A stretch of DNA of 38,872 bases from a virus: the IMG/VR virus record IMGVR_UViG_3300042451_001259, positions 1 to 38,872 of that record; one strand, 5' to 3'. The notes under the pieces were generated by a model. That model was given only the letters and a program-made list of their open reading frames with translations. It did not search any database and was not told the origin of the DNA. Below are positions 1-38,872 of this stretch, one piece after another. Made by a program: the position numbers and the translations under genes. Each line of letters starts with the position of its first letter. Position 1 is the first letter of the stretch.

Positions 1-240
1 CAGGGAGGCATCTTTGATGAGTAATGAGTATTAAAAGAGTATATAACGACTCAAGGATTGGTTAATCTAATTGACCGCCGCTGATTGGTACTACTCAAAA
101 GGTAGTGGAAAAGGGAAGAAACAAATAATGTCCCTAAGTCAATTATTAAGACATGTATTCTCAGTGTTTTATTTTCTTTGTTTAGTAAAACAAAGTGGTG
201 GAATTGGAACGTTTTAAAACCGTTCGGCCCAAAAAAGATT
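1..240 (+). other. Noncoding stretch, possible 3' part of a structured RNA
   Basis: No convincing gene lies here; frame 1 closes at 22-24 and could be the last codons of a gene outside the window. Small hairpins can be drawn (for example CTACT/GGTAG arms near 93-107), and the stretch runs straight into a strong intrinsic terminator, so it is probably transcribed rightwards. A short match to the D-arm region of leucine tRNAs (195-207) is not part of a complete tRNA. It may be the 3' end of a large phage noncoding RNA, but I could not identify a family. Confidence 0.25.
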
Positions 241-268
241 AGTCAGATTTATTCTGACTTTTTTTTTG
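241..268 (+). terminator. Intrinsic terminator
   Basis: AGTCAGA and TCTGACT arms around a 5-base loop, followed by about ten T residues. It ends whatever transcript enters from the left and separates it from the promoter of the gene at 301. Confidence 0.85.
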
Positions 269-295
269 CTTTTAAATAAATTTTACTTATATTTG
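266..295 (+). promoter_or_regulatory. Host-type (Bacteroidota) promoter
   Basis: TTG at 266-268 and TATATTTG at 288-295, separated by 19 bases, match the Bacteroidota primary-sigma consensus TTTG/TAnnTTTG. The expected start of transcription falls at about 300-303, so the metallophosphoesterase mRNA would be leaderless or nearly so. Confidence 0.6.
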
Positions 296-300
296 ATATT

Positions 301-1050
301 ATGAGAATAGTTTGTATATCCGACACACATGCCCTACATAAAGGTATGACCCACGAATTACCACAAGGTGATGTGTTAATACATGCGGGTGATTTATCAA
401 ATAGAGGTGGAGAAAGAGATGTGACAGAATTTATTCATTGGTTTCAAAACATAGAAGGGTTTGACTCTAAAATTTTTATTTCGGGTAATCACGATTTCTG
501 TTTTGAGCGGGTTAATCAACCGCACCATAAAGGCGACTACGATTGGTTAAACAATCTAATGACTCCTGAAAATCTATCTCAATCCAATGTGACTTATTTG
601 GAAGATAATTTTATGACTATTGAGTCACCTGAATTTTCAAGACCAATTAAAATCTACGGAAGTCCTTGGCAACCAAATTTTTATGATTGGGCCTTTAACT
701 TACCAAGATTTGGGGTTGAGTTACAAGAAAAGTGGAATATGATTTCAGAAGATACTGATGTATTAATAACACATGGACCGCCAAATGGATACGGTGATTT
801 GGTTAATAATTGGAGACAACCAAATGTAAATGTGGGGTGTGAATGTTTAATGAGTAGAATAGGTGAAATAAATCCTTTAGTACACATATTTGGTCACATC
901 CACGAAGGTTATGGTGTTGAGCTTGGAGATAAAACATTATTTGTAAATGCATCAACTTGTAACTCAAAATACGAACCAATAAATAAACCAATAATCATAG
1001 ATTTACAAGAAGTTTATGGTGAAATAATTGCAACCCATGTCGAAATATAA
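301..1050 (+). CDS. Metallophosphoesterase, MPPED-like
   Basis: 249 aa, calcineurin-like phosphoesterase fold. The metal-binding motifs are all present in order: D8-x-H10, GD(31), GNHD (62-65), TH158GPP and GH199xH201. The spacing and the THGPP and GHIHEGYG signatures resemble the MPPED1/2-type cyclic nucleotide phosphodiesterases rather than Ser/Thr protein phosphatases. No signal peptide, so it should act in the cytoplasm; the substrate (cyclic nucleotide, nucleic-acid end or phosphoprotein) cannot be read from sequence. It overlaps the next gene by 14 bases and probably forms a two-gene unit with it. Expressed from the host-type promoter just upstream, which suggests early expression. Confidence 0.88.
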   Translation: MRIVCISDTHALHKGMTHELPQGDVLIHAGDLSNRGGERDVTEFIHWFQNIEGFDSKIFISGNHDFCFERVNQPHHKGDYDWLNNLMTPENLSQSNVTYLEDNFMTIESPEFSRPIKIYGSPWQPNFYDWAFNLPRFGVELQEKWNMISEDTDVLITHGPPNGYGDLVNNWRQPNVNVGCECLMSRIGEINPLVHIFGHIHEGYGVELGDKTLFVNASTCNSKYEPINKPIIIDLQEVYGEIIATHVEI

Positions 1051-1720
1051 TAGACCAATTAGTGTTGTAATCTCAACACGAAAAATAGATGATACGTATT
1101 TAAAACACGTTGAGAAAATGTTTTCACACCCAAAAACTCAAATATTAATTTATGAGAATGACGGTGTGGATTCATTACCCAAAATTTATAATTTAGGATT
1201 ACAAGATTCCGAAAATGATATTGTGGTGTTTATGCATGACGATCTTATTTTGGAAACCCCTAATATCACACCAAAAGTTATTAGATTATTTGAGGAGAAT
1301 CCTGAATATGGCATAATAGGATTGGCCGGTACTAATAATTTAATGAGTGGAATGTGGTGGCAGGATAAAGAATCTATGTATGGTGTTGTTGGTCATGAAC
1401 ATCAAGGTAAAAGACATGTAAATCACTACTCAAAACAATCATTTGGTGACAAACCAAAAGAAGTGGTTATTGTTGATGGGTTATTTATTATGGTTCATAA
1501 AGATAGAATTAAACATAAGTTTAATGAAGAATTTACAGGATTCCATTTTTATGATTTACCATTTTGTGTTGACAACCATTTAGATGGAATTAAAGTTGGG
1601 GTTACTACTAAAATAATGGTAACACATAAATCCATTGGTATGGTAAATAAACAATGGGAAAAAAACAAGTTGTTTTTTGAGGCATTATACGAAAAACACT
1701 TCCCTTTAAGGGTTAATTGA
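1037..1720 (+). CDS. Glycosyltransferase-like protein (GT-A, StrF/Glyco_tranf_2_5 type)
   Basis: 227 aa from the ATG at 1037; a TTG at 1028 would add only three residues. The N-terminus (PISVVISTRK), a metal-binding-like HDD in VVFMHDDLIL, IVDGLFIMVHKDR and FHFYDLPFC follow the order seen in StrF-like glycosyltransferases, which use a nucleotide sugar. It has no membrane segment. It overlaps the phosphoesterase gene, so the two are probably co-transcribed. It lies apart from the large glycosyltransferase operon at 8780-17589 and is on the opposite strand, but may act on the same glycan. Donor and acceptor are unknown. Confidence 0.75.
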   Translation: MSKYNRPISVVISTRKIDDTYLKHVEKMFSHPKTQILIYENDGVDSLPKIYNLGLQDSENDIVVFMHDDLILETPNITPKVIRLFEENPEYGIIGLAGTNNLMSGMWWQDKESMYGVVGHEHQGKRHVNHYSKQSFGDKPKEVVIVDGLFIMVHKDRIKHKFNEEFTGFHFYDLPFCVDNHLDGIKVGVTTKIMVTHKSIGMVNKQWEKNKLFFEALYEKHFPLRVN

Positions 1721-1738
1721 TTTTAGCACAATAACGGA

Positions 1739-1746
1739 TATTTATA
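1739..1746 (+). promoter_or_regulatory. TATTTATA box (proposed late promoter)
   Basis: TATTTATA begins 25 bases before the ATG at 1764; the same box precedes many transcription units in this window. Confidence 0.5.
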
Positions 1747-1763
1747 TATAAAACTTGTAATTT

Positions 1764-1985
1764 ATGAAAAAGATTATCGAATTAATCAAAAAACTTTTAA
1801 GTAATAGTACGAAGGCAGAAAAAGCTGTAGCACTAGAGCAATTAAACACTGAAGTTAAGGCTGAGGTTGAAGTTGTAAAAGAAACTATTGAAGAAGTTAA
1901 AGAAGTTGTTAAAGAGGTTAAGGCTAAAGTTAAAAAGACGGCAGCTAAGAAACCAGCCGCTAAAACAACCGCGAAGAAAAAGTAA
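1764..1985 (+). CDS. Lysine/alanine-rich histone H1-like small protein
   Basis: 73 aa. Residues 1-20 form a short amphipathic basic helix (MKKIIELIKKLL). Residues 30-57 are a Glu/Lys/Val-rich heptad region likely to form a coiled coil. The C-terminus (58-73) is a run of KK-A-A/T-A repeats (TAAKKPAAKTTAKKK) like the tails of bacterial histone H1-like (Hc1/AlgP-type) proteins. It is probably a DNA- or RNA-binding protein; a condensing role in the virion is a guess. It is preceded by a TATTTATA box and followed by a strong terminator, so it is likely a single-gene unit. Confidence 0.65.
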   Translation: MKKIIELIKKLLSNSTKAEKAVALEQLNTEVKAEVEVVKETIEEVKEVVKEVKAKVKKTAAKKPAAKTTAKKK

Positions 1986-2010
1986 TTTTTTTCTTTCTAA
2001 TAGATTATTT

Positions 2011-2043
2011 AAGGGTTAAAATTTGTTTTTTAACCCTTTTTCA
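2011..2043 (+). terminator. Intrinsic terminator after the lysine-rich gene
   Basis: AAGGGTTAAAA paired with TTTTTTAACCCTT, followed by T residues. The loop also supplies a TTTG (2022-2025) usable as the -33 element of the tmRNA promoter. Confidence 0.85.
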
Positions 2044-2053
2044 TCTACATTTG
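2022..2053 (+). promoter_or_regulatory. Host-type promoter of the tmRNA gene
   Basis: TTTG at 2022-2025 and TACATTTG at 2046-2053 are 20 bases apart, matching the Bacteroidota consensus. Transcription would start near 2060, about 13 bases before the mature tmRNA 5' end. Confidence 0.55.
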
Positions 2054-2072
2054 TAAAAGTTCTTTAAAATAT

Positions 2073-2469
2073 GGGGATGTTTGGTATTGATTTCAGGTAT
2101 CAGGGGTAAATGGCACGTAGTCAGAATTCATCTATGACTTAAATCCACGGTGAAGCAATTTAAGCGGCAACGTTTATAACAACATGGAAATTGCAGGTTT
2201 ACTTGCAACTTCTAACGTAGCGGTAGCCTAAGGCGAAACTACAATCGGGTCGACTGGCATATAACCTAGGAACAGAAGCCTTCAAGGTGTAACACCACCC
2301 GAAGAGTGTTGGAGCAAACCTGACGGCTCTTGAAAATCCGGTTAGGAACGGTATTGTAAGTTTTCCGTAATTAACTTACTATTTGTTAATTGAGAACCGA
2401 TTAAATAAACGTGTAGTCATTTATTGTTGAACAGGAAAGACACGGGTTCGACTCCCGTCATCTCCACCA
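2073..2469 (+). ncRNA. ssrA: tmRNA (transfer-messenger RNA)
   Basis: The 5' end GGGGATG (2073-2079) pairs with CATCTCC (2459-2465), followed by ACCA with the CCA encoded. A T-arm (ACGGG-TTCGACT-CCCGT) lies just before it. The 397-base spacing and these tRNA-like ends are those of a one-piece tmRNA, which with SmpB rescues stalled ribosomes and adds a degradation tag. The best tag frame closes at TAA 2229-2231 and ends ...ATSNVAVA; it is open from 2154, and I cannot fix the resume codon. The C-terminus differs from the usual bacterial LAA. Flanked by its own promoter and terminator. Confidence 0.92.
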
Positions 2470-2470
2470 T

Positions 2471-2495
2471 AAACCCATTTTCGGATGGGTTTTTT
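2471..2495 (+). terminator. Intrinsic terminator of tmRNA
   Basis: AAACCCAT (2471-2478) pairs with ATGGGTTT (2485-2492), followed by T residues, immediately after the encoded CCA. Confidence 0.88.
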
Positions 2496-2518
2496 GTTTG
2501 GTGTCTCTATTAACGAGC

Positions 2519-2556
2519 AAAAGGTCCGAAGACCCTTTGTCGAGATTTGAAACACC
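2519..2556 (-). terminator. Probable terminator/hairpin at the end of the minus-strand virion operon
   Basis: On the minus strand AAAGGGTC-TTCG-GACC is followed by TTTT: a UUCG-capped hairpin. It sits within a larger stem with GGTGT (2500-2504) and ACACC (2552-2556). The T-run is short, so termination may be partial. Confidence 0.45.
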
Positions 2557-2626
2557 TCCTTTTCGTTTATAAGTATTATCGTTTAATGGCGACCAAACCA
2601 ATTAAACTCTACATATAAATATCTTA

Positions 2627-3271
2627 TTATTCATTAATGTTTGAAATAATTGATGATTTTGTTTTATATGCAACATTACAAACAGCATTTGCTAACATTT
2701 CACCAAATTGACTTGATTTTATATATTCAAATACCGTATTTCTTAAGAAATTCGCAGCCATTGAATCTTCTTCAGTACTTGATGAAATAATATATACCAC
2801 TAATGATTCTGATAACGCATCAGCAACAGTACTACCATGATATGAACAACTTTGTTTATCTCTAAAGACAGCAATTAAATCACTTAATGTCATTTCACTC
2901 ATTGCAGTTGCCATTGCACTCACTAACGGACCTTTAAACCCTATTAGGTTTAATAATGTTGTTATTGCATATTCTTTAAATTGTGAAATGGCTCCACCAC
3001 CTACTTTATCTAAAATACCACTTCTTGTAGATGCATCTTGTGGATTTTGTTTGTTTGGGGTAAATAGTTTTTTTAACCAATCAAATTGTTCGTTTACTAC
3101 ATTTTCTATTTGTTCATTGTCATATCCCTCATCTATCAATTTACCCAAATATTGTATGGTTAAACCGAATTTATCCTCATCATTTTCATTTAGAAAAATC
3201 CTCTCAAAGGATTCGTTTATAGAATGCTTCTTTGAGAGGGTTTCACTTACTATTTTTTTAATATCTTTCAT
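2627..3271 (-). CDS. Putative internal virion protein with cleavable N-terminus
   Basis: 214 aa, family not recognised. The N-terminus MKDIKKIVSETLSKKHSINE ends in I18-N19-E20 followed by S, and a second candidate site, L-N-E/N, follows about ten residues later; both fit the T4 prohead-protease pattern (I/L)-x-E. A central hydrophobic stretch (about residues 105-125, LLNLIGFKGPLVSAMATAM) could insert in a membrane, and two Cys occur in the C-terminal half. The start lies one base after the stop of the 603-aa gene, so it is translationally coupled to it and has no box of its own. A role as packaged or ejected protein is inferred from the tag and the neighbours. Confidence 0.6.
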   Translation of the reverse strand: MKDIKKIVSETLSKKHSINESFERIFLNENDEDKFGLTIQYLGKLIDEGYDNEQIENVVNEQFDWLKKLFTPNKQNPQDASTRSGILDKVGGGAISQFKEYAITTLLNLIGFKGPLVSAMATAMSEMTLSDLIAVFRDKQSCSYHGSTVADALSESLVVYIISSSTEEDSMAANFLRNTVFEYIKSSQFGEMLANAVCNVAYKTKSSIISNINE

Positions 3272-3272
3272 A

Positions 3273-5084
3273 TTATTCTTCTCCTTGTAATTTCCACTTA
3301 TATTTCATTGTTACATCTTCATCGTCTCTATCACCAGTTTCCCTTTGTTTCTTTTGAATGTAACCTTTGTCTATCAAATATTTATCTAAGATGTAATAGT
3401 CGTTACCTTCTAATTCAGGACCCACCCATTTAACTATAACACCTTTACGTTTCTTAACTAAATTTTGACTAGCTAATAATTCTTGTAGTCTGTTTCTATC
3501 GTATACAGGTTCGGCAGGTACTGCTGGAGGTGTTATAGGTGCTGTTGTTGTGTTACCAGTTGTAGAACCTGTAGTTGTACCGGTTACCGAAGCGGTAGAA
3601 CCTGTTGTAGAACCCGTTGTAGATCCTGTTACTGGATTACAAGCTGAAATAATCTTATCATATGTTTCTTTTGTAATACCACCAGATAAATTATATTGTA
3701 AATCCTCTAAACCTTTTTTAGTCTTAGGTCCAAAATAACCTTTTTGTGGTGTTATACCTAAACATTTTTGTATTTCTGCAATTTTTGGTGCAATACATCC
3801 AAATTCAAATGGAAAATCTTTTGTTGAACAATCTTGATAGTTTGGATTATCCGTTTTTACGGGTTCTGTTGTTACTGGACTCGCCTCACCATCCCAAGTA
3901 ATATTAATATTACCAATACCAGTATTTGGATTACCGTCACCTTGTTCTGCAATTACAGTTTCTGAACCTTTACAAGACCATCTACCTCTTTTTGATTGGT
4001 CCTTCATGAATACTCTACCGTTATTGTAGAACCATAAACCACCCTTTCCATCATATTCAGAATTACCTGTTTTTGTAACTTGTACTACTGGATCTCCGCC
4101 CGTTGTATTTCTAATTGTTGTTCCGGTATCATCAATAACATCATCTAGACATTTACCAAATAATTGATCTCCAGGTTTTGTTGTTCCACCTTTAAAAAAT
4201 TTCCAAAGATACCAACCACCTACACCAGCTAAACCTAACATAATCCAATATTTTGGACTTAATCTACCGGCAATTGCTTTAAACTTTTGCCATTTAGAAG
4301 GTTTCATTGTTTCAACAATGGCTTTGGATTCTTGAGCAACAACTTTAGCTTCTGGCGCAATTTCTTTAATTGCTTGTACTTCAGCATGTGTTACTGCGGC
4401 TCCTGCTTGTGTTCCTGCCGAGCCTCCCTGAGTCATGGTAATGTTAACCTCATTTTTAATTGCAGCTTCTGCTTGTTGAGGTGTCTTAACAGTTTCTAAT
4501 TGTTTAATCTTCGCTTCTAAATCTGCAATTTTCTTTGTTTGATTAGCCGCTTTTTTTCCTTCTTTACTAACAACACCCGTTTCTAATTTTCTAGCCATCT
4601 GTTTAGATTCCGTTTGTGCTCTTAAGACTATATCATCAATTTCTTTAGTTGTTATATTTTTTCCTGATGCTTTTAATTCATTACTTTTTAATGACATTTC
4701 TTTCATTGCCTTTAATTTAGAGGCTTCCTTTGCTGCAGGTCCCAATGTATTTGTTGTTGATATTCTTACTCCATTTTTCAAATCCAACTTTATTGCATCT
4801 TCAAGTTCTTTAGTTAATTGAGTAAGGTCTTTTGTTAATGCTGTTGCGATAACATTATCAGACAATTTAAATTCTTTACCCATTGCGGAAATTATAGCAG
4901 TTTCCTTGGCTCCCGTAGCGGCATTTTTAAATCTATTTGCAATTTGTTGTCTTTGTTCTTCAACCTCAGTTGACTCATCTTCACTTACCAACTTTAAAGC
5001 ATTTAAATTTTCATTTAATGTTTTTTCATTATTATATGACATCATTAATTTAATTCTGTCAATTGTGTTTGTATTATTTTTCAT
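3273..5084 (-). CDS. Large putative virion protein: coiled coil, membrane segment, peptidoglycan-binding domain
   Basis: 603 aa. The tag (IDRIKLMMSYNNEKTLNEN) has a candidate cleavage at L23-N24-E25; a further V-E-E/Q lies at 41-44. Residues 50-260 are Ala/Lys/Glu-rich helices with a Gly/Ala linker. A membrane segment lies at about 279-297 (YWIMLGLAGVGGWYLWKFF). A central domain with several Gly and Trp is unrecognised. Residues about 430-480 resemble a peptidoglycan-binding (PG_binding_1) fold with the signature GYFGPKTKKGLEDLQ. Then comes a linker of repeated TGST units, and a basic C-terminal domain. The layout suits a protein that spans the envelope during DNA entry. A TATTTATA box lies 12 bases upstream. 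Confidence 0.65.
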   Translation of the reverse strand: MKNNTNTIDRIKLMMSYNNEKTLNENLNALKLVSEDESTEVEEQRQQIANRFKNAATGAKETAIISAMGKEFKLSDNVIATALTKDLTQLTKELEDAIKLDLKNGVRISTTNTLGPAAKEASKLKAMKEMSLKSNELKASGKNITTKEIDDIVLRAQTESKQMARKLETGVVSKEGKKAANQTKKIADLEAKIKQLETVKTPQQAEAAIKNEVNITMTQGGSAGTQAGAAVTHAEVQAIKEIAPEAKVVAQESKAIVETMKPSKWQKFKAIAGRLSPKYWIMLGLAGVGGWYLWKFFKGGTTKPGDQLFGKCLDDVIDDTGTTIRNTTGGDPVVQVTKTGNSEYDGKGGLWFYNNGRVFMKDQSKRGRWSCKGSETVIAEQGDGNPNTGIGNINITWDGEASPVTTEPVKTDNPNYQDCSTKDFPFEFGCIAPKIAEIQKCLGITPQKGYFGPKTKKGLEDLQYNLSGGITKETYDKIISACNPVTGSTTGSTTGSTASVTGTTTGSTTGNTTTAPITPPAVPAEPVYDRNRLQELLASQNLVKKRKGVIVKWVGPELEGNDYYILDKYLIDKGYIQKKQRETGDRDDEDVTMKYKWKLQGEE

Positions 5085-5088
5085 ATAT

Positions 5089-5096
5089 TATAAATA
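5089..5096 (-). promoter_or_regulatory. TATTTATA box (proposed late promoter)
   Basis: The box begins 12 bases before the start at 5084, inside the minus-strand operon, so the 603-aa and 214-aa genes may also be transcribed on their own. Confidence 0.5.
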
Positions 5097-5102
5097 TTAA
5101 AT

Positions 5103-6290
5103 TTAATCAAATGGATCTTTACCATTATATTTAGTTCTAACTAATTCAGCATATTGGTCCGCTATCTTAGGGTCCATAGCAACACTCGCACCTTTAGTTT
5201 CATGTCCGCCAATTACTTTCTCAAAACCATAAAGTACACCAGTGGTCTTCACACCGGCAGATGCTCCTGTACCTGCAGTTTGTCCCAATAATCTTTGTAA
5301 ACTTTCAGTAAATCTTGTTGATATGGATTTTAATCCACCTAAAATACCGTTAATAAAACTGGCACCTTTAGGAAATTTAGTTGCAAGTGTTTTCATTACT
5401 GATTGTAAAAGGGCTGGAACTTGTTTAATTCCGTCAACCATTGAGGTTATCATTCCTTTAACTTTTGGGTTTTTTTCAAAATATTGTGCAATTCTTGCTG
5501 GACTATTTGCAATTGATTTAAGTGGCATTATCCCCGCTTTGGCTGCTTTAGCTGCGGCTGCCGCACTTACAAATCCTAATATATCAAAACCAAAAAATAA
5601 ACATTTTAACCAAAATGGGTTATTCTTTTCTTCCTCTGGCCAATCGTCACTTATTAATTGGTAAGCATCTAATGCAACAACCATTCCCCAAGCAATTTTT
5701 GCGGCACCGGCACCAACACCCGTTGCAATTAAAATTGCATCCACAATCATACCCAAATTACTATATAGAGCGTCTTTTAATTTTCTTAAAACATACTTTA
5801 CACCCTGACCTAATAATTTTAAAATACCCATCCATTCTCCCTGAGAAACTGCAAGTCCAAATTTCTTTACACCTTCATATGATGTTTTAAGAAAATCTGC
5901 AGTACTATCTCCGGCCTTTTTAAATTGTCTACCTAACCAAGTGTCTTGTAAAAATTCAAATTCAAGTAATATGTCTCTTAAACCATAAAGGTTTTGTTGT
6001 GATTCTAATATTGGTAAAGAGAGAATGTTTTCTCTTATTTGTGAATAACCTTCATCTTCTAATTTTATACTTTCAAAAATTGTTTTAAACACATCCAATG
6101 AACCCCAAAGGTTTCCTATTGTTCTTTGTTCTTGTATGTCAAATACTTCGTCTTGTATAACAAAATATCTTCCATCAACCGTAACACACGCTTCAAATAT
6201 ATAATCACGTTTTTTTGGTACAAATCCATGTATTGAGCTGATTCTATTCCTTTCAGATTCCGTTACTATATTTCTTGTTTGAAAAACCAT
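5103..6290 (-). CDS. Putative virion protein with hydrophobic, pore-like segments
   Basis: 395 aa, family not recognised. The N-terminus carries VTESERNRISSIHG, shared with the product at 35681-36394, and a candidate cleavage at I31-F32-E33/A. Two long hydrophobic Gly/Ala-rich segments (about residues 180-213, with IVDAILIATGVGAGAAKIAW, and about 229-255, with FDILGFVSAAAAAKAAKAG) could form a helical hairpin in a membrane. The rest is amphipathic helix, Lys-rich. This suggests a packaged protein that inserts in the host inner membrane on infection; the function is inferred. A TATTTATA box lies 27 bases upstream. Confidence 0.6.
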   Translation of the reverse strand: MVFQTRNIVTESERNRISSIHGFVPKKRDYIFEACVTVDGRYFVIQDEVFDIQEQRTIGNLWGSLDVFKTIFESIKLEDEGYSQIRENILSLPILESQQNLYGLRDILLEFEFLQDTWLGRQFKKAGDSTADFLKTSYEGVKKFGLAVSQGEWMGILKLLGQGVKYVLRKLKDALYSNLGMIVDAILIATGVGAGAAKIAWGMVVALDAYQLISDDWPEEEKNNPFWLKCLFFGFDILGFVSAAAAAKAAKAGIMPLKSIANSPARIAQYFEKNPKVKGMITSMVDGIKQVPALLQSVMKTLATKFPKGASFINGILGGLKSISTRFTESLQRLLGQTAGTGASAGVKTTGVLYGFEKVIGGHETKGASVAMDPKIADQYAELVRTKYNGKDPFD

Positions 6291-6309
6291 TATTTTTTTT
6301 TTATTTCTA

Positions 6310-6317
6310 TATAAATA
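6310..6317 (-). promoter_or_regulatory. TATTTATA box (proposed late promoter)
   Basis: The box begins 27 bases before the start at 6290. Confidence 0.5.
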
Positions 6318-6328
6318 TCCGTAATTTC

Positions 6329-6586
6329 TTATTTTAATGGATTAGCCTTACCTCTTTTTAAATTAGCACCAACAATATCAGCCCACTTTGTAACCCCAAT
6401 TTGATTGGCGGGACCTCTTTCTATACCAGTTTCCCATTTACCAACCTCAGGGTATCCTTGACCGCCAGCTTGGGTGCCTGACGTACCTGGCGACGGTTCA
6501 CTAGCAACATCCCCCTGTTCTTCAAGTTCTTGATTTTCAGTTGACACTATCAATTTTAATTGTTTTTCGTTAATTACCATTCTCAT
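6329..6586 (-). CDS. Small tagged protein with Gly/Pro-rich linker
   Basis: 85 aa. The tag MRMVINEKQLKLIVSTENQE belongs to the 'E-x-QLK-x-I' class and ends at L21-E22-E23/Q24. After a low-complexity linker (SEPSPGTSGTQAGGQ) comes a compact C-terminal segment rich in Trp, Gly and Lys (YPEVGKWETGIERGPANQIG) ending RGKANPLK. No catalytic motif is visible. After cleavage only about 62 residues would remain, comparable in size to T4 internal-protein peptides. TATTTATA lies 12 bases upstream. Confidence 0.6.
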   Translation of the reverse strand: MRMVINEKQLKLIVSTENQELEEQGDVASEPSPGTSGTQAGGQGYPEVGKWETGIERGPANQIGVTKWADIVGANLKRGKANPLK

Positions 6587-6590
6587 AATA

Positions 6591-6598
6591 TATAAATA
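6591..6598 (-). promoter_or_regulatory. TATTTATA box (proposed late promoter)
   Basis: The box begins 12 bases before the start at 6586; nearly back to back with the host-type promoter for the divergent lipoprotein gene. Confidence 0.5.
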
Positions 6599-6643
6599 CC
6601 TAAAAAAATCTTTGAAATTGATTATGATATACCAAAAAATACC

Positions 6644-6651
6644 TATTTTTG
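6644..6651 (+). promoter_or_regulatory. Host-type -7 element of the lipoprotein gene
   Basis: TATTTTTG matches TAnnTTTG 17 bases before the ATG at 6668. The nearest TTG upstream (6618-6620) is 23 bases away, slightly longer than ideal. Confidence 0.4.
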
Positions 6652-6667
6652 CTTAAAATATAAAGAC

Positions 6668-7288
6668 ATGAGGAAATTAATATCAATTTTAGTTGTTTTT
6701 ACCCTATTTGGGTGTGAGAAGTATGAATTAGAGTCTAGCTTACTTCAACAACTATCAGCCCCAACCCCCTTTTTTTTAAAAAGTTATCGAATTCAAATTT
6801 TATCAGGAACCGATAGAGATGACATTGGTAGATTTATAGATAGGACTAATTCTACATTATCAAATTACGTTGGATTATGTGATTGGAATGTTATTGATAC
6901 GTTAGACGGTCGTTACATTATACAATCAGATACGTCAGGAATTATACCCCAACGAAAGTACGTAATTGGAGATCAGTGGAATTTTGGTAATCCTAACATT
7001 TATGGATTAAAAATTTATGACAATTTTAGAAGTCAAATTAAAGGTACATGTAGAATTTATGAGGGTGGAAGTTCGAGTATATTTACATACTCTAACTTAT
7101 TAACAATTATTGATGAGAAAACTAACACGACAGATTACGGGTTTTCGGGGTCAACCAATTCTAGAGGTGTTGGATATGCTACTCAATTATATTTAACCAC
7201 CCCAACAAAATGGGCATATATAAAAGAAGGAAATAGAATAATAGGGAGGTTTGGTTATACTATTGAATTAATTTTCGAACGAAATTAA
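6668..7288 (+). CDS. Putative lipoprotein, unknown function
   Basis: 206 aa. It begins with a lipoprotein signal: basic start, hydrophobic core LISILVVFTL and lipobox LFGC with Cys16. The mature part is rich in aromatic and beta-favouring residues with many Gly and Thr, suggesting a beta-sandwich. No known domain is recognised. A surface lipoprotein made early from a host-type promoter could alter the cell surface, for instance in superinfection exclusion, but nothing in the sequence shows this. The gene stands alone between divergent and convergent minus-strand genes. Confidence 0.65.
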   Translation: MRKLISILVVFTLFGCEKYELESSLLQQLSAPTPFFLKSYRIQILSGTDRDDIGRFIDRTNSTLSNYVGLCDWNVIDTLDGRYIIQSDTSGIIPQRKYVIGDQWNFGNPNIYGLKIYDNFRSQIKGTCRIYEGGSSSIFTYSNLLTIIDEKTNTTDYGFSGSTNSRGVGYATQLYLTTPTKWAYIKEGNRIIGRFGYTIELIFERN

Positions 7289-7657
7289 TTAATCCTCGTA
7301 GATAGTTGGGTCTTCTTTAGCAAACAATTTAATATATTGTCCTGCCTTAGCGTTTGCTTCATCCTCAATTTCACCACCGATATCGGGAGGTCTTTGTTCT
7401 AAACGACCGTCTTCGAACTGTTTGTGGTGTACCATTTCGTGAGCGACACTTCTCATAATATCAACCAATGCACGATTTTTACCATATACCTTGATAATCT
7501 TATTTTCTTTGGTATAATCATAATTTGCAGTCGTCTTTAACCCGTCCCTATTACCTTTAATAGAAATAGTAGGGACAGTTTTAAGTTCCAATTGGTTTTT
7601 TACGAACTTTACGAACTCGGTTAACTTTTCTTTATTATCGTCATTTAAAAATCCCAT
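7289..7657 (-). CDS. Putative zincin-type metallopeptidase
   Basis: 122 aa. It carries H73-E74-M-V-H77, the HExxH zinc-binding and catalytic motif, and an acidic segment further on (EIEDEAN, about 96-102) that could supply the third ligand, as in gluzincins. The N-terminal 60 residues are Lys-rich with a beta-hairpin-like region. The size and the VAHEMVHHKQ helix resemble small phage zincins of the SprT-like kind, but family assignment is uncertain. No capsid tag and no signal peptide, so it probably acts in the cytoplasm. It converges tail to tail with the lipoprotein gene with no gap. AATAAATA on the plus strand (7662-7669) is a near-perfect box 12 bases upstream. Confidence 0.65.
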   Translation of the reverse strand: MGFLNDDNKEKLTEFVKFVKNQLELKTVPTISIKGNRDGLKTTANYDYTKENKIIKVYGKNRALVDIMRSVAHEMVHHKQFEDGRLEQRPPDIGGEIEDEANAKAGQYIKLFAKEDPTIYED

Positions 7658-7661
7658 ATCT

Positions 7662-7669
7662 AATAAATA
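7662..7669 (-). promoter_or_regulatory. TATTTATT box (variant late promoter)
   Basis: Seven of eight positions match TATTTATA; it begins 12 bases before the start at 7657. Confidence 0.4.
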
Positions 7670-7909
7670 TCACAAAGTTTTTTCTTCTGGTAAATCATTT
7701 TCTTTACCGTATTGAGTAATTAATTCTTTTACAAAATCTTCATCGATATCTTCCATATCCTCCTCAACAATTATTTCGGGAGAATAGTATTCAACATCCT
7801 CAAATCCAAGATTTAGAACTCGATAGAAATTATCACTATCATCATCTGTTGAAAACTCAATGTACAACCTCCTGTTGTCATCATTGTAATAGAATTCGTG
7901 TATAATCAT
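7670..7909 (-). CDS. Small acidic protein, unknown function
   Basis: 79 aa from the ATG at 7909; a TTG three codons upstream (7918) is the longest alternative. The protein begins with a beta-rich stretch (MIIHEFYYNDDNRRLYIEF) and is very acidic in the middle (IIVEEDMEDIDEDF). No domain is recognised. It lies just upstream of the zincin gene on the same strand, so the two may be co-transcribed. Confidence 0.55.
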   Translation of the reverse strand: MIIHEFYYNDDNRRLYIEFSTDDDSDNFYRVLNLGFEDVEYYSPEIIVEEDMEDIDEDFVKELITQYGKENDLPEEKTL

Positions 7910-7995
7910 TGTAAACAATCATAATTATATTGATTTTATTGAAAAAACAAAAAATACAATATACAAAGTACTATAAATGCATTATAATTAATAAT

Positions 7996-8322
7996 ATGAT
8001 AGATTGGTATAGTGTTGAATATTTGTATCCTTCCTCATTTAAGAAATTTACAAATGTAATGTTTCCTAATGTGGGAGTTTTAAGTTTATCAACTTTGGAA
8101 TTTTATGACACAAAAAAACTTTATTATTTTTTTGATAAAGAAGGCGTATATTTGACTATTGAAATGTATAACCCCCATCAATGGGTATTTTCAATATCGT
8201 TGGCTAATGGGGTGGTATTTGGCCCAACGCAGGATTCTAAGACAACCAGAAGTGAGGTGGAATATGATGGATTTTTAGAGTGTTTTAGAATCTTAGATAA
8301 ATTAATAAGAGATAAACAATAG
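7996..8322 (+). CDS. Conserved-looking phage protein, unknown function
   Basis: 108 aa from the ATG at 7996 (MIDWYSVEYLYP). The open frame extends 22 codons further upstream, but that stretch is Lys/Ile/Tyr-biased translated AT-rich DNA and is probably not used. The sequence is dense in aromatic residues (Y, F, W) and well ordered, for example EGVYLTIEMYNPHQWVFSIS. No catalytic motif was seen. It is followed closely by two more small plus-strand genes, forming a unit that ends at the terminator at 8762. Confidence 0.6.
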   Translation: MIDWYSVEYLYPSSFKKFTNVMFPNVGVLSLSTLEFYDTKKLYYFFDKEGVYLTIEMYNPHQWVFSISLANGVVFGPTQDSKTTRSEVEYDGFLECFRILDKLIRDKQ

Positions 8323-8326
8323 AATG

Positions 8327-8334
8327 TATTTATA
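8327..8334 (+). promoter_or_regulatory. TATTTATA box (proposed late promoter)
   Basis: The box begins only 10 bases before the ATG at 8337, the shortest spacing in the window; if it is a -10 element the mRNA is leaderless. Confidence 0.45.
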
Positions 8335-8336
8335 AT

Positions 8337-8627
8337 ATGAATTTTAATTTTTTATTACAGGCAACAAGAGTTTTAAATGTTGGTAATTATGATGAGGAGG
8401 AGTTAATCATGATTTATGATTTTATCACTTCTCTTGACAATGACATATTAAATGATTATAATAATACATGTACAATCTTATCATATGATAATGATTTAGA
8501 ATTATACATAGAAATAATAGATTCGTTAATATTAGTTTTTGAGGAAAGAGAAGAATATGAAAAATGTGAAAAACTTAAAAACAAGAAGGACGACTCAATT
8601 GAAATAATAAACACTAACACAATTTAA
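8337..8627 (+). CDS. Small acidic helical protein, unknown function
   Basis: 96 aa, rich in Asp, Glu, Asn and Ile. The C-terminal half (FEEREEYEKCEKLKNKKDD) resembles the UVR-like/tetratricopeptide-like helices that end in an 'EKCEKLKN' motif, found in many small phage proteins, possibly for protein binding. No enzymatic motif. It lies 14 bases after the previous gene and is followed by a 47-aa gene. Confidence 0.55.
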   Translation: MNFNFLLQATRVLNVGNYDEEELIMIYDFITSLDNDILNDYNNTCTILSYDNDLELYIEIIDSLILVFEEREEYEKCEKLKNKKDDSIEIINTNTI

Positions 8628-8628
8628 T

Positions 8629-8772
8629 ATGGGAGTATTTGGAATGTCTGAAGAAGAGAAAAAGAAAATCTCTGATCAACACAAAACCGCAATGAAAAAA
8701 GACGGTGAGAAAAAAGGTGAAATAAAGAAAGGTTTACAAAAACCCGAAGAAAAGAAGAAAGCTCCCAAATAG
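8629..8772 (+). CDS. Very small Lys-rich protein
   Basis: 47 aa (starts MGVFGMSEEEKKKISDQHK, ends EEKKKAPK). It is charged throughout and Lys/Glu-rich, probably a helix followed by a flexible tail. The start lies one base after the stop of the preceding gene, and its stop lies in the loop of an intrinsic terminator, so it is the last gene of this unit. Function unknown; an accessory nucleic-acid-binding role is possible from the charge only. Confidence 0.55.
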   Translation: MGVFGMSEEEKKKISDQHKTAMKKDGEKKGEIKKGLQKPEEKKKAPK

Positions 8773-8788
8773 GGAGTTTTTATTTTTT
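8762..8788 (+). terminator. Intrinsic terminator overlapping a stop codon
   Basis: CTCCC (8762-8766) and GGGAG (8772-8776) around AAATA, followed by TTTTTATTTTTT. The stop codon of the 47-aa gene lies in the loop and the first arm base. It also separates this unit from the convergent glycosylation operon. Confidence 0.85.
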
Positions 8789-9325
8789 AAAGACCCAACA
8801 ATTCTCAGTTATTTCGTAATTACCGTTACCTAAGGAATCATTTACCGCTAAAACTATTGGCGGGTGGTGAAAATCATGTCCTGATAAAATACCTCCAATT
8901 TTAACTTTAGGTAACCAGCATCTAATATCATCAATAACATCTTCATAATCATGTCCCGCATCTATAAAGACAAAATCTAAACTCTCGTTTTCATAAAGTT
9001 TTGAGGCTTCATTTGATGACATCCTAATAGGATTAATAACCGTAATTACTGGAGATATATTTTTTATAAAATCATCATAAAGAGAAGATGTAATTATTAA
9101 TTCGTGATCGGTATGTTCAATTGAACCCTCCCAAGTATCCACGCAATCAAATTTAATATTATATTTTGAGTTTATGATTTCAACACCCATAAATGATGTA
9201 CTCCTACCTCTCCATGAACCGACTTCAACAAAATGTGAATTATCACCAAATAAATAAACCATATCTCTATAAAGATTAGGATATGTGAACCAATTCTCCC
9301 CGATATTTTGATAAAAATGTTCCAT
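8780..9325 (-). CDS. Class I SAM-dependent methyltransferase (Methyltransf_24-like)
   Basis: 181 aa, last gene of the ten-gene glycosylation operon. Motif I is FVEVGSWRGRST (about 32-43), motif II is FDCVDTWEGS, and the motif IV region is DFVFIDAGHDYEDVIDDI (about 117-134) followed by GGILSGHDFHH. This is the pattern of small sugar or O-methyltransferases found in surface-glycan clusters. The first base of its start codon is shared with the last base of the previous gene's stop. It probably methylates a sugar of the glycan built by the neighbouring enzymes. Confidence 0.82.
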   Translation of the reverse strand: MEHFYQNIGENWFTYPNLYRDMVYLFGDNSHFVEVGSWRGRSTSFMGVEIINSKYNIKFDCVDTWEGSIEHTDHELIITSSLYDDFIKNISPVITVINPIRMSSNEASKLYENESLDFVFIDAGHDYEDVIDDIRCWLPKVKIGGILSGHDFHHPPIVLAVNDSLGNGNYEITENCWVFKK

Positions 9326-11013
9326 TAATTTTCTCTTCTTTGGTCACCAGGGTAAAAATCGAATCTGTTGTGTCTTATTGGTGACAATAATAAAACCGCT
9401 GCGTTTATTTGATCCTCCATTTGTTTTTGGAAAACATGACTCATCCAAGTTTGTTCAAAAGGATGTGCCCATATCGTATCTAAAAATATTTTCTGATTAC
9501 CTTCTTTAGATACCCAAATTGGCCAATTACAATAATGTACTTGTCCTTCGATATATGTGATATCATCACTAATCCTTATATTTTTAAATTGTGTTTTTGG
9601 TGCATTTGGATCATGTCCCGAAACAGGCAATCTTCTTTTGTTTGGAAAAAATTTGTTTCTTACATCTTGTGATACATTGTACCATGCCCATTGAACTGAG
9701 TTATTTCCATAAAATTCACTAAATGAAAGTTTTAAGAAATCGTAATTATTTTCGTGTATAATTTTTAATGTTTTTTCATATAAGTTATCCTTATATCTTA
9801 AAAATCCAGCTGAACATGTATCTTTCGTATTTTGATGTAAAAACATATCATCTTCGAAAAATATGTAATAATCGGAATCACTTTCACCAAAATGTTCTGC
9901 AATAAATTGTCTACCTCCACAAATACCAATGTTATCCTTTTTTATTTCTTCAAAACCATATGTTTCACAAAGTTTAGAATATTCAGAATCGGTAGTCCTA
10001 TCCGTTGAGTTATTCAAAAGGAATTTTTGTGTCTTCGATAAAAAATTAGGTTCAACTTCTTCAAAAGATTTAATTAATGTTTCAAATTGCTTAGGTGAAT
10101 TATATGTCAATACATAAAGGTTTGTCTTTATGTTAATCATTGGTTTTTGACCGTTAGATTTAAGAGGTTTGGTTTTTTTTATATTTTTTAATTCCTCAAA
10201 AAATGGCCAACAAAGCCCATTACCCTCTAATTCAAATCTATGTATCATATCTGGATGAGTATGACATAATATTGTAAATAAACATTCATCCGCACCCATA
10301 TAACCTGCATTAATAGTACTGTGTAAAACACTATAATACAAATTATTCATTTGATTTACTTTTGATTTTAACCCACCCAAAAATCCACCTCTTGCAACGT
10401 ACCTAACAAAATCAGTACCACAATACTCTGCCATTTTCTTTCTTTCAAATCCGTGTATTTCTTCATTACCTTCATATGGATAACTTAAATGTATAAACTT
10501 ATCATCGTTAACGTTACAATAATAATCTAAATTGTCTAAAACATTGTCATTTAAAAAATAACCTTTATTAACGGTATTAGTTAAACCCCCGTCAATCCAG
10601 AAGAAATAATCGGTATTAAACGTGTCAAAAATGGAACTATCATTTAACATGAACATTTTACACATCATCATTGGGTTGTAAAACTCCAACGCAGCTTGTG
10701 GAGATTCCGATAACCATCCGGCGAAATTATACCAACTTGGGTTTGTTCTTATTTCTTGTAATTTATCAAAAAATGGAAACCAAGTTTTAAAATCCTCAAC
10801 TTCTTTTATGTGTATCTTTGTATTTTCGGGTTTACGTATTTCTCTAACTTCTTTCTCTAATTCAGATGGAATCCATATAACCATATTTACATCTGATTCG
10901 AGCATCTCAAAAAACTTTGATTTATAATAAGAAAAATCTCTCTTTGCCCATCCACCTAAATCACCTCTACCTAAATCCCATAAACCAGTAACGATTGTTA
11001 CATTATTGTTCAT
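9325..11013 (-). CDS. Two-domain glycosyltransferase: HtrL/YibB-like + GT2-like
   Basis: 562 aa. Residues 1-270 resemble the HtrL/YibB (WlaTC) family: start TIVTGLWDLGRGDL, a YNPMMMCKMFML segment and FFWIDGGL, where the DGG acts as a DxD-type site. Residues about 297-562 form a second GT-A domain: LYVLTYNSPKQFETLIKSF, LNNSTDRT, GICGGRQFIAEHF and YIFFEDDMFLH with an EDD metal site. The order of two active sites suggests two successive sugar transfers by one polypeptide. It overlaps its upstream neighbour by 11 bases. Acceptor unknown. Confidence 0.78.
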   Translation of the reverse strand: MNNNVTIVTGLWDLGRGDLGGWAKRDFSYYKSKFFEMLESDVNMVIWIPSELEKEVREIRKPENTKIHIKEVEDFKTWFPFFDKLQEIRTNPSWYNFAGWLSESPQAALEFYNPMMMCKMFMLNDSSIFDTFNTDYFFWIDGGLTNTVNKGYFLNDNVLDNLDYYCNVNDDKFIHLSYPYEGNEEIHGFERKKMAEYCGTDFVRYVARGGFLGGLKSKVNQMNNLYYSVLHSTINAGYMGADECLFTILCHTHPDMIHRFELEGNGLCWPFFEELKNIKKTKPLKSNGQKPMINIKTNLYVLTYNSPKQFETLIKSFEEVEPNFLSKTQKFLLNNSTDRTTDSEYSKLCETYGFEEIKKDNIGICGGRQFIAEHFGESDSDYYIFFEDDMFLHQNTKDTCSAGFLRYKDNLYEKTLKIIHENNYDFLKLSFSEFYGNNSVQWAWYNVSQDVRNKFFPNKRRLPVSGHDPNAPKTQFKNIRISDDITYIEGQVHYCNWPIWVSKEGNQKIFLDTIWAHPFEQTWMSHVFQKQMEDQINAAVLLLSPIRHNRFDFYPGDQRREN

Positions 11014-11641
11014 TTTCTTTTATTTTACACACCCAAACAACTGAATCAAAATTTTCTTTATTGTATGGTTTTAAATTATTTTTTTCACATGAATCTTTAA
11101 TATCTGAATCAGATATCTCATGCCAATTCCATATTTTTTTATTTATATCACGTTCAAAATTTTCACTATTCTCACAATAATCATGAGCCATAATATAGTC
11201 TCCATTTTTTATTAATTCAGATAATAATCTAAACTCACCTATTTTATAACCACCATCACAAAGTACTAAAGTGATTCCATCTTGTTTTATAAAATCTTTA
11301 ACTTCTTGTTTAACATCAGAATAAGAATTAAGAAATACATCCTCAACCCTAACATCAATACCATTATTTATTAATTCTGAATACCATTCTTTTCTGTAGA
11401 TATCATAAGTTAAAATAGGACAATCTAATCCTAAATCTTTTACTGTGATGTTTAAAAATTGGGTAAATCCACCTAACGCAGTTCCAATTTCTAAAATTCT
11501 ACTTGGTTTAATTTCTTCTAAAAAATCTCTAAAGATTTGATATACATTGTGTGATTGTTGTGCGGTGTGTCCAAGATAAGCGGATAGACTATCACTTTCG
11601 TCTAAATTATTAAATCTTGTTATATTTTTACTTATGTCCAT
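11003..11641 (-). CDS. Class I SAM-dependent methyltransferase (CmcI-like)
   Basis: 212 aa from the ATG at 11641, one base after the upstream stop; an ATG at 11677 would add 12 residues and a 35-base overlap. Motif I is RILEIGTALGGFTQFL. The segment LVLCDGGYKIGEFRLLSELI and DYIMAHDYCE match the CmcI/rhamnosyl O-methyltransferase-type fold. It probably modifies a sugar. It overlaps the next gene by 11 bases. Confidence 0.75.
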   Translation of the reverse strand: MDISKNITRFNNLDESDSLSAYLGHTAQQSHNVYQIFRDFLEEIKPSRILEIGTALGGFTQFLNITVKDLGLDCPILTYDIYRKEWYSELINNGIDVRVEDVFLNSYSDVKQEVKDFIKQDGITLVLCDGGYKIGEFRLLSELIKNGDYIMAHDYCENSENFERDINKKIWNWHEISDSDIKDSCEKNNLKPYNKENFDSVVWVCKIKENEQ

Positions 11642-11642
11642 A

Positions 11643-12380
11643 TTAAAATCTTGTGTGTAGGTTTCCACTTTTATCATTAAATTGAAAACAGTTATTTAGT
11701 GTTCCTCTAAAAAGATTAAAATCGAATGTCATCTCCGCATCTGCGGAAGCCATCCCAATTTCCAACCCTTCGGCAAATGTCCATACATTTAACTCAATAG
11801 ATTTCCAGTACAACTCTTCCCATTTTTCTGAAAATATACTCATTTTATTTGAATTTTTAAATACTAAAAATTGTTCATTACATACGTGATAATCGTCATA
11901 TTTCGACGTTTCCATTAAACCATACGGTTCAATTTTATGTCTCCAAAAATTATCATGGTGATGTTGTTTACCGTGTCTAATAAAGTAAGGTCTTTCAAAC
12001 ACATAATCAATATTATTGGAAATCATCTGATCAAATAAATTTTTGAATTTATCAGGATGATACCCATCAATAATTCTAAAATCAGAATCAATATAAATGA
12101 TAAAATCAATATCCTCTTTGATTGAATGTTTGATTGGTAGATATTTTAAATTAAAATTAAACCCCAACGGCCATTCGTTGATTACATAGTTATCACCGAT
12201 TACCACGTACTCAATATGGTCATTTTCTTTAATTAAATCAGAAAGTAACTCAAATGTGTCTTTGTCTGTAACAGCTAAACTTTTGGAGTTATCTTTTTTT
12301 CTTTTTTCATTACATAAGTTAATAAAATTCCTTAAATAACTTTCACCTACCGCTAACGAGCAGAACATTACATTTTCCAT
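11643..12380 (-). CDS. Glycosyltransferase, GT-A fold (GT8-like)
   Basis: 245 aa. After an N-terminal Rossmann-like half there is a clear metal-binding DxD in FIIYIDSDFRIIDG (about 93-106), and later LMETSKYDDYHVCNEQFLVF and AEGLEIGMASADAEMTFDFN, as expected for acceptor-side residues in a single-domain inverting or retaining GT-A enzyme. No membrane segment. It shares one base with the start of the gene upstream (12380). The sugar cannot be predicted. Confidence 0.65.
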   Translation of the reverse strand: MENVMFCSLAVGESYLRNFINLCNEKRKKDNSKSLAVTDKDTFELLSDLIKENDHIEYVVIGDNYVINEWPLGFNFNLKYLPIKHSIKEDIDFIIYIDSDFRIIDGYHPDKFKNLFDQMISNNIDYVFERPYFIRHGKQHHHDNFWRHKIEPYGLMETSKYDDYHVCNEQFLVFKNSNKMSIFSEKWEELYWKSIELNVWTFAEGLEIGMASADAEMTFDFNLFRGTLNNCFQFNDKSGNLHTRF

Positions 12381-13051
12381 TAATAACCAATTTCTTTTAA
12401 ATATTTTATTGCAACTGGCGATTCAGGTTCATCGTTTTCATTTAATTGAATACCAATAAAAAACTCTTTATCATCTCTTGGAATGTAATTTTCATTACCA
12501 AAAATACATTTAAAGGTATCTTCTTCACCGTGATTGGTTACAAATTTTGATAACATGTCTTGGTCATCTCCGTATCCGGTACCTCCATTAATCATGTAAT
12601 TTTCAAAATATAGTTTAAACTCATCCCCAATATTTTTCATACCAACTAAACCTCCCGGCACCAAAGAATGCCACGGATGGTCCCTAATAATAAAAATAGA
12701 CTTATCACTCTCTTCCCATTTTCTAATGTATTCCGATTCTCTTAATGTCATTCTGGAATCTAAATCCCTTGAAATAGACGGTACATTATTAAAAAAAGTA
12801 AAGAATCTCCAAAACATTGGGAAAAATGTGGATTCTCTACCGGACATTGTCACTCCGTCCATAACATTGACAATTGCACCTTCCGATTTTAATTTACTCA
12901 TCAGTTCCATATTTGTCATGTGACTGTGTGCGAAAAAATGTACCTCCCAATCAGGTAAGTATTTTTTACATAAGTCGAAATTTTTTATGGCACCTAAATT
13001 ATATTTGTCATGTCCACCGTATAGTGAGAAAGATATTTTTCCTTTAGTCAT
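12380..13051 (-). CDS. Glycosyltransferase-like protein (DLDSR-type GT-A)
   Basis: 223 aa. It has KISFSLYGGHDKYNLGAI at the start, and the metal site VPSISRDLDSRMTLRESEYI (about 91-110), where D-x-D is followed by SR as in several capsule glycosyltransferases. A later GYGDDQDMLSKF (about 159-170) is typical for the acceptor side. It overlaps the next gene (13044) by 8 bases. Likely cytoplasmic enzyme of the same glycan pathway. Confidence 0.68.
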   Translation of the reverse strand: MTKGKISFSLYGGHDKYNLGAIKNFDLCKKYLPDWEVHFFAHSHMTNMELMSKLKSEGAIVNVMDGVTMSGRESTFFPMFWRFFTFFNNVPSISRDLDSRMTLRESEYIRKWEESDKSIFIIRDHPWHSLVPGGLVGMKNIGDEFKLYFENYMINGGTGYGDDQDMLSKFVTNHGEEDTFKCIFGNENYIPRDDKEFFIGIQLNENDEPESPVAIKYLKEIGY

Positions 13052-14036
13052 TTATTATTTTTTCAAAAAAAGAAAGTAAGTATTCTTCATTAAAATAAAT
13101 AGGTAATTCATTATTAACAAAAAATGGTTCAGAATACATTTCTTTGAGTTTATTTTTATCACTATACACTTCATCCATAAAATCAGCGGTATCTGCAAAT
13201 GACTCAAAACTATGTCCATTTACAAATGCGTTAGGGTTAAATCCTTCCTTTAAAATGTTTGAGTTACCGTAAAAAACTGGTATCGAATCTCCAGCATATG
13301 CATGTATAATCTTCTCTTGTGTTAAATCTATTGTGTTTGTATATTGAAACGCAATGTTAAAATGAGAGTCTTCGAAGAATTTAATCTTATCTCTGTAAAC
13401 TAATCCATCGATTTTACCCATATAATCAGGGTTTGAATAGTTGTGGTATTTGTGGTAATTCAAAGCCTCATCTGCACCCACAGTTCCTCTCCAAGGACCT
13501 GAAGATTTAATGTGATGTTTTTTAATTATTTCATCATAAAGTAATCCCCTATCATTATTGACACTTGATTGTACAACTGAACAAAAATGTTTTTTCTTAG
13601 AAATTATTGAGTCGACATCTCTCTTTGATGTTAACCATCCGAACGGACTATCAAAAAGTCCTCCTTCATTGTGTAACACAAATGCGTCTAACACATATGT
13701 TGGGAATCTTAAATAATTTGGATGATTTATATGTTCATATCCTAAACAATACTCATTATTTGATAATCTTCCGTGATAACCTGGACTCGCCTCCCCACTT
13801 ATGAAAACTCTTTTTACACTTTCATCATATTCATTTAAACCTTTTATTGTTTGTTTAGTGTAATAGTCATATTCTCCTTGATTGTAATGTAAGTTACTGT
13901 AAAATACAACATCGGGGTTTTCTGATGTGATAACCACATCATATTTTAAAGATAAAACTCCCACGAAATAATTCATCCATGAGAAATTACCCACACCAGG
14001 GAAACCACTTCTTGATACTTTTATTGTTTGTTTCAT
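13044..14036 (-). CDS. Family GT10-like fucosyltransferase
   Basis: 330 aa. The C-terminal half carries the GT10 (alpha-1,3/4-fucosyltransferase) signature: KFFEDSHFNIAFQYTNTIDL, then QEKIIHAYAGDSIPVFYGN (about 222-262), which binds GDP-fucose; WRGTVGADEAL is upstream. The N-terminal half is the acceptor-binding Rossmann domain. Length is close to bacterial GT10 enzymes. No membrane anchor. ATGA overlap with the gene upstream (14033). Donor GDP-fucose is the family's usual substrate; this phage encodes no GDP-fucose synthesis in the window, so it would use a host pool. Confidence 0.82.
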   Translation of the reverse strand: MKQTIKVSRSGFPGVGNFSWMNYFVGVLSLKYDVVITSENPDVVFYSNLHYNQGEYDYYTKQTIKGLNEYDESVKRVFISGEASPGYHGRLSNNEYCLGYEHINHPNYLRFPTYVLDAFVLHNEGGLFDSPFGWLTSKRDVDSIISKKKHFCSVVQSSVNNDRGLLYDEIIKKHHIKSSGPWRGTVGADEALNYHKYHNYSNPDYMGKIDGLVYRDKIKFFEDSHFNIAFQYTNTIDLTQEKIIHAYAGDSIPVFYGNSNILKEGFNPNAFVNGHSFESFADTADFMDEVYSDKNKLKEMYSEPFFVNNELPIYFNEEYLLSFFEKIIND

Positions 14037-14788
14037 TTTAATAACATTTTATAATTTTTAGGTAGATAATCTGATAATTCGATTCTTTTCATAATAGAAT
14101 TCTCTTTACCCCTATCAAATATATCTTTATTGTTTTCAACCACGTCTTTAATCCTCTCAACATCGGTATAATAGTCATCGTTATATTCTTGGTGTGCAAA
14201 ATTCTTTATTTTATTTGATATAAAATATTCGTCACCGAAAAAACTAAAATGCCATCCCCTATATGAGTTATTAAAGGTATTCCAATTACTTCTTAAATTT
14301 TGAGGGGAGTTGTTTTTTAAAACTTTATAAGAACATATTATACCACAGGGGTTATGTTCTTCTATTTTATTGTTTAAGTTATAATAATAATTATCAAACG
14401 CACTTCTCATACCTTTCTTTACTAATTCAATATCGAGTGTTAAGATATTATCAATATCAGGTATTTCATCAGTATCATGTATTAAGATTATGTCATCATC
14501 ACTCAAATCCAATTTATCCAAACCTTTCATTATTGAGTTTCTCTGAAAGTATTCATTGTTCCACGCACTTAAATTTTCAGGAGGCGTTACAACGATATGG
14601 ATAATTTTATCATTAAATTCAGAGAACATATCCTTATTTGCATCATAATATAATTCCTTATCATTACCCGCAAATGTTTTAGTCATTTCGACAAGAACAA
14701 AATAATCGACTTGTTCGTTTAATTCTGTTAGTCTAAATTTGAGCATTTCTAACTCATTATAAAAAATAAACGTATCAATTATTTTCAT
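14033..14788 (-). CDS. Family GT17-like N-acetylglucosaminyltransferase
   Basis: 251 aa. The N-terminus KIIDTFIFYNELEMLKFRL and VDYFVLVEMTKTF, followed by DDIILIHDTDEIPDIDNI (about 97-114), match the GT17 family (eukaryotic beta-1,4-mannosyl-glycoprotein GlcNAc transferase and bacterial/viral relatives). H-D-T-D-E-I-P contains the metal-binding DxD. The GWHFSFFGDEYFI block is also typical. Overlaps the next gene upstream by 14 bases. Donor UDP-GlcNAc is the usual family substrate; the acceptor here is unknown. Confidence 0.82.
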   Translation of the reverse strand: MKIIDTFIFYNELEMLKFRLTELNEQVDYFVLVEMTKTFAGNDKELYYDANKDMFSEFNDKIIHIVVTPPENLSAWNNEYFQRNSIMKGLDKLDLSDDDIILIHDTDEIPDIDNILTLDIELVKKGMRSAFDNYYYNLNNKIEEHNPCGIICSYKVLKNNSPQNLRSNWNTFNNSYRGWHFSFFGDEYFISNKIKNFAHQEYNDDYYTDVERIKDVVENNKDIFDRGKENSIMKRIELSDYLPKNYKMLLK

Positions 14789-15518
14789 TGTTAAAAATTA
14801 AATTTTTGTCACTTAAAAAGTACGATTCCGTTGGATATGGATTAACATCTTCTTTTAGTTTTTTACCGCACGTATATCTCTCAGCGGCAGGATTACTATA
14901 TTTTGTTTTTATATATTCATAATTATATGTAGAATATTTTCCCCACGTGGTTTTAACATCATCATATATTAAATCTGACGATTCGTTATAAATTGATGTG
15001 GTATTAACTGTTTTTATTTTATCTCCAGTCAATTCTTTAAATCTCATCCACATATCAGTGTCTTCCCAACCAAAACCTAAAAGACGTTCATCAAAATAAC
15101 CTATTTCATTTAGGAAAATTTTATTTACAAAAAAATGTGAAAAACTATCATTAAATAACACCATTTTCACATCCTCCTCTAAAATTTCATCACATTGATT
15201 AAAAAAATCGTTGTTTAAAATTTTAATATCATCATTTAATAATAACACATTATCTAAATTTGAATTCATTGTTCCGATATTCCATAGTTTAGATAATGAA
15301 CGTATTTCCGTAAAAAATACGGGATATATTGAATCAAATTTAACACAAAAACTTAAAATATCTTTTCTATATTTCTCATTTAATATTCCGTCCTTTTCTC
15401 CATTAATTGTTAGTATTATTGGATTTGTAGTAACCTCTCTAATTTGAGTTATTAAATTTGTAACTAAATCAAATCTTTTAGAGAATGTTGTTATAACAAT
15501 TGTATATTTTTTATTCAT
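14775..15518 (-). CDS. Family GT2-like glycosyltransferase
   Basis: 247 aa. The N-terminal nucleotide-sugar fold starts YTIVITTFSKRFDLV; the metal site is VLLLNDDIKILN (about 91-102); IGYFDERLLGFGWEDTDMW (about 139-157) is the classical GT2 acceptor/catalytic block with the ED base. It ends without membrane segments. It shares one base with the start of its upstream neighbour. Part of the operon building the same glycan. Confidence 0.82.
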   Translation of the reverse strand: MNKKYTIVITTFSKRFDLVTNLITQIREVTTNPIILTINGEKDGILNEKYRKDILSFCVKFDSIYPVFFTEIRSLSKLWNIGTMNSNLDNVLLLNDDIKILNNDFFNQCDEILEEDVKMVLFNDSFSHFFVNKIFLNEIGYFDERLLGFGWEDTDMWMRFKELTGDKIKTVNTTSIYNESSDLIYDDVKTTWGKYSTYNYEYIKTKYSNPAAERYTCGKKLKEDVNPYPTESYFLSDKNLIFNNENN

Positions 15519-16342
15519 TATCGTATTTTTTCGATGTAATCTTCGTATGATTTACCATTTATATTGTGTATTAAACCTAATGTTTGATAATTCGACCAAA
15601 GAGTAGTTCTTGTATATAATTTATCACAATAAGCAAAAATCGCCATGTTTAATAAATCTCTTTTCATTCTATCATAGTTGTTATTTACCTCATAATTAAA
15701 TGTAACCATATCAACTCCCTCAACCGTAATATCATTTATCTCCTTGACATGACATGATAAAAAAACCTTTAAGTCTTTATCATTATTATGGATGTCCAAT
15801 ATTAGTTGTTTAATCTGATTTATTTCAGTTTCAGATGTTAAATGTGAATCATCATATCTTAAATGAATCATTATAAACTTACCAAACGGTATTGTTATAT
15901 TTTCAATTTCATTTAAAAATTTATGATTAAATAACAATCTTTTTCTATTATTAATACTTGGATAAGGACCTCCCTTTGCAATGTTTTCAACAGAATATCC
16001 ATACAAATCTAAAGATTGAATTTCCAACAAATTTTCATTTTCTTTGTGTACATATATGTTATACGCATATGCAACTGTTGGTAATTTTATAAAATCTTCG
16101 TCAATGGAAACATTTAATTTTAAGTTCTCATTAAAAAGTGAGAAATCAAGACATTCTTCTAATAAAGTATTTTGTGATTTTAAATCATGATAAAATGAAA
16201 CTTTAGAATTAATCCTTACATGAACATCGTAACCTAATGATATTAATTTATCATATCCCTCTTTTAATGAGATGAGACAAGCATAAAAATCACCTAACCC
16301 TGTTTCAAACCAAGTTTCTAATATAATTTTTCCTTTCATCAT
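15518..16342 (-). CDS. Possible GT-B glycosyltransferase-like protein
   Basis: 274 aa from the ATG at 16342, which overlaps the preceding stop as ATGATGA; the frame is open nine codons further. It starts KGKIILETWFETGLGDFYAC, with a GLGD loop near the N-terminus, and the middle has KFIMIHLRYDDSHL and LKVFLSCHVKEI, recalling nucleotide-sugar-binding GT-B proteins of the fucosyltransferase or heptosyltransferase type. I could not place it in a family. The operon position makes a glycosylation role likely. Confidence 0.55.
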   Translation of the reverse strand: MMKGKIILETWFETGLGDFYACLISLKEGYDKLISLGYDVHVRINSKVSFYHDLKSQNTLLEECLDFSLFNENLKLNVSIDEDFIKLPTVAYAYNIYVHKENENLLEIQSLDLYGYSVENIAKGGPYPSINNRKRLLFNHKFLNEIENITIPFGKFIMIHLRYDDSHLTSETEINQIKQLILDIHNNDKDLKVFLSCHVKEINDITVEGVDMVTFNYEVNNNYDRMKRDLLNMAIFAYCDKLYTRTTLWSNYQTLGLIHNINGKSYEDYIEKIR

Positions 16343-17589
16343 AAATCTCCAATTATTCTTTCTGACCATCCTTTAGATTCACTATGTGGCCAAACAACCC
16401 AATATTTTGGTTTTGTTTCAACCGTGAATTCCCTCCAAATTTTACAATATCCATCGGGGTCATTTTTTAATCTTCGTATTTCGTCCTTGTCAGCATCTTT
16501 TCTAAAAAGAGTTTCATCTTTTTCATCATGAAATGCAACAACCCAAAAATCATAGTCATTTTCAGGTACCCTATCGAAGGTAACATCTATACAATGTTTA
16601 AAAATTGACAAGAATGAACTATTAAATTCATCACCATATAAGGGTGGATTAGGTGCTAAATTATTATCTACCGTATATTTTTGAACGGCACGTTTTTTAA
16701 ATGAAACACCAGCGTATCTTTCATAATCCTCTAAAGTTCTTTCTTTACCAAAATCATAAACTCCAAAATCAATATCTTTTACCTCACCATCCATCTCAAA
16801 TAATTTTCTATTTCTTTTATGACAACTTACATTTTTGGTAACCCACTGTTTGTCATCATCCCATTGTTTTTTTCTACCTTTACGAGTATACTCGTGCCAC
16901 ACAACGGTTTTGTGAGGATGAAATAAATCATAACCCCACGTATATGCTCTAACCGCAATTGAAATTTCTTCTCCATGAAAATAATATTCAGGGTCGTGTG
17001 GAACTTCTTTAACAAAAGAACCTAAAGTAAAACAAAAATGTGCCGAATAAAATCTAGCAGGTATAGGTTCAGTTCTTTCTTTGTAATCGTCAATTGTTGC
17101 TGGTAAGAAAAACACAGCACCTTCTGGAATGAATCTATCGAAATTCATTTTCCAAGGTTGTTGTATTCTACCGGCGGGATCGTTATCGGGATCAAAAGAT
17201 GAAACGTAACCAGTTAACAATGGTTTCTTATGTCCCTTCTTTTGTAGTTGTTTAATCATTTTTATGCAATCATCATCCCAATTCTCGGCAAATCTATGGT
17301 GAGAGTCTAATTGTAAAGTATACTCTTCACCATCGTATTGTTGTTGTAAAGTATTTCTAGCCCAACAAGCACCTTTTGAATCTTTATAGTTGATGTCTAA
17401 AATTTTGAATCTTTCGTCACCATTAAATTCATCTAAATTATCCCATTCGTCATCGACCGAACGTTGCCATGCAATTGAAAAAACTAAATTTTCCGGTTTT
17501 TTTGCGTTTTTTATACAGTCTTTTATTGTTGGTACTAATTGCGGATCTCGATAAGATGCAATTTGAATGAAAATTTTGTTGTTACCCAT
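16339..17589 (-). CDS. Family GT60-like (Skp1-type) N-acetylglucosaminyltransferase
   Basis: 416 aa, first gene of the operon. FIQIASYRDPQLVPTIKDC at the N-terminus, the metal-binding D95-S-H in YTLQLDSHHRF, and YYFHGEEISIAVRAYTWGYD followed by PHKTVVWHEYTR are hallmarks of the GlcNAc-transferase family that modifies hydroxyproline of Skp1 in Dictyostelium, with relatives in bacteria and giant viruses. The C-terminal 130 residues are an extra domain ending in a Trp-rich segment. UDP-GlcNAc is the expected donor. Neither promoter class seen elsewhere is clear upstream. Confidence 0.85.
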   Translation of the reverse strand: MGNNKIFIQIASYRDPQLVPTIKDCIKNAKKPENLVFSIAWQRSVDDEWDNLDEFNGDERFKILDINYKDSKGACWARNTLQQQYDGEEYTLQLDSHHRFAENWDDDCIKMIKQLQKKGHKKPLLTGYVSSFDPDNDPAGRIQQPWKMNFDRFIPEGAVFFLPATIDDYKERTEPIPARFYSAHFCFTLGSFVKEVPHDPEYYFHGEEISIAVRAYTWGYDLFHPHKTVVWHEYTRKGRKKQWDDDKQWVTKNVSCHKRNRKLFEMDGEVKDIDFGVYDFGKERTLEDYERYAGVSFKKRAVQKYTVDNNLAPNPPLYGDEFNSSFLSIFKHCIDVTFDRVPENDYDFWVVAFHDEKDETLFRKDADKDEIRRLKNDPDGYCKIWREFTVETKPKYWVVWPHSESKGWSERIIGDL

Positions 17590-17698
17590 TATATTTTAAT
17601 TATACGATAATATATAAAAAAATGTGGATACTTTCAAGTAAATAATTTTTTTTATCGGTGTTTTTTACATATATTTTAATAAAAATCAAACACATATT

Positions 17699-18055
17699 AT
17701 GTCAAAAATATACCAACCTATTGTTATTGAAAGAACAAAAGAAATCATTGAAACTTTGGTGGAAACTAATTTCTTTTTCGATTACGAAATTGAAGTTACG
17801 GATTTTGCTAAAAATCACATATCCGACATGTTAACCGAAAAGTTCATAAATGGTGATACTGACCTTACTGAAGATGAAATTTTTAGTGAAGATGAGTTTG
17901 AAACTCTTTTGCGTGAAATTGTGGCGGGTACAATACTAAATGAACTAAAAACAAAAGGTTTAGTAAATTCATACGAAGACGATAACACCGAAGAGATGTT
18001 TTTCTTAACTGAAAAAGGTAAAAAAGTGTTAAAAAATGATGAAAAACTAAAATAA
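17699..18055 (+). CDS. Small acidic protein, possible winged-helix
   Basis: 118 aa. Helical and acidic; the C-terminal part (ILNELKTKGLVNSYEDDN, then EEMFFLTEKGKKVLK) has the helix-beta-hairpin pattern of a winged-helix 'wing', which is only suggestive. Upstream of its ATG lies TATATTTTAATAAAAATCAA, similar to the leader of the gene at 18712 but unlike the TATTTATA box. It converges with the tagged coiled-coil gene at 18059 with 3 bases between. No function assigned. Confidence 0.6.
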   Translation: MSKIYQPIVIERTKEIIETLVETNFFFDYEIEVTDFAKNHISDMLTEKFINGDTDLTEDEIFSEDEFETLLREIVAGTILNELKTKGLVNSYEDDNTEEMFFLTEKGKKVLKNDEKLK

Positions 18056-18058
18056 CTC

Positions 18059-18388
18059 TTATTTTTTCTTCTCGTCCAAAGATTGAGAGTATATAGACTT
18101 TTTATACTGTCTAACTTTGTCTTTAAGTTGGGTTAACAATTTTTGAGCATTAGATAAACTAACAGTTATTCCCGAAATTCTCGCATTTGACGTGCTTTTT
18201 AAGCCAGAAGGTATGGAATCCTCCAACTTTCTCAATTCTTTTACTGTTTCACCTAAAGAATTTTGTAATTCTTCTATTTTAAACTGCACTCTACTAAAAT
18301 CCTGTCTAGATACTTTTGACATTTGCTCAAATAAGACCTTATCAACCGCCTCTTTGACTAAATTTTCTGATATGATGTTTTTTTCCAT
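18059..18388 (-). CDS. Tagged coiled-coil protein
   Basis: 109 aa. The tag MEKNIISENLVKEAVDKVLF ends L19-F20-E21/Q22, the same cleavage position as in the products at 21791 and 25940. After it comes a long helical region (about 30-105) with heptad-like hydrophobic spacing and high Lys/Glu/Gln content. No enzymatic motif. It starts 4 bases after the stop of the ribbon-helix-helix gene, in the same transcription unit. Putative packaged structural or scaffold-like protein. Confidence 0.6.
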   Translation of the reverse strand: MEKNIISENLVKEAVDKVLFEQMSKVSRQDFSRVQFKIEELQNSLGETVKELRKLEDSIPSGLKSTSNARISGITVSLSNAQKLLTQLKDKVRQYKKSIYSQSLDEKKK

Positions 18389-18391
18389 ATA

Positions 18392-18640
18392 TTATTCTAA
18401 ACCAAAGTCTTTTTCTTCTCTATCCGTTAATTCACCATCTCTTTTCATACCTTCTTTAATGTAATTTCTAATTAATTTAGATACAGTTACTTCTTGGTTA
18501 TTTGCAACTTTCTCAATCTCCTTATAATAAGCAGGAACAACTCTAAATGTTAACATTTTTATCAATTGCTTATGTTTTGGTTGACTTGAGCTTGGTTTGT
18601 CGTTCGATGATTGCATTTCTTTATATGCGTCTGATGCCAT
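18392..18640 (-). CDS. Ribbon-helix-helix-like DNA-binding protein
   Basis: 82 aa. After a flexible N-terminus (SSNDKPSSSQPKHKQ), residues about 29-66 (MLTFRVVPAYYKEIEKVANN, then VTVSKLIRNYIKEGM) fit the beta-alpha-alpha layout of CopG/Arc-type repressors. It would bind DNA as a dimer. It heads a two-gene unit with the tagged coiled-coil protein, with a TATTTATA box 23 bases upstream. No toxin gene is adjacent. The target could be a phage promoter, but that is a guess. Confidence 0.65.
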   Translation of the reverse strand: MASDAYKEMQSSNDKPSSSQPKHKQLIKMLTFRVVPAYYKEIEKVANNQEVTVSKLIRNYIKEGMKRDGELTDREEKDFGLE

Positions 18641-18655
18641 GATATGTGTTTTTTA

Positions 18656-18663
18656 TATAAATA
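18656..18663 (-). promoter_or_regulatory. TATTTATA box (proposed late promoter)
   Basis: The box begins 23 bases before the start at 18640. Confidence 0.5.
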
Positions 18664-18711
18664 TTTTGTATTACAAATAAAATTCATTATATTAATAAAA
18701 AACACAAAAAT

Positions 18712-19071
18712 ATGTCAGAAGATACCACTCCACAACTTTCCCCAATCAAATTATGTGAGGAAAAGTACCCAGAAACAACTGCAGAATTTAAAAAGATTCT
18801 AAAAGAACAGTACGAAACCTTTTGCAGGAAACAACTTAACTATGGACCCGATAATATATCCGTAGGGACTCGTTTAGAGACCCCTGACGAGATTAAATTA
18901 TCTCAAACAGGACTTTGGTTCAGAATGAATGATAAGATTCAGAGATTAAAACAATTGGTGTTATTAGGTAAGCCAGATACAGTCGGTGAGGCTATTGAGG
19001 ATACATATCAAGATTTATCAGTATATAACATAATTGCTCAAATTGTTGTTAGAGGTAAATGGGCCAAATAA
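18712..19071 (+). CDS. DUF1599/Nmad1-like protein (nucleotide-modification-associated)
   Basis: 119 aa. KEQYETFCRKQLNYGPDNIS, then GLWFRMNDKIQRLKQLVLLG and DTYQDLSVYNIIAQIVVRGK follow the DUF1599 pattern: an all-alpha MazG-like fold in which a Lys-rich helix and a final Asp-bearing helix bind metal and nucleotide. The family occurs in phages that carry modified bases and is thought to act in nucleotide pools. No modification enzyme is visible in this window. Followed by a strong terminator, so it is a single-gene unit. Confidence 0.72.
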   Translation: MSEDTTPQLSPIKLCEEKYPETTAEFKKILKEQYETFCRKQLNYGPDNISVGTRLETPDEIKLSQTGLWFRMNDKIQRLKQLVLLGKPDTVGEAIEDTYQDLSVYNIIAQIVVRGKWAK

Positions 19072-19090
19072 TTTAATTTTTTACCATTCA

Positions 19091-19128
19091 AAAAAAGGGG
19101 GTAAAACTAAAATTTTATCCCTTTTTTT
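19091..19128 (+). terminator. Intrinsic terminator
   Basis: AAAAAAGGGGGTAAAA pairs imperfectly with TTTTATCCCTTTTTTT, 20 bases after the stop of the DUF1599 gene. Confidence 0.75.
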
Positions 19129-19151
19129 ATTTATTATAATAAACCATCTAC

Positions 19152-19159
19152 TATTTATT
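19152..19159 (+). promoter_or_regulatory. TATTTATT box (variant late promoter)
   Basis: Seven of eight match; begins 24 bases before the ATG at 19176. Confidence 0.4.
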
Positions 19160-19175
19160 TAAAAACGAAATAATA

Positions 19176-19535
19176 ATGAAAGTAAACGTAAATCATCCAT
19201 CTTTTATCCAATTCTTGGAAACTGTGAGTAACAATATTTTATCTAACGTTACCATTGAGAATTACTTCTCATTACCCCAAGAAAAAAAAATGTCAGTACT
19301 TTATATGGTTTTTAAATTAATGAAAAATTCCGTAAAATCCAGAGCACAATTAACTGACATGGAATTAAAAAGTTTTCTTACTGTTTTGTGGAAAAAACAT
19401 GAAGACAATGAAAATTACGAATTTGCTGCAGTTTTAAAAGACATTTCTAACAATTTTGACGCAATTAACGATTTTGTTAAACCACCTAAAAGGACAAAAA
19501 GAACGATAAAAACCGATAACCAAAATAATGGCTAG
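19176..19535 (+). CDS. Helical phage protein, unknown function
   Basis: 119 aa. Predominantly helical with a basic C-terminal tail (KPPKRTKRTIKTDNQNNG) that may contact nucleic acid. The region MSVLYMVFKLMKNSVKSRAQ and ELKSFLTVLWKKHEDNENYE look like a compact four-helix fold. No recognised family. Its end overlaps the start of the HExxH protein by 8 bases, so the two are co-transcribed and translationally coupled. Confidence 0.58.
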   Translation: MKVNVNHPSFIQFLETVSNNILSNVTIENYFSLPQEKKMSVLYMVFKLMKNSVKSRAQLTDMELKSFLTVLWKKHEDNENYEFAAVLKDISNNFDAINDFVKPPKRTKRTIKTDNQNNG

Positions 19536-19920
19536 AACTATTGACATAGAATCCAAAAAACGTTACGCCACACTAGCTTTAAAGTGGTGTGAATCGTATT
19601 TTGGCATATGTGATAGAAAAAAACGTAAATTATTGTTTAGATTTAGTGAAAGAAAACGTAAAATGGATAATTTTGACATTTTTGGTAATTATTGTTTTTA
19701 TCGAAATGAAATTATAATCTATCTACCAAATAATAATACAATATACGATTTAGTTGCGACCGTAATCCATGAGTACACGCATTATTTGCAAGTTCGTAGA
19801 AAATATAGGGAATATGAATTATCAAGATATTATTCCCATAATCCGATGGAAAGACAAGCGAAAAGAAATGAAGATAGATATACTAAATTATGTTTAAAAG
19901 AAATTAAGAAACTATTTTAG
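19528..19920 (+). CDS. Putative zincin-type metallopeptidase (SprT-like?)
   Basis: 130 aa. H81-E82-Y-T-H85 is an HExxH zinc site in a helix (VATVIHEYTHYLQVRRKY), with N-P-M-E(108)-RQA further on as the possible third ligand. The N-terminal half is basic (RKKRKLLFRF) with a beta-rich segment (YCFYRNEIIIYLP) before the active helix, as in SprT-like proteins. No capsid tag, no signal peptide. Function possibly in processing phage or host proteins. The C-terminus overlaps the convergent gene by 17 bases. Confidence 0.65.
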   Translation: MARTIDIESKKRYATLALKWCESYFGICDRKKRKLLFRFSERKRKMDNFDIFGNYCFYRNEIIIYLPNNNTIYDLVATVIHEYTHYLQVRRKYREYELSRYYSHNPMERQAKRNEDRYTKLCLKEIKKLF

Positions 19921-20104
19921 CCTCTTCAATCTCCCTTAAAAACAATAAAATATCGTTTTGTTGATTTCTATTTCTTACTACCATATCACAATACCAAAAT
20001 TCCTTTAAATCATTAACTGAACCTTCCTTTACTTGTGAATGTTTAATTCTTCTATAAACCCAATATAGTTTATCTTGATAGTTTACTAATTCTTTGTTTA
20101 ACAT
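19904..20104 (-). CDS. Small protein, unknown function
   Basis: 66 aa. Helical; contains the ordered segment DLKEFWYCDMVVRNRNQQND and an acidic tail. No domain recognised. It starts 3 bases after the stop of the secreted nuclease gene and is the last gene of a three-gene unit (kinase, nuclease, this gene). It could be an inhibitor or accessory of the nuclease, but nothing in the sequence shows this. Confidence 0.5.
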   Translation of the reverse strand: MLNKELVNYQDKLYWVYRRIKHSQVKEGSVNDLKEFWYCDMVVRNRNQQNDILLFLREIEEAKIVS

Positions 20105-20107
20105 AAT

Positions 20108-20710
20108 TTACTTGTGGTCACTAGGTGGACACACCATCTCAAGTTCATCCCATTTAAATTTAGGCTTTTCATTTAAAAAAACAAAGCATTTCCACACATT
20201 TTGTTTTTCAAAATATATGTGTTTCTGCATGTGTGATGGTATTGCTGCGTTTGTTGGTAATCTTCTTACAGGTTTGTCAAAAAATATTTTGATGATAATT
20301 GTCAAATTCCCATTGTCATCCCATTTTCTTTCCTGCTCCTCAAGTAATCTCCATTCACCTCTATTCATGTGTTGATCCTGTAACATACAGTTCAAATATG
20401 AAAATGTTTGTTTAAGATTTTCCATATTATCAGAGAATGATGCTGCCGGCGCCAAATGTCCCTTATCGTATATGTTTTTAGCATAATCTTCGGCGTTAGA
20501 CGTGTGTATATTCTTTTCAGTATAAAAGTCCATTGACCCTCTATTTACGTTTGTAGGTCTATTAGTTGAACGGTACTTTAACCATAAAGGTGATTCTAAT
20601 TTTTGAGAGTAAAGTACCTCAAATACTTGATTTTTAACTCTTATAGTGTCTTGTGCAAATAATACTGTACTGAATAAAATAAAGACGATTAATAGTAAAC
20701 CTTTTTTCAT
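20108..20710 (-). CDS. Secreted DNA/RNA non-specific endonuclease (NucA/NUC1-like)
   Basis: 200 aa. It has a cleavable signal peptide (LLLIVFILFSTVLFAQ, cleavage after about residue 20), so it acts in the periplasm or outside. The ββα-metal motif is present: D82-K-G-H85 (usual form DRGH), N116 and E124 in MNRGEWRLLEE. The spacing H-N-E (31 and 8 residues) agrees with Serratia nuclease (H89, N119, E127). The Arg of DRGH is Lys here. A phage-encoded exported nuclease could degrade DNA of competing phages or released host DNA; this is inference. ATGA overlap with the kinase gene. Confidence 0.85.
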   Translation of the reverse strand: MKKGLLLIVFILFSTVLFAQDTIRVKNQVFEVLYSQKLESPLWLKYRSTNRPTNVNRGSMDFYTEKNIHTSNAEDYAKNIYDKGHLAPAASFSDNMENLKQTFSYLNCMLQDQHMNRGEWRLLEEQERKWDDNGNLTIIIKIFFDKPVRRLPTNAAIPSHMQKHIYFEKQNVWKCFVFLNEKPKFKWDELEMVCPPSDHK

Positions 20711-21258
20711 AAATTGTTTTCTATTAAATATTTGTAAATCTCCAAAGGAGTGTCATTATGAACACTAAATTCACTATAAGGTATATTATTAATATCCAAT
20801 GTGAGTTTAATATCCCTATCAATTTCTTCAGCCTCTTGTAAATCTTGTATCCTACCGTTAGGGTCATATGTCTCATTATTTCTCTTTAATATTATGTTTA
20901 TATTTTCATATTGTTTAAATAACTTCCATATAAAGTCACCTAAACCTGTCATTCCATAAAACGACGCGGGATAATCATCACCATACCTTTGTTCATAAAA
21001 ACATCCAAGAATGATTGGTGAATCTACAATTATATAATCAACCTTACCATAAAGACGACTAATGTTTCTATGTTGATTTGCGGTAATAAAAAATTGATCT
21101 TTTAATTGAGATATGTTACCTTCCCATGCAACTTCTTTAGGGAACTCATACGTATATTCGACGCTCATGTGACGTTTTTTCATCTCGGTAAATAAACCTG
21201 ATGCTTGTGTTGATTTACCTATACCAGGACCACCAAAAAAGTTAATTATCTTGCTCAT
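20707..21258 (-). CDS. P-loop NTPase, nucleoside/nucleotide kinase-like (AAA_28 type)
   Basis: 183 aa. The Walker A loop is GGPGIGKST (9-17), followed by VDYIIVDSPIILGCFY with a Walker B-type D, and a lid-like region NIILKRNNETYDPNGRIQDL. The size and order resemble the AAA_28/NadR-type kinases common in large phages. The substrate (a nucleotide or ribosyl nucleoside) is not clear. First gene of a unit with the secreted nuclease; a minus-strand terminator lies only 19 bases before its start codon. Confidence 0.72.
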   Translation of the reverse strand: MSKIINFFGGPGIGKSTQASGLFTEMKKRHMSVEYTYEFPKEVAWEGNISQLKDQFFITANQHRNISRLYGKVDYIIVDSPIILGCFYEQRYGDDYPASFYGMTGLGDFIWKLFKQYENINIILKRNNETYDPNGRIQDLQEAEEIDRDIKLTLDINNIPYSEFSVHNDTPLEIYKYLIENNL

Positions 21259-21276
21259 ATGTTACATAATATACAT

Positions 21277-21303
21277 AAAAAAAGGGAGTTTGTGAAATCT
21301 CCC
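21277..21303 (-). terminator. Intrinsic terminator upstream of the kinase gene (possible attenuator)
   Basis: On the minus strand GGGAG (21303-21299), a 10-base loop, CTCCC (21288-21284) and TTTTTTT (21283-21277). It lies 19 bases before the kinase start. It either ends an antisense transcript coming from 22160 or attenuates a leader started near 21340. Confidence 0.7.
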
Positions 21304-21343
21304 GTATATTAAATTTAAATAAGTTTATTTTGTCCCCCGACAA

Positions 21344-21351
21344 CAAAAATA
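21344..21351 (-). promoter_or_regulatory. Possible host-type -7 element for the kinase-nuclease unit
   Basis: Minus-strand TATTTTTG matches TAnnTTTG; the TTTG upstream (minus strand, 21380-21377) is 25 bases away, longer than ideal. A transcript from here would meet the terminator at 21303-21277 before the kinase gene. Confidence 0.35.
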
Positions 21352-21470
21352 AATAAGTTATAGAGTCTAAAAATACCAAAAAAAAGTATGTCTATTTGTC
21401 AGGAAAAAATTAATTTGGGATTTAGGGTCGACTAACCTTAAAAACTTTGAAATTTTATTTTGTATTACAC

Positions 21471-21478
21471 TATTTATA
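21471..21478 (+). promoter_or_regulatory. TATTTATA box (proposed late promoter)
   Basis: The box begins 13 bases before the ATG at 21484. Confidence 0.5.
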
Positions 21479-21483
21479 TCAAT

Positions 21484-21789
21484 ATGGAAAACATTTATTC
21501 AGTTTTGATAACCGCAATTACAGTACTTGGAGGTACTGGTGCTTGGAGGTACTATGAAAAAAGAGCCTTAAATAAAGAACGAGACGAAGATTTTATTCGA
21601 CACGATTGTAAGGATAGAATCACCAAATTAGAGGCGTTATTAGAATCATCATCTAAAGAGAAGGATGATTTGAGAAATATGGTTTTAACATTAACTAAAG
21701 AAGTTGCAGCACTATCTGTTAAAGTTGAATACTTAACCAAAGAAAACGAAACATTACATAAAACAACAAGAATCCCAAGAACAAAGTAA
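21484..21789 (+). CDS. Membrane-anchored coiled-coil protein
   Basis: 101 aa from the ATG at 21484; the frame is open eight codons further, across the TATTTATA box, and is unlikely to be used there. An N-terminal membrane segment (IYSVLITAITVLGGTGAWRY, about 4-23) is followed by a charged coiled coil (about 45-95, with heptads such as LVLTLTKEVAALSVKVEYL without the first residue). This is the outline of an inner-membrane spanin or a holin-associated anchor, but no second spanin gene is adjacent. Co-transcribed with the LysM gene that starts one base after its stop. Confidence 0.6.
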   Translation: MENIYSVLITAITVLGGTGAWRYYEKRALNKERDEDFIRHDCKDRITKLEALLESSSKEKDDLRNMVLTLTKEVAALSVKVEYLTKENETLHKTTRIPRTK

Positions 21790-21790
21790 C

Positions 21791-22180
21791 ATGAAAAAAT
21801 ATATATTCACAGAAGGTCAACTAAAAAAAATTATAGATTCACAAATAAGTGAACAAATGAGTCCAGAAGACCGTGAACAAAAAAGAATGGACGCTAGTTT
21901 TAATGCAGTATACGGTAATCCCCCAATTTCACAACAAATGAAAAAATACCCAAAAGGTAGATTTGCATTTTCATCTGGAATGATTAAAATGTTAGACCAA
22001 GACAAAACTAACAAATTATACGTTGTTAAAGATGGTGACACAATAAGTGGATTAGTTCAAAAATTAGGTGCAAACTCAGATTACAATATATTACACGATA
22101 ACGATTTATTAAAAGGTAATCCTAAAGGGTTACAACCTGGTATGATTATTGCTTATAGTCTAAGACCCTCTGGTAACTAA
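21791..22180 (+). CDS. Tagged LysM-domain protein
   Basis: 129 aa. The tag MKKYIFTEGQLKKIIDSQIS ends I19-S20-E21/Q22. Residues about 77-123 form a LysM fold: YVVKDGDTISGLVQKLG, then LLKGNPKGLQPGMIIAY. LysM binds N-acetylglucosamine-containing glycans such as peptidoglycan. A packaged LysM protein could hold the injection apparatus or a hydrolase at the murein, or be a baseplate hub protein. It overlaps the convergent GIY-YIG gene by 21 bases. Confidence 0.78.
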   Translation: MKKYIFTEGQLKKIIDSQISEQMSPEDREQKRMDASFNAVYGNPPISQQMKKYPKGRFAFSSGMIKMLDQDKTNKLYVVKDGDTISGLVQKLGANSDYNILHDNDLLKGNPKGLQPGMIIAYSLRPSGN

Positions 22181-22729
22181 TTCGTCAAAAATTTTAACAA
22201 TTTCCTCTAATCCATTATAATTGAAACATTCAGAATAACCTGAAAAAGATTCTAAAATTGGTCTGTATTTTTTTACAGACCTTTTTTTATTAAGTTTTTC
22301 TTTAATATCACTTTCTAATTTTTCTGCATTTGGTGTTTCAATCCTTCTTAATATCGACTCAATAATATATCCCTCATACCCATACGCTTTACTAAAACGT
22401 CTCATTATGAATCTTTTAGATGTTATACCAACCTTAACAAATGTTTTACCTGTAGATTCTTCTTTTATTAATACGAGATATAATGATTTTGGTAATTTTG
22501 CTAGTTTTTTCTTTTTGTCCTGACCCCTTTTTACCAATTTAAGACCTATATATTCTTTAGCCTTCTCAAGAGAAGTAAACTCCTTAGTGTCTCTATACGG
22601 ATTTACGATGTGTTTTTTAAACCTTTCAATGTATATGGTCTTACCACTATCAACTTTATATTTTACCCCTCTAGTGGTCTTTATTTGATAAATTGAATAG
22701 TAACCTATTTTTAGTATTGGGTCTCCCAT
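22160..22729 (-). CDS. GIY-YIG-superfamily protein (T5orf172-like)
   Basis: 189 aa. The N-terminal 80 residues are Lys-rich with a small beta fold (SLEKAKEYIGLKLVKRG) that could bind nucleic acid. Residues about 83-180 match the T5orf172 type: LYLVLIKEESTGKTFVKVGI, TSKRFIMRRFSKAYGY with the conserved Arg, AEKLESDIKEKL with Glu, and FSGYSECF at the end. It is a putative endonuclease of unknown target. No capsid tag. It has no strong terminator, and its transcript may run antisense to the LysM gene. Confidence 0.7.
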   Translation of the reverse strand: MGDPILKIGYYSIYQIKTTRGVKYKVDSGKTIYIERFKKHIVNPYRDTKEFTSLEKAKEYIGLKLVKRGQDKKKKLAKLPKSLYLVLIKEESTGKTFVKVGITSKRFIMRRFSKAYGYEGYIIESILRRIETPNAEKLESDIKEKLNKKRSVKKYRPILESFSGYSECFNYNGLEEIVKIFDELVTRGS

Positions 22730-22769
22730 ATAACGTAATTTTAGTTATACACAAATATTTTTTAGAATA

Positions 22770-22801
22770 TTTGGTAATCTTTTTTAATATACATACTTTT
22801 G
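22770..22801 (+). promoter_or_regulatory. Host-type promoter of the zinc-finger gene
   Basis: TTTG (22770-22773) and TACTTTTG (22794-22801) with a 20-base spacer match the Bacteroidota consensus exactly. The start is predicted near 22807, giving a leader of about 19 bases. Confidence 0.65.
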
Positions 22802-22825
22802 CATCATAAATAAACCAATAAAAAG

Positions 22826-23167
22826 ATGGACGAAAAGAAATGTTCGGGTTGTAAGACAACCAAAACAATTGACAATTTTTACAAAAACAAGTTAGTTTTA
22901 GATGGTCACAGTAACTACTGTATTGATTGTACACGTGAAAATTCTAAGAAGTATTTCCAAAGAAAAAAGGAAAGAACATTAAAATCGGAGAATGACAATC
23001 TCATGAAAATGGTTCTTTTAAATAACTACAATTCTGAGTTTGACAAGTCTAATGCGGATAATTTCATGAAAATATTAATGATTGAAAAAATGTGTAAATC
23101 TATTTTAGATGAATTGGACAATTTAAAACAAACATATATTAAATCAGAATCTCAATTAACCCAATAA
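22826..23167 (+). CDS. Small zinc-finger protein
   Basis: 113 aa. A CxxC-x(n)-CxxC finger at the N-terminus (KKCSGCKTTKTIDNF, then HSNYCIDCTRENSKKYFQ) resembles the treble-clef finger found next to phage HNH endonucleases, but no HNH follows. The remainder is helical, possibly a coiled coil (residues 70-105). Host-type promoter suggests early expression. It may bind DNA or RNA. Confidence 0.65.
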   Translation: MDEKKCSGCKTTKTIDNFYKNKLVLDGHSNYCIDCTRENSKKYFQRKKERTLKSENDNLMKMVLLNNYNSEFDKSNADNFMKILMIEKMCKSILDELDNLKQTYIKSESQLTQ

Positions 23168-23195
23168 AAGTCTTGATTTTAACACTAAAAAAAGA

Positions 23196-23214
23196 TATTT
23201 ATAGGATATTTATA
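23196..23214 (+). promoter_or_regulatory. Tandem TATTTATA boxes
   Basis: Two copies, at 23196-23203 and 23207-23214, in an 11-base direct repeat (GATATTTATAG/GATATTTATAT). They begin 23 and 12 bases before the ATG at 23219, so both of the preferred spacings seen elsewhere are present at one gene. Confidence 0.55.
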
Positions 23215-23218
23215 TACT

Positions 23219-24985
23219 ATGAAGATTAATGATTTAATATTTGATATGGTTTTTGAGGAGATAAAAGCAAATCAAAAAACCTTTTTCAACGAACTAATGG
23301 TTAAATGGAGAGCTGAAATGCCCCAATTAACAGACGATCAAGGAGAAAAAGTTTTTAATAGACACAACAATATTAAAAATCAAATTTCCATTGAAAATTC
23401 CGGTGTTTTAAGATTCTTAAAAAGACATGACGGTAGATTTCCAGACAAACAGAAATATTCATTAAACGATTTAAAACAAATTCAAGTCTTTAAATTTGCG
23501 GATCTTGTTTCATTTTTAGTTGAATTTGGAAAATTTGAAATGGGTGGTGAAGATAAGGAAAACGATGTTGAGGATGAAAAAGCTAGACTTGATGCCATAT
23601 TTGCATCGGACGGCAATCAACCAAATGAGCTTAAAATTGAAACATCGAAACCAATGTGGTTTAGCGATGAAAATTGTGTTATAAATAAAGGTGGTGTAAG
23701 AGTCTATAAAGTATTGAGTGAAACTCACGCAAAAAGAATGGGATATTATTACCAATCTTTACATAGACAACAATACATGAAATTTAGAAGAAACGGTAGA
23801 ATAAATTCACCGTGGTGTGTTACGTGGAGAGGTGATGTAAAAATAACGGATGATGAAGGTAACTATCTATACGGTAACGGTACCAATCAGTATGGATATT
23901 ATAGAAGAAGTGATAAGAAAACATTCTATTTCCTTATTGATGATAACAGAAATTATTTAAGTGATGATGTCAATGAAGCAAGATTTCATATGGCTGCAAT
24001 CCAAATAAACAACTATGGTTCTTATACTGTAAGTTCAATGTTTAATGACGGAGACGAAACCAAAAGTTGGGATTTTATTGTTAGTACTTGGCCTCAATTG
24101 GATGGAGAAAGGGAAAAATTTGAATGGAGAGCATTATCTCAAGATGAATTAGAATCCGCAAAAGTTACGGATATGATTAATGAAACTCCTGGTGATCCAA
24201 ATGAATTCTCAGCACAGACACCACAAAGAATGACAGAGTACATTAGTATCGGAGGTAAAATTAAAGAAGTTGATTCTTGGAATGCAATGACTCCTGAATT
24301 AAAAACAACTTACATTACGATGATGCAATTACACGATGCAACATCAAGAATTTCAAATAGTAAGTTATTAACTGCAATATTAAAAACAAGTCCTCCCGAT
24401 TTTCCATATCGTGAAAAATTAGATAGAAAATTAAAACAAATCGGAAAACCCGGTATTGAATACCTCGTTAATGATTTTATGCAAAAAGATTATATTCTTG
24501 TTAGAAAAGGACAAAAAGACGACAATTATAGAATTTATCAAAGCAAGTCTTCTCATTTATTTGGTATCTATCATATCAGTTCATTTGAATGGGTAATGGA
24601 TGGTACAACTAAAATAGAATATAATGACAGATTCTCTGAAGAAAAAATGATGAGAACTGAAGATGAGCAAGGTAAAAGATATGCCGTTAAATCTTATTCT
24701 GCAGATAATGGAGATGCTTTCTACGTAATAATCGATAACCCAACATTATCTGACGGTGGTGAAGCGTTAGGTTATTTAGTTAGTAAACAAATGTGGGAAG
24801 AAGATTTATCTCATAGGTTAACTGTAATCGAAGGAAAAAGAGTACCTACTATGGTTGGTTACGAAGGTGGGAAATATGGTGATATTCAACACGGGTTGTC
24901 TCCTAAGAAGAAAAAAGAAAAAGTACAACAACCAAATCCTCAGGTACCACAAGAACCTGAACAGGGTGGTCAAGAAGAGATATAA
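23219..24985 (+). CDS. Large tagged protein, unknown function
   Basis: 588 aa. The tag MKINDLIFDMVFEE belongs to the 'MKLxDLIFE' class with V11-F12-E13/E14 as the candidate site. The long body has alternating helical (20-110) and beta-rich parts with many Trp/Tyr (SPWCVTWRGDVKIT, YYRRSDKKTFYFLID, WDFIVSTWPQLDG), a second similar block near residues 430-560 (NYRIYQSKSSHLFGIY, YAVKSYSADNGDAFYVIID), and a Pro/Gln/Glu-rich end. The two beta-rich blocks may be related repeats. No catalytic motif was found. Probably a packaged protein, given tag and TATTTATA boxes. Confidence 0.6.
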   Translation: MKINDLIFDMVFEEIKANQKTFFNELMVKWRAEMPQLTDDQGEKVFNRHNNIKNQISIENSGVLRFLKRHDGRFPDKQKYSLNDLKQIQVFKFADLVSFLVEFGKFEMGGEDKENDVEDEKARLDAIFASDGNQPNELKIETSKPMWFSDENCVINKGGVRVYKVLSETHAKRMGYYYQSLHRQQYMKFRRNGRINSPWCVTWRGDVKITDDEGNYLYGNGTNQYGYYRRSDKKTFYFLIDDNRNYLSDDVNEARFHMAAIQINNYGSYTVSSMFNDGDETKSWDFIVSTWPQLDGEREKFEWRALSQDELESAKVTDMINETPGDPNEFSAQTPQRMTEYISIGGKIKEVDSWNAMTPELKTTYITMMQLHDATSRISNSKLLTAILKTSPPDFPYREKLDRKLKQIGKPGIEYLVNDFMQKDYILVRKGQKDDNYRIYQSKSSHLFGIYHISSFEWVMDGTTKIEYNDRFSEEKMMRTEDEQGKRYAVKSYSADNGDAFYVIIDNPTLSDGGEALGYLVSKQMWEEDLSHRLTVIEGKRVPTMVGYEGGKYGDIQHGLSPKKKKEKVQQPNPQVPQEPEQGGQEEI

Positions 24986-25012
24986 AAAAAGGGACTTAAA
25001 GTCCCTTTTTTA
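24984..25012. terminator. Bidirectional intrinsic terminator
   Basis: AAAAAAAGGGAC and GTCCCTTTTTT arms with TTAAA between them, placed between two convergent genes; it works on both strands by symmetry. Confidence 0.9.
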
Positions 25013-25013
25013 T

Positions 25014-25856
25014 TTATGATAATAATGAATAATATTCTTTAAAGTGTTTAATTCTATCCGCTAATCCAATCGTACCTCCATTTACTCTTTTTGTAATTGA
25101 AGTAACAACAGCATCAGTTGCTCCGCCGTCAGCCATTTTATGAAGACCGTTCTTTGAGAAGAACCAAGCCGCTGATAATAATGCATAATCTGATGCAACC
25201 TTGTCAGGATTTGATAGGATATCTTCATTAATTGATTTACCAAACGCAGTGTAGTTTTCCTTACCAGTTAATTGGATATATCCACGTCCACAGAATTTTG
25301 CACCTTCACCTGAAGATTCGGGACCATTACCCATTCTATTTCCGTAAACTTTATTTGCAATTTTAGTAGGTTGTCTTTCGTATGGTTTTGCTGCCGCTTC
25401 ATTTGGGAAATACTTTTTAAACGTACCCACTAATCCCTTAGCTGAATAATTTAAATTTTCTTTTGTGGCTCTAAACCCTCCTGATTCATGACCACATTGT
25501 GCCAAGAAGTGTGCTAATCTTAACGGTGTATTAATTTGAAATTTAGCGGCCGTGTCGGGAATTTGACGAATAACCGCATCAGGAATATGACCCTTTAGTT
25601 TTTCTAATTTTAACCCACCAACTGAAGCAACAGGTGCTGGTTCAGTTATAATTGTTGGAGCGCTTACAACACCTTCAGAGAATAACTTACTCCAAGTGCC
25701 ATCACCAACAATACCATCTGCAGTTAAACCATTAGCAGATTGCCACGTTTTAACCGCTGCTTCTGTTTTTGGTCCAAATTTACCTATTGGGTCAACACCC
25801 AATTTAACTTGGAGTTTTTTTACATCTTCTCCTTCAGATCCTAATTTTAGTAACAT
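25014..25856 (-). CDS. Endolysin: peptidoglycan-binding domain + GH19 glycosidase
   Basis: 280 aa. Residues 1-60 are a PG_binding_1 domain (GSEGEDVKKLQVKLG, then FGPKTEAAVKTWQSANGLTA). Residues about 85-280 are a GH19 (chitinase/lysozyme-like) domain: FLAQCGHESGGFRATKENLN with the catalytic Glu pair E124 and E133, and KFCGRGYIQLTGKENYTAF. It cuts the murein glycan strand for cell lysis. No signal peptide, so it needs a holin or another export route. The length is typical of phage endolysins. A TATTTATA box lies 40 bases upstream, which supports a late role for that box. Confidence 0.92.
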   Translation of the reverse strand: MLLKLGSEGEDVKKLQVKLGVDPIGKFGPKTEAAVKTWQSANGLTADGIVGDGTWSKLFSEGVVSAPTIITEPAPVASVGGLKLEKLKGHIPDAVIRQIPDTAAKFQINTPLRLAHFLAQCGHESGGFRATKENLNYSAKGLVGTFKKYFPNEAAAKPYERQPTKIANKVYGNRMGNGPESSGEGAKFCGRGYIQLTGKENYTAFGKSINEDILSNPDKVASDYALLSAAWFFSKNGLHKMADGGATDAVVTSITKRVNGGTIGLADRIKHFKEYYSLLS

Positions 25857-25888
25857 AATATGTTTTGTGTTTAAAGTCTTTATTTAAT

Positions 25889-25896
25889 TATAAATA
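25889..25896 (-). promoter_or_regulatory. TATTTATA box before the endolysin gene
   Basis: The box begins 40 bases before the start at 25856, the longest spacing observed; 20 bases from the oppositely directed box for the gene at 25940. Confidence 0.45.
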
Positions 25897-25915
25897 CTAC
25901 TTATCCTTTATTAAG

Positions 25916-25923
25916 TATTTATA
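25916..25923 (+). promoter_or_regulatory. TATTTATA box (proposed late promoter)
   Basis: The box begins 24 bases before the ATG at 25940. Confidence 0.5.
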
Positions 25924-25939
25924 TAAAAGAGAAACTTTA

Positions 25940-27172
25940 ATGAAGACAGTAATCTTATTAGAATCACAGGTAAAGAACGTTATAGATAGAATCATATCTG
26001 AACAAAATGAGGTTAGGGCAGAAGCGTTAACTGTTAATTTTGATGCAGTTTGGTCTATGGGTATGTGGAAATTAACATCACAACAATCAGGTCCAATTAT
26101 ACAAAAATTAATGGGAGTAACTGATTTTATCAATAAAAACAAAGGAAGTGCTGTTACAATTCAAATTGAGGCGGGAGAGAGTCAAGTAACAAACGTAGAT
26201 AACGAAGACTCGTCTAAACCAAAATTACAACCAGGTGTCCTATCTCAAAGAAGAGGTGAATCAATGGTTAATTTTCTAACTCAATATTTTCAAGGATTAG
26301 TAACTAATGGAGCAATTGATAAGATGCCAGAAATACCGGCACCAATTACTAAAATAGGTACAACTCCATATAAAGCGGGAACAACAGATTTACAAACAAA
26401 AAAAGATTTATATCAAAAAGAGCAATTTGTTAGAGCAATTATTTCAGCAAAAAAAGATTACGAATGTCTTGTAGGCCTTGAAATTACTATTGGTTATTAC
26501 CAAGGTAAAAACAAATCTAGTCACGAATGTGATGAGGCAATTTTTGAAATTAGAATGAATGGTGTTAGGTTAGGTATTGTGAATTTAAATAATTCATCTT
26601 TAGATATGGGAGCTGATTATGCTAGAAATATGTACAAAAAGAAACAAGAGTCACATCAAAAATCAGTTAAAGAATTTGAAAGACTTTTGAGTTCTGGTGT
26701 TTACAAAGAAAGAGACAGAAAAAAAATGATTCCCGAGGAACCTACAATAGCGTGGCCTCAATCTATGAGATTACGAGCATCCCAACTTGGGTATGAGACA
26801 ATTGAACCATTTATAGAGGTATTGGATAAAGTTAATAATTCCTTTAAGGAGTACGGTAGAAAAACCGATGGTAAAAGCGGTGGTAACAGGTCTCAAACAT
26901 TTATTTTGGATGGAGCAAAGGCTAAAAGTATTATTGATAACGCACCTTCGGATAAAATAGTATTATCAATTGTACCACTAGTTACAAAAGAAGGGGAGTA
27001 CAAAATATTTTATACCACTGGGACACACGCGGATACACCTTGGGTTACAATCAATAGTAGAAAATCGGAAAAATCTTTATTTGATGGTGAACCAAATATA
27101 GGTATGAAGAGGGGTTCAACAACTGAAACCGTTCTTTTGACTACCGATTTGTGTGGTAATCCAATCAAATAA
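25940..27172 (+). CDS. Tagged protein with OmpA-like peptidoglycan-associating region
   Basis: 410 aa from the ATG at 25940; the frame is open 25 codons further, through the promoter box, and is unlikely there. The tag MKTVILLESQVKNVIDRIIS ends I19-S20-E21/Q22. Residues about 60-115 (AVTIQIEAGESQ, then LSQRRGESMVNFLTQYF) resemble the OmpA C-terminal murein-binding fold ('VxIxGHTD...LSxxRAxxV'), but with changes at the usual GHTD. The middle (230-290) is basic and helical; the end is beta-rich. It fits a virion protein that contacts murein. Confidence 0.6.
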   Translation: MKTVILLESQVKNVIDRIISEQNEVRAEALTVNFDAVWSMGMWKLTSQQSGPIIQKLMGVTDFINKNKGSAVTIQIEAGESQVTNVDNEDSSKPKLQPGVLSQRRGESMVNFLTQYFQGLVTNGAIDKMPEIPAPITKIGTTPYKAGTTDLQTKKDLYQKEQFVRAIISAKKDYECLVGLEITIGYYQGKNKSSHECDEAIFEIRMNGVRLGIVNLNNSSLDMGADYARNMYKKKQESHQKSVKEFERLLSSGVYKERDRKKMIPEEPTIAWPQSMRLRASQLGYETIEPFIEVLDKVNNSFKEYGRKTDGKSGGNRSQTFILDGAKAKSIIDNAPSDKIVLSIVPLVTKEGEYKIFYTTGTHADTPWVTINSRKSEKSLFDGEPNIGMKRGSTTETVLLTTDLCGNPIK

Positions 27173-27183
27173 AGAAGTAATAA

Positions 27184-27408
27184 TTATTTTTTCCCAATAG
27201 TATCATAAATGACCTCAAGATTTTCAAAAGTTTTGAGGTCTTCTTTTTTAGGGTAGTTGTTTACAAAATCCACCGTATATTTGTAAAGTAACAAATCATA
27301 TTGTCTTTTGGAAACCTGTTTACCCCCCCAAGAATAGGTTTGGTTTTTCGTTGTTGTACAAGATATGACTAACAACACTATGATTAGTAATCCTAATACT
27401 TTTTTCAT
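27184..27408 (-). CDS. Small lipoprotein
   Basis: 74 aa. Signal peptide MKKVLGLLIIVLLVISC with lipobox VISC and Cys17. The short mature part is charged (KKEDLKTFENLEVIYD) with no recognised domain. It could act in the periplasm as an o-spanin-like or exclusion lipoprotein; the endolysin gene is nearby but not adjacent on this strand. No clear promoter is visible. Confidence 0.6.
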   Translation of the reverse strand: MKKVLGLLIIVLLVISCTTTKNQTYSWGGKQVSKRQYDLLLYKYTVDFVNNYPKKEDLKTFENLEVIYDTIGKK

Positions 27409-27475
27409 AATTGGTATATTTTAGTATATTTCTTACAAAAGTAATGATATTTTTCAATATCCCAAAAAATTATTT

Positions 27476-27823
27476 TTAATTATGTTTTCCACACCAAGGA
27501 CAAATAGGTAGTGATTTTTTCTTTTTGTATGTTGTTTGGGTATATAATTTTCTACAGGCCTTACATTTTAAGAATTTTGCGTCCTTATTTAAATCGTCAA
27601 TACTTTTAATTTGTTTATCGGTCAATGAACTATAAACATCCTTTCTTTCTCCGTCATCCTCATTCAATTTTTCATTGTCATGTCCACACTTATGACAAGT
27701 ATATGGGTCTTTACCACCCTCAGATTTCTTCCATTCCCATCCACAACCATCACAATGTACGACTCCGTTTTTTTCTGATTCAATAATGTACTTTAATTGT
27801 GATTCGGTTAATACTATTTTCAT
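27476..27823 (-). CDS. Tagged double zinc-ribbon protein
   Basis: 115 aa. The tag MKIVLTESQLKYIIESE has a candidate I13-I14-E15/S site. Then come two zinc ribbons: VHCDGCGWEWKKSEGG with YTCHKCGHDN, and LKCKACRKLYTQ with PICPWCGKHN, four Cys each. A L-N-E/D lies between them. Such ribbons bind nucleic acid or protein. It starts one base after the stop of the zincin gene, in one unit. Confidence 0.72.
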   Translation of the reverse strand: MKIVLTESQLKYIIESEKNGVVHCDGCGWEWKKSEGGKDPYTCHKCGHDNEKLNEDDGERKDVYSSLTDKQIKSIDDLNKDAKFLKCKACRKLYTQTTYKKKKSLPICPWCGKHN

Positions 27824-27824
27824 G

Positions 27825-28433
27825 TTATAATTTTACGATAGCCCAGTTATAAAGAGATTCACTTATTTTTTCATCATCTGTCTCACCACTTTCTTTTATC
27901 CTATTTCTAAGAGTGTTAAGATAGTTAACAAACATCATATCACTATAGTTGTCATATCCCCCCATTTTAGGTATGTATTCTTTGGTTAATAAACCTAATT
28001 TAACAAATTCCCTACACTTTCTCAACCCAAACTGATCCGCAACATTTTCTGTATATTTTAAAAATCTAACCGCCTCATCCATGTCAACCTCCCCAACATA
28101 AAATCTGTGCATCATACTTGAACCATATTTCTTATATTGGTATTGATGAGCCACTTCGTGGAAAATAACAAATAGGGTATTTTCTAATGTATATTGTAAT
28201 ACCTTTTTATTAATAACGACTTTATTGTGTAATGATATACCCGCAGCTGGTAATTTAAAGGTACCAAATTCAATATCTTGACAATTTGATTCTTCTATGA
28301 ATTTCTTAACTAAATCAATGTGAGACTCCAATCTTGGGTAAGCAGTCAATAACTCATCAATAAACGAGTCGATACCATTCGTCTCTTCAAGAATAATAGA
28401 TTTGTATTGATTTTCGGTTAATACTATTTTCAT
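27825..28433 (-). CDS. Tagged zincin-type metallopeptidase
   Basis: 202 aa. The tag MKIVLTENQYKSIILEE offers I14-L15-E16 and L15-E16-E17 as candidate cleavage sites. The zinc site is H92-E93-V-A-H96 in FVIFHEVAHQYQYKKYG, and E129 in YTENVADQFGLRKC is the likely third ligand, as in gluzincins. The N-terminal half is a helical plus small beta fold. A packaged protease could act on host or capsid proteins after injection. TATTTATA lies 12 bases upstream, within AGTATTTATACT, a palindrome. Confidence 0.75.
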   Translation of the reverse strand: MKIVLTENQYKSIILEETNGIDSFIDELLTAYPRLESHIDLVKKFIEESNCQDIEFGTFKLPAAGISLHNKVVINKKVLQYTLENTLFVIFHEVAHQYQYKKYGSSMMHRFYVGEVDMDEAVRFLKYTENVADQFGLRKCREFVKLGLLTKEYIPKMGGYDNYSDMMFVNYLNTLRNRIKESGETDDEKISESLYNWAIVKL

Positions 28434-28437
28434 ATAG

Positions 28438-28445
28438 TATAAATA
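28438..28445 (-). promoter_or_regulatory. TATTTATA box (proposed late promoter)
   Basis: The box begins 12 bases before the start at 28433. Confidence 0.5.
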
Positions 28446-28503
28446 CTATACATGATAACATTTCTCTATATTCTCCTTAAAGAACACGTAAAAGTCATCA
28501 GTC

Positions 28504-28530
28504 AAAAAAAAACCCTCATAATTGAGGGTT
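28504..28530 (-). terminator. Intrinsic terminator
   Basis: On the minus strand CCCTCA-ATTA-TGAGGG followed by TTTTTTTT, just after the stop at 28537. It ends the unit 29156-28537 before the zincin unit begins. Confidence 0.85.
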
Positions 28531-28536
28531 TTAAAT

Positions 28537-28791
28537 TTATTTAATAAATCTATTGAATTCTTTTTTAATAGATTCGTTTAGACTGTATTGAAATCTTAAA
28601 TCGTCATCTTTTGGGTATTCTGTCTTATCAGTTAATTCCCCTAAAATTAAATTAACAACTTCGGGTGAAAAAGAATCATCGGTTTTTAATGTGTGAATAA
28701 CAAATTCCCTTTCCTTAACGGTTGGGTTATTCAACATATAAGTTAGTAACTTACTAATCCCACCAAATTGCTTCATTAAACTATCTGCCAC
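28537..28791 (-). CDS. Small protein sharing a C-terminal motif with its upstream neighbour
   Basis: 84 aa. The N-terminus is helical (DSLMKQFGGISKLLTYML). The C-terminus SLNESIKKEFNRFIK closely resembles the C-terminus of the next gene upstream (MNESVIKIKSEFNRFL). The L-N-E/S inside it matches the proposed protease site. No other domain is recognised. It shares one base with the upstream stop, so it is co-translated with it. Confidence 0.55.
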   Translation of the reverse strand: MADSLMKQFGGISKLLTYMLNNPTVKEREFVIHTLKTDDSFSPEVVNLILGELTDKTEYPKDDDLRFQYSLNESIKKEFNRFIK

Positions 28792-29156
28792 TATAAAAAT
28801 CTATTAAATTCTGATTTTATTTTGATTACCGACTCGTTCATATTAATTTCTGAAGGTGGGTTTGGCATCATGTTTTCATCATCACTACCCATAGTGTAAT
28901 CCACTGGTTCATTATTACTACATAACTTATTTTTTAATATGTCACAAGCATTTAATAAAGCCTCTTCACTATCGAATTCTGAACCCGCAACCAAATCCTT
29001 ATATTGACTAACAAAACTATCAATCATTCTTTCTGTTTCGCTAGCAACATCCATACCATTTTCAACACCAACTGCACCAGCAGATTGTTCGTTTACTTGT
29101 TTAGACGCAATTATTTTCTTTAATTGTTCTTCTGTGATTTTGATTTTTTTTCCCAT
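28791..29156 (-). CDS. Tagged small acidic protein
   Basis: 121 aa. The tag MGKKIKITEEQLKKIIASKQ continues to V21-N22-E23/Q24. The mature part is acidic and helical (ERMIDSFVSQYKDLVAGSEF, EEALLNACDILKNK), with two Cys, and ends MNESVIKIKSEFNRFL, shared with its downstream neighbour. No enzymatic motif. A TATTTATA box begins 24 bases upstream. Putative packaged protein. Confidence 0.6.
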   Translation of the reverse strand: MGKKIKITEEQLKKIIASKQVNEQSAGAVGVENGMDVASETERMIDSFVSQYKDLVAGSEFDSEEALLNACDILKNKLCSNNEPVDYTMGSDDENMMPNPPSEINMNESVIKIKSEFNRFL

Positions 29157-29172
29157 TTTGATTTTATATCTC

Positions 29173-29180
29173 TATAAATA
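29173..29180 (-). promoter_or_regulatory. TATTTATA box (proposed late promoter)
   Basis: The box begins 24 bases before the start at 29156. Confidence 0.5.
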
Positions 29181-29206
29181 TACGGATTTGTTAAAATAAT
29201 TTAAAT

Positions 29207-29287
29207 AAAAAAGGGACAAGAGTAGCGAATTCTTGTCCCAACGGGATTAGTAACTAGTCCCGGCCCTAAGTCCGGTCTTCAAACCGG
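29207..29287 (-). terminator. Three tandem hairpins ending in an intrinsic terminator
   Basis: In minus-strand order: CCGGT/ACCGG (29287-29272), GGGACTAG/CTAATCCC (29261-29243) and GGGACAAGA/TCTTGTCCC (29239-29213) followed by TTTTTT. The last hairpin is a good terminator for the unit 31431-29296. The first two may be processing or stability elements. Confidence 0.7.
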
Positions 29288-29295
29288 AGGTATCT

Positions 29296-29607
29296 TTATT
29301 TGTGTTTGATTATAAGTTCACCAAGTACCTCTAAACGACCCACCTCTGTTTGAAATTCGGTTTGGTTCATTTCTAAAGATATACTTTTTAATGTTTTAAT
29401 AAATTCTTTTTTAGATTCTTCCATATCAAATTTACCTTCAGATGCTTTCTTATAGTAAGGAAGTTTTACTTTAAAATGATGATAAGTCAACATTGATGGG
29501 CCACCCTTTTCTTTGGCATTATTAGCAATCTTAGTTGCTCCGCCCATTCTTTTTTCAGCAAACTCATCGAATGACTTCGATTCTGTTAATATGTCTGTTA
29601 GTTTCAT
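29296..29607 (-). CDS. Tagged small protein, unknown function
   Basis: 103 aa. The short tag MKLTDILTE/S matches the start of the 'MKLxDIL' class with L7-T8-E9 as the site. The rest contains FDEFAEKRMGGATKIANNAK, a well-ordered HHFKVKLPYYKKA block and a helical end. No domain recognised. It starts 4 bases after the stop of the GIY-YIG/kinase gene, in the same unit. TATTTAAT 4 bases upstream of the start is probably chance. Confidence 0.55.
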   Translation of the reverse strand: MKLTDILTESKSFDEFAEKRMGGATKIANNAKEKGGPSMLTYHHFKVKLPYYKKASEGKFDMEESKKEFIKTLKSISLEMNQTEFQTEVGRLEVLGELIIKHK

Positions 29608-29611
29608 AATA

Positions 29612-31309
29612 TTAAATATCTAAACATTTTAAATTACCGTCCTTATCATACCCGTAGTTACCGACGTGAACGTCTGCGACGGGTTTCAATTCATATACGG
29701 AATGAATAAGATTATAAAATTCAACAAAGATGTTGTAAATGAAATCGTTACCCGTTTCTTTTATTTTCTCACCAATAGATAAAAATTCTTCCTCCATCTC
29801 CTCATCTATTCCTAAACTTGTAAGATATGTTTGTAAAGATTTACCTGACATTACAGAAACAACATTTGCCAATGAATTCCAATGTTGTTTTGCTTTCTCC
29901 GTATTCAATCTTTCAACACCTACATATTTTACTTTAACGGTATCGCCCGGATTATATGTGATTGGTTTAAATTCACCAGTTCTCCAAGAGAAGTTGGTTA
30001 CTTGTTTTTTTAATTTAATATTAACATAACCCGTACCATATACCTTTGGGAATATGTCAGGACGACTTTTAAATAAATCAACCCAACCATTAACGTCTTC
30101 ATCAAATCCAATTTTATAAACCATGTTTGGGTTCTTATTGGATGGATATACATTATGAAATGCACCTTTACCAACGAGTTCTTTTTCTTTCGTTGCAATC
30201 TCATCAACCTGTTTATTGGTTTGATTTAATTCTCTCTCTATAAATAATTTTTTAACGTCGTCAATTAAATTTCTATATTTTAATTTTCCCACTAATACAA
30301 CATCTTTTTTTAACTCGTCATATGTTTTATATTCCAATGCGGATTTTATTAAATCATCAATATTTTTTAGTTTTGTTACTTTAAATTTTCTTTCAAATTT
30401 ATCTAATAAATTAAATGGAGGTAAATCTAACCCTTTAATACGTATTCTATGTTCAACATGTTTATACTTAGCTCTAAAATCTTTTAAAGTTCTAATTCCA
30501 TCAACTTCATAAGCATAATCCACAATTTCTCTTAATTTTTTAACACTAATACCTGTGGGTCCTAAAGCGCCTGTTTTTTGTATATTTAATATTTCCCATC
30601 CCACATTTCTATATTTATTTTCCCAATACTTCTCTAATTCAACCGCCTCAGATGAATCAACATAACCACTTAATTCTTTATACTGATAATGTAATTTTGG
30701 ATTTTTGATTAAAAATTTAGTTACTGAAGTTAATTTTTGTTTTTTTAAGCGATTTACTCCATGTAAATGTTCGTCTTTTCTCTTATCACTATTATTTGTT
30801 AAACCGATATACGACGCGATTGGTTTATTATTTTCATCATAGAATTCAAACACATAAACGAGTCTTTTGGAATAATTGTGAGGTGTTTGCATGTGTGATG
30901 TTATCTTATCATAAAATTCGTAGGTATTAATTTTTTTTCCACTAATAGAATCTATAACAAATGGACCTCTTTTTATTGCAGCCTTCAACGCACCTTCATC
31001 GTTTACTCTAAATTCATTTTTTGTGTTATATTTTTTGGCTATATCTTCTAATTGTTTGTCCGTATATGCTTCCCTAACCATATCTTTGGTAAAATTTAAT
31101 CTAAAATTTTCACCCTGTCTTACAACATATTTATAAACATTTTTATCTTCCCCATTTTTAAAATCATATAGAGGTTTACCATTATATTTTTCTTTTATTT
31201 TGTTAAGGTATTCTAAGGAATATTTCGACACTCCCTTATTATGTGGGATATTACCTTTTGATACTCCTTCATTAATTACAATTTCAAAAATTAAATCAAC
31301 TAATTTCAT
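29612..31309 (-). CDS. Tagged GIY-YIG nuclease fused to a kinase-like domain
   Basis: 565 aa. The tag MKLVDLIFEIVINE/G ends I12-N13-E14. Residues about 100-115 hold an 'EFRVNDEGALKAAIKRG' repeat typical of homing-nuclease DNA-binding parts; a second copy is near 275. Residues about 150-245 are a GIY-YIG fold (LVYVFEFYDENNKPIASYIG, LTNNSDKRKDEHLHG with Arg/His, and a later Glu). Residues about 378-565 look like a protein-kinase fold: GKGAFHNVYP loop, VYKIG Lys, and DVHVGNYGYDKDG with C-terminal CLDI. The protein ends where a DFG-type Asp would stand. TAATG overlap with the 40-aa gene upstream. Confidence 0.75.
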   Translation of the reverse strand: MKLVDLIFEIVINEGVSKGNIPHNKGVSKYSLEYLNKIKEKYNGKPLYDFKNGEDKNVYKYVVRQGENFRLNFTKDMVREAYTDKQLEDIAKKYNTKNEFRVNDEGALKAAIKRGPFVIDSISGKKINTYEFYDKITSHMQTPHNYSKRLVYVFEFYDENNKPIASYIGLTNNSDKRKDEHLHGVNRLKKQKLTSVTKFLIKNPKLHYQYKELSGYVDSSEAVELEKYWENKYRNVGWEILNIQKTGALGPTGISVKKLREIVDYAYEVDGIRTLKDFRAKYKHVEHRIRIKGLDLPPFNLLDKFERKFKVTKLKNIDDLIKSALEYKTYDELKKDVVLVGKLKYRNLIDDVKKLFIERELNQTNKQVDEIATKEKELVGKGAFHNVYPSNKNPNMVYKIGFDEDVNGWVDLFKSRPDIFPKVYGTGYVNIKLKKQVTNFSWRTGEFKPITYNPGDTVKVKYVGVERLNTEKAKQHWNSLANVVSVMSGKSLQTYLTSLGIDEEMEEEFLSIGEKIKETGNDFIYNIFVEFYNLIHSVYELKPVADVHVGNYGYDKDGNLKCLDI

Positions 31310-31431
31310 TACTCTTTAACTAATTTCAAATACTTCTTAAGAATTTCTTGATTCTTTTTATAGATTTCCATTTTCTTTCTTCCTGAACGTACACTTCTCA
31401 TTGCACGTGGTTTTTTTGCTGCTGTTCCCAT
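31309..31431 (-). CDS. Very small basic protein
   Basis: 40 aa (MGTAAKKPRAMRSVRSGRKK, then MEIYKKNQEILKKYLKLVKE). Arg/Lys-rich at the N-terminus and amphipathic helical at the C-terminus; likely binds nucleic acid. The stop overlaps the start of the next gene (TAATG), so the two are translationally coupled. A TATTTATT box lies 23 bases upstream, making this the first gene of the unit that contains the nuclease-kinase gene. Confidence 0.55.
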   Translation of the reverse strand: MGTAAKKPRAMRSVRSGRKKMEIYKKNQEILKKYLKLVKE

Positions 31432-31446
31432 ATTATAGTTGTTTTA

Positions 31447-31454
31447 AATAAATA
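31447..31454 (-). promoter_or_regulatory. TATTTATT box (variant late promoter)
   Basis: Seven of eight match; begins 23 bases before the start at 31431, and lies right after the stop of the zinc-repeat nuclease gene. Confidence 0.45.
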
Positions 31455-32900
31455 TTAAAATTTAATACTCTTATCTCTCCACCCCTTATCCGTTGGATAG
31501 TTATCAGATAACCATAACATTTCATTACTCTCTAATGCTTTATCAATTTGTCCTTTGATATCTTTTATATCGGTATATGCAATTCTTACCATTTTAATAC
31601 CTTTCCTCTTACAATAGTTGTTTTTGTATATATCATCCATTGCACGTAATTTAAAATGTTCATCAGTTTGTTTAAAGGTTTTTATAAAATGAAACCCACC
31701 ATCAAATTCAAATATGGTATTTAATTTTGGACAATACGCATCAAATTTATATCTGTAACATTTAACCCCTTTCCAAGAGTTTGTACAGTCATCAAATTTT
31801 TTATCTTTTATTGTGTCATAACCTAAAGAATAAAGATATTGTGCCATAGCATCCTCACCTTTGGATGTTGCACATTTGGGACAACCTGATTTACTATATA
31901 AATGGGAGGCAGATTTAATATAAAAATCACCATGTCCTTTTTTCGGACAGTTTACAATCACATGATCAATGGCTTTTATATAGGGTGATTTTATTAAGTC
32001 AATTTTCTCGTAGGTATATTTTGGTGTCCCATCTTTAAATTTATGTATGCTACGAGCGAAATCAACCCATTCGTCTTTTTTATATGATACTCTTTCTGTT
32101 TTATTAAGTTTCGCACATTTGGGACAACCTAAAGGTCTTTCTTTGGTAATTAAACCCTGTGCCATTTTCAAACCAAATAATCCATGTTCTATACCATCCT
32201 CATCTTTTTTATGACACATGATATTCATTACAGGTTCCTTACCTTTACCTTGTTTATAAATCATTTGACTATAATCGTATGTACCCTTACCGTGTAATTC
32301 TTCGGCCCTCTTTATAAATTCCTCACGCGTACGTGCTTTTTGAGTAAATGCATTTGCACGATATTCATTGGAACATTGTTTACAATACATGGGGTTATTC
32401 TTTGCCAAGAACCACTGAGCTCTATTAATAGTAAATGGTCCATGTTCCACTCCATTTTCATCTTTCTTGCGACAGATAATATCTACAGGTTCTTCACTCC
32501 CTTTGTATTTTAAGTTAGAATAGTCCCATCTACCCTTCCCCCATCTTTCTTCCGCCTTTTTTATAAACTTATCTTGATTATGACCAAAACGAGATGATGT
32601 GTTCTCAGCACCACATAATTTACAACCATCGTTTCTACGTAACATATTGTTTAATGCGGCCACTTGTTGTATACCATGTGGTTTACCGTCATTACCTATT
32701 TTATTACAATAAAAATTAAATGGTTTTGCTGCACCTCTGTAAACTGTATTGGAAAAATCATAACGAGGAACCTTTGAACCATTAGGTAGTACAACTAAAT
32801 CATTCTTGAATTTATCCTTGAGTCTTTGTATAAATTCGTCTTGAGTGACTTTTAACCCTTCGTCAACAACAGCTTCAAATAAAATATCAATTAGTTTCAT
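31455..32900 (-). CDS. Tagged nuclease: four zinc/DUF723-like repeats + PD-(D/E)xK domain
   Basis: 481 aa from the ATG at 32900; a longer frame adds 13 residues across the promoter box and is not favoured. The tag MKLIDILFEAVVDE/G ends V12-D13-E14. Four repeats follow, each with a 'YDYS' start (RYDFSNTVY, RWDYSNLKY, TYDYSQMIY, KYTYEKIDL), a middle Cys and a closing CxxC (GCKLC, YCKQC, GCPKC, GCPKC), as in DUF723-like fingers of homing nucleases. Residues about 365-460 form a Vsr/PD-(D/E)xK-type core: FDAYCPKLNTIFEFDGGFHF with D and E, then NNYCKRKGIKMVRIAY. A packaged DNA nuclease is implied. Confidence 0.78.
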   Translation of the reverse strand: MKLIDILFEAVVDEGLKVTQDEFIQRLKDKFKNDLVVLPNGSKVPRYDFSNTVYRGAAKPFNFYCNKIGNDGKPHGIQQVAALNNMLRRNDGCKLCGAENTSSRFGHNQDKFIKKAEERWGKGRWDYSNLKYKGSEEPVDIICRKKDENGVEHGPFTINRAQWFLAKNNPMYCKQCSNEYRANAFTQKARTREEFIKRAEELHGKGTYDYSQMIYKQGKGKEPVMNIMCHKKDEDGIEHGLFGLKMAQGLITKERPLGCPKCAKLNKTERVSYKKDEWVDFARSIHKFKDGTPKYTYEKIDLIKSPYIKAIDHVIVNCPKKGHGDFYIKSASHLYSKSGCPKCATSKGEDAMAQYLYSLGYDTIKDKKFDDCTNSWKGVKCYRYKFDAYCPKLNTIFEFDGGFHFIKTFKQTDEHFKLRAMDDIYKNNYCKRKGIKMVRIAYTDIKDIKGQIDKALESNEMLWLSDNYPTDKGWRDKSIKF

Positions 32901-32907
32901 ATACACA

Positions 32908-32915
32908 TATAAATA
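32908..32915 (-). promoter_or_regulatory. TATTTATA box (proposed late promoter)
   Basis: The box begins 15 bases before the start at 32900. Confidence 0.5.
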
Positions 32916-33009
32916 TCCCACAATTATTAAGGGACACAAAAATTAAAGGGTCACAAATTGCGAACGGGGGTACCGGAGTACAAAAACCGTGAACGGGGAT
33001 ATACGAGGT

Positions 33010-33963
33010 TTATTTTGTTACCGTATTTGCAATCCCACCAACAGCTGCAGCTCTAACAGTTGTTTTCAATTGTCCAATACCACCATCAGCCACGGTCTTT
33101 AATATTACTTGCTGAGTGGGAGGAAGTGTTGCAAGTTTCTGTGAACCGTTATGAACCGCTTTCTTTGTATAATCCTGAACGGCCTTATAGACCATAGATT
33201 TCTTTCTTAGGATATCCTCAAGGGCACGTTTTTCAAGCATCCCAAGTTCCATATTAGAGGCAAGTTTATTTGCAAGGGCTCGCATCCCTTTCTGTCCAAG
33301 TTGTTTTACCGCAGGGATGGAACTAACCACCTCACCAACCTGTGGTAATATGGATAAGATTGCAGCAACCGCAGCTTCCTTCTTCTTACCTTCTTTCATG
33401 TATAATGCTGAATCAGCAAACCCAAGTCCCATGGATATTAATGGACCAACCACTGGAATGAATATGGACCCAATGGACATCAACTCCAACACTCTATGTG
33501 GTCCACCAATTGCATCAATTAACTCACGATTTGCTCTATTAGATTTCTCTGCGGCATCCACCGTCCCGTATCTTCTATCGAAGGCCAGATCATTCATCTG
33601 TTCGTAAATGGAATTATATTTTACATTTGTTATTTTACCACCTTCGGTGAAGAATAGATAACGTTGTTCCTTTGTGATGGATTTATCCATGGCCATAAAC
33701 AGGGAATTAAAAGTCTTATCGTCGTAGGTTTTCTTACCGGTGTTTTTCTTCTCAATTAACTTCTGTACCATAGGGTATATGGTCTTAGAATTGAACAACA
33801 TGGTCTTTTTTAACTGACCAGCTGGTGTCTTCTCAAATTCACCATCTTCCCCTTTAAGGAAACGATTTAGGAAACCCAATAGGGTTTGCTCGGGTGTGGT
33901 AAGTTTAAAAATTTGTTGTTCTATAATTGTCCTTAGTTGAGACTCCGATATAATGACTTTCAT
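33010..33963 (-). CDS. Tagged protein with hydrophobic hairpin (pore-like)
   Basis: 317 aa. The tag MKVIISESQLRTIIE/Q ends I13-I14-E15. A helical, basic N-terminal half precedes a strongly hydrophobic Gly/Pro-rich segment (VLELMSIGSIFIPVVGPLIS, then MGLGFADSALYM) and a second one (EAAVAAILSILPQVGEVVSS). This may form a membrane hairpin; the C-terminus is again Gly/Ala-rich (TVRAAAVGGIANTVTK). It is the last gene of a three-gene unit with the lipase. It may insert in the host envelope on infection. Family unknown. Confidence 0.6.
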   Translation of the reverse strand: MKVIISESQLRTIIEQQIFKLTTPEQTLLGFLNRFLKGEDGEFEKTPAGQLKKTMLFNSKTIYPMVQKLIEKKNTGKKTYDDKTFNSLFMAMDKSITKEQRYLFFTEGGKITNVKYNSIYEQMNDLAFDRRYGTVDAAEKSNRANRELIDAIGGPHRVLELMSIGSIFIPVVGPLISMGLGFADSALYMKEGKKKEAAVAAILSILPQVGEVVSSIPAVKQLGQKGMRALANKLASNMELGMLEKRALEDILRKKSMVYKAVQDYTKKAVHNGSQKLATLPPTQQVILKTVADGGIGQLKTTVRAAAVGGIANTVTK

Positions 33964-33964
33964 A

Positions 33965-34696
33965 TTAAGGTTGTTTATCGTACCACTTCTTTAATGAACT
34001 CATATAACCAGCAGTCATATGGTCCTTAATGTTCTTTCCGGTAACCATAGATTTAAGGAAATTCCAAGCACGTTCCCAATCAATCATAAATTTCTTAATA
34101 TTACCCTCGTGGTCGATTCGTAACATGTGATTGACGTGATAGTACCCTATGTTGGGAGAACGTGTCACCACGTCGTTATTATGGACGATTCTGAGGGTTT
34201 TAATCTTACGACTGTCATAGTTGTTCTTAAAGGTCTTATTACCGACCCTTGGACTTCCTATGGTACAACATTCAATAGTGGTATCCTCAAATACGTGGGA
34301 AAGGTTATAAGCACATAGAGTAGCAACCGCTGCTCCAAGACTATGACCACATACAACAATCTTATTATACCCACTCATCTTGGTGATATCTTTGAGAATG
34401 GTGTTCTTAACAGCATCCCAAGAAGATTTGAAACCTATGTGTACCTTATCACCCTCGAGGATGAATGGAACCTTGTCAATAGATACATCGTTCTGAGCAT
34501 CCTTCTTTGATGACGTACCTCTGAAGACCACATAGAGTGACTTCCCTTTCAGGGCAACAAATCCTTGGGTATCTGATTTCTTATCATCAATCCACTTAAC
34601 GGATGTTAATCCAAGTGATTTGAAGTCAATGTCTTTTTGGTCTTTATATACAACGTCACATAATTGTACGTTATAGATTACTTCGTCTTTTGTCAT
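33965..34696 (-). CDS. Class 3 lipase-like hydrolase
   Basis: 243 aa from the ATG at 34696, one base after the upstream stop; a frame extending to 34810 overlaps the previous gene and is rejected. The Lipase_3 signature is complete: oxyanion-hole VVFRGT (57-61), nucleophile elbow CGHSLGAA with S119, TIGSPRVGN, D175 in VHNNDVVTRSP, and H187 or H190 in YYHVNHM. No signal peptide and no capsid tag. Substrate presumably host phospholipid. It lies between two tagged virion-type genes, so it could help in envelope passage or lysis. Confidence 0.85.
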   Translation of the reverse strand: MTKDEVIYNVQLCDVVYKDQKDIDFKSLGLTSVKWIDDKKSDTQGFVALKGKSLYVVFRGTSSKKDAQNDVSIDKVPFILEGDKVHIGFKSSWDAVKNTILKDITKMSGYNKIVVCGHSLGAAVATLCAYNLSHVFEDTTIECCTIGSPRVGNKTFKNNYDSRKIKTLRIVHNNDVVTRSPNIGYYHVNHMLRIDHEGNIKKFMIDWERAWNFLKSMVTGKNIKDHMTAGYMSSLKKWYDKQP

Positions 34697-34697
34697 A

Positions 34698-35228
34698 TTA
34701 TTTAAATTTTGGTCCTCCAGCATTAAACCATTCCATGTAAACATCATACCCACCCATTTTCTCAATAACGTCGTTGACGTTTTGAATGGTACTCTTAGAG
34801 TTGAGTCCAAACTTAGACCCTAAGTTAATGGTATAGGACATTCTTGGAGTATTTCTTAAAAAGTCCAATGTTTTGGAAGTGATTGCATATTTTTGTTCTG
34901 CACTATACCCACCCGAGTTGGATAACAAAGATGGATTGGATTTCATGAATTCTTGGTATTGTGTATAATATTCCTTTCTTGCAGATTTATCCAACGGGAA
35001 CGCATCCCTATCATAGGCAAGTGACATAAAGTTCTTACTCTGTTGGATTCTTTCTTTCTCTTCGGCCTTGTTTTGTCTAGCAAGTTCTTTATCCCACAAT
35101 CTCGCTTCTCTATTATTACTACCAGCACCTTGAAGTTTGGTTAAATCACATTTACCACTTACAGGTTCTGAAACCTGTTCCATCACGGATTTAATTCTTT
35201 GGATTTGTTCGTTTAATGTTTGACTCAT
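34698..35228 (-). CDS. Tagged helical protein, first gene of the lipase unit
   Basis: 176 aa. The tag MSQTLNEQIQRIKSVMEQ is of the 'RIK-x-M' class (compare IDRIKLMM at 5084), with L5-N6-E7/Q and V15-M16-E17/Q as candidate sites. The rest is charged helix (LWDKELARQNKAEEKERIQQ), then a mixed fold ending GGYDVYMEWFNAGGPKFK. No catalytic motif. A TATTTATA box lies 12 bases upstream, and a terminator of the FeoA-like gene lies beyond it. Confidence 0.58.
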   Translation of the reverse strand: MSQTLNEQIQRIKSVMEQVSEPVSGKCDLTKLQGAGSNNREARLWDKELARQNKAEEKERIQQSKNFMSLAYDRDAFPLDKSARKEYYTQYQEFMKSNPSLLSNSGGYSAEQKYAITSKTLDFLRNTPRMSYTINLGSKFGLNSKSTIQNVNDVIEKMGGYDVYMEWFNAGGPKFK

Positions 35229-35232
35229 TGTA

Positions 35233-35240
35233 TATAAATA
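35233..35240 (-). promoter_or_regulatory. TATTTATA box (proposed late promoter)
   Basis: The box begins 12 bases before the start at 35228. Confidence 0.5.
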
Positions 35241-35243
35241 TGC

Positions 35244-35270
35244 AAAAAAAAACCTCTACGTTGAGAGGAT
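35244..35270 (-). terminator. Intrinsic terminator of the FeoA-like gene
   Basis: On the minus strand CCTCT-CAACGT-AGAGG followed by a run of T residues (35252-35244). Confidence 0.8.
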
Positions 35271-35287
35271 TAAATTTGTGCCCAGTA

Positions 35288-35354
35288 TATTCTAGTATTA
35301 TTTCTAGTTTCTTTATTCTAGTTCTAGTACTCTAGAAGCTAGTATACTAGAATA
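35288..35354. repeat. CTAG cluster within a long imperfect inverted repeat
   Basis: Seven CTAG tetramers start at 35292, 35304, 35318, 35324, 35332, 35339 and 35347. The outer arms TATTCTAGTAT (35288-35298) and ATACTAGAATA (35344-35354) are perfect inverted repeats of 11 bases. It lies in the 3' untranslated part of the FeoA-like gene, before its terminator. The flanking CCCAGTATA at 35281 resembles the repeat of the right-hand region. Confidence 0.7.
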
Positions 35355-35381
35355 AATATCTAAAATTTGTATAAAAATAAA

Positions 35382-35612
35382 TTATTTTTGATTTAAACAA
35401 ATTCTTCCCAATTCTTCTGGTCTTAGTGCAAAGGTCTGTTCAATATGTCCGTTTTCTGATACCATATGAACTACGTGAAGACCCAACTTCCTCTCTCCAA
35501 CCTCAATGTCTTGTCCTGATATAAATCCCATCTCCATAAGTCTAATTCTCATACATGGAACACAGTTCTCACAGTTAATTGATTTGGGAACATCTACCAC
35601 TTGATATGTCAT
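35382..35612 (-). CDS. FeoA-like SH3-fold protein
   Basis: 76 aa from the ATG at 35612; a longer frame adds five residues across the box. RIRLMEMGFISGQDIEV, a short beta stretch (LGLHVVHMVSEN) and FALRPEELGRICL match the FeoA domain (order 'RRLxxMGFxxGxxIEV...ALRxxEA'), a small SH3-like fold that modulates the FeoB iron transporter in bacteria. Extra Cys (CENCVPC) at the N-terminus is unusual. No FeoB is near. It may tune host iron uptake or be an adapted SH3 module. Confidence 0.68.
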   Translation of the reverse strand: MTYQVVDVPKSINCENCVPCMRIRLMEMGFISGQDIEVGERKLGLHVVHMVSENGHIEQTFALRPEELGRICLNQK

Positions 35613-35616
35613 ATAG

Positions 35617-35624
35617 TATAAATA
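35617..35624 (-). promoter_or_regulatory. TATTTATA box (proposed late promoter)
   Basis: The box begins 12 bases before the start at 35612. Confidence 0.5.
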
Positions 35625-35628
35625 CATA

Positions 35629-35656
35629 AAAAAACCCTCCGTGTAGGAGGGTTTTT
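35629..35656. terminator. Bidirectional intrinsic terminator
   Basis: AAACCCTCC-GTGTA-GGAGGGTTTTT; on the minus strand it is followed by T residues and ends the unit from 36394, just before the FeoA-like promoter box. Confidence 0.85.
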
Positions 35657-35680
35657 CATATAAGGAGTTAGTTTTAGATA

Positions 35681-36394
35681 TTAAATAACCTTTTTACTTT
35701 TTAAACAACTATGTAAATCAGTCAATTCTGAAGTAACACTTGCAGAACCACTACCACTTGATGTTAAAAATCCTTCAATGGTCACCATGATTGCACCCGC
35801 AGCTGCGATAATTAATGCTGGAATGGTACCCGCACCTGATGCAAATAGAGCGGCTAACGCTCCTAGTGCTGTTGCTCCAGCACCTGTAGTTAAAATTGCT
35901 AAGTGAGTATAACCATTACTTGTAATACAGTTTGTAATTTCACCTGCAATTGATGAGTTTCCCTGACCACTCTTCGCCTTTGCGATTGCATCTGCCGCCA
36001 TTGCTGATGCTGATTCATTTAATTGATTATCGACACGTCTTCTCTTTTTAATCTGTAAAGGTCCCTCCATATTTTTGTATGTATTGAACATACTTTTTGC
36101 ATGTTCTGTATTACCTGACCCACTATAATGACTGTGGAAATTAGGATAGGTAGTGTGTAATGAATCAAAGTCATCATATGTTTCATCATCGAAATCAAAA
36201 TCTGGTAATTCTTTGTATGTTTTATTTGAACTACCCGTCCAAACGTTCTTTTCACCGTGACGAGCGAAGTAATCTTCGTCATCACCCTCACTTAGTTCGT
36301 TACTTTCGTTTAATGGTTTCTTATAACCCTTATCTTTGTGCATATTAAGGATTTGTTCCCTTTCTGATTCTGTAATTGTAAAGTTCTTATACAT
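35681..36394 (-). CDS. Tagged protein with C-terminal hydrophobic helices
   Basis: 237 aa. The N-terminus holds ITESEREQILNMHKDKG, the same tag class as the 395-aa product at 5103, with L28-N29-E30/S and L34-S35-E36/G sites. An acidic, Asp/Tyr/His-rich middle (residues 40-110) follows. After KIKKRRRVDNQ-like basic residues there is another L-N-E/S site; cutting it would release a C-terminal part of about 100 residues with two Gly/Ala-rich hydrophobic helices (LAILTTGAGATALGALAALF, TIPALIIAAAGAIMVTIEG). The pattern resembles pore-forming peptides. A TATTTATA box lies 25 bases upstream. Confidence 0.6.
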   Translation of the reverse strand: MYKNFTITESEREQILNMHKDKGYKKPLNESNELSEGDDEDYFARHGEKNVWTGSSNKTYKELPDFDFDDETYDDFDSLHTTYPNFHSHYSGSGNTEHAKSMFNTYKNMEGPLQIKKRRRVDNQLNESASAMAADAIAKAKSGQGNSSIAGEITNCITSNGYTHLAILTTGAGATALGALAALFASGAGTIPALIIAAAGAIMVTIEGFLTSSGSGSASVTSELTDLHSCLKSKKVI

Positions 36395-36411
36395 TGTTTA
36401 GTTGTTTTCTA

Positions 36412-36419
36412 TATAAATA
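36412..36419 (-). promoter_or_regulatory. TATTTATA box (proposed late promoter)
   Basis: The box begins 25 bases before the start at 36394. Confidence 0.5.
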
Positions 36420-36540
36420 TCCAAAATTCCCTAAAATTTTCTGGAAATTTTTTTTTGACTTTTTAGACATATATTTCCATTTACAGGTTTTTACCCCCCG
36501 AATGTATAGGGATATTGTAGGAATTAGAAATATAGTTCTA

Positions 36541-36574
36541 AAATGTGCGCAGTAAAAAGTCTTAAATGTGCGCA
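36541..36574. repeat. Direct repeat AAATGTGCGCA x2
   Basis: Two exact copies, 23 bases apart start to start (about two helical turns), which is iteron-like in spacing. Confidence 0.55.
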
Positions 36575-36772
36575 ATAGAAAACCCAAATTTTCCAAAAAA
36601 TTTCCGGAAAAATTTCTGTCGTGGCATTGACCCCCCTATTAGGATGTCAAAATACCCCCTATATAAGGGGGGATACGGGGAGGGGGGACCCCCCACCTAT
36701 GGGTATAGGGAGGTCTACCCAGTAATAAGTCCCCTGTGTATCCTGAGGTCCCATGAACCTTATGAAAACATT

Positions 36773-36805
36773 AACATTAGTATTTGGTATAATGAAACTA
36801 ATGTT
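36773..36805 (+). promoter_or_regulatory. Inverted repeat around the -33 element (possible operator)
   Basis: AACATTAGT (36773-36781) and ACTAATGTT (36797-36805) are perfect 9-base inverted repeats flanking the TTTG of the promoter at 36783; a repressor binding here would block the promoter. Confidence 0.45.
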
Positions 36806-36814
36806 ATATCTTTG
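36783..36814 (+). promoter_or_regulatory. Host-type promoter of the small lipoprotein gene
   Basis: TTTG at 36783-36786 and TATCTTTG at 36807-36814 with a 20-base spacer. Confidence 0.65.
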
Positions 36815-36832
36815 TCTTCTAAATCAAATGAT

Positions 36833-36952
36833 ATGAAAAAGGTTTTCAGTTTAGTTATGGTCATCGTATTGTTTTCGTCTTGTGTGATGAATCGTTATCA
36901 CAGACCGAAGACACCTCATTGTGTTGTTGGTAAAGTAAACTTGTGGAAATAA
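36833..36952 (+). CDS. Very small lipoprotein
   Basis: 39 aa from the ATG at 36833, set by the promoter just upstream; the longer open frame from 36566 translates the GC-rich control region and is rejected. The start MKKVFSLVMVIVLFSSC is a lipoprotein signal with lipobox FSSC and Cys17. The mature part of about 22 residues is basic (NRYHRPKTPHC) and has a further Cys. It would sit on the inner or outer membrane; an early exclusion or signalling peptide is possible. Followed by a strong terminator. Confidence 0.6.
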   Translation: MKKVFSLVMVIVLFSSCVMNRYHRPKTPHCVVGKVNLWK

Positions 36953-36976
36953 AAGATTAGTTCTCCCCCTCCCCCT

Positions 36977-37008
36977 AACCCTCATCGTTAATTCGGTGGG
37001 GGTTTTTT
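36977..37008 (+). terminator. Intrinsic terminator
   Basis: AACCCTCATCG pairs with CGGTGGGGGTT (two G-U pairs) around TTAATT, followed by T residues. Confidence 0.82.
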
Positions 37009-37570
37009 ATTTCTCCCACTCCTCGTCCACGACACGGTAACGAAGGGAGAAATATTACTGGGTTGTTTTGGAAGGAAACCTGATTTTTTCCCTGATCCCT
37101 GTTTTTGTTTACTGGGGTAATGCCAAGGAGTATAAAAAAAAATTACAAGGTTGTAAGAAATTGGTTACTGGGTTGTTACCCCAGGAATGTTTTTCACGAC
37201 ATCCAGGATTACGACTCAACTGGAAAACAACCCAGTAAGGTTATTAATAAAATTTTCCGACGATCAGAAAAAGTTACCCCAGTAATAAAAAAAGTTTGTA
37301 AACAACAAAAAAAATTTTTATCTTTATATTCTAAAAAAAAAAATATTCATTCCGTCACCCCAGTAATATAGTTTTACTTTTCTCCGATTTTTTACTAATT
37401 CCAGTACATCCAAATTTTTTTTAGGTTTTTTTTATTTCAACACCCCAGTAATATTATTTTTATGATGAAAAAAAAAATTTTTCCTGGTTTTCAAAAAAAC
37501 CTTACTGGGGTGTTACCCCAGGAATATATTTCAGGGGGACCTCACCTTCACAAAAGTTTAACAGATTTAT

Positions 37571-37602
37571 TTTGGAATAAACTGGTAATAATGTTATATT
37601 TG
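37571..37602 (+). promoter_or_regulatory. Host-type promoter of the gene at 37625
   Basis: TTTG (37571-37574), 20-base spacer, TATATTTG (37595-37602). Shares AATGTTATATTTG and the ACACTAAAA leader with the neighbouring promoters. Confidence 0.68.
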
Positions 37603-37624
37603 TATACACTAAAAACAAAATGAT

Positions 37625-37963
37625 ATGACAACGGAACAAACACTAATGGAGTTGGGTGTACGAGAGTTCGACCCAAACGAAACTTTGTATGTATTGACAA
37701 GAACACAAGGGGGTGTACCTTATATGTGTTGGGGTGTTAAAAAACTTATCCGAATTGGTCTTACCGAGGATGGTTATGTTAAAGGTATTCTTTTGAAAGT
37801 TAATGGTATGAAGTGGAAACAATTCGTATTGATTACTTTAAATGGTTTAGATTATTATGAAGTTCGATTGTTAAATGATATGATGGTGGTACACGAAACG
37901 ATTGACCACGATATTATGTTTGATGAATTGGTTGATGTTATCGATAAGTTGATTGAGAGTTAG
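37625..37963 (+). CDS. Small protein, unknown function
   Basis: 112 aa. A mixed alpha/beta protein with ordered segments (LYVLTRTQGGVPYMCWGVKK, WKQFVLITLNGLDYYEVRLL) and an acidic helical C-terminus (DHDIMFDELVDVIDKLIES). No known domain. The beta-strand pattern (a 'VLIT.NG.. YY' core) faintly recalls the C-terminal half of the partial product at 38364 (IFVLITKVYEMDM). Single-gene unit with its own host-type promoter and terminator, so probably early. The upstream repeats may regulate it. Confidence 0.6.
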   Translation: MTTEQTLMELGVREFDPNETLYVLTRTQGGVPYMCWGVKKLIRIGLTEDGYVKGILLKVNGMKWKQFVLITLNGLDYYEVRLLNDMMVVHETIDHDIMFDELVDVIDKLIES

Positions 37964-37991
37964 GTTTATGTTTTCATAGGTTTTTTGGTTG

Positions 37992-38023
37992 AATCCCTCG
38001 GACTTTTAGTTCGGGGGATTTTT
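37992..38023 (+). terminator. Intrinsic terminator
   Basis: AATCCCTCGGAC pairs with GTTCGGGGGATT (with G-U pairs) around TTTTA, followed by TTT(G). Confidence 0.78.
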
Positions 38024-38310
38024 GTTTGTGGAAGAATCTCCGTCACACTGTTGGACAGGTATGACATATTACTGGGATATTGAAGATAGAGTCTGAAGAA
38101 ATTTATAACGATCACCGGTATTACATTACTGGGATATGTGAAGAAAACTACGAGTCGTGGGACCATCATGGACGTAAATCAATTACTGGGTAATACATCC
38201 CAGTAAAATCGTTTTCACCTCTTGAGGAATTCTTCATCTTCATTTCCCCAGTAATACATTATCCCCCGTTTACCGGTTAATAAATTTTTAGAAAAGATTA
38301 ACATTTTTAT

Positions 38311-38341
38311 TTTGTATATAATGGAATTAGTGTTATATTTG
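38311..38341 (+). promoter_or_regulatory. Host-type promoter of the gene at 38364
   Basis: TTTG (38311-38314), 19-base spacer, TATATTTG (38334-38341), followed by GTGAACACTAAAACAC as leader. Confidence 0.68.
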
Positions 38342-38363
38342 TGAACACTAAAACACAAAACAA

Positions 38364-38872
38364 ATGGAAACATTAAAAAGAAAGGTTGGTCGACCTCGTA
38401 AAGACGAAACGACAACATTAAGAAATTTCGAAAATGAAATCTTAATGACAAAGGAAAAAATCAAAGAATTGGAGAACAAGTACTACCAAAGTGAAACCTC
38501 TTTCGTTAGTAGAGTGGATAAAATCAAGGATAGTATGTATAGTGATTATATGATGAGGAGAAGAATCTACGAGGAAGAAGTGGAAAGATTAACTAAAAAG
38601 ATTGTTAAGAAGGACACTAAAAAATTCGTTGAAGGTCAAATCGTGGTTAGAAAACATTGGAACAATGAGAATATCTTTGTTCTAATTACCAAAGTGTATG
38701 AAATGGATATGAAAGATAATTGGTGGGGAGATTGTGGTGGATTTAAATTCTGTACTATTGGTGTGAGTGGGGTTGGTACCAAGTCGGGTAATCAATGGTT
38801 TAATACCGAAGAAAGTAGGAATGTTGAAATCGTTTGTGATACACGAAACTTTGTTAAACTTTGTGAGAAGTA
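38364..38872 (+). CDS. AT-hook/coiled-coil protein, no stop inside the window
   Basis: 169 codons are visible and the last two bases are TA, so the stop may fall just past the edge. Residues 5-14 (KRKVGRPRKD) are an AT-hook core (GRP flanked by basic residues) that binds the minor groove of AT-rich DNA. Residues about 20-90 are a charged coiled coil (EILMTKEKIKELENKYYQ, RRRIYEEEVERLTKKIVKKD). The C-terminal part (about 95-169) is a beta-rich fold with NWWGDCGGFKFCTIGVSG. Probably a small DNA-binding regulator or nucleoid-type protein made early. It has its own host-type promoter. Confidence 0.7.
   Translation, partial: METLKRKVGRPRKDETTTLRNFENEILMTKEKIKELENKYYQSETSFVSRVDKIKDSMYSDYMMRRRIYEEEVERLTKKIVKKDTKKFVEGQIVVRKHWNNENIFVLITKVYEMDMKDNWWGDCGGFKFCTIGVSGVGTKSGNQWFNTEESRNVEIVCDTRNFVKLCEK

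Follow-up and report, generated by a model that had tools for sequence, protein, structure and literature searches.

Why a phage should carry its own tmRNA, and what would become of proteins that received its tag, is the question raised by this locus. The sequence analysed, referred to here as the window, is a virus record of 38,872 bases that may be a fragment. ARAGORN called a single tmRNA in the window, at 2073-2469 on the + strand. The Rfam family RF00023 matched over the full length of its model (1-374) with 82.9 bits (E 7.4e-31), the gathering score being 47. An earlier note on this DNA had proposed a phage-borne tmRNA with tRNA-like ends and an encoded CCA, and both programs bear this out. 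Because the same gene is present in many related phage contigs, it is not a chance resemblance. The locus at 2073-2469 is a tmRNA gene.

The tmRNA gene, its promoter and the likely host

The gene and its flanks contain the following features.

2022-2053, + strand: Bacteroidota-type promoter, TTTG-N20-TACATTTG, from motif counts in relatives
2073-2469, + strand: tmRNA (ssrA) gene, from ARAGORN and Rfam RF00023
2073-2079/2459-2465, + strand: acceptor stem, with a G-U third pair at 2075/2463
2119-2123/2135-2139 and 2127-2132/2149-2154, + strand: pseudoknot 1 (PK1), from an alignment of 30 relatives
2247-2250/2264-2267 and 2256-2258/2278-2280, + strand: second pseudoknot, from the alignment of 30 sequences
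2442-2458, + strand: T-arm
2467-2469, + strand: encoded CCA
2471-2492, + strand: intrinsic terminator, a stem-loop followed by a T-run

A G-U third pair in the acceptor stem has a role in alanine charging. The phage tmRNA would presumably be charged with alanine, use SmpB and tag proteins. The earlier note had named absence of the pseudoknots as grounds for abandoning its reading. In the 30-sequence alignment two pseudoknots are backed by paired changes, PK1 with both-side changes in each of its stems and one more at 2247-2280.

A host-type promoter and a terminator had also been proposed. Both were located, and the promoter could be refined to TTTG-N20-TACATTTG, the Bacteroidota promoter form. 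Its TAnnTTTG element was present in 67/77 distinct upstream regions of relatives versus 642/11,113 genomic 70-mers, and the full motif in 40/77 upstream regions versus 60/11,113 genomic 70-mers. An E. coli-type (sigma-70) promoter was considered and rejected, as no such site was found upstream of the tmRNA on the + strand. A separate element, TTCTTT[AG]AAA, lies immediately ahead of the mature 5' end (window 2059-2072) in 37/82 relatives, versus 27/25,983 genomic 30-mers. It resembles a boxA antitermination element.

The phage host is likely a member of the Bacteroidota. Among the matches listed for the ClpC-type protein of these phages (see below), the best bacterial relatives are mostly Bacteroidales/Bacteroides with 50-55% identity, and Macrococcus and Ruminococcus are close behind. 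A tmRNA scored over the cut-off in 96/99 genomes from the phylum of one Bacteroidales/Bacteroides-type ClpC relative. To define the tags of likely hosts, 58 loci were examined: the 30 best-scoring among the 99 genomes, 20 chosen by hand from the rest, and 8 from four genomes. ARAGORN gave a tag for 52 of them, three of which look misread, and 49/52 tags were 9-10 aa long and ended in [LM]AA. The phage tag described below is therefore not that of the host.

The tag peptide

Two further features lie within the tmRNA.

2166-2231, + strand: tag frame GNVYNNMEIAGLLATSNVAVA with TAA stop (2229-2231), resume codon GGC at 2166-2168
2185-2214, + strand: hairpin in the tag frame, at the helix-5 position, from pairing across 78 distinct sequences

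The earlier note had described an unusual tag that ended in ATSNVAVA instead of LAA. ARAGORN supports the same short form, since in the window and in several relatives it placed the resume codon at 2205. The frame of ATSNVAVA stays open upstream to GGC 2166. This codon begins 12 nt past the last base of PK1 (2154) and has an A at -4. The same distance of 12 nt separates pseudoknot 1 from the resume codon in E. coli, where the frame is set by the base at -4 (A86), as given in the accessible text of PMC2481249. The A at -4 is present in 84/84 distinct relatives. A scan of the same 84 sequences placed the resume codon 11 nt from PK1 in 48, 10 nt in 15, 12 nt in 5, 13 nt in 3 and at another distance in 3, and found no PK1 in the other 10. 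For several relatives ARAGORN itself gives long-form tags, such as GNVYNNMEVAGLLATSKVAA, ANVYNNMEIAGVLATSKVAA and GNTFAKMATLGLTREASVVAA. The codon pattern reported below spans codons 1-14, of which codon 14 alone lies at or after 2205. Because of the PK1 spacing, the A at -4, the full-length tags in relatives and the codon pattern, the resume codon is assigned to GGC 2166 and not to 2205. A tag translated from 2205 is almost certainly wrong.

The tag thus reads GNVYNNMEIAGLLATSNVAVA, 21 aa ending in VAVA, whereas tmRNA tags are usually, though not by definition, short with an end in LAA or the like. The earlier description holds as to frame and unusual end, and is wrong about where the tag starts and how long it is, with 8 aa in place of 21. 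The covariance model, which had been suggested as a check, likewise aligned the mRNA part upstream of 2205, leaving the frame in place and extending the tag. An internal start at the ATG of the tag was rejected, as this residue is Leu in 16 of the 48 peptides of the tag-independent set defined below. ARAGORN can evidently shorten long phage tags, and annotated phage tags may need re-reading.

A degenerate pattern for the tag matched 77 viral stretches which, together with loci already collected, yielded 43 distinct coding sequences and 29 peptides. A second pattern, built on the 3' half of the tmRNA and blind to the tag, matched at least 120 stretches. Loci first brought in by this second scan (L217 onward) form the tag-independent set. 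A tag of 20-22 aa, of one family and in one register, was present in 60/64 tag-independent segments, and one of the four misses (the second hit in L288) is no tmRNA. The whole set, which includes loci retrieved with the tag pattern itself, gave 94/98. For tag selection a loose expression was used, with a required residue class at each of positions 2, 7 and 11 and none at 1, 6 or 12. Among the 48 distinct tag-independent peptides, 47 start with G, position 6 holds K (44) or N (4), position 7 holds M or L, and G11 and L12 are present in all. The ends vary; many are VAA, AVA or similar and several are VTI, VGA or VEA. Of 28 contigs retrieved through a glycosyltransferase, 11 contained a tmRNA, nine with a tag of this family and two (L083 and L092) with other long tags.

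The tag frame is the open one; stops are present in the other two frames in 75 and 77 of the 83 distinct coding sequences of the whole set. Changes were counted at each codon position along a minimum spanning tree. In the tag-independent set, positions 1/2/3 changed 28/10/50 times in the tag frame versus 27/32/24 times in the 42 bases upstream. The corresponding counts for the whole set were 37/14/77 and 50/53/46. The excess of third-position changes in the frame indicates that the tag peptide is under selection.

The hairpin at 2185-2214 lies within this coding frame. Across the aligned sequences 70.4% of its cells were paired versus 56.5% (sd 1.1) in shuffles, a comparison among related sequences in which the shuffle figure is no probability. 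Pairing fell to 39-54% when one side was slid, and 10/13 hairpin pairs had changes on both sides. Helix 5 contains the stop codon in standard tmRNAs; in the phage tmRNA the stop comes after the hairpin. The hairpin's place within the frame and its paired changes would suit an origin of tag length in RNA structure, in which loss of the helix-5 stop extended the frame as far as the following stop and left a peptide without any function. A constraint on the RNA alone would not favour third positions as the 28/10/50 pattern does, and the peptide is constrained ahead of the hairpin too, at positions 1 and 6. We consider an origin in RNA structure very improbable. Tentatively, and with somewhat less than even confidence, the tag RNA may be doubly constrained, by degron coding and by an internal helix, as part of the self-contained pathway considered below.

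Searches for the tag elsewhere gave no matches. The tmRNA was compared with phage records by blastn and the tag peptides, as short queries, by tblastn. The tag pattern, a narrow one that fits the NVYxxME branch only, was run against a species-genome collection. A tag copied from the C-terminus of a phage protein was also considered and rejected; of 7215 reading-frame ends scored, the sole high score was a tmRNA tag itself, and the next-best frame end scored -13 versus 46 for the lowest own tag.

Long tags of other kinds were noted at L083, L092, L268 and L470 (LR756504), for example GIKNRISSLVKAFTGSEELAFAA and frames ending in GADYAVAA, EEEVLAVA and NSFEQSILNELFAPVEMAVAA. Among huge phages, tags of such length may be frequent. 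Mycobacteriophage Bxz1 has a long tag too.

Clp and SmpB genes in related phage contigs

A ~670-aa AAA+ unfoldase of ClpC type is encoded in 12/12 and 21/23 tmRNA-bearing contigs of related jumbo phages (33/35 together). The two without a match, G029 and G032 (181 kb), both contain the tmRNA and may be fragments. In one of the proteins, analysed in full with Pfam, two AAA modules and a UVR motif were recognised, and no Clp_N domain is among the 25 Pfam families shown for it. The frames inspected start a few tens of residues ahead of the first AAA module, and the alignment to ClpC begins near ClpC residue 145. Because the N-terminal Clp_N domain is absent, the protein is labelled ClpC-type; its nearest solved relatives are ClpC. 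The [VIL]GF loop of ClpC has a role in docking to ClpP. This loop is present in 36/36 ClpC-type frames, aligned at the loop of S. aureus ClpC.

ClpP was found in 12/28 contigs, among them all ten of at least 200 kb, although three (G049-G051) look near-identical. It was not seen in the other 16/28, which may be fragments. The phage ClpP scored 200 bits in Pfam versus a cut-off of 20.2, fell below the NCBIfam equivalog cut-offs, and has its catalytic positions aligned. A role for ClpP as head-maturation protease was rejected. A separate T4-type prohead protease (S77) is present in 12/12 contigs, and at L306, the one locus examined, ClpP lies between a sigma-70 factor and a gene that by eye is SbcC-like. 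Sequence comparison with bacterial ClpC-ClpP (PDB 6em9, 5g1q) shows the two AAA modules, the UVR motif, the [VIL]GF loop and the ClpP catalytic positions to be common to both, whereas the phage unfoldase is without the N-terminal domain of bacterial ClpC.

An smpB gene, which the earlier note proposed to look for in the phage, had no match in the 38.9-kb window and was present in 6/26 and 2/14 related contigs (8/40 together). The 32/40 contigs in which SmpB was not seen may be fragments. The phage SmpB scored 179.8 bits versus an equivalog cut-off of 130, and its C-terminal tail aligned to solved SmpB. The smpB and tmRNA genes are within ~50-600 bases of each other in G037, G047 and G052, and in G052 ClpC, tmRNA and SmpB fall inside ~6.4 kb. 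On contigs with both, the ClpC domain match is ~3-30 kb from the tmRNA. This proximity, or the co-occurrence of the genes within one phage lineage, may reflect common descent.

Of tmRNA, ClpC, ClpP and SmpB the window holds the tmRNA alone, ClpC and ClpP being matched there only at E 0.7-0.8. The window's own phage presumably carries ClpC and ClpP outside the sequenced stretch. No tmRNA above the Rfam cut-off was seen in two other huge phages that encode related ClpC, ClpP and SmpB (LR756502 and LR745206), and ARAGORN found no further tmRNA in the stretches of up to 20 kb that were taken from four huge-phage records. Beside one phage ClpC gene (L497, 3940-4305) a small protein was noted that by eye is like a small heat-shock protein.

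Possible fate of tagged proteins

Genomes that combine a phage-specific, selected tag with an unfoldase and a ClpP of the phage make the reason for tmRNA carriage testable. With about even confidence, we propose that the locus is a functional jumbo-phage tmRNA through which trans-translation marks proteins with a private degron, to be read by phage ClpCP. A stalled ribosome in an infected Bacteroidota cell would accept the alanine-charged phage tmRNA together with SmpB, supplied by the phage where it encodes one and otherwise by the host. The ribosome would switch to GGC 2166 and add Ala and the 21-residue tag. A conserved inner motif (K/N-M/L at 6-7, G-L at 11-12), together with an end other than LAA, would make the tag a phage-specific degron. 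Tagged chains would pass to the phage ClpC-type unfoldase, which lacks the N-domain, and ClpP, either instead of or in addition to the host protease that recognises the short host tag. The proposal thus predicts that phage ClpC recognises the tag and that degradation follows. The tag family, its difference from host tags, selection on the peptide and the ClpC, ClpP and SmpB genes of relatives all argue for a degron; tags that end in VAA or AVA, near LAA, argue against one, as do the window and the related contigs in which ClpC, ClpP or SmpB was not seen, and LR756502 and LR745206 with these genes but no tmRNA above the cut-off. The broader proposal, that Bacteroidota jumbo phages possess self-contained trans-translation and proteolysis with a private 20-22 aa degron, a ClpC-type unfoldase delivering to ClpP and in some cases SmpB, is put forward tentatively and falls a little short of an even chance.

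The main rival is an ordinary phage tmRNA that supplies extra rescue capacity and a tag for host proteases, the phage ClpC and ClpP serving something unrelated such as degradation of host proteins. No special tag is necessary for rescue, tmRNAs without such partner genes have been described from phages (accessible portions of PMC4131195 and PMC9004378), and many of the tags have an end such as VAA or AVA. A short C-terminal signal for the host would nevertheless leave the invariant inner G-L, the selection on distant codons and the length of 20-22 aa unexplained, and host tags keep [LM]AA whereas several phage tags end in VTI, VGA or VEA. We regard an ordinary tmRNA as unlikely, though it retains real weight. 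The earlier note had suggested that the tmRNA re-routes stalled peptides, protects phage products or replaces the host tmRNA. Re-routing and replacement gain indirect support because related phages encode the ClpC-type unfoldase, ClpP and in some cases SmpB. In a version without destruction, the tag would send stalled phage proteins to another fate or give a product that host proteases are unable to read. The non-LAA ends agree with this, and the conserved core, which looks amphipathic by eye, might serve as a binding motif. Degradation is the better match to a phage unfoldase and ClpP encoded nearby, and no phage protein among the scored frames has a tag-like end, so we judge a non-destructive tag improbable.

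If the self-contained pathway exists, it would let the phage decide, during takeover, what becomes of each stalled chain, separately from the tag-and-degrade route of the host. The direct question is whether the tag is readable by the phage protease and not by that of the host. Tag and phage protease would form a possible orthogonal degron/protease pair.

Bacteroidota bacterial tmRNAs (tags such as GENNYALAA and DNNYSYRLAA) have in common with the phage tmRNA the tRNA-like domain, PK1, the A at -4, the Rfam family and often the starting Gly. The phage tmRNA differs in its tag of 20-22 rather than 9-10 aa, in the lack of an [LM]AA end and in a stop beyond the helix-5-like hairpin. Bxz1-like mycobacteriophages, Bacillus phage G and Melnitz likewise encode a tmRNA, that of Melnitz being two-piece, unlike the one described here; the accessible portions of PMC4131195 and PMC9004378 do not mention a linked ClpC-type unfoldase for these phages. 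Huge phages with tmRNA and SmpB are already known (PMC7162821, as far as accessible), and the two genes are side by side in some relatives here too. The main text of PMC7162821 contains no word starting with "Clp", whereas here a distinct tag family occurs together with a ClpC-type unfoldase and ClpP. In the accessible parts of the literature searched (including PMC9934374), mostly without subscription papers, there is no account of the tag family or of a link between phage tmRNA and ClpC. Within that literature, then, phage tmRNA and its pairing with SmpB are known, and the tag family and the tmRNA-ClpC link are unreported.

Other genes of the window were noted in passing. Many of its proteins start with a similar short hydrophobic stretch, for example MKIVLTESQLKYIIESE and MKLVDLIFEIVINEG, encoded at the following positions.

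6329-6586, 21791-22180, 23219-24985, 27476-28433, 28791-29156, 29296-31309 and 33010-33963: hydrophobic-start proteins

This start resembles a capsid-targeting sequence of T4-type internal head proteins; an S77 prohead protease is encoded by relatives. A run of minus-strand genes occupies 8780-17589, several of them glycosyltransferase-like by eye, and the 562-aa one among these has relatives in Xanthomonas phage XacN1 and in Stenotrophomonas phages CM1 and RAS14.
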